The notes under the pieces: model-generated
Told to the model about the DNA's origin: nothing
Databases searched by the model: none
Seen by the model: only the letters and a program-made list of their open reading frames with translations
Part shown: positions 1 through 50,165 of the stretch, piece after piece
How positions within the stretch are numbered: position 1 is the stretch's first letter
How the letters are laid out: every line of letters begins with the position of its first letter
Program-made: the position numbers and the translations under genes
Source: Acholeplasmatales bacterium
Lineage (GTDB): Bacteria; Bacillota_I; Bacilli_A; Acholeplasmatales; Anaeroplasmataceae
Length of the DNA stretch: 50,165 nt
Assembly: GCA_016288855.1 (NCBI GenBank)
Contig: JAEELJ010000044.1
Location: 1-50,165, forward strand
Direction: 5' to 3'

Positions 1-102
1 ATTGAAGAATACATCAAATGGTATAATGAAGAAAGAATTAATCTAAAAAGAAAAGGATTGAGCCCACTTCAATATAGACAACAATCCTTATCACAATTAT
101 AA
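1..102 (+). CDS. IS3-family transposase OrfB, C-terminal fragment (cut by window edge)
   Basis: The first 34 codons read in frame 1 to a TAA stop and end IEEYIKWYNEERIN, then GLSPLQYR. This is the typical C-terminus of the rve integrase domain of IS3-family OrfB (Y-I-x-x-Y-N-x-x-R, then S-P-x-x-Y-R). The protein would catalyse strand transfer of the element as the product of an OrfA/OrfB frameshift. Only the tail is visible, so it is not possible to say whether the element is intact. The neighbouring inverted-repeat sequence supports an IS150-group member. Confidence 0.85.
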   Translation: MEEYIKWYNEERINLKRKGLSPLQYRQQSLSQL

Positions 103-116
103 TATTAAATTATTTA

Positions 117-140
117 GTCCAATTTATTGGGTACCCAACA
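117..140 (+). mobile_element. Putative right terminal inverted repeat of the IS3/IS150-like element
   Basis: Fifteen bases after the transposase stop the sequence reads GTCCAA, four bases, TTGGGT, then ACCCAACA. From memory, the right tip of IS150-type elements has GTCCAA, a short gap, TGGGT and eight more bases ending in CA; the spacing here is the same. The element would therefore end at about position 140, only 14 bases beyond the stop codon of the oxidoreductase gene that runs towards it. No target duplication can be tested because the left end lies outside the window. Confidence 0.55.
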
Positions 141-154
141 TTCTGGGATATTTT

Positions 155-1255
155 TTATATTCTTTTATTAAATTCATCAAAGAATTCTAATTCAAAATCT
201 AATTCTTCTTTTGATGATATTGGATATATATTAACTATTTTCTTTTTAAAGCTTGATAAATACATTGCGTTAGAAAGATAAAGACTCATTAATGCTTCTT
301 TTCCATTACATATAACCCTATTATTACCAAACATTCTTAATACTTCCTTTTGGCTAGAATCATATTTAAAATCTATTCTTTCAACCATAGGTGTAATCTT
401 ACTATTATCTATATTATTTTTAATGTAATATTCTGAATCAAATTCATTATATTTAATCTCAATATATTCCTTATAAACTGTAATTTGAGCTCTTGAGGTT
501 GTAACCTCCATTCTATTTATTCCTGGATTTTCACCTGTTGATGCAATAAATATACCAGTTACGCCATTATCCCATTCTAAATATGAACTTACCTCATCTT
601 CTACCTCTATATCATGATATTTACCTTCATTGCAAAATGCCATAACCTTAGAAGGCATACCAAAAAGGAAGCATAATAGGTCTAGTGAGTGAGGGCATTG
701 ATTTAATAATGTTCCGCCACCATCTGTCTTATAAGTACTTCTCCAGCTATCCTTTTTATAATAATCATTTGTTCTAAACCAATCTGTAGTAATATAATTT
801 ACTCTTTTTAGCTTACCATATTTTTCTTCTTTAATAATTTTATATAAATATTGGTAAATAGAATAAGTTCTTTGATGGAAAACTAATCCATATAATAAAA
901 TATTAGTATTTGCTTCATTCATTATTCTAGCATCCTTAAGGAAAACTCCTGCAGGCTTTTCACATAAAACATTAAGATTTCTTTTAAATGCTTCTATTAC
1001 AATATCCTTATGACTATAATGTGGTGTTGCAACAATAACAGAATCAATTTCAAATTCCTTATTATCAAATGCCTTAAATAATTCCTTATCATTATCATAT
1101 ACTAATACATCCTTAATATATTCACTGACAAATAATTCTTTATCACGCTTAGGTCTTGTTACCGCAACAAGAGTCATATTAAAAGAGCTATCCTCTTTTA
1201 TGTATTTAGCGTATTTAGCCCCCATATTACCCATTCCAATTATTGCAATCCTCAT
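155..1255 (-). CDS. Gfo/Idh/MocA-family NAD(P)-dependent oxidoreductase
   Basis: A 366-residue protein beginning MRIAIIGMGNMG, a Rossmann dinucleotide-binding loop (GxGxxG-type), followed by CEKPAG (the family's EKP motif) near residue 100 and GGGTLLNQCPHSLDL near residue 185, matching the GG...H..D active-site segment of the second domain. Members oxidise or reduce sugars, inositols and their derivatives in the cytoplasm; the substrate cannot be told from sequence. The ATG at 1255 is chosen over an upstream TTG because GGTGGTG sits directly before it. The gene stands alone, preceded by a shared hairpin at about 1306-1357. Its 3' end lies 14 bases from the IS end, and no own terminator is visible there, so the insertion may have replaced it. 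Confidence 0.88.
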   Translation of the reverse strand: MRIAIIGMGNMGAKYAKYIKEDSSFNMTLVAVTRPKRDKELFVSEYIKDVLVYDNDKELFKAFDNKEFEIDSVIVATPHYSHKDIVIEAFKRNLNVLCEKPAGVFLKDARIMNEANTNILLYGLVFHQRTYSIYQYLYKIIKEEKYGKLKRVNYITTDWFRTNDYYKKDSWRSTYKTDGGGTLLNQCPHSLDLLCFLFGMPSKVMAFCNEGKYHDIEVEDEVSSYLEWDNGVTGIFIASTGENPGINRMEVTTSRAQITVYKEYIEIKYNEFDSEYYIKNNIDNSKITPMVERIDFKYDSSQKEVLRMFGNNRVICNGKEALMSLYLSNAMYLSSFKKKIVNIYPISSKEELDFELEFFDEFNKRI

Positions 1256-1305
1256 ATCATCACCACCCAATTTAAGTGTTTTATATAATTATAACATTAA
1301 ATAAT

Positions 1306-1357
1306 AAAATACCCTATATTATTCTAGATTTTATCTAGTCTAAGCATAGGGTATTTT
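1306..1357 (-). terminator. Hairpin terminator after the DUF4956 gene
   Basis: The arms TACCCTAT and ATAGGGTA enclose an AT-rich loop with a secondary hairpin (CTAGAtttTATCTAG-like). A T-rich tail follows in both directions, so it could also stop plus-strand transcription from the IS. It lies 6 bases past the stop of the gene ending at 1363. Confidence 0.7.
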
Positions 1358-1362
1358 TTATA

Positions 1363-2058
1363 TTATAATTCCTTTTTATCTTCTACATATGGTAATAAAT
1401 TAATTTCTAAATTACCATTTCTAATTCTTAATTGATCAATTAAATCCTTTTCTTTTTCAATATCCTTTAGAATAATTCTATAAGATAATCTATACATAGA
1501 ACCCATTCCTGTTGTCTTAACTCCAACCATTTCAGCTTCATTTAAATAAACCTTAAATACATCAGAAAAAACATCAGAATAATTTAGTGATTCAGGAATA
1601 GTTATATTTAATAGCTTTTCCTTTTCGAATTTATTGTGTTTGAAAATTGGTGCTGTTAATAATAATACGAAAAGTAAGCCAAATACAATAAGTCCTACTG
1701 ATGCATATAATGCATAGCCTAAGCCATATATAAATCCACAAACAATTGATCCTAATAATAATACCATTTCTTCAGCACGACCATTATTAGATCTAAATCT
1801 AACAAGACCTAATGCAATCGCAACTGTCGCAACTCTAGCGATATTTGTTGTAGTATTATCTGTTAGGAATAATGATACTGCAGCAATTCCTAAAGAAACA
1901 ATTAAAGGTAGTAAAGATAATGTTACAAAGAATCCCTTAGATGATCTTATCTTAAATGATGCAATATATGCATATATTACTCCAAATATTATTGATAAGC
2001 CTGACATTAATAATATCATTTCTAATGAAATACCATTAGTAAAAATTGAATTAGCCAT
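1363..2058 (-). CDS. DUF4956 family membrane protein
   Basis: A 231-residue protein with about four hydrophobic segments in residues 10-145 (for example ILLMSGLSIIFGVIYAYIAS and VLLLGSIVCGFIYGLGYAL), a conserved central VATVAIALGLVRFRSNNGRAEE stretch and a soluble C-terminal tail of about 80 residues. This is the usual layout of DUF4956 proteins, which are commonly encoded next to VTC-domain polyphosphate polymerases, as here: only 10 bases separate the two genes. A strong AGGAGG precedes the ATG. The biochemical role of DUF4956 is unknown; a membrane partner or channel for the polymerase is an inference. The frequent third partner, a CotH-like kinase, is absent from this window. Confidence 0.85.
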   Translation of the reverse strand: MANSIFTNGISLEMILLMSGLSIIFGVIYAYIASFKIRSSKGFFVTLSLLPLIVSLGIAAVSLFLTDNTTTNIARVATVAIALGLVRFRSNNGRAEEMVLLLGSIVCGFIYGLGYALYASVGLIVFGLLFVLLLTAPIFKHNKFEKEKLLNITIPESLNYSDVFSDVFKVYLNEAEMVGVKTTGMGSMYRLSYRIILKDIEKEKDLIDQLRIRNGNLEINLLPYVEDKKEL

Positions 2059-2068
2059 AATAATCCTC

Positions 2069-2776
2069 CTAAATTATATGTGATATTTTTTCTTGCTCTA
2101 ATTTATAAGCAGTTCCATATTTAGAAAAGCTTGCTTTATAAATATGATTAAAATCTAATAAATGTGATAACCATAAAGGCATTGCATCCTGTACTTTTAT
2201 TTCTAATATTGCATATCCTTCATCTAACAATAAATTACCATTCATAGATGTAGTTAAATTTAAGTCATCTACTCTATATCTAGGATTGTAATCTATTGTA
2301 AGCCTTAAGTCTCCATCTGGCTCAAAATATGCAACTCTGTCATAAATGATTAAGCACGATGGTACTAAATTTTTATAGAAATCTCTAAAATAAGTTATTT
2401 CTCTTGCGATTTGTCCATCACTTGCAATATTTCCATTGTTGTTGAAGAATTCATCAACCTTATTAATTGTTGATGCAACTCTTCTTTTATAAACTATTCT
2501 ATCTGTTTTTCTTTTTAATTCTAAGAATACAGTACTAGAATTTGATGCAAGCCCATAGCTTCTTAATCTTATCTTTTCTTTAAATAAAGGCTTTTCAATG
2601 GATTTTCTAATTAATCTTTTATCTTTAGTATCATAATATAATGACGCAATTGATGTCTTACCAAATTCATCTACTTGCATATGTCCTTCTAATCCTTTTT
2701 TTAAAGCTTCAATTTGTTCTTTTGAAACTATATATTTGAATTCATATCTTTGCATAACACTAATAGCTTTTTCCAT
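2069..2776 (-). CDS. VTC-domain polyphosphate polymerase family protein
   Basis: A 235-residue protein opening with QRYEFKYIVSKEQ, the start of the VTC catalytic tunnel domain (consensus RYE-KY). It continues with the expected basic strands (IRLRSYG, FLELKRKTDRIVYKRR) and the acidic metal-binding strand YAILEIKVQD. VTC domains use ATP to build inorganic polyphosphate inside a beta-barrel tunnel lined by Arg and Lys; whether this bacterial member does so is inferred. GAGGAGG precedes the ATG. It is the first gene of a two-gene unit with the DUF4956 membrane protein and is separated from the upstream U32 gene by a terminator. Confidence 0.85.
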   Translation of the reverse strand: MEKAISVMQRYEFKYIVSKEQIEALKKGLEGHMQVDEFGKTSIASLYYDTKDKRLIRKSIEKPLFKEKIRLRSYGLASNSSTVFLELKRKTDRIVYKRRVASTINKVDEFFNNNGNIASDGQIAREITYFRDFYKNLVPSCLIIYDRVAYFEPDGDLRLTIDYNPRYRVDDLNLTTSMNGNLLLDEGYAILEIKVQDAMPLWLSHLLDFNHIYKASFSKYGTAYKLEQEKISHII

Positions 2777-2876
2777 ATTAAAACCTCCTCTATATATCTA
2801 ACTTTCTTATCTTTTTTCGTCTAAATTATATTTTTCATTCCTAAATTTAACTTATATTTTTTATGGAATAATTGCA

Positions 2877-2910
2877 AAATAAAAAGCCCCTATCTTAAAA
2901 AATAGGAGCT
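2877..2910 (-). terminator. Rho-independent terminator of the U32 peptidase gene
   Basis: AGCTCCTAT pairs with ATAGGGGCT around a loop of A/T bases, followed on the minus strand by TTTTTATTTT. It lies 9 bases beyond the stop codon at 2920. Confidence 0.85.
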
Positions 2911-2919
2911 ATATATAAA

Positions 2920-5166
2920 TTATAATATTTCTTTATTAAAATGGCCTCTTGTATCCTTTTCTTTATTAAATAAATTAGTAGGCTTCATTTCTTTTATTTT
3001 TTCTTTAAACATATTAATTATATTAACTGATTCATTATAATCCTCAGTTGTTAGATTAATTCTAAATGTATTAACATGCTTAATATTTTCTAATTCATCA
3101 ATTAGATTTAATGATTTACCATTTAGAATTGTTGTTGTACAGTCATTATGAGAAATAATAGGGAAATTACCATATTCATCTCTTAGCTCATATTTATTCT
3201 TTTTACATTTACCACATTGTCCATACACCTTTAGTGGGCAATATTTAGTAAACATCATATCAGCCTTACCATAAACAATCATTTCTAAATTTGGATATAT
3301 TAAAGTATTCTTTTTATAATCATTTACTAAATCATTAATACTAGATAGGTTAATTTCATGAGATAATGTTACACGCTTTGCGCCAAGTTTATGCATCATA
3401 TATGCAGATTTCCAATTTGTAACATTTAATGAGAAGTCTGTTATAAAGCTATTAGTTTTCATATAGTGGTGAATACCACCATATCCACCAATCAATAATT
3501 CCTTATTAGACATATCCTTATATTTATTAAGATTACGTCTTATAACATTATCATAATAAATAATTTCAATTCCTAAATCAGATGCAGCTTTTTTTTGCTC
3601 TTCAGTATTACAGAATACAGCAAGATTAATTCCGTCTTCTTCCTTATTAACCTTATCATATTTAATATCATCAAGCTTTAAAGGACGAACTATCTTAGTT
3701 CTTTCTTCATTAATTAATTCTACTGCTTTTCTTCTAATATCATTTAATACCTTTACAGGGATGAAGCAATTTTCTTGATAATAATAGAATTCATTTAAAT
3801 AATAAATAGTATCATTTAGCTTAGATATTTGCACTTTTGCTTGCACTTCATCTGTTGGATTAGATTTTGCTTTTTCTGCAATAAATTCTGTTTCAAATGA
3901 AATTGATACATCTTCATATGTTGCAGTAACTGATATTGGATTATTAATTGTTGCATAAATAGAAATATCTAAAGGGAATTTCTTAAATTCCTCTTGGCTT
4001 CTTTTAAGAAGCATTGCTTCAAATTTAATATCCTTTGTTCTATATACATTATCACCAATGAAGCATTCCTCTTTTATTTTAATAATGAATTTTTTTGAAG
4101 CTTCCTTAACTAAATTATCATTATTATCAAATATCTTTACTAAAGGGAATAGGATATCACTATTATTATGATCAATTCTTATGATATCTCCTTGGCTTAC
4201 AGGATTAGATACTGTAATTTCATATCCACCCTTTACTCTTTTTGAAATAAAACCAATCTTTTCACCTACGTGGTTTGGTCTTAATACGTTTGTTATATCC
4301 TTTTTATCTTCACCAAATATATAACCCTTAGTAAATTCACGGTTAAATGTTTTCTTTAGGTTAGATATTTCTTGTTTTGTTGCTTTACCATCAAGTGCGT
4401 CTCTATATGTTCTTATTACGTTAGAAACATATGAAGGTTCCTTCATTCTTCCTTCGATTTTTAAGGAATCAGCAAATTTTAAATCCTCAATATGAGAAAC
4501 TGTATTTAAATCCTTCATTGATAAAATGTATGATTTATCAATAATTTTATCCTCTGTTAAATTTACTAAAGTGTAAGGCTTACGACATGCACCAACACAT
4601 CTACCTCTATTTCCACTTCTATATCCAATTAAGCCTGAAAGCAAGCAATTACCACTATATGATACACATAATGCACCATGTACAAATATTTCCATAGGTA
4701 TTTTACTTATTCTTCTTATTTCAACAAGCTCTTCTTGTGGTACTTCTCTTGATAAAACTACTCTTTTTGCGCCAAGCTCTTTAAATAGTAATGTTCCATC
4801 TAGGTCATCAAGTCCCATTTGTGTTGAACAGTGTGCTTCTAATGATGGGTAGTGTTCAGTAACATAAGTAAATACTGCAAGGTCTTGGATTATTAATCCA
4901 TCAACTCCAGCGTTATATAAATCATCAACCTGCTTATATGCATCATTAAGCTCGCTATCAAATATAACTATATTCATAGTTACATAGATTTTAACTCCCC
5001 TTAAATGTGCATATTTTACTGCCTCAGTTAATTCTTCTAAAGTAAAGTTATTAGCATAAGCACGAGCACCAAATCTATTCATACCTAAATATATTGCATC
5101 ACAGCCATTATGTATTGCAGTCTTTAATGCTTCCATTGATCCAGCAGGGGCTAGTAGTTCACTCAT
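2920..5166 (-). CDS. U32 peptidase-family protein (RlhA/YrrO-like, with DUF3656-type region)
   Basis: A 748-residue protein starting MSELLAPAGSMEALKTAIHN, the canonical opening of U32 proteins (a TIM-barrel start). The U32 signature EIFVHGALCVSYSGNCLLS lies near residue 160, followed by RSGNRGRCVGACRKPY, which supplies cysteines for an iron-sulfur cluster. A middle region (about 300-480) resembles the DUF3656/collagenase-type insertion, and a second barrel-like half ends in a further cysteine group (YCPLKVYGQCGKCKK). Characterised relatives include the E. coli rRNA C2501 hydroxylation factor RlhA and ubiquinone hydroxylation proteins; proteolysis is doubtful for the family. A function in tRNA or rRNA hydroxylation is likely but not proven. 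AAGGTGG precedes the ATG, and a TATAAT box lies about 35 bases upstream (5200-5205). It forms its own transcription unit. Confidence 0.85.
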   Translation of the reverse strand: MSELLAPAGSMEALKTAIHNGCDAIYLGMNRFGARAYANNFTLEELTEAVKYAHLRGVKIYVTMNIVIFDSELNDAYKQVDDLYNAGVDGLIIQDLAVFTYVTEHYPSLEAHCSTQMGLDDLDGTLLFKELGAKRVVLSREVPQEELVEIRRISKIPMEIFVHGALCVSYSGNCLLSGLIGYRSGNRGRCVGACRKPYTLVNLTEDKIIDKSYILSMKDLNTVSHIEDLKFADSLKIEGRMKEPSYVSNVIRTYRDALDGKATKQEISNLKKTFNREFTKGYIFGEDKKDITNVLRPNHVGEKIGFISKRVKGGYEITVSNPVSQGDIIRIDHNNSDILFPLVKIFDNNDNLVKEASKKFIIKIKEECFIGDNVYRTKDIKFEAMLLKRSQEEFKKFPLDISIYATINNPISVTATYEDVSISFETEFIAEKAKSNPTDEVQAKVQISKLNDTIYYLNEFYYYQENCFIPVKVLNDIRRKAVELINEERTKIVRPLKLDDIKYDKVNKEEDGINLAVFCNTEEQKKAASDLGIEIIYYDNVIRRNLNKYKDMSNKELLIGGYGGIHHYMKTNSFITDFSLNVTNWKSAYMMHKLGAKRVTLSHEINLSSINDLVNDYKKNTLIYPNLEMIVYGKADMMFTKYCPLKVYGQCGKCKKNKYELRDEYGNFPIISHNDCTTTILNGKSLNLIDELENIKHVNTFRINLTTEDYNESVNIINMFKEKIKEMKPTNLFNKEKDTRGHFNKEIL

Positions 5167-5283
5167 AGTTAATAATCCACCTTTCTATATATTCACTTAA
5201 TTATACCCTAAAATTTAAATTTTTAAATAGTTTATAAAGAAATACTAATATTTATCTATTAATTTATTAAAAATTAAAAATAT

Positions 5284-5312
5284 AAGCAAAAACGGGAGAA
5301 ATCTCCCGTTTT
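5284..5312 (-). terminator. Terminator of the metal ATPase operon
   Basis: AAAACGGGAGA, two bases, TCTCCCGTTTT: a perfect 11-base-pair stem followed on the minus strand by TTTTTGCTT. Its 5' arm overlaps the stop codon of the ATPase gene. Confidence 0.9.
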
Positions 5313-7311
5313 ACTCTTTAAAATTTTTAACATTACAACGCATTGCATTTAAAATACATAATATTGCAACACCAACATCACCAAATACAGCAAACCACAT
5401 TGTAATTTTACCAAGTGATGACATTTCTAGGACACCTGTTGCAGATAATATCATGATTATAATTTTTATAGTTATTGCAAATATGATATTTTCTTTTACA
5501 ATTTTCATAGTTTTTCTTGCAATCTTTTTAGCTATCTTAATGCTAGCTAGGTCATCATGCATTAAAACAATATCTGCTGCTTCTATTGCAGCATCAGAAC
5601 CGACTCCACCCATAGCAATACCTATATCTGATTTCATAATTACAGGGGCATCGTTAATACCATCACCAATGAAGCATAATAGGTCATCATCCTTTTTAGT
5701 ATTTAATAAATTATCTACTTCATAAACCTTATTTTGTGGTAATAGGGATGCTTTAAATTCCTTTAATCCTAATTCTTCTGCAACATGATATGCAATTTGT
5801 GGATTATCTCCAGTTAACATTATAGTTCTTGCTCCTAATGAATTTAGGTATTCAATAGTTTCTTTTGCATCAGTTTTTATTTCATCTGCAATTACTATAT
5901 AACCTTTAAATTCATTATTTTTAGCTACGTATACTATAGTACCTATATCATCTGATTTAGTATAGCTGATATTATATAATTCCATTAATTTTTCATTACC
6001 AGCTAATATATAATCATCATTTGATACTGCTTTAATGCCCTTACCTAATTCTTCAGATATAGTATAATCACTTATTATTTCTTTACCATAAGCTTCTTTT
6101 ATTGATTTAGCAATTGGATGATTAGATTCCTTTTCTGCAATTGCTGCAAGCTCTAATACCAAATCCTTATTTTCATTTGGATAGATAGTTTTAATTGCGA
6201 AATTACCTTTAGTTAATGTACCTGTCTTATCAAATACAAATATATTTGCTTTATCAAATCTTTCTAAATGAATAGAACCCTTAATTAAAATTCCATTCTT
6301 AGATGCTCCGCCAAGTCCTGAGAAGAATGACATAGGTACACTTATTACTAACGCACATGGGCAAGATACTACTAAGAATGATAATGCTCTATAAATCCAT
6401 AGTGTAAATGAACCCCATCCTTCGTTCCAAGATTTATTAATAATTGCATATAATACTGGTGGAATAAAAGCTAATGCTAATGCACTAAATACAACAATAG
6501 GTGTGTAATATTTTGCGAATTTAGTTATAAATGCTTCTGATTTAGATTTCTTTGAAGAAGCATTTTCTACTAAATCTAATATTTTTGATACAGTAGATTC
6601 ACTAAATGTTTTATTAGTTTTTATTTTTAATGTTGATGTTATATTTATAGAACCAGATATAACATTAATACCTTCTTCTACATCCTGTGGTAATGATTCA
6701 CCAGTTAAGGCTTTTGTATCAAGTGAGGACTTACCTTCAATAATAACACCATCTAATGGAATTCTTTCACCTGGTTTAACAACTATAATGCTATCTAATT
6801 CTACTACACTAGGATCAACTACTTCTATATTACCATTATCCAATAATAAGTTAGCATAATCAGGTCTTATATCCATAAGGCTCGCAATAGACTTACGTGA
6901 TTTTGATGCAGCATATGATTGGAACCATTCGCCCACCTGATAAAATAATAATACAGCACATGCCTCATCAAATCCTTCAGGCTGATGTTCCTTAATACCT
7001 GTATAAATACCTAAGCCAAATGCACCAAGTGTTGCAACTGCCATTAAGAAATTTTCATCAAATACCTGTCCATGACTTATATTAATTGCACTTTTTCTTA
7101 ATACATCATATCCAATATAGATATATATAGAAAAATATAAAGTTAAAGGTAGTAACCAACCAAAATCCTCATTAGGAATTATTGATGCTAATCCATATTT
7201 AAAATTGTTACTAAAAGCATTCTTTAATACTATATTAGTAATTAAAACTATTAAAAATAATATTAAAGCAATTATTATTCTTTTTAAGTTCTTCTTTTGC
7301 TTTCTTGTCAT
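5311..7311 (-). CDS. P1B-type heavy-metal-transporting ATPase (Zn/Cd/Pb type)
   Basis: A 666-residue membrane pump. Visible landmarks are TGES at 203-206 (actuator domain), SCPCALVIS with the metal-binding CPC at 317-319 in the sixth transmembrane helix, DKTGTLT with the phosphorylated Asp361, the P1B-specific HP pair near 398, MLTGDN and GDGINDAP. The last helices carry FGDVGVAILC; an Asp-x-Gly there is typical of P1B-2 pumps exporting Zn, Cd or Pb, rather than the copper group. The N-terminal HMA domain normal in this family is missing; the protein begins directly with a basic stretch and the first helix. A separate HMA protein is encoded 80 bases upstream. An ArsR-type inverted repeat (7333-7348) lies between the two genes, so the ATPase probably has its own metal-controlled promoter besides read-through from the repressor. 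Confidence 0.93.
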   Translation of the reverse strand: MTRKQKKNLKRIIIALILFLIVLITNIVLKNAFSNNFKYGLASIIPNEDFGWLLPLTLYFSIYIYIGYDVLRKSAINISHGQVFDENFLMAVATLGAFGLGIYTGIKEHQPEGFDEACAVLLFYQVGEWFQSYAASKSRKSIASLMDIRPDYANLLLDNGNIEVVDPSVVELDSIIVVKPGERIPLDGVIIEGKSSLDTKALTGESLPQDVEEGINVISGSINITSTLKIKTNKTFSESTVSKILDLVENASSKKSKSEAFITKFAKYYTPIVVFSALALAFIPPVLYAIINKSWNEGWGSFTLWIYRALSFLVVSCPCALVISVPMSFFSGLGGASKNGILIKGSIHLERFDKANIFVFDKTGTLTKGNFAIKTIYPNENKDLVLELAAIAEKESNHPIAKSIKEAYGKEIISDYTISEELGKGIKAVSNDDYILAGNEKLMELYNISYTKSDDIGTIVYVAKNNEFKGYIVIADEIKTDAKETIEYLNSLGARTIMLTGDNPQIAYHVAEELGLKEFKASLLPQNKVYEVDNLLNTKKDDDLLCFIGDGINDAPVIMKSDIGIAMGGVGSDAAIEAADIVLMHDDLASIKIAKKIARKTMKIVKENIIFAITIKIIIMILSATGVLEMSSLGKITMWFAVFGDVGVAILCILNAMRCNVKNFKE

Positions 7312-7332
7312 AATATCACCTTTGTTGATTAA

Positions 7333-7348
7333 TTGAACACACGTTCAA
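7333..7348 (-). promoter_or_regulatory. Inverted repeat, likely ArsR/SmtB-type operator before the ATPase gene
   Basis: TTGAAC-ACAC-GTTCAA is a perfect 6-4-6 inverted repeat 22 bases before the ATPase start. The TGAAC...GTTCA core is the usual form of SmtB/CzrA/CadC operators. Given the ArsR gene two positions upstream, metal-dependent derepression at this site is a reasonable inference. Confidence 0.65.
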
Positions 7349-7391
7349 CCAACTGTAAAAAATTTAATAGTACATTGTACTATATTAATCT

Positions 7392-7601
7392 TTATTCATT
7401 AATTGAAAAATCAGGTTCAACCTTTCTTGCTGTCTTAACGATAGCCTTAACTAAAGCATCTGGATTTTCTGCAACAATAGTCATCTTTTGAGTCATGAAA
7501 TTAATTTGGCAATCCTCAACCTCAGCCATCTTCTTGATTGCATCTTCACACTTTAATGCACATGCAGCACAATCTACTTCAATTGAATAAGTTTTTCTCA
7601 T
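7392..7601 (-). CDS. Free-standing HMA-domain metal-binding protein
   Basis: A 69-residue protein covering one HMA (ferredoxin-like) fold: the strand TYSIEVDC, the metal loop CAACALKCEDA, and a second half TQKMTIVAENPDALVKAIVKTARKVEP. The usual GMTCxxC loop is changed to DCAAC, keeping the Cys-x-x-Cys pair and adding an acidic residue and a third cysteine, which resembles the N-terminal domains of Zn/Cd pumps more than copper chaperones. It probably delivers or senses metal for the ATPase encoded next, which lacks this domain. AGGAGGG precedes the ATG and the gene follows the ArsR gene by 14 bases. Confidence 0.85.
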   Translation of the reverse strand: MRKTYSIEVDCAACALKCEDAIKKMAEVEDCQINFMTQKMTIVAENPDALVKAIVKTARKVEPDFSINE

Positions 7602-7615
7602 AATTATCCCTCCTA

Positions 7616-7933
7616 CTATTTTCCTTCAGAAATATGTTCTAAAGCATACTTAAATATTGTTGTAATATGATCATCATCAAAAGAATAATATACTTCTTTG
7701 CCATCTTTTCTTGACTTAACAAGCTTAACATCTCTTAAAATTCTTAATTGATGTGATACAGCTGATTTGTTCATACCAACGCATAAGCATATATCAGTAA
7801 CATTAAGTTCATTATCAGTTAATGTATATAATATTTTTGAACGAGTTGGATCACCTAAAACCTTAAATAAATTACTTAAATCATTTATTTGTTCTGTATC
7901 TGGCATTGTCTTCTTAATTGTTTCTAGATCCAT
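7616..7933 (-). CDS. ArsR/SmtB-family metal-responsive repressor
   Basis: A 105-residue winged-helix protein. LFKVLGDPTRSKILYTL is the classic ArsR dimer/HTH start, and NKSAVSHQLRILRDVKLVKSRKDGKEVYYSF gives the recognition helix and wing. At the C-terminus D-x-H, ten residues, H-x-x-E (in DDDHITTIFKYALEHISE) forms the alpha-5 zinc site of SmtB/CzrA-type sensors. The start at 7933 is chosen over an upstream GTG because AAAGGAGC lies seven bases before it. A consensus promoter with an overlapping inverted repeat lies upstream, so it should repress itself, the HMA gene and the ATPase, and release DNA on binding zinc or a similar divalent metal. Confidence 0.92.
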   Translation of the reverse strand: MDLETIKKTMPDTEQINDLSNLFKVLGDPTRSKILYTLTDNELNVTDICLCVGMNKSAVSHQLRILRDVKLVKSRKDGKEVYYSFDDDHITTIFKYALEHISEGK

Positions 7934-7958
7934 ATTATCAGCTCCTTTAGACACTTAT

Positions 7959-7991
7959 ATTATACAACAGTTGAATAGTTTGTCAACTATT
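7959..7991 (-). promoter_or_regulatory. Metal operon promoter with overlapping operator
   Basis: On the minus strand TTGACA (7986-7981), 16 bases and TATAAT (7964-7959) match sigma-70 consensus. The inverted repeat AATAGTT-TGTC-AACTATT (7974-7991) covers the -35 box, the position expected of a repressor site. The repeat differs from the one before the ATPase gene apart from the general layout of arms around four bases. Confidence 0.8.
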
Positions 7992-8004
7992 AAATTGATT
8001 ATTA

Positions 8005-8038
8005 TTTAAAAAGTTGCCAATATAATATCAGCAACTTT
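8005..8038 (-). terminator. Terminator after trpB
   Basis: AAAGTTGC and GCAACTTT form an 8-base-pair stem around a 13-base loop, followed on the minus strand by five T residues and an AT-rich stretch. It lies between the trpB stop and the divergently placed metal operon promoter. Confidence 0.75.
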
Positions 8039-8044
8039 AATAAA

Positions 8045-9292
8045 TTATAATTTAATACCTCTTTTTTCAAGATAGTCTACACCATATTTTTCAATGATAT
8101 AATCCATATCCTTATCGCCTCTACCAGATAGATTAACTAAAATAGTACCTGTCTTCTTAGTAGTTCTTGCAAGACGCATAGCATATGCAACAGCATGAGA
8201 TGATTCAACTGCTGGAATAATTCCTTCTAATCTAGATAAAGTGAAGAATGCTTCTAGTGCTTCATCATCAGATATAGTATCATATTCAACTCTTCCTAAA
8301 TCATGTAAGAATGCATGTTCAGGACCTACAGATGGATAATCAAGTCCTGATGCAACTGAATAAACTAAATCAGGATTTCCATTTTCATCCTTTAACATAA
8401 TAGAATTAAATCCATGCATAATACCTTCACTACCATATGTCATTGAAGCTGCATGCTGTCCTCTTTCTTTACCACGGCCAAGTGGTTCAACACCAACAAT
8501 CTTAACTGGATCGTTTAGGAATGGAATAAACATACCAGCAGAGTTAGAACCTCCACCAACACAAGCACATACTACATCAGGTAATAAGCCTGTCATTTCC
8601 TTAAATTGTTCTTTTGCTTCAATACCAACAACTGATTGGAAATCACGTACAATTTGAGGGAATGGATGTGGTCCTACTACAGAACCAATACAATAAATGC
8701 AATCCTTATATTCCTTTAGGTAAGCATTAAATGCAGCATCTACTGCTTCCTTTAGAGTTTGCTGTCCATCAGTAACTTCAACAACTCTTGCTCCTAAAAG
8801 CTTCATTCTTGCAACATTAGGTGCTTGCTTTTTAATATCAACAGCACCCATATAGATATCACATTCTAATCCGAAATATGCTGCAGCTGTTGCAAGTGCA
8901 ACACCATGCTGTCCTGCACCTGTTTCAGCAATAATCTTTTTCTTACCCATAAATTTAGCAAGTAATCCTTCACCCATACAGTGATTGATTTTATGAGCAC
9001 CTGAATGGTTTAAATCTTCTCTTTTTAAATAAATTTGAGCACCACCACAATATTTAGATAATCTTTCACAATGGTAAACAGGTGTTGGTCTACCTTGGAA
9101 TTCTTTTCTAATTCTTCTTAATTCATTAATAAATTGAGAAGAATGACATATTGTTTGATATGCTTCATTAATTTCTTCAAATGCTGGCTTTAATTCCTCA
9201 GGAATATAAGCTCCACCATATTTTCCAAAATATCCATCTTCAGTTGGATAATTTTTTAAATATGTTTCAAAATCAACATCTTTTATTTTCAT
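8045..9292 (-). CDS. trpB: Tryptophan synthase beta subunit (orphan)
   Basis: A 415-residue PLP enzyme. [14 protein letters not shown] carries the Schiff-base lysine (Lys101), AETGAGQHG the catalytic Glu123, [10 protein letters not shown] the phosphate loop, and SGRGDKDMD the C-terminal pyridine-binding serine. The sequence is of the standard TrpB1 type (begins [14 protein letters not shown]), condensing indole and serine to tryptophan in the cytoplasm. No trpA or other trp biosynthesis gene is present; instead it follows, by 52 bases, a TrpXYZ-like importer. This suggests indole salvage rather than de novo synthesis. AGAGG precedes the ATG, and an 18-base palindrome lies about 20 bases upstream of the start. 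Confidence 0.95.
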
Positions 9293-9312
9293 ATTTAATA
9301 CCTCTTTTAACT

Positions 9313-9330
9313 AATCTACATTTGTAGATT
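9313..9330 (-). promoter_or_regulatory. Perfect palindrome upstream of trpB, candidate operator
   Basis: AATCTACA-TT-TGTAGATT is a perfect 8-2-8 inverted repeat in the 52-base gap before trpB. It lies between a possible TATGTATAT -10-like element and the AGAGG ribosome site. It lacks a T-run, so it is more like a protein site than a terminator. The binding protein is unknown. Confidence 0.5.
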
Positions 9331-9344
9331 CATATACATATTAA

Positions 9345-11237
9345 TTAGTTTTTATTGTCTACTCTTTCAGTTTCTTTTGCAACTAAAATGTCTTTATCTG
9401 AAAAATCAACATCTTCAAACTTTTGTAATAAATCTTCAACAGTTAACTTTTGCTTTTCTTCGCCAGATACATCATAAATTATATGACCATTATTAAACAT
9501 TAATAATCTATTACCATATTTAATAGCATCACGCATGTTATGTGTAACCATTACTGTAGTTAAATGATTTTCTCTAACAATTTTATCAGTTAAAGTTAAT
9601 ACTTTTCTTGCAGTCTTAGGGTCTAAGGCAGCAGTATGTTCATCTAAGAATAAGATATCTGGCTTTTCTAATGTTGCCATTAGTAATGTTATTGATTGTC
9701 TTTGACCACCAGAAAGTAAACCAATTTTTGAAGTCAATCTCTTTTCTAGTCCTAATCCAAGATTAGATACCATTTCTTTATAAGACTCTGTATCAGATCT
9801 CTTAAAGCCCCATAATAAAGTTCTTCTTCTAGGTCTTCTCTTTGCAATGTTCATATTTTCAAGAATAGACATGTCAGGTGCAGTACCTTGATATGGATCT
9901 TGAGCAACACGACCAATATATTTAGCTTTCTTATGTTCTTTATATTTTGTTACATCGTGACCATTTATCTGAATATATCCATCATCAGGTATATATGTAC
10001 CTGATACTGTGTTAAAGAAAGTAGATTTACCTGAACCATTACCACCAATGATAGTTACGAATTCACCTTTCTTAATCTTTAAATTAATATGATCTAATGC
10101 CACCTTAACATCATTTGGATTTCCAGTAGGATTAAATATCTTAGTCAAACCAGAAACTTCAAGCATAACTTCATCCTCAACAACTAATGGTATATCGGAC
10201 TCTTTTATATCCTCATGAGCTTCAGCAGCAAGAATTTCTTCTTCGCTAATCCTACGTTTAGATAATTTTCTTTTAAGCTTATCAAAGAAATGAGTTTTAC
10301 TATTAACAAAGCTTAATGTTAATATTAGAACCATAATTAATGCATATAATAGTTTTAGGTAATCAGATGGTAAACCTAATTCTAATGCAATTGAAATAAT
10401 CAAATAATAAACTAATGAACCAAGCGCAACAGAGATTATCCAATTTAAGAATGATCTCTTACCGAAAATAGCTTCACCAATAATAATACAAGCTAATCCT
10501 ACTACTAACATACCAGGTCCAAACAATGTAGAACCTGAATTTATACTTTGAGCCTTTAAGGATGCTGATAAAGCAATTAAGCCATTTGACAACATCAAAC
10601 CCAAAATAATATAAAAATCAGAATTAATACCTTGTGCTCTAGCCATTTTAGGATTCATACCTACAGCACGCATTGACATACCAACCTCTGTACCAAAGAA
10701 GAAATACATTGAAACGAATACAATAAGTGTAATCACAAATGATATTCCAATTATCCAATACTTAAGTACATTTGAGAAATCAACATTTGATTCATAAAAG
10801 CCTCTAAATATATGGAATATACCACGGTAACCAGAATTAGTAAGACTTACATTTGATGTTAAACCATATAAGAAACTAAATTCTTGATTAGTCACACATG
10901 AATTTGCAATTCCTAATAAAATCATATTAATAGTAAATAACCCGGTCATTGTTATAATACCAGCTAAAAGTCCATTAATATGTAACTTTGTATGCAATAT
11001 TCCGGTTATGAATCCAGCAATCATACCTACGAAAATCGATAGAACTGTAGCTATTACTGCAGGAACTCCTGCTGCTATGAATAATACTGATGAAGACATA
11101 CCTAAAACATATGTACCTTCAGTAGTCATATCAGCAAAGTTTAACACTCTAAATGATATAAATACACCTAGAGCTAAAATAGCGTAGGCTAATCCGTTGG
11201 TTAACGTATCAAGGCCTATGTTTAATATTATATCCAT
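9345..11237 (-). CDS. ABC transporter permease-ATPase fusion (TrpY-TrpZ-like)
   Basis: A 630-residue fusion. Residues 1-310 are a COG4120-type permease with about eight to nine hydrophobic segments and the hallmark GLAYAILALGVFISFRVLNFADMT. A charged linker (KLKRKLSKRRISEEE) leads to a COG1101-type ATPase from about residue 355: Walker A GGNGSGKST near 395, signature LSGGQRQS near 497, Walker B DILFLDEHTAALDP. Normally these are two genes, in the TrpXYZ/ABC.X4 group predicted to import tryptophan or other aromatic compounds. The fusion is read without interruption over the join. The substrate-binding lipoprotein lies 22 bases upstream and trpB downstream, which supports tryptophan or indole-type cargo. 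A homodimer would give the usual two permeases and two ATPases. Confidence 0.88.
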   Translation of the reverse strand: MDIILNIGLDTLTNGLAYAILALGVFISFRVLNFADMTTEGTYVLGMSSSVLFIAAGVPAVIATVLSIFVGMIAGFITGILHTKLHINGLLAGIITMTGLFTINMILLGIANSCVTNQEFSFLYGLTSNVSLTNSGYRGIFHIFRGFYESNVDFSNVLKYWIIGISFVITLIVFVSMYFFFGTEVGMSMRAVGMNPKMARAQGINSDFYIILGLMLSNGLIALSASLKAQSINSGSTLFGPGMLVVGLACIIIGEAIFGKRSFLNWIISVALGSLVYYLIISIALELGLPSDYLKLLYALIMVLILTLSFVNSKTHFFDKLKRKLSKRRISEEEILAAEAHEDIKESDIPLVVEDEVMLEVSGLTKIFNPTGNPNDVKVALDHINLKIKKGEFVTIIGGNGSGKSTFFNTVSGTYIPDDGYIQINGHDVTKYKEHKKAKYIGRVAQDPYQGTAPDMSILENMNIAKRRPRRRTLLWGFKRSDTESYKEMVSNLGLGLEKRLTSKIGLLSGGQRQSITLLMATLEKPDILFLDEHTAALDPKTARKVLTLTDKIVRENHLTTVMVTHNMRDAIKYGNRLLMFNNGHIIYDVSGEEKQKLTVEDLLQKFEDVDFSDKDILVAKETERVDNKN

Positions 11238-11259
11238 TTTAAAACTTCCTAACTAATTA

Positions 11260-12258
11260 TTAATTAACTCCGTACTTTGTCTTAAAGTCATCTGATAAAG
11301 TTATTCCACAGTATTGTAATGCTTCATCATTCTTAGCGAAAATAAACTTATCTAATTCAGTTTGTTTACCAACCTCAATTGTATCTGGATCTTTTCCATC
11401 AATTAAGATACTTGCAGCCATTTCACCTGTAGTTTTACCTAATTCATAATAATTAATTGAAACTGTTAATGTAGCACCATCAGATACCATACCAGCTTCA
11501 CCTGCAAGAGTAAATACACCCTTAGAATTTGTTATATTTGTAATAGTACCAACGTTTGCTGCTACTGAGTTATCAGTTGGTAAATAAATACAATCACAGC
11601 CATCATTTACTAAGCTTGTAGTAGTTGCACCAATTGAAGTTACATCAGCAAATGTTTTTACTTCGAAATCAACTGTTGGATAATTTGCTTCAATAAATGC
11701 TCTTGCAATATTTGCTTGTGCTTGTGAATTTACTTCTGATGAATTATAAATCATACCAATCTTATCAACAGATGGATCTACATCAAAAATCATTTCTAAT
11801 TGTTGTTCAACAGGGTTAATATCTGATGTACCAGTTACATTATTGTTACGATTGCTTTCAGAAACTAAACCTGCAACAATAGGATCTGTTACGGATGTAA
11901 ATAATAAAGGTAAATCCATTTTTGCTTCAATTTCTCTTGTAGATACTAATTGTTGAGCACATGGTGTTGCATTACCTAATACTAAATCACATTCTCTTAC
12001 AAGTTTAGTTGCCATAGTTTGTTGTGCAACTGTATCTTGGTTTGCATTCATGACTTCAAATTTTACACTTTTATCTTTTGGTAACTTAGCTTCAAATCCA
12101 GCCTTAAAACCGCTTGTTGCATCATTTAAAGCGCTGAAATCACCAAACTGTAAAACACCAATTGTATAATCTGCCTTTGTTTTATTACATGATGTTAATG
12201 CTACAGTAGATGTAGCTAATGCCATAGCGGCAATACCAAATTTAACTAATTTTTTCAT
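11260..12258 (-). CDS. TrpX-like ABC substrate-binding lipoprotein (COG2984 type)
   Basis: A 332-residue lipoprotein with a signal peptide MKKLVKFGIAAMALATSTVALTSC ending in the lipobox LTSC (lipidated Cys24). The mature part starts TIGVLQFGDFSALNDATSGFKAGFE and contains LVLGNATPCAQQL, PLLFTSVTDPIVAGLV, NVTGTSD and IGMIYNSSEVNS, the standard features of PF04392 (ABC_sub_bind) proteins. It would capture substrate outside the membrane and deliver it to the fused permease-ATPase encoded next. It is the first gene of the unit, driven by a near-consensus promoter only 34 bases upstream, which leaves no space for a T-box or other long leader. GAGGAG precedes the ATG. Confidence 0.9.
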   Translation of the reverse strand: MKKLVKFGIAAMALATSTVALTSCNKTKADYTIGVLQFGDFSALNDATSGFKAGFEAKLPKDKSVKFEVMNANQDTVAQQTMATKLVRECDLVLGNATPCAQQLVSTREIEAKMDLPLLFTSVTDPIVAGLVSESNRNNNVTGTSDINPVEQQLEMIFDVDPSVDKIGMIYNSSEVNSQAQANIARAFIEANYPTVDFEVKTFADVTSIGATTTSLVNDGCDCIYLPTDNSVAANVGTITNITNSKGVFTLAGEAGMVSDGATLTVSINYYELGKTTGEMAASILIDGKDPDTIEVGKQTELDKFIFAKNDEALQYCGITLSDDFKTKYGVN

Positions 12259-12291
12259 TCATTTGTTCTCCTCTTAAAAAAATTTGTTCTT

Positions 12292-12320
12292 ATTATACCA
12301 TAGAAACGCTTTTTTATCAA
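12292..12320 (-). promoter_or_regulatory. Promoter of the tryptophan-type transporter operon
   Basis: TTGATA (12320-12315), 17 bases, TATAAT (12297-12292) on the minus strand, with the start codon at 12258. The untranslated leader would be about 27 bases. Confidence 0.8.
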
Positions 12321-12360
12321 CTTTACGGACATAATAAAAACATAAATACGAAAATATTAT

Positions 12361-12389
12361 AAAAAAACAGCATAAAAAACCTTTTATGC
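12361..12389 (-). terminator. Terminator of galE
   Basis: GCATAAAA and TTTTATGC pair around a four-base loop, followed on the minus strand by TGTTTTTTT. It lies 13 bases past the galE stop. Confidence 0.85.
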
Positions 12390-12402
12390 CGTTAATTGTC
12401 TA

Positions 12403-13416
12403 TTATTCTTCATATCCATTAGGATTCTTTTTTTGCCAATTCCATTGATCTCTTGCCATATCATCAATATTATATTTTGCTTTAAAACCTAATTCCTTAA
12501 ATGCCTTATCTACCTTTGTATAATTTGCAGTAATATCTCCTTCTCTTCTACCTACAAATTCATGCTTAATCTCTTTTCCATAAGCTTTTTCAAAAGCATG
12601 TAGGACATCTAATACAGAAGAGCCCTTTCCAGTACCTAAATTATAAATTACAACACCTGGATTTTCCATTAGCTTCTTAATTGCTAAAACATGTCCATAT
12701 GCTAAATCACAAACATGAATATAGTCACGAATACATGTTCCATCCTCTGTATCATAATCCTTACCAAAAATATTTAAATGATCTCTTTTACCAATCATTA
12801 CCTGAGTAATATATGGTGCTAAATTATTAGGAATACCATTAGGATCTTCTCCTATTAATCCAGATGGGTGTGCACCAATTGGATTAAAGTATCTTAATAT
12901 TGCAATATTGAACTTAGGCTCTGCCTTATATAAATCCTGTAATATTTGTTCAATAAATAATTTTGTTGTACCATATGGATTAGTTGTACCACCAATCTTA
13001 AATGTTTCATCAACAGGTACAGATACAGGGTCTCCATATACTGTCGCAGATGATGAGAATATAAAATTATAAACCTTATGGTCTCTCATTGCTTCAAGTA
13101 ATGTAACAGCACCTGTAATATTATTTTGATAATATTCTAAAGGTTTGATAACTGACTCCCCAACTGCCTTTAACCCAGCAAAATTAATTACACAAGAAAT
13201 ATCGAAATTAGTAAAAATCTCATCTAATATTTCTCTATCCCTAATATCCCCATTAATAAATATAGGGCGACGCTTTGTAATTGCTTCAATTCTATCAACA
13301 ACCATTTCCTTTGAATTTGATAGGTTATCAACAATTACAACATCATATCCATTGTTTAATAATTCAACAACAGTATGAGAACCAATATAACCAGTTCCAC
13401 CAGTAACTAATATCAT
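12403..13416 (-). CDS. galE: UDP-glucose 4-epimerase
   Basis: A 337-residue extended short-chain dehydrogenase. The NAD loop is TGGTGYIGS at 5-13; the catalytic residues are Ser123 in SSSATVYG and Tyr148/Lys152 in NPYGTTK. GDIRD, NFAGLKAVGES and RYFNPIGAHPSGLIGEDP are all typical of GalE. It interconverts UDP-glucose and UDP-galactose for galactose use or surface glycan synthesis. It is a single-gene unit with its own promoter (13443-13471) and terminator, divergent from an AraC-type regulator 178 bases away. That neighbour could control it, but no shared operator is obvious. AAGGAAGTGA precedes the ATG. Confidence 0.96.
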   Translation of the reverse strand: MILVTGGTGYIGSHTVVELLNNGYDVVIVDNLSNSKEMVVDRIEAITKRRPIFINGDIRDREILDEIFTNFDISCVINFAGLKAVGESVIKPLEYYQNNITGAVTLLEAMRDHKVYNFIFSSSATVYGDPVSVPVDETFKIGGTTNPYGTTKLFIEQILQDLYKAEPKFNIAILRYFNPIGAHPSGLIGEDPNGIPNNLAPYITQVMIGKRDHLNIFGKDYDTEDGTCIRDYIHVCDLAYGHVLAIKKLMENPGVVIYNLGTGKGSSVLDVLHAFEKAYGKEIKHEFVGRREGDITANYTKVDKAFKELGFKAKYNIDDMARDQWNWQKKNPNGYEE

Positions 13417-13442
13417 TTTAAAATCACTTCCTTAATGATTAA

Positions 13443-13471
13443 ATTATAAAATAATTTAGTCTATTTTACAA
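13443..13471 (-). promoter_or_regulatory. galE promoter
   Basis: TTGTAA (13471-13466), 17 bases, TATAAT (13448-13443) on the minus strand, 27 bases before the start codon. Confidence 0.65.
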
Positions 13472-13537
13472 ATGTTAATATAAATAAAATTACTAATAAA
13501 AATAATTCTCGACCTTTCTTGTTAAAATGTTTAGTTT

Positions 13538-13571
13538 TTAGATTATTTATATCTAATTTTTATGTTATAAT
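13538..13571 (+). promoter_or_regulatory. Promoter of the AraC-type gene with overlapping inverted repeat
   Basis: An extended -10 element TGTTATAAT (13563-13571) is preceded by TTAGAT-(7 bases)-ATCTAA (13538-13556), which would occupy the -35 region. The arms may be an operator, possibly autoregulatory. The -35 box itself is poor, as often seen with activator-dependent or extended -10 promoters. Confidence 0.55.
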
Positions 13572-13594
13572 GTCATCAAGGTTGGTGATATCTA

Positions 13595-14458
13595 ATGATT
13601 GAATTATTAAACTATGATGAACTAATACAATTCGAGCTTAATCATATTGATTTAGAATTATCTTCTTTTAAAATGATTAATATGACTGAGGCATACCCTA
13701 AGCATTATCATGGTTCAAGAACATTAGAAATTCACTATGTTGTTTCAGGGGATGCTGAAGTAATCATTAAAAACCAACGCTTTAAAGTTAAAAAGAATTA
13801 CTTATATGCTGTAAACGAATTTACAAGACATGGTCAAATACCAACATCAGAAGATGGCCTTGTAAAATATCAAATATATATAACATATGATGATACTAGA
13901 GCAACTCAATTTGAAAAGAAATTAATTGAAGAGCCCTTTTATATATTTGAAGATAAAGAAAACATATTAGAAATATTAGAACTTATTGCAAAAGAATTTA
14001 AAAATAAGCATATCGGATATCAAGCAGCTATTAAATCATTCCTTCAGGTTTTATTAATTAAAATCGCAAGAAATGTTAATATTGATAATAGAAGGACATC
14101 TACTTCTATCACTAAAAATACTCAATATATAATTGATGAAGCATTACTAAATGAGAATGCAACATTAACATTAACTGATTTAGCTAAAAGATTAAATATG
14201 TCTACCAGAGAGCTTGAAAGATTCTTAAAAATCCATTATAACAAAACATTCAATCAAATGAAGACTGAAGCAAGAATGTTTAAAGCATCAGGATTATTAG
14301 TTTATTCTGATAAATCAATTAATGAAATATCAATTATTGCAGGATATACATCTCCAGAGCATTTCTGTTACGCTTTTAAAAAATTCTATAAGCATACTCC
14401 AAATGAATATAGAAAGCTAAGAAGATCCTTAAGAAATAGAGAACCAGGAACGTTCTAA
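13595..14458 (+). CDS. AraC-family transcriptional regulator with cupin sensor domain
   Basis: A 287-residue protein. Residues 1-150 form an AraC-type cupin barrel (YPKHYHGSRTLEIHYVVSGDAEVIIKN, with the YxxHxHxxxEl metal/ligand pattern). From about 180 two helix-turn-helix motifs follow: LTLTDLAKRLNMSTRELERFLKIHYNKTFNQ, then SINEISIIAGYTSPEHFCYAFKKFYKHTPNEYRK, the conserved second motif. Such regulators usually respond to sugars or carbohydrate stress. The neighbour divergent to it is galE, but the real target set is unknown. The start follows GGTTGGTG. A hairpin overlapping the stop codon ends the transcript. Confidence 0.92.
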   Translation: MIELLNYDELIQFELNHIDLELSSFKMINMTEAYPKHYHGSRTLEIHYVVSGDAEVIIKNQRFKVKKNYLYAVNEFTRHGQIPTSEDGLVKYQIYITYDDTRATQFEKKLIEEPFYIFEDKENILEILELIAKEFKNKHIGYQAAIKSFLQVLLIKIARNVNIDNRRTSTSITKNTQYIIDEALLNENATLTLTDLAKRLNMSTRELERFLKIHYNKTFNQMKTEARMFKASGLLVYSDKSINEISIIAGYTSPEHFCYAFKKFYKHTPNEYRKLRRSLRNREPGTF

Positions 14459-14468
14459 GTTCCTGGTT
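14442..14468 (+). terminator. Terminator overlapping the AraC-type gene's stop codon
   Basis: AACCAGGAAC, seven bases, GTTCCTGGTT, followed by TTACTATTTT on the plus strand. The convergent pseudouridine synthase gene ends 4 bases away, so the hairpin may serve both, although the T-run is better for the plus strand. Confidence 0.8.
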
Positions 14469-14471
14469 TTA

Positions 14472-15431
14472 CTATTTTATAATATTAAAATTCTTAGGCA
14501 TTCTTGCTTCTAAAACTATTTCTTCATTTGTAAATGGATGCTTAAATATTAATTTAGAAGCATGTAGACCTAATCTGCCAATTGTCTTCTTTCCATCACC
14601 ATACTTATCATCATCTACAATAGGATGTCCCAAATTAGCTAAGACAACACGAATTTGATTCTTTCTTCCTGTTTCAATTGTAACTCTTAATAAGGAATGC
14701 TTACCATCAGTTTTTAAAACCTCATAATTTGTTATTGCAACCTTACCATCTTTTCCTTTTGCAACATAAACCATGTTGTTTTGATCTTCTAATAAATTAC
14801 ATACGATTCTATCCTTTTTATTTGGCATTTCACCTTCAACTAAAGCTAAGTATTCTCTTAGAACAACATAATTATTCCATTCAAGGCGTAGCTTTGATTG
14901 AACATATGGATTTTTAGCAAAAACTAAAACGCCACTAGTTTCCTTATCAATTCTATGGATTACAAATGGTCTTTGAGTTTTATCCTTTAATCTTAAATAT
15001 TCACCAACATAAACATATGCACTATTAGTATCCTTATCAGATTCAATAGATAATAATCCCTCAGGCTTATCTATCGCAATAAAATCCTTATCCTCATAAA
15101 GTAAGTCAATTTTAGAAGGTTTTTGTAATTCTTTTTTCTTAGGCTTCTTTTTAAAAGAATCATCATGGATAGGTCTTTTAGAAATTTTAACTTCATCTTC
15201 CTTTGCAAGCTGCATATTAAATTGACGTTCTATTGCGCCATTAACTAATACCTGATTATTAGCTAATAAAGCCTTACAAACATTTCTTGAAGTGTTCATC
15301 TTAGATAATAAAAATTCTAATAATGTAGTTGTTTCTTTAACCTTAAATACATTAGTATATTCTATTTTCTTAGGTTTTACTTCTTCTTTTCTATCATCGA
15401 ATCTTTCTCTTTTAAGGCCTCTTTTTGCCAT
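14472..15431 (-). CDS. RluA-family RNA pseudouridine synthase
   Basis: A 319-residue protein with an S4 RNA-binding domain at about 30-85 (TLLEFLLSK, then ALLANNQVLVNG) and a catalytic RluA domain. HRIDKETSGVLVFAK holds the catalytic Asp162; YLALVEG, GRKNQIRVVLANLGHPIVDDDKYG and LGLHASKLIFKHPFT are the other conserved blocks. It converts selected uridines in rRNA or tRNA to pseudouridine; the exact site cannot be assigned. The N-terminal 25 residues are very basic. It is the last gene of a packed run, starting 8 bases after the preceding stop, with TAGGTGA as ribosome site. Confidence 0.92.
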   Translation of the reverse strand: MAKRGLKRERFDDRKEEVKPKKIEYTNVFKVKETTTLLEFLLSKMNTSRNVCKALLANNQVLVNGAIERQFNMQLAKEDEVKISKRPIHDDSFKKKPKKKELQKPSKIDLLYEDKDFIAIDKPEGLLSIESDKDTNSAYVYVGEYLRLKDKTQRPFVIHRIDKETSGVLVFAKNPYVQSKLRLEWNNYVVLREYLALVEGEMPNKKDRIVCNLLEDQNNMVYVAKGKDGKVAITNYEVLKTDGKHSLLRVTIETGRKNQIRVVLANLGHPIVDDDKYGDGKKTIGRLGLHASKLIFKHPFTNEEIVLEARMPKNFNIIK

Positions 15432-15439
15432 TTTTTCAC

Positions 15440-16918
15440 CTACTTCTTTTTTATATTATAATCTAGGACATCAACTGAGAAAATACCATTTACTAAAGCA
15501 CCAACAATTCCACCAATAACATATATCATTTGTCCTGCATGATATAAATTATTTAATTTAGATGATTTAACCTCAAAAATACCTCTTGTTGATGTTTTAG
15601 TACCTAAGTTAGATAAATATCCACCATATAATGCATTGCATCTATTCTCAATAGACAATGGAGTTATTACATCAACCACTTCTATTATATTAGATAAGAA
15701 AGGTAGTTTCTTAATTAATAATTCTTTAATTTCTAGTGCTTTCTTCATCTTTTCTTCTTTATAAGTATTATTTTCTTTTAGGTTAACCCAATAATTATAA
15801 TCATCAATTGTTTGATCTACTATCGCAGATACAGTAATAGTATCATCATCATTTTTTAAATATTCATAGCTTCTAAATCCAATTGATGAATTAATATTAT
15901 TTGCAACCTTAATATTATCCTCATTCTTAATAATAAAATAATGTGGAATATGGTGAGCATATTCTTTTTTTATTTTATAGAATACAACATAGGATGCAAT
16001 TATCTTATTATTTTCATAATCATATATTTCTTTATCAACTAATTCTGTTTTATATTTATTATCTAAAAGATTATTATAAAAATAATTTAGAGGTGTTGCG
16101 TTAATAACATAAGAAAAATCCTCATAAGTATTATTCTTAGTTATTATCCTTTTAATACTATTGTTATCATATTCTAAGGATTGAACTTCTTCATTATATA
16201 ATATTTTTCCTCCTAATGATAAATATTTATTTAAAACATTATTAGAAAAATCACTTGATGAAATATTTAATATATCTGCGTTACCTGTAATAAATTTAGA
16301 TATAACACCAATTAAATATGTCATAGTAAAGCTTGATGGCATAAATGATAACATAAATTCCTTTAAGATATCAGTTTTATATCTTGATGCATATTCTTCT
16401 ATTGTTAATCTAGCTATTTTTCTATATGTAGGTATATATTTTAAATAGCCCATACCTGTTTTGATATATTCAAATCTATTCATTATCTCAGTAGATTTTT
16501 TTGCAATCATCGGGAAATATCTAAAATTCTTTATATATTTTATGAATAATTTGATTTCTTTTATATCTTCATTAAAGCTACAATTACTTAATAATTCATT
16601 CTTAAATTCATTTATATTTCTTGAAATAGTAATAGTCTTATCTTTGTAATAGAATTTATAAAAATAAGGAAGCTTAATAATACTACCTTTATCTAAGCAG
16701 CCTAGCTTTTCATAAATTTTTCTCATTGGTTCATTGCCAATACCTAAAAGATAATGGATACATAAATCTAAGTATGCACCATCTCTTTTATATGTACTAC
16801 ATAAACCACCACTAACTGAATTCTTTTCTAAAATTAGTGGTTCATATCCAAGCTCAATTGCCCTAATACCTGCGGCAAGGCCAGATAATCCACCACCTAA
16901 AATAATAATTTTATCCAT
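15440..16918 (-). CDS. FAD-dependent phytoene desaturase/carotenoid isomerase-like oxidoreductase
   Basis: A 492-residue flavoprotein. It opens MDKIIILGGGLSGLAAGIRAIELGYEPLILEKNSVSGGLCSTY, the FAD-binding Rossmann loop with the GG-motif of the phytoene desaturase/CrtI and amine oxidase superfamily, and ends NLYHAGQMIYVIGGIVGALVNGI, the second FAD contact. Similar bacterial proteins are annotated as NAD(P)/FAD-dependent oxidoreductases or all-trans-retinol saturase-like. No carotenoid or isoprenoid genes are in the window, so the substrate is unknown. It starts 4 bases after azlD and precedes the pseudouridine synthase by 8 bases, inside a five-gene packed run. Confidence 0.83.
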   Translation of the reverse strand: MDKIIILGGGLSGLAAGIRAIELGYEPLILEKNSVSGGLCSTYKRDGAYLDLCIHYLLGIGNEPMRKIYEKLGCLDKGSIIKLPYFYKFYYKDKTITISRNINEFKNELLSNCSFNEDIKEIKLFIKYIKNFRYFPMIAKKSTEIMNRFEYIKTGMGYLKYIPTYRKIARLTIEEYASRYKTDILKEFMLSFMPSSFTMTYLIGVISKFITGNADILNISSSDFSNNVLNKYLSLGGKILYNEEVQSLEYDNNSIKRIITKNNTYEDFSYVINATPLNYFYNNLLDNKYKTELVDKEIYDYENNKIIASYVVFYKIKKEYAHHIPHYFIIKNEDNIKVANNINSSIGFRSYEYLKNDDDTITVSAIVDQTIDDYNYWVNLKENNTYKEEKMKKALEIKELLIKKLPFLSNIIEVVDVITPLSIENRCNALYGGYLSNLGTKTSTRGIFEVKSSKLNNLYHAGQMIYVIGGIVGALVNGIFSVDVLDYNIKKK

Positions 16919-16922
16919 TATA

Positions 16923-17249
16923 CTACCATCCTAATAGTTGGAATAACCAAAGTAAACCATAAACAGAAACAACTGATACTAAAGCAACAACAATGAGCTT
17001 TTGACGGAAAAATGATAATACTAATGCAATAAAAGCTCCTATTGATGCAATTATCATATTATCAGTAACATAAAGAATTGATGGGAATATCAATGCAGCA
17101 ATAACTGCATAAGGAACATAAAATAAAAATGATTTAACATATTTATTTTTAATCTCATGCTTCATAAAAGAAATTGGAATTGCACGAGGGATATATGTAA
17201 CAATTGCCATTATTAAAATAGCTAAGAATATATATAATTCCTTACTCAT
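16923..17249 (-). CDS. azlD: AzlD-family branched-chain amino acid transport subunit
   Basis: A 108-residue protein of about four membrane helices with the AzlD-typical AIVTYIPRAIPISFMKHEIKNKYVKSFLFYVPYAVIAALIFPSILY region. AzlD is the small partner of AzlC; together they export branched-chain amino acids or their analogues. Its start overlaps the end of azlC by 8 bases, which indicates translational coupling. Confidence 0.88.
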   Translation of the reverse strand: MSKELYIFLAILIMAIVTYIPRAIPISFMKHEIKNKYVKSFLFYVPYAVIAALIFPSILYVTDNMIIASIGAFIALVLSFFRQKLIVVALVSVVSVYGLLWLFQLLGW

Positions 17250-17982
17250 TTTCTATATCCTCCTTACCTTTTTCATCAATATCCTCTATATCATCAGATA
17301 TAGGGAATAAGAATGTTGCAAGAAGGGATGATATAACTGTTGATATGATAATTTTGAAGCCTAATCCAATTGTATTAACATATGGAACATAATATAAGAA
17401 GCAAGATATAGAAATAGAAACTAATATTACAAATGTAATTTTAATGCTTCTTCTTGCGTCAGGTATTATTATTGCAATAAACATAGCATATAAAGCTATA
17501 CCTAATGCAGATAATAATTTATCATCAGTAATTACTTTTGATGCATAAGCACCTAATGCTGTTCCAAAAACCCAGCCTAAAAAAGGTAATAAAATTAAAC
17601 CAAACATGTATTTGGCATTAATTTTTTCTCTTTCAGTTACCGCAACTGCATATACCTCATCTGATATTCCAAAACCAAATAATAATCTTAATCCTGTTGG
17701 AGTATCTTGATCTATCTTTTGTGATAAAGATAAAGACATTAAAGAATATCTAAGATTTATCAATAAAACTGTTAATCCTATTTCCAATAAGGATGCAGCC
17801 TCTGAAATCATTTTAACTCCAGCCTGCTGTCCTGATGATGTAAGATTAGTTAAAGATATAATAATAGATACTAATGGAGTAATCCCACACTCACCTACAG
17901 CCATTACACCAAAAGAGAATGAAACAGCTATATACCCAAGCATAATGGGTACTCCTTTTTTTAAACCATATAAAAAACTCAT
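17242..17982 (-). CDS. azlC: AzlC-family branched-chain amino acid exporter
   Basis: A 246-residue membrane protein with the family opening GLKKGVPIMLGYIAVSFSFGVMAVG, followed by SGQQAGVKM, LINLRYSLMSLSLSQK and GFGISDEVYAVAVTE, all AzlC hallmarks. It forms a two-component exporter with AzlD. The acidic tail (ISDDIEDIDEKGKEDIENE) is longer than usual. The start has only a weak ribosome site and lies 12 bases after the LRR lipoprotein gene, so expression may depend on coupling to it. Confidence 0.9.
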   Translation of the reverse strand: MSFLYGLKKGVPIMLGYIAVSFSFGVMAVGECGITPLVSIIISLTNLTSSGQQAGVKMISEAASLLEIGLTVLLINLRYSLMSLSLSQKIDQDTPTGLRLLFGFGISDEVYAVAVTEREKINAKYMFGLILLPFLGWVFGTALGAYASKVITDDKLLSALGIALYAMFIAIIIPDARRSIKITFVILVSISISCFLYYVPYVNTIGLGFKIIISTVISSLLATFLFPISDDIEDIDEKGKEDIENE

Positions 17983-17994
17983 TTTACTACTAAA

Positions 17995-19317
17995 TTATGA
18001 AACGTATCTTTCAATTACTCCTTCACTATTGTAACGCCAAAGCTTTCCTTCTTCTTCAAAGGACTCTGAATAATAATATATATTATCCTCACTAAAATAT
18101 TTATCATAGCTTAATGATAAATCCTCTATTGTAGTTTGATTACCCTTATAATAAATATAGCTTAGCTTAGTATCAGACTTAAATGCATCCTCATCAATAT
18201 TTAAGAATCCATTTGCATTACCAATAGGTAGGATAACATATTCTAGGTTAATACATTCTGCAAAGGTAAGTTGACTTATATTTTTAACATTTGTAGGTAT
18301 CTCTATATTAGTAAGGCTTCTACAGTTATAAAATGCATGTCCTAAAATTGAAGATACATTACTAGGAATTTCAATTGATTTTAGTGATAGACATCCATAA
18401 AACATTTCTGATGAAATAGATGTTAGATTACTAGGTAATGTTATATTTTTTAGGCTTGATGCATTTTTAAACGCTCTTGCCGCAATTTGAGCACTAGGAT
18501 TTGCAAATGTAACATCCTCTAAATAGCTACAATCTTCAAATGCACCAACTGATACATATGTTACATTAGCACCTAAATTAATTGATGTTATATTAGTATC
18601 TAAAAAAGCGAATTGACCAATCAACCAAGCATCATTAGATAATACGCATGAGGAAAGATTAGAATTTGCAAATGAATAATCACTTACATATGGTAAGTAA
18701 CCTGTTGTCTCAAATTCTTCTAATGTTGTATTCATGAATGCTTGTTTACCAATATAATTATAATTTGCATCGGATTTAAATGATGTTATACTAGATCCTT
18801 TAAATGCAGCATCTGATATAGAAAACATATCATTTTCGCTATCTAATGTTATATCTTCTTTATTTATAACTAATTCACCTTGGAAATTAGATAAAGCATA
18901 TGATGCAATACCTCTAGTTTTCTTTTCTACTGAAGTACCTTCGATTAACCAACCATCAACGTATTTATTTGTTGAATCAGCTTGAACATTTAAAATTTTA
19001 GTGTTTTTAAATGCGTCCTTACCAATTGACATAATCATTTGTGGAATAGTAACTGATTCAAGCTTAGTACAGTTTTCAAATGCGTTATCAGCAATTTTAA
19101 AAACATTATAAGTAACTCCATTTAAAACATATTGATTAGGTATAGTAATAGATTTAGAATTCCCATGATATCCAGTTAAAACCGCATTTGATGAATCATC
19201 AATGGCAAATTCAAAATTTGTTTTTCCAGCCTCTTGAACCTCACTATTATCGTTTTTAGAGCAAGAAGTTAATAATACTGGTATTAGCATTAACGGTAAC
19301 AAATATCTTTTTCTCAT
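17995..19317 (-). CDS. BspA-like leucine-rich repeat surface lipoprotein
   Basis: A 440-residue lipoprotein. The signal peptide MRKRYLLPLMLIPVLLTSC ends in the lipobox LLTSC (Cys19), so the protein should be anchored outside the membrane. After a short acidic/Ser linker come LRR_5 (BspA/Treponema pallidum-type) repeats with the pattern I..AF..C..L..I..P..: for example IADNAFENCTKLESVTIP, VGAFEDCSYLEDVTF, EMFYGCLSLKSIEIP and HAFYNCRSLTNIEIP. Such repeats mediate contact with host or other bacterial surfaces in several gut and oral species. The ATG at 19317 is chosen over an upstream in-frame ATG because GAGGT precedes it and the signal peptide then begins normally. It heads the packed run that includes azlCD. 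Confidence 0.88.
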   Translation of the reverse strand: MRKRYLLPLMLIPVLLTSCSKNDNSEVQEAGKTNFEFAIDDSSNAVLTGYHGNSKSITIPNQYVLNGVTYNVFKIADNAFENCTKLESVTIPQMIMSIGKDAFKNTKILNVQADSTNKYVDGWLIEGTSVEKKTRGIASYALSNFQGELVINKEDITLDSENDMFSISDAAFKGSSITSFKSDANYNYIGKQAFMNTTLEEFETTGYLPYVSDYSFANSNLSSCVLSNDAWLIGQFAFLDTNITSINLGANVTYVSVGAFEDCSYLEDVTFANPSAQIAARAFKNASSLKNITLPSNLTSISSEMFYGCLSLKSIEIPSNVSSILGHAFYNCRSLTNIEIPTNVKNISQLTFAECINLEYVILPIGNANGFLNIDEDAFKSDTKLSYIYYKGNQTTIEDLSLSYDKYFSEDNIYYYSESFEEEGKLWRYNSEGVIERYVS

Positions 19318-19427
19318 TTTAAGTACCTCACAACTATATAGATTATATAACATTTATATGTTTTTTAAAACCATAAAATCCTATATATTAGGCAAGCATT
19401 CATATTAAGAACAAATTATGGCATAAA

Positions 19428-19451
19428 GAAAAGGGACTATTAAATAGTCCC
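19428..19451 (-). terminator. Terminator of the pectate lyase gene
   Basis: GGGACTAT, three bases, ATAGTCCC, then TTTTCTTT on the minus strand. It lies 8 bases past the stop at 19460. Confidence 0.85.
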
Positions 19452-19459
19452 TAATTTTA

Positions 19460-20983
19460 TTAGAATCCTACACAGTTGCCCTTTAATGTAGCACCTGAAA
19501 TATCGTTCTTACCATTCTTTGAAGTACAGCCATTGATAATAGCCTTACCAAATGTAACCTTATAGCCTAATGCAGAAGGTGTACCAGAAGCTGGCCAGTT
19601 GTAGTTCTTCTTCTTATTAGAATCACCTGTACAATTGTTCATTGTAACAACACCGCTTTGGTTGTTTCTATCAAAGCCGTTTGCATAGTTGCCCTTTGCA
19701 ACGCAGTTAGTTAATGTATGATTTAATGGGTCTAAGTGTGCTTTAACACCACTTGTCTTGTTATCAACGCCACCCATCTTAAATCCGTTACCATCACCAT
19801 AAATACCATCGCAATAACCATTGTAGTTAGCTTGGCAATTTACTAATGTAACTGCACCATGAGCTGCATAGCAATCCCATCCATCATCTGAATTGTATTC
19901 AGCCTTGCAGCTTTCGAAATAGTTACCTTCGCCTGAATGTAACTTGCAAGCAAATCCATCAGCGTTTTCACCCTTTGAATCTGCATTATATGTTGAATTA
20001 CAGTTATAGAACTTGTTATAAGCTCCACCATTAGAAATTTGGAAACCAGCATCGTGATTTTTTGTTGCATTTACATATCTAAATGTATTATTAGAACCAT
20101 CGATGAAAATACCATTATCTGATGCATTCTTAACTGTAATATATTCTACTGTTGAACCAGAACCACTGAATGTTAAACCACGTCCATTGCTTCCAGAAGT
20201 TTGTGAGAAATCAATTGTTGCATTATTAGTACCCTTAATGTTAACGCCTGAAGGTACCTTAACAGAGCCTGACTTAATTGTACCATCAATGATAATTGTT
20301 GTACCAGACTTTGCCTTAGAGATTGCTGTTGCTAATGATGTACCACCATTCTTAACAGTAATTGTGTTTCCTGATGTTCCAGTATTTGAACCTGAATTAG
20401 ATCCACTATTAGATCCTGAATTAGATCCTGAGTTAGAACCACTATTAGATCCTGAGCTTGAGCCATTGAAATCTACTTGAATCTTATAAAGATTAATATT
20501 ACTGTTTGATGAATATAGGTAAACATATCCACTTGAACCAGTGTAGTTATAGCTCTTTGTTGCAGCTGTAGTTGATGCTGATAATGTTCCTAATTGAGAA
20601 CCGCTTGAGTTTGCAACAACAAGTGTACGAGATGCTGAAGCATCAAGTGTAACCTTGATAGTTGATGCACCAGACACAGGGACTTTAACACTACGGTAAG
20701 AAGTTGTACCTCCGCCACCAAGTGCTAAACAGTGAGTATACTTTGTACCACTTACAGTTACAGAATTAGACTTAACTGACATAGTCTTTGAAGAATTTGC
20801 AGTTAAAGTTAAACCACCAACTGTAGTAGTAGATTTAATAGTTCCTAGACTCTTAAATTGAGTATCCTTAAAATTCCAAGAACTAGATGATGAAGCTGCA
20901 TTTGCGTTCATACCAGCGGCAAAACAACCCACAGTTGCAGCAGCTACTGCTGCACCAACAACAATTTTTTTAATTAATCTCAT
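19460..20983 (-). CDS. Secreted family 9 pectate lyase with N-terminal accessory domain
   Basis: A 507-residue secreted protein. The signal peptide (about 1-30) ends ANA-AS. Residues 34-172 form a beta-rich domain resembling carbohydrate-associated modules found before pectate lyases. A Gly-Ser-Asn-Ser repeat linker spans 173-207. The rest is a right-handed parallel beta-helix: GNTITVKNGGTSLATAISKA, DNGIFIDGSNNTFRYV, ENADGFACK (Asp342), SDDGWD (366-370), GNGFKMGG with Lys402, and NGFDRNN. The Asp cluster and the Lys correspond to the calcium site and catalytic base of PL9 enzymes such as Pel9A. It should cleave pectate by beta-elimination outside the cell. The promoter overlaps cre-like boxes, so it is probably under catabolite control. 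No pectin uptake or downstream genes are in the window. Confidence 0.9.
   Translation of the reverse strand: MRLIKKIVVGAAVAAATVGCFAAGMNANAASSSSSWNFKDTQFKSLGTIKSTTTVGGLTLTANSSKTMSVKSNSVTVSGTKYTHCLALGGGGTTSYRSVKVPVSGASTIKVTLDASASRTLVVANSSGSQLGTLSASTTAATKSYNYTGSSGYVYLYSSNSNINLYKIQVDFNGSSSGSNSGSNSGSNSGSNSGSNSGSNTGTSGNTITVKNGGTSLATAISKAKSGTTIIIDGTIKSGSVKVPSGVNIKGTNNATIDFSQTSGSNGRGLTFSGSGSTVEYITVKNASDNGIFIDGSNNTFRYVNATKNHDAGFQISNGGAYNKFYNCNSTYNADSKGENADGFACKLHSGEGNYFESCKAEYNSDDGWDCYAAHGAVTLVNCQANYNGYCDGIYGDGNGFKMGGVDNKTSGVKAHLDPLNHTLTNCVAKGNYANGFDRNNQSGVVTMNNCTGDSNKKKNYNWPASGTPSALGYKVTFGKAIINGCTSKNGKNDISGATLKGNCVGF
20363..20467 (-). repeat. Short tandem repeat encoding the Gly-Ser-Asn-Ser linker
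   Basis: A degenerate 12-base unit (on the plus strand TTAGATCCTGAA and close variants) is repeated about seven times and encodes the flexible linker between the two pectate lyase domains. Such repeats can change copy number by slippage. Confidence 0.8.
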
Positions 20984-21029
20984 TTCTTTTTCTTCCTCCT
21001 AAAAAATTCTACCTTTGATTAATTGATGT

Positions 21030-21091
21030 GATTATAACATAAACGTTTTTCGTTGTAAACGTTTTCTTTCACTAAAAATAAAAACGTTTAC
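21030..21091 (-). promoter_or_regulatory. Pectate lyase promoter with two cre-like (LacI/CcpA-type) sites
   Basis: On the minus strand TTTACA (21058-21053), 17 bases and an extended TGTTATAAT (-10 at 21035-21030). TGTAAACGTTTTCT (21053-21066) and TAAAAACGTTTACA (21078-21091) each differ from the CcpA consensus TGWAANCGNTNWCA at one position. The first covers the -35 box, the second lies just upstream. This geometry fits repression by CcpA or a LacI-type pectin regulator. Confidence 0.75.
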
Positions 21092-21179
21092 ATAAAAATA
21101 TAGAAAGTAAATTTTTCCGTAAACATATTTAGAAAATGTTTAAATAAAAGTAAACTTTTTTCATGTTACAGTGCGAAAA

Positions 21180-21203
21180 AAGGATGAGATAAATCTCATC
21201 CTT
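21180..21203 (-). terminator. Terminator of the large helicase gene
   Basis: AAGGATGAGA, four bases, TCTCATCCTT, then TTTTTTCGC on the minus strand. The 5' arm overlaps the stop codon at 21202. Confidence 0.88.
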
Positions 21204-24200
21204 ACTCTACAGTTATTAATAAATTATTTTCAACTGCATAATTATATACATATGCTAATCTTTCTTTATTAGCTTTTGTTAATGTTGGGTTATCGAATCC
21301 TAACGCAATTAAAGTGAATTTATACAAATCCTCACCAGTTATATTTCCTTGCACCTCAAATACGTTATTCATTGCGCAAATGATTTCTTCTTTTGCAATA
21401 TCAGATAAATCACGCTTGAATGCTGCACGATATTTTGTAACAGTAAGATTAGATGTTTTATCCCAATAGAATTCACTACCATCCTGATCTAATGTCTTAG
21501 GGTATTGTAATACCTTTAACATCATTTGTAATCTCATTTGAGCTTTTTGGCTCATTACTTTGATATTAGAATGCTCTTTTACTCTATCCTTTAATATATT
21601 AAATGATAAAGGAGCCTCTTGTTCTAGGATATCTCTTAATAATAATCCAAGATTATAATCAAATCCTGATTCATTATCATATTTAGTGAACTTATCAGTT
21701 TGACATACCTTATATGGTAATTTATCATAAGCCTCTTCTTTTTCTTCATTCTTTTCAATAACTGGGTTAAGCTTATGAACTTCCTTTTTAAATGGATCAT
21801 CTAATGCATCAATAATTCTATCTAGACAAGCATTCTTATTCTTGAAATATTCAACTGAATATACAGTAATAAGCTTCCAAGATAAATTATTTAATACATT
21901 ATTCATAACATAAATCTTATCACGAAGTGAAGTATTAGATATTAATTCATTATCAATTATAATACCAAGCTTATAATCAATACCATTTTCATCTAATACT
22001 GCAACATCAACCTTAAACGCACTATCACCAACATTTGTTACTGCCTTATATCCTAATCTTCTTAGGTCTTCAGCAATATAATCCTTTATTTCCTTAACTT
22101 CAGATTTACTACCCTTATCAATCTTAGATTCTGATACATCCTCTGCATATTTTAAGAAATGCTTTAGCATTAATGCGCCTTCAGATGTAATCTCTTCATC
22201 AGAAGGGAAATTCTCAGGCTTAATTGTTGATATTACAATCATTTGTTCCTTAGAACGAGATACTGCAACATTTAATCTTCTTTCACCATTAGCCTTAACA
22301 ATAGGACCTACAACTGAAGCACGTCCCATTTGGTTTAGACGGAAGCCTACAGATAGAATAATAATATCTCTTTCATCACCTTGAACATTTTCAATTGACT
22401 TAACAAATAATTCTTCGCCCTTTTGTTCATTGATATTATCTAATATTTTTGCTAAAGACTTATCCTGAGCACAAAGATTAGAAATTGCATCATATACCTT
22501 TTCTTGCTGCTTCATGTTAAATACAATAATACCTAAAGACTTATCCTTATTCTCTTCCTTAGAATAAACATCCTTAACTGTATTTACAATCGCATCAATT
22601 TCTTCCTTTGTAATATCACTTGTCTTCTTAGATTCTTTTAATTCAACATATTTGAAATCAATAACATCCTTGTTTTTAGATTCAGGGAATGTATATAAGC
22701 TCTTATCATAGAATTTCTCATTAGAGAATCTAATTAATTCTTCATTATGACTTCTATAATGATATTTTAATCTAATTCTTGGTAATTCTATTGCTAAACA
22801 CTCATCTAATAATGATGGTGAATCCTCATAAGAAACATTAGCATCCTCAGAAACATCAGCCTGGAAATACATTGTAGGTGGCATCTGCATTGGGTCACCT
22901 GCAACAATTAATGACTTACCTCTTGCGATAGGTCCTATTGCCTCATGTACAGGAATCTGTGATGCCTCATCAAATATTACAATATCAAACTTATCCTGAT
23001 TTACAGGTAAGTATTGCGCAACACTTAAAGGAGACATTAGGAAGCATGGATAATAAGATTTAATAATATCATTATAATTTACTAAAGTCTCTCTTATAGT
23101 AGTACCTCTACCCATAGATTGAATAACCTTCTTCAATCTACCAATAGGAGATGATTCAGCATACTTAATAGATGTATTTATTAAATTCTTAGATAATCTA
23201 GAAGATACTTCCTTTATTACAATATTATTATAATCATCAATTAAAGCTTTATATTTTTCAATTTCCTTATTGAATGCAATTGGATTAAAGAAATTAATCT
23301 TATCATCCTTAAAATATAATCTTATATATGAATCAGCTAATGATAATTCATATATTTCATTAATGATACTTATATCAAATTTAGATAAATACATTTCATC
23401 TATAAATGATGAAACATTAAGCTCATCCTTCTTCTTAAATTCCTTATTTATTGAAACAATATCAATAACCTTAGTAAAGTTTTCTTCTTTAATAGCTTCA
23501 TTAATTAATCCTAATACATTATCAAATGAATCATTAATCATTAATTCATCAATTTCATACTTTGAAACTAAAGCTTTATAATTATAAATAAATGAATTTA
23601 ATTTATTATTTAATGAGCCTCTTAGCATATTAATACGTTCATCCTTTGATTTATATAATTCAATGAAATTCATTAAATTATCAGTATAATTGCTATCAAG
23701 CTTTATAACATCATTAATAAATTCACGTGTATTAATAATAATATCTTTTATATCTAATGATGAATCTAATATAGACATATAATCTAGGCAGGTAATTTTT
23801 TCTATTATGTCTTTATTTGATTCTATAGTAGTATGTAATTCCTTTAGCTTCTTAAAATCCTTATATATTAATAAATAATCCTTCTTAGGAAGCTTATTTC
23901 CATTTATTAATAAGGATTTTAATTCATTCTTATATTTAGATTTAATCTTAATCTTCTTAAAGAATCCTTGCTCACTAGATAATTCTTCTATTGCAGCATC
24001 AGTATTAATACTTAAGACCTTATCAATATCATATAAAGAATTATCCTTTAGGATATAGCTTAGCTCTAATCCTTTTTCTAATAGATTAAATAATTCCTCA
24101 TCATTATTATTAGAAATGAAATAATTAACATCACCAAAGTATAATTTATGATCATATATATTATTTAAGATTTTTAATAATAATACTGTATTAGAAATAG

Positions 24201-26982
24201 TATAATCTATTTCATTAAATGATTCCTTAAGTGAATCAAATTGGTTCATGAATTCATTTAATAGATTATTTAATCCATTAAAGTCGCTAATGAATTCATC
24301 TTTATCATAAAGATTAATATAATCCTTTTTAATTGCACGAAGTAGTGTTGTATCATAATCATTAATATGCTCTGACAAAGTAACTGCAGTATTGAACATA
24401 TCTAATGTATTTTCATATTTCTCTTTATCTAATGATTTTAAATATTCCTCATCGAATGTATATTTATAATCATATTTCTTAGATAAATTTAAATAAGATA
24501 ATATTGACTGATATAATGAATAATAATATTTATCCTCACGCATTAGATTAATAGTAGAAAGAATTCCTTCCTTCTTAGAATCTAAGTCATAGCACTTAGG
24601 TAAGAATTCATCTACATCTTTTGTGTTTCCTAAATTAATAGTATCATCAAGCTTTTTAAAGAATTCTTGCTTTGACGCCTTATTAGAATGTAATTCTAGA
24701 GCAAAGCGATCAAGCTTAATTTTTTCTAATCTCTTATAAACAACATCAAGTGCTGCTTTCTTTTCTGCAACAAATAATACTGTCTTTTTATGTAGGAATG
24801 CATTAACAATCATATTAACGATTGTCTGGCTCTTACCTGTACCAGGAGGTCCATCAAGTATAAATGATTTACCATTACCACAAGCTAAAATAGCTTTTAG
24901 CTGTGTTGAATCATAATATAGTGGTGCTGCAAATTCTTCATATTTTTCAGCATTTTCTATATCAATATCTTCATCAATCTTATCCTCTAATAGATTTCTT
25001 GATTCAATAATTGATTCGACAATCTTATTCTTTTTTAGCTCATCACTTCTCATTTTTATATCTAACCACATAATATAATGAGAGAATGTTAAATTAGCAA
25101 GGAAGTAAGAATTTTCTAGAAGCTTAATATCTCCTCCTTCTTCCTTAAATGTTCTAACTATATCTAAATAAGAATTCTTTCCAGCAAGATTATAATAACC
25201 CTTATAGCTCTTACCATATGTTAAAGAATAATATTCAAAGAATGTTTCATTCATCATTAAATTATCATAATCATAATTAACTGTGTATAAATCTCCACTC
25301 TTATCCTTTGTAATGGAAATAGGTAATACCATGAATGGTGCATGTCCTATTGTATTCTTCTTAGTCTTATATTCTAAAACACCAAGACATAAATATAATG
25401 TTTGGGCACCAGTTTCTTCAACTGCTGTCTTATTTTTCTTAATTAAATTCTTTAATGTTGAATCATAACCAATTGAGAATAATGTCTTATCATCAATTGA
25501 TAATTCATTAACATATGAATCATTAATATCATATGATTTAAATAATTCCTCTTGTGATTTTAAGAAAACATCATTCTTATTCTTTTTGGCAATACTATAA
25601 AGCTTAACAGCTTCATTTTCTTCTAGCATCTGATAAATTGGCTTCTTTGCCTTAAGCTTAATACAGTTAGTTAAATTCTGACGGAAATTAACTAAAGGAT
25701 TTATTTCAGTTAAATCTAAAAGCTTCTTATCCCAGAATGAGAATCTATCCTTTTCATAAGATGAGTCTAGAGTTAATATTTTTGTCTCAATAATATTAGA
25801 TTCACTCTTATCATTAAGCTTATCATTTTCTTCTAATTCTAATAATTCATCATCAAGCTTTAAAGGAATTGGTGAGAATATTGTTGAATGACAAGATAAT
25901 ACATCTATAGCCTTAAAGAATTTTTCTTTATAATTCTTTACATTATCAAATCCTTGCTTAACAGCATTATCAAAGTTATTACCTGAATTATTTGCAATAA
26001 ATGTTGCATCAAATAATAAGAAACGGTTTACTCCTACTGATGCACCATTATAGATTTCAGTAATTCTTTCCTCTTCACCATTGATGAACATATCATTGTT
26101 TTTTAGGAATACACCTACAAATGCGTGATCATATTCAACAACAATTATTGGTTTTAAGCCTACCTCTTCTAATAATGCTGCAAAAAGTAATGTTAAATCA
26201 ATACATGTACCCTTTCGATCCTTTAATACATCAGCTGGTAATCTTAATCTTTGAGAATCCATATCTAAGTTATCAGATAGAATATATAATCCTCCTGCAG
26301 GAGGTAATTGATAATTAATACCATAATTATATACTGCATCATATAATGCTCTTACCTGATCATAAATATCATCTAATGTTCCGTTATATCCCATGAACGC
26401 AGTTTTATTCTTTAAATATTTAACTGCATTTAATGTTAATTCCTTGATACCAGATGCATTAGGAGTTACATATTTAGTATATAATCTCATATCAACTCTT
26501 GCATAACGTGGTGGTTGTGCAATTGGTAACACAGTAAATGCTACCTCTTCTGATGTAATTTCATTACCAGAATCATCAGTTAATAAGAAACGAACATTTT
26601 CTGTAATTTCATTATCAAAATCAAATTTATCTAATCTAGCCATAAGGAATGGTACTTTAATAGTAACATCAGTATTAGGCTCAATTGATTTTAATAAAAC
26701 ATTATTCATACTAAATATTTCACTAGAGAAATTAAATGATAATGTTAAATCATTAAGATATTTATCTGTATGATTCATTATTGTTACTTCTTTAATTAAA
26801 GAGAATTCATTAGTTTGATAATCACCTAATGCTTTTATCTTACAATCTGTATGATATTCAAGAAATGAAAATTCTCTTTTTTCTATGATGAAAAGCTTAA
26901 CGCCTTCATCAGTAGACTTAAAACCTTTATTCACTATATTATCTGTTAACGCAACAGTCATTAAATCTACCTTATCTTCCAT
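21202..26982 (-). CDS. Large DUF4011 / SF1 helicase / Vsr-like / DUF3320 protein
   Basis: A 1926-residue cytoplasmic protein. An N-terminal region (to about 200) has beta-sandwich character. A transglutaminase-like segment follows: KGTCIDLTLLFAALLEEVG with a Cys near 260 and EYDHAFVGVF with a His near 284. A DUF4011 motif (FWDKKLLDLTEINPLVNFR) lies near 415. SF1 helicase motifs are Walker A GPPGTGKSQT near 710, a long coiled insertion, IVIFDEASQIP near 1337, GDPMQMPPT, YHYRSH, VQGDERDIIILS and LNVAVSRSKEQ. Residues of about 1625-1740 resemble the MTES_1575/Vsr-like nuclease and the last 170 residues DUF3320. This architecture recurs in surveys of antiphage and mobile-element-linked genes. In the nuclease part the expected IECDG is IIIDNE, so activity may be lost. 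The ATG at 26982 is preferred because GGGGCG precedes it. It is divergent from a WYL regulator. Confidence 0.88.
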   Translation of the reverse strand: MEDKVDLMTVALTDNIVNKGFKSTDEGVKLFIIEKREFSFLEYHTDCKIKALGDYQTNEFSLIKEVTIMNHTDKYLNDLTLSFNFSSEIFSMNNVLLKSIEPNTDVTIKVPFLMARLDKFDFDNEITENVRFLLTDDSGNEITSEEVAFTVLPIAQPPRYARVDMRLYTKYVTPNASGIKELTLNAVKYLKNKTAFMGYNGTLDDIYDQVRALYDAVYNYGINYQLPPAGGLYILSDNLDMDSQRLRLPADVLKDRKGTCIDLTLLFAALLEEVGLKPIIVVEYDHAFVGVFLKNNDMFINGEEERITEIYNGASVGVNRFLLFDATFIANNSGNNFDNAVKQGFDNVKNYKEKFFKAIDVLSCHSTIFSPIPLKLDDELLELEENDKLNDKSESNIIETKILTLDSSYEKDRFSFWDKKLLDLTEINPLVNFRQNLTNCIKLKAKKPIYQMLEENEAVKLYSIAKKNKNDVFLKSQEELFKSYDINDSYVNELSIDDKTLFSIGYDSTLKNLIKKNKTAVEETGAQTLYLCLGVLEYKTKKNTIGHAPFMVLPISITKDKSGDLYTVNYDYDNLMMNETFFEYYSLTYGKSYKGYYNLAGKNSYLDIVRTFKEEGGDIKLLENSYFLANLTFSHYIMWLDIKMRSDELKKNKIVESIIESRNLLEDKIDEDIDIENAEKYEEFAAPLYYDSTQLKAILACGNGKSFILDGPPGTGKSQTIVNMIVNAFLHKKTVLFVAEKKAALDVVYKRLEKIKLDRFALELHSNKASKQEFFKKLDDTINLGNTKDVDEFLPKCYDLDSKKEGILSTINLMREDKYYYSLYQSILSYLNLSKKYDYKYTFDEEYLKSLDKEKYENTLDMFNTAVTLSEHINDYDTTLLRAIKKDYINLYDKDEFISDFNGLNNLLNEFMNQFDSLKESFNEIDYTISNTVLLLKILNNIYDHKLYFGDVNYFISNNNDEELFNLLEKGLELSYILKDNSLYDIDKVLSINTDAAIEELSSEQGFFKKIKIKSKYKNELKSLLINGNKLPKKDYLLIYKDFKKLKELHTTIESNKDIIEKITCLDYMSILDSSLDIKDIIINTREFINDVIKLDSNYTDNLMNFIELYKSKDERINMLRGSLNNKLNSFIYNYKALVSKYEIDELMINDSFDNVLGLINEAIKEENFTKVIDIVSINKEFKKKDELNVSSFIDEMYLSKFDISIINEIYELSLADSYIRLYFKDDKINFFNPIAFNKEIEKYKALIDDYNNIVIKEVSSRLSKNLINTSIKYAESSPIGRLKKVIQSMGRGTTIRETLVNYNDIIKSYYPCFLMSPLSVAQYLPVNQDKFDIVIFDEASQIPVHEAIGPIARGKSLIVAGDPMQMPPTMYFQADVSEDANVSYEDSPSLLDECLAIELPRIRLKYHYRSHNEELIRFSNEKFYDKSLYTFPESKNKDVIDFKYVELKESKKTSDITKEEIDAIVNTVKDVYSKEENKDKSLGIIVFNMKQQEKVYDAISNLCAQDKSLAKILDNINEQKGEELFVKSIENVQGDERDIIILSVGFRLNQMGRASVVGPIVKANGERRLNVAVSRSKEQMIVISTIKPENFPSDEEITSEGALMLKHFLKYAEDVSESKIDKGSKSEVKEIKDYIAEDLRRLGYKAVTNVGDSAFKVDVAVLDENGIDYKLGIIIDNELISNTSLRDKIYVMNNVLNNLSWKLITVYSVEYFKNKNACLDRIIDALDDPFKKEVHKLNPVIEKNEEKEEAYDKLPYKVCQTDKFTKYDNESGFDYNLGLLLRDILEQEAPLSFNILKDRVKEHSNIKVMSQKAQMRLQMMLKVLQYPKTLDQDGSEFYWDKTSNLTVTKYRAAFKRDLSDIAKEEIICAMNNVFEVQGNITGEDLYKFTLIALGFDNPTLTKANKERLAYVYNYAVENNLLITVE

Positions 26983-27016
26983 TATAATCGCCCCCGATAC
27001 AAAAAAGTGTATTTTT

Positions 27017-27022
27017 ATTATA
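27017..27022 (-). promoter_or_regulatory. -10 element of the large helicase gene
   Basis: TATAAT on the minus strand 34 bases before the start codon, with no good -35 box at 16-18 bases. GTGT and ACAC flank it as short inverted arms. A weak promoter that needs activation or is usually silent is possible. Confidence 0.45.
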
Positions 27023-27115
27023 ACACAATCTTTTATTTTTAAAGAAAAATCAAACATGTATTCTATATTATAATATTTCTATTATTTTTTTTAATGAAAG
27101 AAGACGGAAAACGCT

Positions 27116-27153
27116 TTGGAATTACAATTTTTTTATATATAATGTATATATAA
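27116..27153 (+). promoter_or_regulatory. Promoter of the WYL gene with a perfect inverted repeat at the -10 box
   Basis: TTGGAA (27116-27121), 16 bases, TATAAT (27138-27143). TTATATATA-ATG-TATATATAA (27133-27153) is a perfect 9-3-9 inverted repeat covering the -10 box. It is low-complexity AT sequence, so it could be chance, but an autoregulatory operator is plausible. Confidence 0.5.
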
Positions 27154-27203
27154 AAGATTATTTATGTATTATATCTTAACTTTTTTATAAAGGGGTGAAT
27201 TAC

Positions 27204-28253
27204 ATGGCTTTTTATATTAATAAAGATGATTTAGAGAACAAATGTTATAAAATTAAAGGCACTATTCCTAAAAAAACACTAGAAATTTTACAGGAGGATG
27301 GCTTCCAATTTGACGAAAATAGATTCCAAACATACTGCACAAGAATATTTTTAAAATATTATGAGCAAGCATTAGCTTCTATTTCTATAAGAGTTAATGA
27401 AAAGCGCAATATTTTATTGAAAAATGCCAAAAATTTAGGTTTATCATCAAATGATATAAAAGTATTCATTGATGAATTATTAAGCCAATATAAGGCCGAT
27501 TTAGAAAAAAGAAAAGAATATGATAGCACTGAAATCCTAGTTACTAAACAGATGGACATTAGAGGAAATATATTAGATATAATTACATCAATAGACTCAC
27601 TTGGCTATGATTCATTAGAAAATCCCAATCCAACCCCTACAAAATACTTTTTTGCAGTAATTAATGAATATGCAAACCTACCTTTAGTAAAAAGAGAACA
27701 AATATTTTATAAGGATGAAATTAACGCATTTAGAAATGCGATAAGAGATGAAAGATGGTGTAAGTTTAAGCTTAAAGGCCATAAATCATTTCTAACATTT
27801 AGTCCATATAAAATATCTTTAGGTACAAATAATCAATATACATATATCATAGGTAACCTAGATAATGATAAAAAGATATCATATAGAATATCTTCTATTG
27901 ATTATCTTACATTCTCTATTTTAGAAAGTAAATGTAAAAGAACTAAGGCTGAAAAGGAAGCATTTGATAAGGAAATTAAAACAAAGTCTATTGAATTCAT
28001 TTCTTCTGACATCATTGAAGCTAAGGTTAAGCTTGATAATAATGGTATGAAGATATTTAAAAAAATATCTACCAATAGACCTAATTTTAAAAAGGATAAA
28101 TTCCCTAATAATGTTGTTACATTTGAAGCATCACTTACTCAAATACAATTCTATTTAAAATATTTAGGTGATACATATCAAATATTAGAACCAAAAGAAT
28201 TAAAGGATAGTATTAAAGAAATGGCTAACAATATTATTAAAAATAATAGTTAA
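27204..28253 (+). CDS. WYL-domain regulator with RHH-like N-terminus and WCX C-terminus
   Basis: A 349-residue protein. Residues of about 14-55 (CYKIKGTIPKKTLEILQED then a long helix) look like a ribbon-helix-helix DNA-binding fold rather than the winged helix usual in WYL proteins. A helical linker follows to about 150. INAFRNAIRDERWCKFKLKGHKSFLTFSPYKISLGTNNQYTYIIGNLDN fits the WYL domain, and the end (KVKLDNNGMKIFKKI, then QFYLKYLGDTYQILEPKELKDSIKEMANNI) matches the WCX extension with its LEPxELxxxI signature. The RHH-WYL-WCX order recalls the WYL1 accessory proteins of Cas13d loci; no cas genes are present here. It probably binds a nucleic acid or nucleotide ligand and regulates itself and the divergent helicase. 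GGGGTG precedes the ATG at 27204. Its stop overlaps the sigma factor gene's end by 4 bases. Confidence 0.75.
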   Translation: MAFYINKDDLENKCYKIKGTIPKKTLEILQEDGFQFDENRFQTYCTRIFLKYYEQALASISIRVNEKRNILLKNAKNLGLSSNDIKVFIDELLSQYKADLEKRKEYDSTEILVTKQMDIRGNILDIITSIDSLGYDSLENPNPTPTKYFFAVINEYANLPLVKREQIFYKDEINAFRNAIRDERWCKFKLKGHKSFLTFSPYKISLGTNNQYTYIIGNLDNDKKISYRISSIDYLTFSILESKCKRTKAEKEAFDKEIKTKSIEFISSDIIEAKVKLDNNGMKIFKKISTNRPNFKKDKFPNNVVTFEASLTQIQFYLKYLGDTYQILEPKELKDSIKEMANNIIKNNS

Positions 28254-29065
28254 AAGCTAATACTTTTTCTTAATTGTAATATACTCTCATTAATTATTTG
28301 ACGAGTACGCTCTCTACTCTTACCAATTCTTTTCGCAATAGATTCAAAAGTCCATTCTTTACCATCTATTAAACCAAATCTTAATGATAAAGCTTCCTGT
28401 TCATATAAAGGGAGCTTTTTTATTGATTCAAATAAAATTTTATTTCTTTCCTTTTCTTCTTTTATCTCAGAAGGTGATTTGATATTTGAAGGAATTATAT
28501 CTAAAATAAGTCTTCCATCATCAAGCTTACTATCAAGTAGGCGATATTTATATTTATAGCTTTCAAGAGCTTTAATTCGATCATGATCAAATCCTGTTTT
28601 TAAAACTAATTCATCATCTGATGGGTTAATGCCATTAATATTCTTATATTCCATTTTTGCATTATTTAGCTTTTTAATATTTTCATTTTGGTTATATGGT
28701 ATTCTTATTGCTCCATCCTCAGAAACAAGCTTTCTTATGGACTGTGAAATCCATAAAACAGCTGTTGTAGATAATCTACAGCCTTTACTTAAATCAAATT
28801 CATCAATAGCTTTAATAAGTCCCATATTACCTTCTTGTATTAAATCAAAGTAATCAATACCACTTCTCATATATTTATTTGCACAATCAATTACTAATCT
28901 TTGATTACATAATATTAATCTTTCTCTTGCCTTATCTTTTGCAAATGCTTTAGATTCATTATTTAAAGAATCCTCAATTATTTTAAATAAGCTTGTCTCC
29001 TCATCCTTAGTTAATAAATCATATTTACTTACTTCATTATAATAGCTATCTTTTAAAGAAATCAT
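28250..29065 (-). CDS. Compact sigma-70 family RNA polymerase sigma factor
   Basis: A 271-residue sigma factor. DYFDLIQEGNMGLIKAIDEFDLSKGCRLSTTAVLWISQSIRKLV is region 2.1-2.4 (core binding and -10 recognition), followed by a region 3-like stretch and region 4 (LPLYEQEALSLRFGLIDGKEWTFESIAKRIGKSRERTRQI), which contacts the -35 box. Region 1.1 is missing and the protein is much shorter than RpoD, so it is an alternative factor of the group 2/3 kind, though its regions 2 and 4 are close to RpoD. In region 2 the usual FSTYA-W is changed to LSTTAVLW. The target promoters are unknown. A 9-base inverted repeat lies directly before its ribosome site. Confidence 0.9.
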   Translation of the reverse strand: MISLKDSYYNEVSKYDLLTKDEETSLFKIIEDSLNNESKAFAKDKARERLILCNQRLVIDCANKYMRSGIDYFDLIQEGNMGLIKAIDEFDLSKGCRLSTTAVLWISQSIRKLVSEDGAIRIPYNQNENIKKLNNAKMEYKNINGINPSDDELVLKTGFDHDRIKALESYKYKYRLLDSKLDDGRLILDIIPSNIKSPSEIKEEKERNKILFESIKKLPLYEQEALSLRFGLIDGKEWTFESIAKRIGKSRERTRQIINESILQLRKSISF

Positions 29066-29076
29066 AGTATCACCTC

Positions 29077-29103
29077 TTAAATCATTTATATTTTATGATT
29101 TAA
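29077..29103 (-). promoter_or_regulatory. Perfect inverted repeat abutting the sigma factor's ribosome site
   Basis: TTAAATCAT, nine bases, ATGATTTAA: a 9-9-9 inverted repeat whose proximal arm joins the AAGAGGTGA ribosome site with two bases shared. There is no T-run, so it is not a terminator. It may be an operator or an mRNA hairpin influencing translation of the sigma factor. Confidence 0.5.
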
Positions 29104-29175
29104 TATGAACTATTAATACGATATTAAACTTGCAGTAAAAGGTTCGTAAAATAAGCTATTTTTTGAATATTTAAT

Positions 29176-29233
29176 AAAAAAATGGTTCGTCTATCATGAA
29201 CCAGCCATAAAAAAAACCACCTAGAAGGTGGTT
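29176..29233 (-). terminator. Two tandem terminators after the membrane protein gene
   Basis: The first hairpin is AACCACCT-AGA-AGGTGGTT (29215-29233) followed on the minus strand by a T-run. The second is TGGTTC-(9 bases)-GAACCA (29183-29203) followed by TTTTTTTATT. The pair gives strong insulation between the membrane protein gene and the sigma factor gene. Confidence 0.82.
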
Positions 29234-29246
29234 TTATTTATTAATA

Positions 29247-30443
29247 TTATTCTTCATTTGTAGGTTGTTGAGCATTTGGATCAACATATGTGTTATCTTC
29301 TTCAACAACACCATTTTCATTTAACTTATCGTTCTTTGTGTTCTTAGCGAATACAACGATAGTTACGATGCTCCAAGCTAATGCACCAACTAAACCGATT
29401 AAGAACATATAGCCAGGTACAACTGATGCAGAACCTGCAGTTAATTGCATAATGAATACAACAAATAATGAAATTGCTGATACAGTTGTCATTACCTTAC
29501 CAAATAACTTCTTTTCTCTTGACTTCATTGCTGATGTTGCACCAATTAATGATACAACTAATGTAACAGCTAATACTAACATAGTTAATAGAGCCATTGC
29601 TAATCCGCCAACTTCAACATACTTAATTGAATATTTAGCACTTAAGCTACCGAATAATAATACTCCGAAAATACCACTAGCTAATGCGAATAATGCAGAA
29701 ATAACATTTGCTGCAATAACTTCAGTTCTCTTATTCATTAAGAATAATGAAACTAATAATGTAACTGCACCAGAAACAACTGATACGAATAAGAATAAGA
29801 ATGCATTTGTCTTACCACTGTTATCACCAGAGAATAATGCAGCTGCACCTGTAACAGTTTGATATCTAACTAATTCATCACGTCCAGCATACTTTTGAAC
29901 TAATGAATCAGAAGGAATTTCATACTTAGAAGAAACTGACTTAACACCTAAATAGAACTTGTCGCCCTTTTGAATGCCGCCAATTAATTCATAATCCTTA
30001 TCATTTAATTGGAATTGATAAGTTAAGAAAACAGAATCATTTTCATCATAAGCTGATGCAACAACATTATAAACCTTTGTTGTAACAGTTTCTTGAGTTG
30101 TTGTCTTTACTGTAGTTTCTGTTGAAACTTCTGTACCATCAATTGTTGTCTTAGTTTCTTTAACTTCTTGATAAACAACATCAACAGTTTCTGAATCATT
30201 AACCATTTCAACGCTATCAATAATTACATATTCATTTCCTAGACCAATTAATTCATAGTCTACTTTGTCTGCCTCACTTGCGTACGCATTGTATAAAGTT
30301 TGAGGTTCAATATAACTATCACCACTCTTAACTGTTAATACAATGTGCTGTGTATTATAGTATAGAGGAGTAACAAGCATTAATACTGCTGCTACTACTA
30401 GCAAAATTAAATTCAGTAATCGAAATCCTTTAGCTAAACCCAT
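29247..30443 (-). CDS. Membrane protein of unknown function with large extracellular domain
   Basis: A 398-residue protein. One N-terminal helix (LLNLILLVVAAVLMLVTPLYY) is followed by about 180 residues outside the membrane, beta-rich with a Thr/Glu/Val-rich stretch (ETKTTIDGTEVSTETTVKTTTQE). Four more helices come between about 210 and 365 (for example AFLFLFVSVVSGAVTLLVSLFL and GLAMALLTMLVLAVTLVVSLIGA), and the tail is acidic, Asn/Gln-rich and cytoplasmic. I do not recognise the family. The start at 30443 follows ACAGGAGGAAG; an upstream in-frame ATG has no such site. A consensus promoter (TTGACA-18-TATAAT) and two terminators suggest an abundantly expressed single gene. A cell-surface structural or transport-accessory role is only a guess. 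Confidence 0.7.
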   Translation of the reverse strand: MGLAKGFRLLNLILLVVAAVLMLVTPLYYNTQHIVLTVKSGDSYIEPQTLYNAYASEADKVDYELIGLGNEYVIIDSVEMVNDSETVDVVYQEVKETKTTIDGTEVSTETTVKTTTQETVTTKVYNVVASAYDENDSVFLTYQFQLNDKDYELIGGIQKGDKFYLGVKSVSSKYEIPSDSLVQKYAGRDELVRYQTVTGAAALFSGDNSGKTNAFLFLFVSVVSGAVTLLVSLFLMNKRTEVIAANVISALFALASGIFGVLLFGSLSAKYSIKYVEVGGLAMALLTMLVLAVTLVVSLIGATSAMKSREKKLFGKVMTTVSAISLFVVFIMQLTAGSASVVPGYMFLIGLVGALAWSIVTIVVFAKNTKNDKLNENGVVEEDNTYVDPNAQQPTNEE

Positions 30444-30536
30444 AAAATACTTCCTCCTGTAACCTAAGCATTTCTTAGAAATATTAAAATTATGTTTCGA
30501 TAGTAGTCCCATAAAAACACAATTTATCTAGTAAGA

Positions 30537-30566
30537 ATTATACAACAATGTTAACAATAATGTCAA
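30537..30566 (-). promoter_or_regulatory. Consensus promoter of the membrane protein gene
   Basis: TTGACA (30566-30561), 18 bases, TATAAT (30542-30537) on the minus strand: both boxes are perfect. The spacer contains the palindrome TGTTAACA. The leader of about 85 bases contains a small CTAAG/CTTAG hairpin. Confidence 0.85.
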
Positions 30567-30653
30567 TACGAAAAATGGGTATTACAGCTTAAAATGTATA
30601 TCGCTTACATATTTTTTGAAATCGTTTTACATTTTTCATAAAAACATTACCAT

Positions 30654-33167
30654 CTATCCTAATAATTTACGGTATTTTATTTTATAAAATAATCCTACTA
30701 ATTTATTGCTTCTTTTTATTAGCAATTCAATTATATAAGAATAATATCTATTTTTATATTCCTCTTTAATATCATAATATGATATTGCATTTATAAATTC
30801 TTTTAAATTTTTATTCTTATATTCACTAATAGAACTATTAAAAATAGCTCTATAATTATTATTTGAATATAGTGAAACATAAGAGAATATAAATAATGAT
30901 TTTATATTATCCTTATTAGATAAATAACTTATCATATAGTCTTTAACTACATCGTTTTTGATGATTGAATTATATATATTATGATGGATAATAACTATAT
31001 CATTAAAATTAGTATTATCAATAATATATAGATTAAATGAATCAAATAAATATTTGATATAAGCCTCACTAAAATAATCCTTATATCTATCATCAATAAT
31101 AAACTTTTTATCTAAATATACCTTAAAAAAATCTTCTCTATAGATTTTATCATCTATTGTTCTTTTTAATTTTAAGCCTAAAGTAACTAAATTAAATATT
31201 ACTAATGCATTCTCTTCATCCTTCTTTAGGTCATTTGCAATAGAGACTAATTCCTTATAATATAGGGAATCATTAATAAATAATTCATAAGGATATTTAT
31301 ATATTTCCTGGCTTATTCTTCTAATACAATCCTTATTAGATTTAAAAGATATATTTTTATCCTTAAAATATCTTTGATAGCATGATATTAAAGCCTTAAC
31401 CTTATTACTATCATCCTTAATATTATCTATATATTGGAATAATTTATCCTTAAACACATAATCATCATCATTTAATGGATTTGAATAATAGATATTATAA
31501 ACCTCATCTAAAAATGTTAGGCTAACATTTTCTTCCATAGAATATTTCTTAGAATCTGTATTAGATAAGAAGCCATTAAATCTTTTATCACTCTCAATTA
31601 ATTTCCTTAATTCAGTATAATATTTTTTATTTTTTTCCTCATGTATTGCATAGCATTTAAATAATTCATTTTGACTTATAACCATTCTTAATGCCTTAAA
31701 TAGAACCTCAATAGAATCCTTAGGATCCATCTCTTCTAATATATCAAAGCTAAAATCTATACCTATTTTATCAAATGTTCTATGCTCCTTTGATACCATA
31801 TCATTTAATACTTTGTATATAATTCTTTTTTTAGCATATGAATTATAAGAATCAATTAAATCTAAAAACTTTTTTAAATTAACCTTATCACATTCTATTA
31901 TTAAATCAGTTAATATATATTCTAAATCACTATTAGGCACTAATGATATATTATTATATTTATTGTCCTCTAATATAGTCGCAGAAAGTAGGTACCCAAG
32001 TGACATTGGGAACTTATAATCTAATACTTTATTAGAAAACATATTATGTCTTTTTAAATAAAAATTATATTCTATTATATCAAATGGAATAGTCTCTTTA
32101 ATCTTAGTATAGGTAGTTAAAACCTCACCTGTAATATCTATTTGGAATTTAGATAGATTATGGAAATATGCTTCTATAATATAATCATGTGATATAGGAT
32201 TATACTTATATACATACCTAAATATTTCTAATATATCTAAATCTATATTATATTTTTTCATTGTAACATATAACATTTTTGCAATAGTTATATTATCTAC
32301 ATCACATTTAGAATCAATTATTGCATAAGACATATCCTTAGATGAGGATATTTTAGATAATTCTAAATTCTTAAAATAATATAGATTTAATGCTCTATCA
32401 AGTGGAAGATGATAATTATAAGAAAGATTTGATACAAGCTCTCTAAATTCCATTGCTTCAGCAAGTGATATTCTTATCTTATCAGTTAATGTTTTAACAT
32501 AATTAGATATAAAAACATCAGGCATAATATTATTAACAAAGTCAATATATAATGTATCAGAATCTCTTTTTACATCGAAGCTTCCTTGATATATTATTTT
32601 AGAATAATTTCTTAATCCATCTATCTCACCACCATATGACATTGTTAAATCTTTAATATCATATAAGGGTATTATTGATGCAATCATATGAAACCAAAAT
32701 GGGATATTATCAAGCTTATCAGTAAATACTATTACTTTATCAGAATCCTTATAATCTAAGATTAATTGTAATAATGTATTAAACGGTATTACATATTCAT
32801 CCTTAAAATAATAATTTATAATATCATCATTTAAGAATGTATTAATCTCTTCATTTATAAAAATATCAGAACCAATTAAATAATATGGATTAATATTATA
32901 GATACTATTATCAATAATATTTACATAATATTCCATATTACCTTCTATTGATAATCCCTTAGGTAATACATTAATAATATAATAGCTATTACCTAATTTT
33001 ACATAAGACATTTTAAATATCTTTTTATCAAAAGATAAAAAATCCTTATCATTTAAAAGTAAAGATAGATATCCCTTAAGATTATCTCTTAAAGAAACAT
33101 CTATCTTGTCTCCTTTTATAATTATATCATCTTTAGTTTTATAAGAAGTAAGTGATATAACATCCAT
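30654..33167 (-). CDS. Unrecognised 837-residue protein
   Basis: A long Lys/Asn/Ile/Tyr-rich, apparently soluble protein with no signal peptide or clear membrane helix. I do not recognise the family. The first 250 residues look beta-rich and contain DNIPFWFHMIASIIPLYDIKDLTMSYGGE, which faintly recalls the middle part of GTPase-associated (GAP1-type) proteins. From about 250 the protein is mostly helical, with repeated aromatic and charged residues, perhaps a solenoid. Its start codon shares one base (TAATG) with the stop of the esterase gene, so its translation is coupled to the GT2-esterase pair. The segment 30444-30653 downstream carries no obvious terminator before the next gene's promoter. 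Its function may therefore relate to cell-surface glycan modification, but that rests on context only. Confidence 0.6.
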   Translation of the reverse strand: MDVISLTSYKTKDDIIIKGDKIDVSLRDNLKGYLSLLLNDKDFLSFDKKIFKMSYVKLGNSYYIINVLPKGLSIEGNMEYYVNIIDNSIYNINPYYLIGSDIFINEEINTFLNDDIINYYFKDEYVIPFNTLLQLILDYKDSDKVIVFTDKLDNIPFWFHMIASIIPLYDIKDLTMSYGGEIDGLRNYSKIIYQGSFDVKRDSDTLYIDFVNNIMPDVFISNYVKTLTDKIRISLAEAMEFRELVSNLSYNYHLPLDRALNLYYFKNLELSKISSSKDMSYAIIDSKCDVDNITIAKMLYVTMKKYNIDLDILEIFRYVYKYNPISHDYIIEAYFHNLSKFQIDITGEVLTTYTKIKETIPFDIIEYNFYLKRHNMFSNKVLDYKFPMSLGYLLSATILEDNKYNNISLVPNSDLEYILTDLIIECDKVNLKKFLDLIDSYNSYAKKRIIYKVLNDMVSKEHRTFDKIGIDFSFDILEEMDPKDSIEVLFKALRMVISQNELFKCYAIHEEKNKKYYTELRKLIESDKRFNGFLSNTDSKKYSMEENVSLTFLDEVYNIYYSNPLNDDDYVFKDKLFQYIDNIKDDSNKVKALISCYQRYFKDKNISFKSNKDCIRRISQEIYKYPYELFINDSLYYKELVSIANDLKKDEENALVIFNLVTLGLKLKRTIDDKIYREDFFKVYLDKKFIIDDRYKDYFSEAYIKYLFDSFNLYIIDNTNFNDIVIIHHNIYNSIIKNDVVKDYMISYLSNKDNIKSLFIFSYVSLYSNNNYRAIFNSSISEYKNKNLKEFINAISYYDIKEEYKNRYYSYIIELLIKRSNKLVGLFYKIKYRKLLG

Positions 33168-34639
33168 TATGCTTGAATTGCATCTCCTAACATTTCAAAT
33201 TCATAATTTGTAACCTTAATTAAAACTCCTCTTACAGCAAAGAATCCACAATATAAGAAATCCTTATCAATTGATGTTAAATCAAAATCAACAAAGTTTT
33301 CATTGTATTCCTTACCATCAACTACAGTTTTAATATTTACTGTTTGACCTAATCTTTCAATTTCACAATGTAATTTTATATTTTTATTTGGATAACCTAT
33401 AAATGAATCATTTGTGAATTTAATTAATGTTGATGAAGGTCTATAAAAGTTTATATGAGTAACATCAGATGCAGTACATAAGCCAGATGCAATATATGGT
33501 GTTGCAATAGTAACATCATTTTCCTTTTGGTTTATATAACATGAATCTCTTAATATTAAGCCAAATGCTTGCTGTGATGCAGGCTCAATATATAAAACAT
33601 CTATATCACCTTTCATTTTGAAATTCTTTTTAACATCAATTTTCTTGAAAACAAAAGACATTACATCCTTTGATGAATTAATTTTACCATATAATGTTTT
33701 ATTACCAATGATAAATGAATTATCCTTATCTAGGTATGCATTATAGCTTGAATCTTCCTTTAAAGGTGATATTTCACATTCACCGAATGCTGTACCATAA
33801 TATCCGTTACCACATTTTAAATGAAGTGGTGGATTATAATTATTTAAATCCGGAGCCTCATATTCTCTTAATTTAAATAATGGATTCATTTTAATTTCAG
33901 ATATATTTGGTTCCTTAATATCTTCTTTTAAATATTCTTCTAATACTGAACCTGAATCCTTAACTAATGATGCAATAATATATGCAACCTGTCTTGCGCC
34001 AAGACAAGAAAGGTGAGTTAAATCAACTGCCTTTTCATCAGGTATGATGATACCATCCATAGTTTTAACTCCATTTGTAATTGCATGATAATGCATTATC
34101 TCATTAAAAGATAGCTTCTTAACAAATTCTAATGTTTCACTTGTTAAATCCAAAACCTCTACACCTAATTCACGTCCTAAATTTATGACATATTCTTGGT
34201 AATTTCCATACAATGTATCATGTATAGCATTACCTTCATATTTATCCTTAGTTATTCTTACTATAGGTGTTGCAAGGATAGGTGTTGCACCTTTAGATCT
34301 TGCAAGCTTAATATAATATTCATTTAGATAATAACCAAATGAGCTAGAATTAGTATAAGGTAATCTCGCATCAGTAAATCTCATTGGGTCATCAAATTTT
34401 TCATCATTATGACCAAATCCAATTAATAATAAGTCTCCATCCTTAATACCATCAACAAGAGTCTTATAATTATCATCCTTTAAAAATGATTTAGATGAAC
34501 GACCAGATAATGCTAAATTAATAACCTCAAGATCAAAATATTCATTTAATTTAGTAGCATATCCATATCTTGGATAATAATAATTTGTATCATTAAATGA
34601 TGATAAGGTAGAATCTCCTACAACATATAACTTCTTCAT
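33167..34639 (-). CDS. SGNH/GDSL hydrolase, rhamnogalacturonan acetylesterase-like (CE12)
   Basis: A 490-residue protein. The N-terminal 240 residues hold the SGNH blocks: VVGDSTLSS (nucleophile Ser11), LALSGRSS, IGFGHNDEKFD, and DLTHLSCLGA with the Asp-x-x-His pair. GDST together with GHND and a DxTH pair is the CE12/rhamnogalacturonan acetylesterase pattern. Residues 260-490 form a beta-rich domain that resembles concanavalin-like or carbohydrate-associated folds (HLKCGNGYYGTAFGE, LYGKINSSKDVMSFVFKKI). There is no signal peptide, which is unusual for this family and suggests action on imported oligosaccharides or an intracellular glycan intermediate. It is coupled by TAATG overlaps to the GT2 gene before it and the unknown gene after it. 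Confidence 0.83.
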   Translation of the reverse strand: MKKLYVVGDSTLSSFNDTNYYYPRYGYATKLNEYFDLEVINLALSGRSSKSFLKDDNYKTLVDGIKDGDLLLIGFGHNDEKFDDPMRFTDARLPYTNSSSFGYYLNEYYIKLARSKGATPILATPIVRITKDKYEGNAIHDTLYGNYQEYVINLGRELGVEVLDLTSETLEFVKKLSFNEIMHYHAITNGVKTMDGIIIPDEKAVDLTHLSCLGARQVAYIIASLVKDSGSVLEEYLKEDIKEPNISEIKMNPLFKLREYEAPDLNNYNPPLHLKCGNGYYGTAFGECEISPLKEDSSYNAYLDKDNSFIIGNKTLYGKINSSKDVMSFVFKKIDVKKNFKMKGDIDVLYIEPASQQAFGLILRDSCYINQKENDVTIATPYIASGLCTASDVTHINFYRPSSTLIKFTNDSFIGYPNKNIKLHCEIERLGQTVNIKTVVDGKEYNENFVDFDLTSIDKDFLYCGFFAVRGVLIKVTNYEFEMLGDAIQA

Positions 34640-35742
34640 TAGATTTCTCCTTCATATAATTTTGATTTGTGACAAAAAATAATATTTAGTAAAGTAATAA
34701 TTACTGCAAGACAAATATCAGATAATAATTTCGCAATAGGGATATATGATTGATCATAATTAAACGCTCTAGAAAATACTTCAACAAATATAATATCTAA
34801 AACTATTATTATCATGAACCTAATAATATAATTTGCAAGTAAATCTTTTCTTTTTAAAATATATTTATTGCCATAGCATAAACCAAATCCATCTACTATT
34901 AATCCTGTAAGCATTGTAAATAATCCAGCAACAAGTGATACAAATACTAAATATATTCCATCAATGTTTAGATATGTGTAAAAGAAATATCTTAGTAATG
35001 CAAACAATACTGAATTAACAGCTAGGCATATTAATATTGGTAATACGTATTTTAATTGACAAGATGTTATTCTTAAGAAATCTCTTACAGGACGGAAATG
35101 TGTTCCTTTATTCTCATTTATATAAATCGTTTTAATTGCAATTTCTCTAATTGGAATTGAAGCACGAATAACCTCTGATAGCATATTCATTTCATATTCA
35201 TATCTATTACCTTTAATTGATAGCATGAAATTAATTAAATTTGATGAAAATGCACGAAGTCCTGTTTGTGTATCATAAATTCTTTCACTAAATATAAATC
35301 TAGTAATGTTTCTTGATACATCATTTCCGAATCTACTTTTCTTAGGGACATCACCTTCAAATTTTCTACTTCCAAGAATAAACATGCCTGGGTTCTTCAT
35401 ATAAAAATCATATACTCTTTTTATATCCTTTGGATGATGCTGTCCATCTGAATCAGCAGTTACAATTACATATTCTTTATTTAAAGTATAGATATATTTA
35501 AATGCTTCCTTTAAAGCATGTCCTTTCCCCTTGTTTTCTTCATATGAAATAAGATGAGTATTTTCTAGTGTTTTAACAACATTAAATACTTCCTTTGATT
35601 CTTCTTTAACTGAACCATCATTTACAACAACGATTAAAAAATTTGAAAATTCATAATTCAAATCATTAATTAAGCCTATTAATTTATCGTCTGGCTCATA
35701 TGCAGGTATTACAACCGCAAGCCCTAATTTTTTCTCATCCAT
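34639..35742 (-). CDS. GT2 glycosyltransferase fused to a GtrA membrane domain
   Basis: A 367-residue protein. Residues 8-225 are a family 2 transferase of the dolichol-phosphate-mannose synthase type: AVVIPAYEPDDKL, VVNDGS, NKGKGHALKEAF, TADSDGQHHP (the DxD) and DTQTGLRAF. Residues 230-365 contain four hydrophobic segments typical of GtrA (VLPILICLAVNSVLFALLRYF, then GLFTMLTGLIVDGFGLCYGNKYILKR). It likely transfers a sugar from a nucleotide donor to a polyprenyl phosphate and helps flip or present it for surface glycan synthesis. It is the first gene of a coupled three-gene operon with a good promoter 44 bases upstream. Confidence 0.9.
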   Translation of the reverse strand: MDEKKLGLAVVIPAYEPDDKLIGLINDLNYEFSNFLIVVVNDGSVKEESKEVFNVVKTLENTHLISYEENKGKGHALKEAFKYIYTLNKEYVIVTADSDGQHHPKDIKRVYDFYMKNPGMFILGSRKFEGDVPKKSRFGNDVSRNITRFIFSERIYDTQTGLRAFSSNLINFMLSIKGNRYEYEMNMLSEVIRASIPIREIAIKTIYINENKGTHFRPVRDFLRITSCQLKYVLPILICLAVNSVLFALLRYFFYTYLNIDGIYLVFVSLVAGLFTMLTGLIVDGFGLCYGNKYILKRKDLLANYIIRFMIIIVLDIIFVEVFSRAFNYDQSYIPIAKLLSDICLAVIITLLNIIFCHKSKLYEGEI

Positions 35743-35762
35743 ATATAAACACCTTTAGAGTA

Positions 35763-35791
35763 ATTATATCAAATTACTGTATTTATATCAA
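35763..35791 (-). promoter_or_regulatory. Promoter of the GT2-esterase operon
   Basis: TTGATA (35791-35786), 17 bases, TATAAT (35768-35763) on the minus strand, in the 116-base divergent gap. The opposite strand has only a weak promoter for the alpha/beta hydrolase gene. Confidence 0.75.
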
Positions 35792-35858
35792 ATATAAATA
35801 ACATTGAAAAATGTTTGTAAATTTGATAATATTATTATGATTTTTCAAGGAGATTAAT

Positions 35859-36827
35859 ATGAAAGAGTTATACATAATTTTAATAATAATTGGTGTTGTT
35901 GTTCTACTTTCAGCTTTAATTGCGCCTGCAATTATAATACCTTATAAGGTATCTAAGAAGGTATACTTAAAACAATTCGTTAGAATAAATAAAGAAAAGT
36001 GGGCAAGAGAATGTAGTGATACTACTAATGAAGAACAAGTTATAATGTTTGACTATAGCTTAAAATTTGCTTCAGAAAATAAAGATAAGCATCAAAAGCT
36101 TCATATGGTAAATGATAATCTAAATTTATATGCTGACTATTATGACTTTGGTTTTAAAAGAGCAGTTGTATTATGTGCAGGTAGAGCTGAATGTAGCCTT
36201 TATGCATTATATTACACAAACCCTTATATTAAGGCTGGCTATAATATATTATCAATTGAAACTAGAGCCCATGGAGATAGCGAAGGTAAAATTAACCACC
36301 TTGGCTTAAAGGAATATAAGGATGTATTAAAGTGGATCAAAATATTACATGATGAATATAACATGGACGAAATTGTATTACATGGTATTTGTATTGGTTC
36401 AGCAACATTAGTTTATGCAATAACTGATGAAGAATGTCCTTCATACGTTAAATCTTTAACAACTGATGGACTATATAAGGATTTCAAATCTACATTAGTA
36501 AAACATATTAAAGACACAGGACATAACGCATTCCCTTGTGCAAACTTCATCTTACATAAGGTATCAAAGGATGCAGGATTAAATATTAATAAATTTACTC
36601 CATATAATCTTGCTGATAAAATTAAAATTCCAGTTTTAATGCTTCATTCTAAAATGGATAAATTCTCCATCCCAGAAAAAGCGCAGCTTACTTTTGATAA
36701 AATGACTTCTTCTCCTAATAAAAAGCTAGTATGGTTTGATAAGGGAGCACATTCTCATATAAGAATTAACAATCAAGAAAAATATGATGAAGAAATAATA
36801 GATTTCTTAAGAGGCATAAATGGATAA
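35859..36827 (+). CDS. Membrane-anchored alpha/beta hydrolase with a cysteine nucleophile
   Basis: A 322-residue protein. One N-terminal helix (LYIILIIIGVVVLLSALIAPAIII) probably anchors it, with the hydrolase domain outside. RAHGDSEG (136-143) and the nucleophile elbow are as in the YqkD/BAAT-like serine hydrolases, except that GxSxG reads GICIG with Cys178. The other triad members are Asp267 (HSKMDKFSIP) and His298 (KGAHSHI). The codon is TGT, so it is not a simple translation error. Cysteine nucleophiles occur in dienelactone hydrolases and some thioester or lactone enzymes. AAGGAG precedes the ATG. The next gene, a deacetylase, overlaps by 8 bases, so the two enzymes probably act on the same material. 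Confidence 0.85.
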   Translation: MKELYIILIIIGVVVLLSALIAPAIIIPYKVSKKVYLKQFVRINKEKWARECSDTTNEEQVIMFDYSLKFASENKDKHQKLHMVNDNLNLYADYYDFGFKRAVVLCAGRAECSLYALYYTNPYIKAGYNILSIETRAHGDSEGKINHLGLKEYKDVLKWIKILHDEYNMDEIVLHGICIGSATLVYAITDEECPSYVKSLTTDGLYKDFKSTLVKHIKDTGHNAFPCANFILHKVSKDAGLNINKFTPYNLADKIKIPVLMLHSKMDKFSIPEKAQLTFDKMTSSPNKKLVWFDKGAHSHIRINNQEKYDEEIIDFLRGING

Positions 36828-37680
36828 GTATGCATTCTTTTCTATGGATGTAGAATCATTATATGATTCATTAATTTTATATAATAAGGGTAATCCTTAT
36901 AATTCAAAGTATTCCTATGAAGAATTATTAAAATACTATATAGAATTATTGGATAAATATAATATTAAAGCAACATTCTTTGTTACTGTTACAAGCTTAC
37001 CAATATGTAAAGATATATTAGAAAAAGCTTTACAAAACGGACATGAAATAGGACTACATGGCCTAAACCATAGATCTCCTATGGATATGACTAATGACGA
37101 ATTTAGAGAATCAATAAGACAAGGTAAAAAAATTTTAGAAAATGTATTTAATACTAAGGTCATAGGATATAGAGCTCCTATGTTTGGAATTAATGATGAA
37201 AGAATAGAAATATTAAAGGAGGAAGGATTTATATATGATTCTTCTGACCTATCCTTCCATCTAGCATTAAAAAGTGGTGGCATATCATTAGATAGCTATA
37301 CTAAAGATGCTACATTAATACACCATTATGATTACTTCTATGAATTTTCACTTGCAAAGGTTAAGGCATATAGAGGCCACATGCCAATAAGTGGTGGTGG
37401 ATATATTAGACTTGTTCCTTGGTTCGTAATGAAATATTATCTACTTAAATTTTTTAGAAAAACTGACTCTTACCTATTCTATTGTCATCCATTTGAGTTA
37501 TGTCATAGCATCTTACCTAAACTTAAAAACATAAACAAAAGAGAATGGCTTTATATACATGCCGGTAGATTTAATTATTTAAGAAAAATTAAAAGAATTA
37601 TTCAATTTTTAAAAAGAAAAAAATTTAAAATAATAACTTTTAGTGAATATATAAAAGCCAAAAAAATGCAGGAAAATTAA
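36820..37680 (+). CDS. Polysaccharide deacetylase (NodB/CE4-like)
   Basis: A 286-residue protein with FSMDVES (catalytic Asp near 9), ATFFVTVTSLPICKDILEKA, HEIGLHGLNHRSP (the metal-binding His-x3-His), YRAPMFG, and DSSDLSFH. This is the NodB homology domain that removes N-acetyl groups from peptidoglycan, chitin-like or other amino-sugar glycans. No signal peptide is visible, so it acts either in the cytoplasm, possibly on lipid-linked sugars, or by another export route. The order and the MDVE start are like the PuuE/PgdA-type proteins found in glycan clusters. Its start codon lies inside the preceding hydrolase gene. A bidirectional terminator overlaps its stop codon. Confidence 0.87.
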   Translation: MDKYAFFSMDVESLYDSLILYNKGNPYNSKYSYEELLKYYIELLDKYNIKATFFVTVTSLPICKDILEKALQNGHEIGLHGLNHRSPMDMTNDEFRESIRQGKKILENVFNTKVIGYRAPMFGINDERIEILKEEGFIYDSSDLSFHLALKSGGISLDSYTKDATLIHHYDYFYEFSLAKVKAYRGHMPISGGGYIRLVPWFVMKYYLLKFFRKTDSYLFYCHPFELCHSILPKLKNINKREWLYIHAGRFNYLRKIKRIIQFLKRKKFKIITFSEYIKAKKMQEN

Positions 37681-37690
37681 TTCCTGCATT
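37665..37690. terminator. Bidirectional terminator between the deacetylase and nupQ
   Basis: AATGCAGGAA, six bases, TTCCTGCATT. TTTTATT follows on the plus strand and TTTTTTGG on the minus strand, serving both converging transcripts. Confidence 0.9.
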
Positions 37691-37694
37691 TTTA

Positions 37695-38663
37695 TTATCT
37701 ATCTTCTCTAAAGTAATTAATACCTAAAGCAAGTGGTGGTTGAATATTCTTCTTTCCTACAATTGATGTACCAATTAAAACTATAATTGTTACTAAATAA
37801 GGAAGCATATTTAACGCATCTGTTGTAACTGTATCTATTACAAGTGCTTGAGGTAATTGATATAAGAATGAGAATATCAATGAACCTAATATTGCAATAT
37901 TTGGCTTCCATACAGAGAAAATAACTAATGCAACAGCTAACCAACCAATGTTTTCAATTGAAGCTGCTTGGTCAAACTGTCCATTACCAATATTCATAAT
38001 GTATGATAGACCACCTAATGCACATATAGCACAACCAATCATTGTACCTGCATATTTGTATTTAGCTACATCAATACCTTGAGCATCTGCAGTTGCTGGG
38101 CTTTCACCAACAGCTCTTAATGCTAAACCAACCTTAGTTTTCTTCATAACAATTGATGCTAAAACTGCAATAACAACTGCTAAAATAACTAAGATACCAT
38201 GTGAGAAAAATATTCTTACAGCGTCTGGTGTATTAGCCTCAGGGATAAAATGATTTAAGATTGTAGTGAAATATGAAGATACTTGTGGAATACAAGTTCT
38301 ATCAAACATATTAATTACCATATCAGCTAAAGCAACACCAAATGTTGTTAAAGCTAAACCAGTAATATTTTGGTTTGCACGTCTTGTGACAGTTAAGAAG
38401 CTGTATAATAAACCTAATGCTGCACCAAATAATAATGCGAATACTATACCAAATAAAACAACAAGTATTGCGTTTGCGTTATTTGGGCCACCAACCCATG
38501 AACAATAAATTGAAATACCTAATCCGCCACCTACAGCACCAAAGCACATAACACCTGGTGTACCTAAGTTTAAGTGACCACTCTTTTCAGTAATAATTTC
38601 ACCAGCGGCACCAAATAAGAATACTGAGAATAATTTAATTGATAAGATAATATAAGCTACCAT
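37695..38663 (-). CDS. nupQ: Nucleoside ABC transporter permease (NupQ-type)
   Basis: A 322-residue membrane protein of the COG1079 type: FLFGAAGEIITEKSGHLNLGTPGVMCFGAVGG at the start, GLALTTFGVALADMVIN, and GLALRAVGESPATADAQGIDVAKYKY in the cytoplasmic coupling loop. It pairs with the longer NupP permease to import nucleosides by the BMP-lipoprotein system. Its ATG shares one base with the nupP stop (TAATG). It is the last gene of the operon and ends at a bidirectional terminator. Confidence 0.92.
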   Translation of the reverse strand: MVAYIILSIKLFSVFLFGAAGEIITEKSGHLNLGTPGVMCFGAVGGGLGISIYCSWVGGPNNANAILVVLFGIVFALLFGAALGLLYSFLTVTRRANQNITGLALTTFGVALADMVINMFDRTCIPQVSSYFTTILNHFIPEANTPDAVRIFFSHGILVILAVVIAVLASIVMKKTKVGLALRAVGESPATADAQGIDVAKYKYAGTMIGCAICALGGLSYIMNIGNGQFDQAASIENIGWLAVALVIFSVWKPNIAILGSLIFSFLYQLPQALVIDTVTTDALNMLPYLVTIIVLIGTSIVGKKNIQPPLALGINYFREDR

Positions 38664-40096
38664 TATTCTTGGACCTCCTTATCTAAAGAAGATTCTTCAT
38701 TTTGAACTTCATTATCATCTTTTATATCGTCAAGATTTATATTAGAGAATGAATTTACTTCATCATTTGTACCAATTTCAGAAACACTAGATGTTTCATT
38801 GATATCAAGTGAAGCTTCTTGACTCTTAGGTAATTCTTCTATTACATCCTTTGTATCCTTCTTAACTCTATTTTTGAATGTAACATTGAAGAAATCACCA
38901 ATCTTTTTATTTAACTTTTCAATCCATGTAGCAGGATAGTAAGTAATAACATGCATTAACCAAGCAAACTTATTATCAATCTTTCCTTCTTCATTTCTTC
39001 TTGCAACAATCTTATATGTAGCAAAGAAGCTAATACCAATAATAAAGAAGAAGAAAACTGCAATTACAGCACTAGGTGCTGATGCACTTGTAAGATTTAA
39101 TGCGTTTGTACCTCTCTTTAAGAATACAACTAAGAATGTAGTTAATAATGTGTAGAACGGATTGAAATTAGCTAACCAAACTACAATAATTGCAGTAAAT
39201 CCAAGTCCACCTAATGTATTTGCTGTTAGAGTATGTGAACCTGTAGTATTTAATATTAAGAAACCAACAAATCCACAAATACCACCAGATATAGCCATTG
39301 TTCTAATTAGTGAAAGCTTAACATTAATACCTACATATTTTGCTGTATTAACTGATTCACCAATAATACTAATTTCGAAACCATGCTTTGTTTTAATTAA
39401 ATAAAGTGAAACAATTAGGAATAATATAAGAATTGATAATATCGCAACTAAATTTAACTTACCTACACCAACCTTTAATGGTTCAAGAATACCACCAGTA
39501 AGTGCAAATAAATTATAATTATTTGTTGCACCAATTGTATGACAAGCAATCAATACAAATTGAATTGCAACATAGTTCATCATCAATGTAAATAATGTTT
39601 CATTTGTATTAAAGAATGCTTTAAATATTGCTGGAATAACTCCAAATATTACACCTGCAACAATTGCACCTAATATACATAATACTACTATTAAAGGATT
39701 TGGAACCTTACCTTGAAAATTATATGCTATAACATATGATACTAATGCCCCAATTAAAGCTTGTCCATCAGCACCTGTATTCCAGAACTTCATCTTAAAT
39801 GCAGGTATCAATGCTATCGCAAGTCCTAAAAGGATTGCAAAATCTGTTAAAGTATTAAACACTTTCGCACTATTACCAAAATTTCCTGTAAACATTGCAA
39901 ATAAGAATTTACCAACACTAACATTATTTGTTATAGCCAAGAATATAGCTGAAACGATAAATGCTAATAATATTGCAGCAACTCTGACTAAAATTGACAT
40001 CCAAGTTGGAGTATGACCTCTTTTAATTACATGGAATAGAGGTTCCTTCTTCTGCTTTTTAGTTTTTGCTTTAGGAGTTTTTAATGTATTTTCCAT
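38663..40096 (-). CDS. nupP: Nucleoside ABC transporter permease (NupP-type)
   Basis: A 477-residue COG4603-type permease: about eight membrane helices between 35 and 370, with NVSVGKFLFAMFTGNFG, PAFKMKFWNTGADGQALIGAL, NETLFTLMMNYVAIQ and GGLGFTAIIVVWLANFNP. The last 100 residues are a soluble, acidic extension (SQEASLDINETSSVSEIGTN and more) that is longer than in the B. subtilis protein and is not conserved in the family as far as I can recall. Coupled by TAATG overlaps to the ATPase gene before it and nupQ after it. Confidence 0.92.
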   Translation of the reverse strand: MENTLKTPKAKTKKQKKEPLFHVIKRGHTPTWMSILVRVAAILLAFIVSAIFLAITNNVSVGKFLFAMFTGNFGNSAKVFNTLTDFAILLGLAIALIPAFKMKFWNTGADGQALIGALVSYVIAYNFQGKVPNPLIVVLCILGAIVAGVIFGVIPAIFKAFFNTNETLFTLMMNYVAIQFVLIACHTIGATNNYNLFALTGGILEPLKVGVGKLNLVAILSILILFLIVSLYLIKTKHGFEISIIGESVNTAKYVGINVKLSLIRTMAISGGICGFVGFLILNTTGSHTLTANTLGGLGFTAIIVVWLANFNPFYTLLTTFLVVFLKRGTNALNLTSASAPSAVIAVFFFFIIGISFFATYKIVARRNEEGKIDNKFAWLMHVITYYPATWIEKLNKKIGDFFNVTFKNRVKKDTKDVIEELPKSQEASLDINETSSVSEIGTNDEVNSFSNINLDDIKDDNEVQNEESSLDKEVQE

Positions 40097-41733
40097 TATT
40101 TTACCTCCTCTTTATTTTCATCTTGTTGTTCTAAAGATTCTTCTGCATTTTCTTCCTTATCAAGGTTTTCCCATTCCTCTTCAGTTAATGAAGAGTCCTT
40201 AGCTTTACCCCAAGGTCTATGAGCTTGTTCCTTAAGAAGGTTAAGAGAACCTGTCATCATTAATCCTAACTTTTCCTTAGTAGTTTTTGCAGCATGTACA
40301 ACACCCATTACTTCACCATGGCATAATACTAGAATTTTATCACATAATGCAAGCATAACGTCTAGGTCTTCACCTACAAACATTATACCTACACCCTTTT
40401 TCTTTTGATCATTTAAAATATCATAAATTGCATAAGCTGAGTTGATATCAAGACCTCTTACAGGGTATGCTGTTACAACAACATTAGGATTTGAATCAAT
40501 TTCTCTACCTACTAATACCTTTTGAACATTACCACCTGATAATAATCTAACAGGTGTTTCAGAAGATGGAGTTACGATATTTAATCTTTCAATTAATGAA
40601 TTAGCTTCAATTCTACCAGCTCTTCTATTGAAGAATATACCTCTACCATTTCTATATAACTTTAACATCATGTTATCAGTTATAGAGAATGATGGACATA
40701 ATCCCATACCTAATCTATCTTCTGGGATGAAAGACATTGATATACCTTCTTCAATGATTTCAGCAGGCTTCATTTTAATAATGTCTTTTTCTTTATGAAT
40801 AATATGTCCTGACTCAACAGTTCTTAAGCCAGCTATTGCTTCACAAAGTTCCTTTTGACCACATCCTGCAATACCAGCAATACCTAATATTTCACCACCA
40901 CGAATATAGAATGAAACATTATTTATTGCAGTACTTCCGTCGTCCTTTTTAATTGTTAAATCTCTTATTTCAAGTAATGGAACATTTACTTCAGATTGTA
41001 CTCTATCAATTTTTAATTCAATCTTTTCACCAACCATCATTTCAGTTAATTGGGTTTCATTAGTCTCATTAGTATTTACTGTACCAATATATTGACCCTT
41101 TCTTAGGATTGAAACTCTATCTGATAATTCCATAACCTCATTTAGTTTATGAGTAATAATGATAATTGACTTACCATCTTCTCTCATAGACTTTAAGACA
41201 TTGAACAATTTAGTTATTTCCTGAGGAGTTAAAACCGCAGTTGGCTCATCTAGAATTAGAATATTTGCACCACGATATAAAACCTTTATGATTTCTACTG
41301 TCTGTTTTTCAGAAACTGACATATCATAAATCTTTTTCTTAGGATCTATTTCAAATCCGTATTTTTCTGCAATTTCAGCAACAATCTTGTTAGCCTTCTT
41401 TAAAGAAATTCTATCATTTGTGCCTAAAACTACATTCTCAGCTGCTGTAAATACATCAACAAGTTTAAAATGTTGGTGAATCATACCAATACCATAATTA
41501 AACGCATCCTTTGGTGATGCAATTGTTGCAACTTCGCCATCTACTAATATTTCTCCTGAATCCTGGTGATAAATACCAGAAATCATATTCATAAGAGTAG
41601 TCTTACCACTTCCGTTTTCACCTAAAAGAGATAAGATTTCTCCTTTTTTAACGTTAAGAGAAACATTATTATTAGCGATAACGGATCCAAATGTCTTTGT
41701 TATGTTTTTTAGTTCTAATGCATAAAGAGACAT
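40096..41733 (-). CDS. nupO: Nucleoside ABC transporter twin ATPase (NupO-type)
   Basis: A 545-residue protein with two ABC domains, COG3845 type. The first has Walker A GENGSGKTT near 40, signature MSVSEKQ and Walker B ILILDEPTAVLTP. The second has the family's degenerate P-loop (GIAGCGQKE), FIPEDRLGMGL, signature LLSGGNVQK and VTAYPVRGLD, in which the usual PTRGLD is PVRGLD. The C-terminus is acidic (EEEWENLDKEENAEESLEQQDE). It energises uptake with NupP and NupQ. The ATG at 41733 is chosen because GAGG lies at the right distance; an upstream GTG would add four residues. A hairpin before the gene may reduce its expression relative to the lipoprotein. Confidence 0.92.
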   Translation of the reverse strand: MSLYALELKNITKTFGSVIANNNVSLNVKKGEILSLLGENGSGKTTLMNMISGIYHQDSGEILVDGEVATIASPKDAFNYGIGMIHQHFKLVDVFTAAENVVLGTNDRISLKKANKIVAEIAEKYGFEIDPKKKIYDMSVSEKQTVEIIKVLYRGANILILDEPTAVLTPQEITKLFNVLKSMREDGKSIIIITHKLNEVMELSDRVSILRKGQYIGTVNTNETNETQLTEMMVGEKIELKIDRVQSEVNVPLLEIRDLTIKKDDGSTAINNVSFYIRGGEILGIAGIAGCGQKELCEAIAGLRTVESGHIIHKEKDIIKMKPAEIIEEGISMSFIPEDRLGMGLCPSFSITDNMMLKLYRNGRGIFFNRRAGRIEANSLIERLNIVTPSSETPVRLLSGGNVQKVLVGREIDSNPNVVVTAYPVRGLDINSAYAIYDILNDQKKKGVGIMFVGEDLDVMLALCDKILVLCHGEVMGVVHAAKTTKEKLGLMMTGSLNLLKEQAHRPWGKAKDSSLTEEEWENLDKEENAEESLEQQDENKEEVK

Positions 41734-41762
41734 AGCGTACCTCACTTTTTTAAAATTACAAA

Positions 41763-41786
41763 TAAGGCGGATTTAACTCCGCCTTA
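41763..41786 (-). terminator. Attenuating hairpin between the BMP lipoprotein gene and nupO
   Basis: TAAGGCGGA, six bases, TCCGCCTTA: a strong 9-base-pair stem followed on the minus strand only by TTTGTAATTTT. The poor T-run suggests partial termination, or protection of the lipoprotein mRNA, giving more binding protein than permease. Confidence 0.65.
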
Positions 41787-41821
41787 TAATTATTATACTA
41801 CATAACGATTTAAAAACAATC

Positions 41822-42994
41822 TTAAGCTAATTCAGTAATACCATCAATTCTGATATCGAAATAAGGAGCACTTCTATAGAAAGATTCCTTGAATACGCCA
41901 TCAACGATAACGTTAGTTTCAGGTTCACCATCTTTTAAGCCAGCAACAGTATAAGATGTTAAATGTTCTCCACCAACTGTGAAATTAGCAGTATCGAATA
42001 CATTAATTGTACCATTCTTTAAGCCTTCAACTGCTGCATCAATTTCAGTTTGTGTTCCTTCTGCTGCAAGATTAGTGTTTAATTCCATTAATTCAACTGA
42101 ACCAGTTGCAATAGTACCAACATAGTCATAATCCATTTCCTTATTTTCAGTTACAGTCTTAACCATATCAGTGAAGAAAGGTCTCCAGTTGATTCTTGAT
42201 GCAACTAAATATGTATTAGGTGCAGATGCACTATTGTTACCATTGTAGAATACGTTTGGAACGCCCTTAGATTCACAAACACCAGGAGCTCCCTGAGAGT
42301 CAGCATGTTGTGAAATTAACTTACAGCCATCAGTTTCAATTAACTGAGTTGCAGCTGCAGCTTCCTTTTCAACTGAGAACCAAGAGTTAGTATATCTAAC
42401 CTTCATAGTTACAGAGTCACAAACAGACTTAGCTCCTAAATAGAATGAAGTATAACCAGATACTACTTCAGCATAGTTATATGCACCAACATATCCCATT
42501 ACTGCTTCATCAGCTTGAATATCACCATTTTTAATCATTTCGTTCATCTTTAAACCAGCAACGATACCAGCTAAATAACGACCTTCATAGATTGATGCGA
42601 ATGCATTGTGGTAGTTAGATAACTTTTCAGTGTGAGCCTTAGTACCAGTTGCATGGAAGAATTGAATTGAATCATATTCCTTTGCAGCCTTAACCATACC
42701 ACTTTCATGACCAAAAGAGTCAGCGAAGATTGCCTTGCATCCGTCTGCAGCTAATTCAACTGCAACATCATATTCAGCACCTTCTTCAACTTGAGTCTTG
42801 AATACTGCTTCAACACCCATTTCTTCACAAACATCCTTTGCAGCTTCAATGAAGTTCTTATCATAAGTTGAAGTTTCATCATGTAAGCAAATAAAACCAA
42901 CCTTTACAGAATCAGAGTTTCCACAAGATGTAACTGCAAGCATACCAAATCCGCATGCTACTGCAGCTAAGCCAGTTAAAATTTTCTTTTTCAT
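41822..42994 (-). CDS. nupN: BMP-family nucleoside-binding lipoprotein (NupN/PnrA-like)
   Basis: A 390-residue lipoprotein. The signal peptide MKKKILTGLAAVACGFGMLAVTSC ends in a VTSC lipobox (Cys24). The mature part starts SVKVGFICLHDETSTYDKNFIEAA and contains CKAIFADSFGHESGMVKAA, FASIYEGRYLAGIVAG, MGYVGAYNYAEVVSGYTSFYLG and LISQHADSQGAPGVCES, all conserved in BMP/PnrA proteins that bind purine nucleosides. It is the first gene of the transporter operon and is separated from nupO by a hairpin. The leader of roughly 80-90 bases contains an inverted repeat but no recognisable purine riboswitch. Confidence 0.93.
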   Translation of the reverse strand: MKKKILTGLAAVACGFGMLAVTSCGNSDSVKVGFICLHDETSTYDKNFIEAAKDVCEEMGVEAVFKTQVEEGAEYDVAVELAADGCKAIFADSFGHESGMVKAAKEYDSIQFFHATGTKAHTEKLSNYHNAFASIYEGRYLAGIVAGLKMNEMIKNGDIQADEAVMGYVGAYNYAEVVSGYTSFYLGAKSVCDSVTMKVRYTNSWFSVEKEAAAATQLIETDGCKLISQHADSQGAPGVCESKGVPNVFYNGNNSASAPNTYLVASRINWRPFFTDMVKTVTENKEMDYDYVGTIATGSVELMELNTNLAAEGTQTEIDAAVEGLKNGTINVFDTANFTVGGEHLTSYTVAGLKDGEPETNVIVDGVFKESFYRSAPYFDIRIDGITELA

Positions 42995-43042
42995 ATTTTC
43001 TCCTTTTCATGTCTTAAAAATAAAAAAATTTTAAACAAAACA

Positions 43043-43075
43043 ATCAATTTATCATTCTCTAAATATAAAATTGAT
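43043..43075 (-). promoter_or_regulatory. Inverted repeat in the nupN leader, just inside overlapping -10 boxes
   Basis: ATCAATTT, 17 bases, AAATTGAT lies 49-81 bases before the nupN start, with overlapping TATAAT boxes at 43082-43092. It could be an operator or a leader hairpin. No known riboswitch core is seen. Confidence 0.4.
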
Positions 43076-43130
43076 AATATTATTATATTATAATTTTTCC
43101 ACTTTTTAAACAAATAAATTTACATTTTAA

Positions 43131-43163
43131 AAGGGAGAATGTCCAAAATTATCATTCTCCCTT
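43131..43163 (-). terminator. Terminator of the fatty-acid cassette operon
   Basis: AAGGGAGAATG, 11 bases, CATTCTCCCTT: an 11-base-pair stem followed by TTTTAAAA on the minus strand. It lies 11 bases past the LRAT gene's stop and is the first terminator seen downstream of the fakA promoter about 5.8 kb away. Confidence 0.85.
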
Positions 43164-43173
43164 AGTAAGTCTT

Positions 43174-43563
43174 CTATTTCTTTTTATAAAGCTCAGCTTC
43201 ACTAGAATAATGACGGTTAAAAACCACTTCATAGCAAAAGTGTTCACAGTTATTTTCTACTATATTATAACCACCTTCACCAATTCTTCCCTTTGCTAAA
43301 GAAACTATCTTTTCTGGCTTATTCTTCTTTAGCTTTTCAAAAATAGAAAATGAAGAAACCTCAAGATATCCATTATCTAAGAATTCCTTAACACTAACCT
43401 CTTTTACTCTAATATTCTCTTTTGATGTTTGAAAAATATCCCTCTTAGAGCCAAATTCAATAACTCTATCATCACCAATATATATACCATAGTGATGATA
43501 TTTATCCTTAATTAAAACCCTAACGATATCTCCTTTTTTTGCTTCCTTATTTAGAAACTCCAT
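43174..43563 (-). CDS. LRAT/NlpC-P60-like domain protein
   Basis: A 129-residue protein made almost wholly of one LRAT fold. KKGDIVRVLIKDKYHHYGIYIGDDRVIEFG gives the catalytic His in HYGIY, and NCEHFCYEVVF gives the NCEHF motif with the nucleophile Cys, the standard order of the permuted NlpC/P60 family that includes lecithin-retinol acyltransferase and HRAS-like phospholipases/acyltransferases. These enzymes take an acyl chain from a phospholipid through a thioester and pass it to an acceptor or water. The C-terminus lacks a membrane helix. The ATG at 43563 is chosen because TAGGTGAT precedes it; it overlaps the tandem PlsC gene by 17 bases. The operon context supports a lipid role rather than cell-wall hydrolysis. 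Confidence 0.85.
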   Translation of the reverse strand: MEFLNKEAKKGDIVRVLIKDKYHHYGIYIGDDRVIEFGSKRDIFQTSKENIRVKEVSVKEFLDNGYLEVSSFSIFEKLKKNKPEKIVSLAKGRIGEGGYNIVENNCEHFCYEVVFNRHYSSEAELYKKK

Positions 43564-44803
43564 CAATATCACCTAGCTTATATAATTCATCATGAATATT
43601 ATCCATCATGATTTTCAAATCTTTAGATTTAATTCTTTTACCATTAGAATCAATAGTATCATATTTTTTACCTAAATAGATAACATTCTTTTTACCACAA
43701 ACTCTATTAAGTACAGTATATATTGGCATACCTGCACGTGATGCAATATATGCAGCACCAGTCTTAAATTGACTATTGTTTTCTTTATCAATATGACCTG
43801 ATGCAAAAACAACCAATAAATTACCTGCCTTAACAATATCAACTGCCAGCTCCATCGCAGAAACATCATAAATATTTCTATCTACTCTAACACAACCAAG
43901 TTGCCTTAAAAAGAAGCTTCTTACCTTATGGCCATCAAAAACAACCTCTGCAGTTAATATATAAACTCTTCTATTAGGGAATATCTTATACATCATTAAA
44001 GGATCTTTAAATGATTGGTGGTTCATTACAACAACTCCACCACCTTTAACACTCCTTAACTTTTTATTTCCCTTAAATTTTAATTTAAAGAATAAAGAAA
44101 TAAACTTTGCAATTGCTCTTCCTAAATCCTTTAATAAATATTTTAATCTAGGGCCATGACCATATTTATCTAATACCATTTTTTCATGACATATTTTTTC
44201 TAAAGAAGCCATTTTATCAGTAACTATCTTATTTAATTCTAATAATTCTTCTTTTGTTGGATTCTTACTTGTACAATAATCACTTAAATTTATCTTCTTT
44301 CCTATTACAATATGACATCTTTTCTTAAATCCATAATCACCATTCATATAAATTGGAGTAATAGGAGTATTGCTTCTTAAGGCAATAAGTAGATATGTTG
44401 GGTGAAAATACAATAGCTTCTTCTTTTCAACCTCAACTCTACCCTCAGGATATACAATAAGCATTTTTTTCTTTTCTAATAGATCACAAGAAGTATTAAT
44501 AAAAGAGAAATCATAATTTCTTCTATCAACCTTAATACCACCCATAATCTTAGTTGATGTTGATACAAACCATCCATGTGAGAATACAAGCTCACTCATT
44601 AAACAGAAAATTCTTCTAAAATGAAATAAAAATATTGTAACCATATAATCCATTAATGATGTATGGTTTGAAACAATAAATGTCTTACCTCTAGTCCATC
44701 TATTAGATTCCTTCTTGTCCTCATAATAAACTCTTTTCTTAAAGAAAATGAATTGGCATGGCCAAGCCATTATATAGCCTAATACATACAATATAAACAT
44801 CAT
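43547..44803 (-). CDS. Tandem PlsC-type acyltransferase (two fused domains)
   Basis: A 418-residue protein with two lysophosphatidate acyltransferase domains. The first (about 1-200) has a membrane helix, SNHTSLMDY (the His-x4-Asp catalytic motif), GGIKVDRRN and YPEGRVE, the complete PlsC set. The second (about 240-405) has MNHQSFKDP (His-x4-Asp), LGCVRVDRN and VFASGHIDKEN, where the usual F/YPEG motif lacks the glutamate. The second site may have changed acceptor binding or be inactive. PlsC enzymes move an acyl group from acyl-ACP or acyl-CoA to the glycerol 2-position. Its ATG overlaps the ligase stop (ATGA), with GAGGAGAC as the ribosome site. The acyl donor may be the carrier domain encoded just upstream. 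Confidence 0.9.
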   Translation of the reverse strand: MMFILYVLGYIMAWPCQFIFFKKRVYYEDKKESNRWTRGKTFIVSNHTSLMDYMVTIFLFHFRRIFCLMSELVFSHGWFVSTSTKIMGGIKVDRRNYDFSFINTSCDLLEKKKMLIVYPEGRVEVEKKKLLYFHPTYLLIALRSNTPITPIYMNGDYGFKKRCHIVIGKKINLSDYCTSKNPTKEELLELNKIVTDKMASLEKICHEKMVLDKYGHGPRLKYLLKDLGRAIAKFISLFFKLKFKGNKKLRSVKGGGVVVMNHQSFKDPLMMYKIFPNRRVYILTAEVVFDGHKVRSFFLRQLGCVRVDRNIYDVSAMELAVDIVKAGNLLVVFASGHIDKENNSQFKTGAAYIASRAGMPIYTVLNRVCGKKNVIYLGKKYDTIDSNGKRIKSKDLKIMMDNIHDELYKLGDIDGVSK

Positions 44804-46716
44804 TTTCTTAAAGTCTCCTCAATTACCTTAGTAATATCATAAGGTGTATGCATTGAATCATTTTCAAATGGAATAGAAATCATAAATTCTTCATTAATAT
44901 CAGAAATTAATGAAAAATATTCTAATGATGATCCATTTAAGTCAAAGAAGAAATCAGAATTATCCTTAATATTATCCTTTTCTATAGATAATAAATTAGA
45001 AATAATATCTTTAACCTTATCTAATATTTCCCTGCTTACTTCTTGTCCTTCTTCTTTAGTTTTAATTATTTCATTATATAAATATAATTTAACTTCGTTT
45101 GAATTAAGCTTTCGTCTTAAATATTCTCTTGAAACCTTAATTGCGGTTTCTGCCATTATTGGATCATAAGTAAAATAAATATCCTTTATTCTTATTGAAG
45201 CATTTAACTTATTATTTATATCCTTAATTCTTTCATATATATCATTGATGATATTATTAGGTAAATATGAATCAATAGATACAATAATAGAAAGCTTATT
45301 ATCAATAAGCATTATAGATATAGCCTTAGCCTTATCTATTACAAATTCCTTTTCAATAACATCTGGATTAATATTTTCACCATTATCTAGGATTATTAAA
45401 TCATCTAATCTACCATCAATATAATATCTATTATCACTATCAGTATGGCAAATATCCTTAGTATTGAACCATTCTTGATTCTCTTCTAATACACCATTAA
45501 CCATAATCTTATGAGAAATAGATTCTCCTCTAACATATAAAATATTATCTACTATTTTATATTCAATAGATTTAAATGGCTTACCAATAGAATTCTTTAA
45601 TCTATCATAAGAATCACCAAGCTCAACTGAAGTAATACCTATTTCAGTCATACCATATCCATTGTATAGTGGATATCCTAATGAATTAAATAATTTTAGG
45701 GTATCATTATGGATATATGCACCACCTGAAATCATAAACTGAACAGATTCACCAAATAATTTAGATGTAACCTTCTTCATTATCTTTTTAGATTTCTTAA
45801 CACCCCATACTGGGAATAGATGTTGTAACTTAAGGCAAATATTTTGTCCCTTATGGAATTTATTAATAGTTTTTTCATCCATCTTCTTAAGCTCATTTAA
45901 TAGGCCCTTTTCTACCATCTTCCAGAATAGAGGGACAGCAAAAATATGTGTAACCTCATGTCTTCTAATTGTATAAAGAATAGTATCTGATGAATAATCA
46001 TTTAAGAATACCATAGTTCTTCCAAAAAATGAGAACCATAAGAATGTCGCAACAAGACCAAATATATGATAAAGTGGTAAGAAAACAAGTTGCTTTAACT
46101 GTCCCTTATAATGCATTTTAATTTGCTTATTGTTCTTTAAAATGTCAGTACAATTTAATATTTGATTAGCTAATTCCTCACCACTAAAGAACACGATCTT
46201 TTCATTCATAGATGTTGCTGATGTAGATAATGCTAATTCATTTTCAGGATTAAATTTATAGTCTTCTTCTACCTTATCATTTAAGCTTTTAATATCTATA
46301 AATTCATACCCTTCATATATCTTTTTATTACCAATGATATATTTAATATTTAATGTATTTAGTAAGCCATTTACTAATTTATATGGATGTCTTAAATTTA
46401 CTAAATAAGGCTTATTTCCACTCATTATTATTGCGAATAATGCTACTGCAAAATCAAGTGAGTTTTCCATCGCAATTGCAATATATTCACCCTTTAAAGT
46501 ACTATATCTATTATTAATAGAATATGCTACATCTAATATCTTGTTATATACCTCACCAAATGTATGCTTATAAATTTTATAGCCATCGTTATCCTCAGAA
46601 AATATCCAATCACTATTCATAAACATTACATTAATGATATCTATCATTTTTTTATTTGAATTTTCTAATGCACTAACTCTATCATTAACTATTTTATTAA
46701 CATTTAGTCTTGGCAT
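44800..46716 (-). CDS. Acyl-AMP ligase fused to an acyl carrier domain
   Basis: A 638-residue protein. Residues of about 15-500 form an ANL-superfamily adenylating domain: an altered P-loop (STSATSMNEKIVFFSG, in place of TSGTTGxPK), LPLYHIFGLVATFLWF, YNGYGMTEIG (A5), WFNTKDIC (A7), GRLDDLIILDNGENINPDVIE (A8) and AETAIKVSREYLR, with the A10-type lysine. Residues 560-638 are a phosphopantetheine carrier: KDIISNLLSI, then FFFDLNGSSLEYFSLISDIN with the DxxGSS serine near 603. It should activate a carboxylic, probably fatty, acid with ATP and load it on its own carrier. The phosphopantetheinyl transferase gene immediately upstream (13-base overlap) would make the carrier active, and the acyltransferase follows. 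Confidence 0.88.
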   Translation of the reverse strand: MPRLNVNKIVNDRVSALENSNKKMIDIINVMFMNSDWIFSEDNDGYKIYKHTFGEVYNKILDVAYSINNRYSTLKGEYIAIAMENSLDFAVALFAIIMSGNKPYLVNLRHPYKLVNGLLNTLNIKYIIGNKKIYEGYEFIDIKSLNDKVEEDYKFNPENELALSTSATSMNEKIVFFSGEELANQILNCTDILKNNKQIKMHYKGQLKQLVFLPLYHIFGLVATFLWFSFFGRTMVFLNDYSSDTILYTIRRHEVTHIFAVPLFWKMVEKGLLNELKKMDEKTINKFHKGQNICLKLQHLFPVWGVKKSKKIMKKVTSKLFGESVQFMISGGAYIHNDTLKLFNSLGYPLYNGYGMTEIGITSVELGDSYDRLKNSIGKPFKSIEYKIVDNILYVRGESISHKIMVNGVLEENQEWFNTKDICHTDSDNRYYIDGRLDDLIILDNGENINPDVIEKEFVIDKAKAISIMLIDNKLSIIVSIDSYLPNNIINDIYERIKDINNKLNASIRIKDIYFTYDPIMAETAIKVSREYLRRKLNSNEVKLYLYNEIIKTKEEGQEVSREILDKVKDIISNLLSIEKDNIKDNSDFFFDLNGSSLEYFSLISDINEEFMISIPFENDSMHTPYDITKVIEETLRK

Positions 46717-47285
46717 ATTAAATCTCCTTTAGTCATAATAAATCTTAATTGTAAAAGACAGTTTTTCTTATAAACTGTAATATAAGATTTATCCTTTTTA
46801 ACCCAGTAAAAATCATCAATATTCTTCTTTTCTTCTAATGATTCCTTTGTAATACCTGTACCTAAGTATTTTGAATATGCTTCTTCAAATGTCCATTTTA
46901 ATACTGCGTCCATATCATTATCATATTTTATATTACTTAAATACTTTTCTAGGTTATTATACTTTTTTCCTTCTAATTCTTCTTCAATATCAATACCATG
47001 GTTATTTAATGAAAAGCTAAAGCCATAATATAATTTAGAATCAGATGTTGATATATATAAACCATCTATATGTGGTTTACCATTAACTATCATAAATGAG
47101 GAAGTATCAACCCCAAATTTTTTTATTTCTTTTAATAATCTATTATATTTAGTAAGCTTTATATTTCTTTTATTGATATCCTTATATCTAGATATTTTAT
47201 CAAATAAAAATGATGGTATATCATATTCTAAATCTATATCACTAGTGCTAAATATATAAACATATATAATATCTTTTTCTAACAT
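46704..47285 (-). CDS. Sfp-like 4'-phosphopantetheinyl transferase (diverged)
   Basis: A 193-residue protein with the Sfp-type order: NRLLKEIKKFGVD, then NGKPHIDG (the GKP motif), ISTSDSKLYYGFSFSLNNHGIDIEEE (the SHS-like strand and the GxDxE magnesium site) and LKWTFEEAYSKYLGTGI (the WxxKEA motif, here WTFEEA). Such enzymes transfer phosphopantetheine from CoA to the serine of carrier domains. The length is short for Sfp and the SHS and KEA motifs are altered, which fits narrow specificity for one partner. That partner is very probably the carrier domain of the ligase gene that overlaps its 3' end. Its ATG overlaps the fakA stop by 7 bases. Confidence 0.8.
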   Translation of the reverse strand: MLEKDIIYVYIFSTSDIDLEYDIPSFLFDKISRYKDINKRNIKLTKYNRLLKEIKKFGVDTSSFMIVNGKPHIDGLYISTSDSKLYYGFSFSLNNHGIDIEEELEGKKYNNLEKYLSNIKYDNDMDAVLKWTFEEAYSKYLGTGITKESLEEKKNIDDFYWVKKDKSYITVYKKNCLLQLRFIMTKGDLICQD

Positions 47286-48919
47286 ACGCCTATCATTAAA
47301 ATGTATTTTTCGTCCTTTGAATCTAAAACAATACCATCTATACCATATTCATCACTAATATCATCTAAGATATCATATGGATCAATTTCTAAATCTTTAC
47401 CTGTGAATAATGATACTGCAGATATATCATCACTTACCTTTGATATTGAATTTAATGCAACATAAGATAAATCATTTGAAGAAAGAATTATATTACCTTT
47501 ATTAATTGCAATAAAATCACCCTTTTTAATTTCAATACCATTCATAAATGAATCCTTAGATGCGATAGCAATTAGAATTGCTTCTTCTGACTTTGCGCCT
47601 TCATTTAATAAATCTAGTGCTTTTTCTGCTTCTAGGGTATCATAATCCTCAAGCATCAATGATTCTAATGCGAAATAGCCTTCAACCATATTAGCTGTAT
47701 CAATTATTTCTACATTTTTATTTGTTAATGATTTTGCTTGCTCTATCGCAAGTACTACATTCTTATCATTAGGTAAGACGAAATATTTATCTGCGTTAAC
47801 TGAATTAAAAGCATTTATAAAATCATTTGTTGATGTTTCACTCATTTTTAATGTTTTATCTGCATGAATATTCTTTAGGATTTCATCCTCTTCATTTGAT
47901 TCAACAGTTGATATTATTGCGAATTTCTTATTAGGCTTAATAGTCATTGTTTCATTATGCTGAATATTCATGTTCTCACTCTTTAAGGTAATGAATTCTC
48001 CATACTTTTGGGCTTCATTGAATATTACACCTGGAGTTTTAGTATGAACATGAACCTTAACTATTAAATCATCTTGTATTGCGACAATAGAATCTCCATT
48101 TTGATGTAGGAAGGAAATAAAATCATCTAAAATGAATGTTTTATTCTTTAGCTTAGGCTGTAGCTGCATAACAAATTCAGTACAATATCCATATGTAAGA
48201 ATAGTATTTTCATTAAATAAATCTTTTACATTTAAATTTTGTTCTTTAAAATTATTTGATTTAGCAAGTGACTTTTTAGAAACAAGACCAGTGCTTCTTA
48301 AAACTTCCTCATCATCTAAGAATTTCTTAATACCTTCATAAATAAATATTAAGCCTGCTCCACCTGAATCAACAACACCAGCTTCCTTTAATACATGTAG
48401 TAGGTTTGGTGTATTATCTAGTGCAATTTTCATTTGGAATAATAATTTCATAATTAATGAATTAATAGATGTATTATCATCAATATCATTAATTATCATT
48501 CTTACTCCTTCTCTTGCGACAGTAAGAATTGTACCCTCAGCTGGATTAACTACTGCCTTATATGCAGTTTTATATCCCATCTCTATTGCTTCTGCATATG
48601 TTTTTGCTGAAGCCTCACTATAATCCTTTAAATATAAAGCCTGACCCTTAAATAGCTGAGATAATATTACACCTGAATTACCTCTAGCATTTAATAGCAT
48701 CCCTTTTGATAATGATTGCATAAATTCACCCAAGTTTTCTGAATCATTTGATGAATTTAAGCCACCTTCAATTGTATTAAGCATATTTGTACCTGTATCA
48801 CCATCTGGAACAGGGAATACATTAAGCTCATTTACCTCTGATTCGTGTTGACTTAAATAATTAGCACCTGATATTAGCATTTTCTTAAAAATTTTACCAT
48901 TTATCTTTGAAATATTCAT
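47279..48919 (-). CDS. fakA: DAK2-domain protein, fatty acid kinase FakA-like
   Basis: A 546-residue protein. Residues 1-205 are a DhaL/DAK2 kinase domain: NELNVFPVPDGDTGTNML (metal and ATP contact), LLNARGNSGVILSQLFKG, and NLLHVLKEAGVVDSGGAGLIFIYEG. A middle region and a C-terminal DegV-like/FakA extension (about 220-546, with HVHTKTPGVIFNEAQKYGE) follow. FakA phosphorylates fatty acids bound to a FakB/DegV partner, producing acyl-phosphate for the PlsX/PlsY route. A DegV protein is encoded divergently 148 bases away, which supports this reading over the older YloV annotation. It is the first gene of the lipid operon; AGGAGAG precedes the ATG. In many Firmicutes the homologue follows an Asp23 gene, which is not the case here. 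Confidence 0.9.
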   Translation of the reverse strand: MNISKINGKIFKKMLISGANYLSQHESEVNELNVFPVPDGDTGTNMLNTIEGGLNSSNDSENLGEFMQSLSKGMLLNARGNSGVILSQLFKGQALYLKDYSEASAKTYAEAIEMGYKTAYKAVVNPAEGTILTVAREGVRMIINDIDDNTSINSLIMKLLFQMKIALDNTPNLLHVLKEAGVVDSGGAGLIFIYEGIKKFLDDEEVLRSTGLVSKKSLAKSNNFKEQNLNVKDLFNENTILTYGYCTEFVMQLQPKLKNKTFILDDFISFLHQNGDSIVAIQDDLIVKVHVHTKTPGVIFNEAQKYGEFITLKSENMNIQHNETMTIKPNKKFAIISTVESNEEDEILKNIHADKTLKMSETSTNDFINAFNSVNADKYFVLPNDKNVVLAIEQAKSLTNKNVEIIDTANMVEGYFALESLMLEDYDTLEAEKALDLLNEGAKSEEAILIAIASKDSFMNGIEIKKGDFIAINKGNIILSSNDLSYVALNSISKVSDDISAVSLFTGKDLEIDPYDILDDISDEYGIDGIVLDSKDEKYILMIGVC

Positions 48920-48945
48920 AATATCTCTCCTAAAAATCAGTTTGA

Positions 48946-48974
48946 ATTATACCAAAAATTCAATTTTTTGTAAA
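48946..48974 (-). promoter_or_regulatory. Promoter of the fakA-led lipid operon
   Basis: TTTACA (48974-48969), 17 bases, TATAAT (48951-48946) on the minus strand, 27 bases from the start codon. The small palindrome GACT-TG-AGTC at 49004-49013 lies between it and the divergent degV gene, a possible shared regulator site. It does not match the FapR or FabT boxes as I know them. Confidence 0.8.
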
Positions 48975-49067
48975 CAAAAAGGGATGGTTTATGTTTTCGT
49001 ATGGACTTGAGTCGAAAAAAATGGTAAAATGCTTATGTATTATTTTTTAAATAAAGGAGATAATTTT

Positions 49068-50000
49068 ATGAATGAATTTGCTATATTTGCAGATGCTACA
49101 TGTGATCTTTCAGATGATTTAAGAGCTAAATACAATATTAATTGTGTTAAGGGACATGTAACATTTCCAGATGGTTCTCAAAAAGATGGTATTTGTAGCT
49201 GGGATGGTTATGATAAGGATGCTTTCTATAAGGATTTAAGAAAGAATCCAAATGGTTATTCTACTTCACCTGCTTCACCTGAAGAATTCAAGGAAGCATT
49301 TGAACCAACATTAAAGGAAGGCAAAGATATTCTTGCAATTTGCATTTCTACTGCATTATCTGGTACATATAATTTTATGAACCAAGCTAAAGCTGAATTA
49401 GAAAAAAAATATCCAGATAGAAAGATTTTAGTTGTTGACTCTCTACGTTTCACAACAGGATTCGGTCTAATTTGTGTACAAGCTTCTATCTTAAGAAGCG
49501 AAGGTAAATCAATTGATGAAGTATATGGCTGGGTTGAAGCTAATAAGTATAATTATCATCAATGTGGTTACTTAGATGATTTATCTTTCGTTGCCGCAAA
49601 GGGTAGAATTTCTAAGGCTAAGGCTTTTATGGGTCAATTAGTTGGAATTAAGCCATTTGGCGAATTCGATAAAAATGGTCTTACTACTGTTTTAGGACAG
49701 GTTAAGGGTGATAAGGCTGCAATTAAGGGCTTCATTGAATATATGAAGGCAACAATTGAAAATCCTGAGGATCAAATTGTTTTCGTTGCAACAACAAATA
49801 GAATGAAGCAAGCTTTAGTTTATAAGGAAGCTATTGAAAGAGAAATTCATCCAAAGGAAGTAATTATAAACGAAGTATATATTCAAGATGCTGTCAATGT
49901 AGGTCCTGGTCTAATGTGCTCTTATTATTATGGTAAGAGAATTACTGATGACTTAACTTACGAAAAGAATTTAGTTCAAGAAATTATTAAGAAGTTATAA
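49068..50000 (+). CDS. DegV-family fatty-acid-binding protein (FakB-like)
   Basis: A 310-residue protein. FADATCDLSDDLRAKYNINCV begins the DegV fold; YSTSPASPEEFKEAF and ICISTALSGTYNFMNQA supply the conserved Thr/Ser residues that hold the fatty acid carboxylate, and VDSLRFTTGFG is the next conserved loop. KGRISKAKAFMGQLVGIKP is the usual family end of domain 1. FakB proteins present a bound fatty acid to FakA for phosphorylation. The ATG at 49068 is chosen because AAAGGAG lies at the right distance; an upstream ATG at 49029 has none. It is divergent from the fakA operon, and two hairpins follow. Chain-length preference cannot be read from the sequence. Confidence 0.92.
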   Translation: MNEFAIFADATCDLSDDLRAKYNINCVKGHVTFPDGSQKDGICSWDGYDKDAFYKDLRKNPNGYSTSPASPEEFKEAFEPTLKEGKDILAICISTALSGTYNFMNQAKAELEKKYPDRKILVVDSLRFTTGFGLICVQASILRSEGKSIDEVYGWVEANKYNYHQCGYLDDLSFVAAKGRISKAKAFMGQLVGIKPFGEFDKNGLTTVLGQVKGDKAAIKGFIEYMKATIENPEDQIVFVATTNRMKQALVYKEAIEREIHPKEVIINEVYIQDAVNVGPGLMCSYYYGKRITDDLTYEKNLVQEIIKKL

Positions 50001-50006
50001 GAACAA

Positions 50007-50049
50007 AGGTTGATAAATCAACCCCAAGGAGCTTATTGCTCCTTTTTTT
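50007..50049 (+). terminator. Double hairpin terminator of the DegV gene
   Basis: GGTTGA-TAAA-TCAACC (50009-50024 region) is followed by AAGGAGC-TTATT-GCTCCTT (50026-50044) and seven T residues. The second hairpin is a classic terminator. Confidence 0.9.
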
Positions 50050-50055
50050 AACGCC

Positions 50056-50165
50056 TCAAATAATTTGAAGTCGTTTTGGTGTGCTCACACCTCTACGTAT
50101 TAGATTTGAAATTACTTCCATATCACATACGCTACTTTTTCTATATATATTTAATGCCCCGTTTA
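50056..50165 (-). CDS. TnpB-like (IS200/IS605 OrfB) C-terminal fragment, cut by window edge
   Basis: On the minus strand the last 35 codons read NGALNIYRKSSVC, then VISNLIRRGVSTPKRLQII and a TGA stop. NGALNI preceded by a codon ending in TA fits the D-V-N-G-A-x-N-I block near the end of TnpB/Fanzor-type nucleases, and the RGV..P..I tail is common in these proteins. The remainder lies beyond the window, so intactness is unknown. A GGTGTG/ACACC hairpin lies within the coding end. Only 35 codons are available, so the call is tentative. Confidence 0.55.
   Translation of the reverse strand, partial: NGALNIYRKSSVCDMEVISNLIRRGVSTPKRLQII

Follow-up and report, generated by a model that had tools for sequence, protein, structure and literature searches.

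The analysed stretch of DNA (referred to here as the window) comprises 50,165 nucleotides of contig JAEELJ010000044.1, and the genome from which it derives belongs to a gut Anaeroplasma. Towards its distal end, five co-directional genes on the minus strand were found to overlap head to tail, by 7 bases (FakA/PPTase), 13 bases (PPTase/ligase), 4 bases (ligase/PlsC) and 17 bases (PlsC/LRAT), the last value assuming that the LRAT gene starts at the ATG at 43563. A DegV/FakB gene is located on the opposite strand and is divergent from this five-gene operon. A sequence-only reading of the locus had described these six genes, their overlaps and the divergent fakB/degV gene, all of which were confirmed in place by the ORF list, the sequence itself and family scans. 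The family scans agreed with all six assignments, that of the PPTase being the weakest by sequence. The single promoter and single terminator of the same reading likewise found counterparts in a promoter-like site before FakA and a terminator-like hairpin after LRAT. The features of the cassette are as follows.

49068..50000, plus strand: DegV-family acyl-binding subunit, FakB-like (PF02645, E 3e-53; TIGR00762 above cut-off)
48946..48974, minus strand: promoter-like site of the five-gene operon (11/12 consensus matches, extended -10; consensus only)
47279..48919, minus strand: FakA2, the second fatty acid kinase of FakA type (Dak2 domain with FakA-like middle and C-terminal domains)
46704..47285, minus strand: divergent Sfp-type 4'-phosphopantetheinyl transferase, PPTase (invariant metal/catalytic residues and Sfp fold match)
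44800..46716, minus strand: AMP-forming acyl ligase with a fused acyl carrier domain at its C-terminus (PF00501, E 1.5e-32; PF00550, E 1.4e-5)
43547..44803, minus strand: tandem PlsC acyltransferase with two HX4D domains (PF01553; motifs; predicted-structure fold matches)
43174..43563, minus strand: LRAT/PLAAT-like thiol transacylase (PF04970, E 3.4e-21)
43129..43163, minus strand: intrinsic-terminator-like hairpin after LRAT (11-bp stem and T tail, read from the sequence)

The promoter-like site 5' of FakA reads TTTACA-17-TATAAT with a TG (48974-48946), while the hairpin has an 11-base loop, which exceeds the limit of the terminator scan, and was hence read directly from the letters. The FakB-like gene is likely to start at 49068 rather than at 49029, since AGGAGA lies just 5' of the former position. 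Its product scored 83.7 bits against the FakB1 equivalog (NCBIfam), for which the cut-off is 350, although the DegV domain itself was recovered. Similarly, FakA2 exceeded the cut-off of TIGR03599 and displays the Dak2-middle-C architecture, but fell below that of the FakA_VfrB equivalog; a canonical FakA1 is encoded elsewhere in the genome (G000:C6).

Catalytic residues and predicted structures

The PPTase matched its Pfam family weakly (PF01648, E of about 0.033-0.034, below the cut-off). Residues G97, D99, E101, W131, E135 and K139 are invariant in 20/20 PPTase sequences, and this G-D-E / W-E-K pattern corresponds to the metal-binding and catalytic residues of the Sfp family. Both the D-x-E...W-x3-E-x3-K residues and an Sfp-type fold are present, the structure being predicted with a pLDDT of 88.9 and its best solved match being Sfp with CoA and carrier (E 1.1e-7). 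The identity of the PPTase was therefore retained, despite its weak Pfam score, on the basis of the invariant residues, the predicted structure and the match to Sfp. It represents the sole PF01648 match in the genome, an 88-contig assembly in which a second enzyme could be missed, and so may serve several carriers.

Comparison of 77 ligase homologues revealed that the A5 Glu, A7 Asp, A8 Arg and A10 Lys (E358, D421, R436 and K527) are invariant in 77/77, as is the phosphopantetheine serine of the carrier domain (S597), in support of the dedicated carrier that had been proposed for the locus. The canonical A3 P-loop, SGTTGxPK, is replaced by STSATSMNEK in the ligase of the window; A3 usually reads STSATS instead of SGTTG among the homologues, with Ala replacing the P-loop Gly in 48/77. 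Thus, the adenylation residues are retained, whereas the nucleotide loop differs. The closest curated models of the ligase are MenE-like and below cut-off, which leaves room for an unusual acid as substrate; we infer that the substrate is a fatty acid.

Both PlsC domains retain the HX4D motif (NHTSLMD and NHQSFKD), and the predicted structure consists of two acyltransferase domains, for which PlsC was the best match, followed by LpxM, GPAT and PatA. In Clostridia, the tandem protein is represented by two adjacent genes, with the N-type preceding the C-type in 37/38 split pairs, and the fused and split states interchange at least seven times on the ligase tree. This repeated fusion and fission provides good evidence that the two domains act jointly. 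A separate 596-aa protein of the same genome (L184, G000:C71, 141-1931) carries a C-terminal PlsC domain behind an N-terminal region that by eye is glycosyltransferase-8-like.

The nearest solved sequences to the LRAT protein are those of human PLAAT4 and PLAAT3. The first His and the catalytic Cys of NCEHF (NNCEHF) are conserved, while the position of the second His of the PLAAT triad is occupied by Q, E or A (E in the LRAT of the window). A second LRAT protein, located outside the cassette (G000:C70:55900-56226), occurs in most of the genus, whether the cassette is present or not.

Conservation and gene neighbourhoods in relatives

The ligase was identified in 11/27 genomes of the genus and in 16/150 of an order-level sample. 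Five further genomes of the genus were shown to carry all six genes together (L029, L030, L031, L033 and L035). The relatives with the whole cassette include the cultured type strain Anaeroplasma bactoclasticum ATCC 27112 (L127). Incomplete versions lack LRAT (L034) or the PPTase (L036 and L037), while others end at contig edges; in the sister family (L077), a PlsX gene occupies the place of the PPTase.

Beyond the genus, a scan of genome contigs yielded 239 relatives; 80 of these were retained, the majority being Clostridia and Bacilli of the rumen and gut. Neighbourhoods were counted at the 50 loci flanked by 5 kb or more in each direction, which represent 34 ligase clusters at 60% identity; this sample is skewed to the best matches, yet covers many families, and most of the evidence on such islands derives from metagenome assemblies. 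The gene families found near the ligase were PlsC (47 of the 50 loci, with two PlsC domains in 40), alpha/beta-hydrolase (ABH; 39), FakA (36), FakB (32), free carrier (27), LRAT (24), PlsX (22), GT2 (22), MFS_2 (20), PPTase (13), PldB-like hydrolase (12), a second ligase (11) and deacetylase (6). For PlsC and the PlsC pair, ABH, FakA, FakB, free carrier, LRAT, PlsX and MFS_2, the linkage persisted after collapse to the 34 clusters. Some relatives display the gene order ligase, MFS_2, PlsC, PlsC, which resembles lplT-aas, and some encode a PldB-like lysophospholipase. MFS_2 returned no sequence match among solved structures, so a role for it in lipid transport stays putative.

The prediction that the genes would stay together in related genomes was thus borne out, both within Anaeroplasma and by the clustering of the same families in gut Clostridia and Bacilli, and the neighbours of ligase and PPTase proved to be lipid genes rather than NRPS or PKS clusters. 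An NRPS/PKS affiliation of the cassette was ruled out by the ligase neighbourhoods. Unlinked to the cassette, the same genome holds a set of NRPS-like appearance (L025, G000:C44, 6395-9523), consisting of an AMP ligase (514 aa), a carrier (72 aa) and a condensation-like protein (455 aa). As the gene set occurs with rearrangements in many gut Firmicutes, it looks like a real, if so far only predicted, lipid-building or lipid-salvage system. The possibility that unrelated genes are neighbours by chance is negligible, given the gene overlaps and the conserved linkage across 34 ligase clusters, which refutes it.

Two variants of the ligase neighbourhood were also observed. In related islands at L115, L119, L120, L131 and L139, a free carrier comes after an additional AMP ligase (500-520 aa) of canonical appearance, an arrangement that suggests two parallel acyl inputs. 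In another Bacilli family with small genomes (f9; L169-L179), ligase-carrier homologues of ~660-690 aa have no adjoining PlsC, LRAT or FakA and lie in a different, conserved neighbourhood.

Extent of the island

The island appears to be larger than the six genes, which stand as described; the co-occurrence of a second PlsX, as well as three genes in the same window, had been missed by the sequence-only reading. A second PlsX was found in 11/16 ligase-bearing genomes versus 6/134 ligase-less genomes (p=3e-9) and, within the genus, in 9/11 genomes with the ligase versus 1/16 without (p=1e-4). In A. bactoclasticum, it adjoins another FakB-FakA pair (L027). Second-lineage, island and housekeeping PlsX form three separate groups in a tree that has no root and so does not establish the unlinked PlsX2 as sister to the island-type PlsX. 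The three additional genes of the window are as follows.

36820..37680, plus strand: polysaccharide deacetylase (PDA), XrtA/NodB-like, probably in the distal part of the island (PF01522 and PF11959; linked in relatives)
35859..36827, plus strand: alpha/beta-hydrolase (ABH), its family having a membrane segment at the N-terminus; probable distal part (PF12146, E 2.3e-10)
34639..35742, minus strand: GT2 glycosyltransferase, DPM1/PpgS/AglJ-like, probable distal part (PF00535, E 3.8e-14; PpgS/AglJ below cut-off)

Between these genes (34639-37680) and LRAT lies a Bmp/ABC nucleoside-type transporter operon (37695-42994). In other members of the genus (L073, L074, L080 and L127), GT2, alpha/beta-hydrolase and deacetylase genes adjoin the cassette, and those of the window probably belong to the island as its distal part. 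Beside GT2, the window encodes a GDSL-family esterase (33167-34639); L073 and L080 have a GDSL-like gene of similar size (471-483 aa) after GT2. MFS_2 is rare in islands with GT2 and PlsX (1/22 versus 19/28, p=5e-6; p=0.002 after dereplication), indicative of two sub-types of island, with the window representing the GT2 type.

Fatty-acid and lipid synthesis elsewhere in the genome

The cassette had been expected to accompany missing fab genes, an expectation that failed. The same genome encodes a FASII operon (L061, G000:C82, 820-11404) with fabD, accABCD, fabZ, fabG, two carriers and a tandem ketosynthase, together with a FakA1-RecG-PlsX1-Rnc locus (L024), PlsY, other PlsC-family proteins and a free AcpP. 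Among its 88 contigs, only FabH and an ordinary FabF were not found. The tandem ketosynthase is a single 795-aa protein with two ketosynthase domains and occurs in most of the genus. An explanation of the cassette by absence of FASII is therefore ruled out; with the FASII operon, PlsX1, PlsY and another PlsC retained, the cassette adds to normal lipid synthesis rather than replacing it. The literature searched with regard to plasmalogen synthesis yielded no primary lipid data for Anaeroplasma.

Comparison with known systems

In E. coli, Aas forms acyl-ACP before acylating lysolipid (PMC11416262). Identified LplT-Aas systems are all from Gram-negatives, although lysolipid uptake and acylation have been reported in Gram-positives (PMC11416262, 2024); in the streptococcal GPC pathway, the transporters and acyltransferases were unidentified as of 2019 (PMC6805115). 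By analogy, the island seems to work like LplT-Aas, its closest counterpart, but is built differently. Both have an AMP-forming ligase to charge a carrier and a PlsC-type acyltransferase for the acylation of lipid (PMC11416262), these activities being predicted for the island; the HX4D motif is present in both of its PlsC domains, and an MFS gene lies between ligase and PlsC in some of its relatives. Unlike in LplT-Aas, the ligase of the island is fused to its own carrier, PlsC is encoded by a separate gene rather than within a single polypeptide and has two domains, and FakA/FakB, PPTase and LRAT are added. Furthermore, the cassette of the window has no linked MFS flippase, MFS_2 being present in 20/50 relatives only, and the hosts of the island are Gram-positive or wall-less gut bacteria. 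As both the fusion partner and the linked flippase differ, the island was placed outside the LplT-Aas family.

With the FakAB/PlsX/PlsY exogenous fatty-acid pathway of Firmicutes, the island shares FakA, DegV/FakB homologues and a second-lineage PlsX; its copies are, however, second ones beside an intact housekeeping set and are accompanied by a ligase-carrier and tandem PlsC. The AasR-AcpR pair of rhodobacterial sphingolipids, which directs free fatty acids into a single class of lipid, likewise combines a private carrier with its own ligase (PMC9386255), although in the island the carrier is fused to the ligase and the partner is PlsC instead of serine palmitoyltransferase. Enterococcus AcpB is also an extra carrier, in its case for exogenous fatty acids (PMC6509188), in a system without ligase, tandem PlsC or LRAT. 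Finally, the LRAT protein resembles PLAAT/LRAT acyltransferases in the cysteine of NCEHF, the first His and its nearest solved sequences, and differs from PLAAT at the second-His position (Q/E/A) and in being bacterial and operon-encoded.

Proposed function

We give about even chances to the island being dedicated machinery that activates and transfers acyl chains for glycerolipids, most likely drawing on scavenged acyl chains as well as lyso- or deacylated lipids to build or rebuild lipids. The individual reactions are predicted from the family assignments, in line with what is established for FakAB, ANL ligases, Sfp-type PPTases, PlsC and PLAAT enzymes. In a self-contained route, the PPTase would equip the carrier domain of the ligase itself with a phosphopantetheine arm, onto which the ligase would load a free acyl chain that it has adenylated. 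The two PlsC domains are then proposed to draw the chain from the fused carrier and to acylate first one and then the second position of an acceptor, here taken to be a glycerolipid. FakA/FakB could convert the same free acid to acyl-phosphate, usable by PlsY or PlsX, so that FakAB, with PlsX2, would provide acyl-phosphate or acyl-carrier in parallel. LRAT may shift chains between lipids via a cysteine thioester, and the hydrolases may furnish free acids and lysolipids.

This salvage reading is favoured by the conservation of the six genes, the partners at the 50 loci, the pairing of PlsC domains, the invariant ligase residues, the PLAAT-like LRAT, the lplT-aas-like gene order and the PldB-like lysophospholipase. 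Several observations count against it. There is no lipid transporter in the window, and MFS_2 is missing from most GT2-type islands; simple salvage needs neither GT2 nor deacetylase; most ligases have an altered P-loop, and the closest curated models of the window's ligase are MenE-like; and synteny gives no substrate.

The main rival to the salvage reading is the production of an acylated glycolipid or surface lipid of a special kind, for which GT2 would make a polyprenyl-phosphate amino sugar, the deacetylase would free the amine, and the ligase-carrier and PlsC pair would acylate either a sugar or glycerol by chemistry of the PatA or Nod-factor type. GT2 is present at 22/50 loci, and GT2, ABH and PDA occur jointly in five loci as well as in the window; the predicted PlsC structure also matches PatA and LpxM, and in Rhodobacteria, pairs of ligase and dedicated carrier serve a special lipid, sphingolipid (PMC9386255). 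Most ligase clusters nevertheless lack GT2 and PDA (present in 10/34 and 4/34, respectively), both genes lie past the nucleoside-transporter operon in the window, and FakA, FakB and LRAT would be unexpected in such a role, so we consider this alternative rather unlikely, if a serious one.

A redundant scavenging operon that feeds ordinary phospholipid synthesis by FakAB-PlsX-PlsY-PlsC logic, given dietary fatty acids, appears improbable. The co-occurrence of FakA2, FakB and second-lineage PlsX with the ligase is consistent with it, as is the requirement for the auxiliary carrier AcpB in efficient fatty-acid incorporation by E. faecalis (PMC6509188). Such an operon would, however, duplicate the FakA1, PlsX1, PlsY, other PlsC proteins and FASII that the genome already has, and would leave the fused carrier, the two PlsC domains and LRAT unexplained.

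Within the salvage reading, a more specific proposal can tentatively be put forward as one possibility: the island may represent the missing system for salvage and reacylation of lysolipids and deacylated lipids in gut Gram-positives and their wall-less relatives, with a self-loading ligase-carrier, a PlsC pair able to acylate a scavenged glycerolipid headgroup at both of its positions, and FakAB, PlsX2, LRAT and lipases as feeders. The island offers a small group of candidate genes that can be put to the test and that occur in one cultured type strain as well as in many bacteria of the rumen and gut; if the reading is true, it would be a defined example of a ligase that bears its own acyl carrier for lipid assembly.
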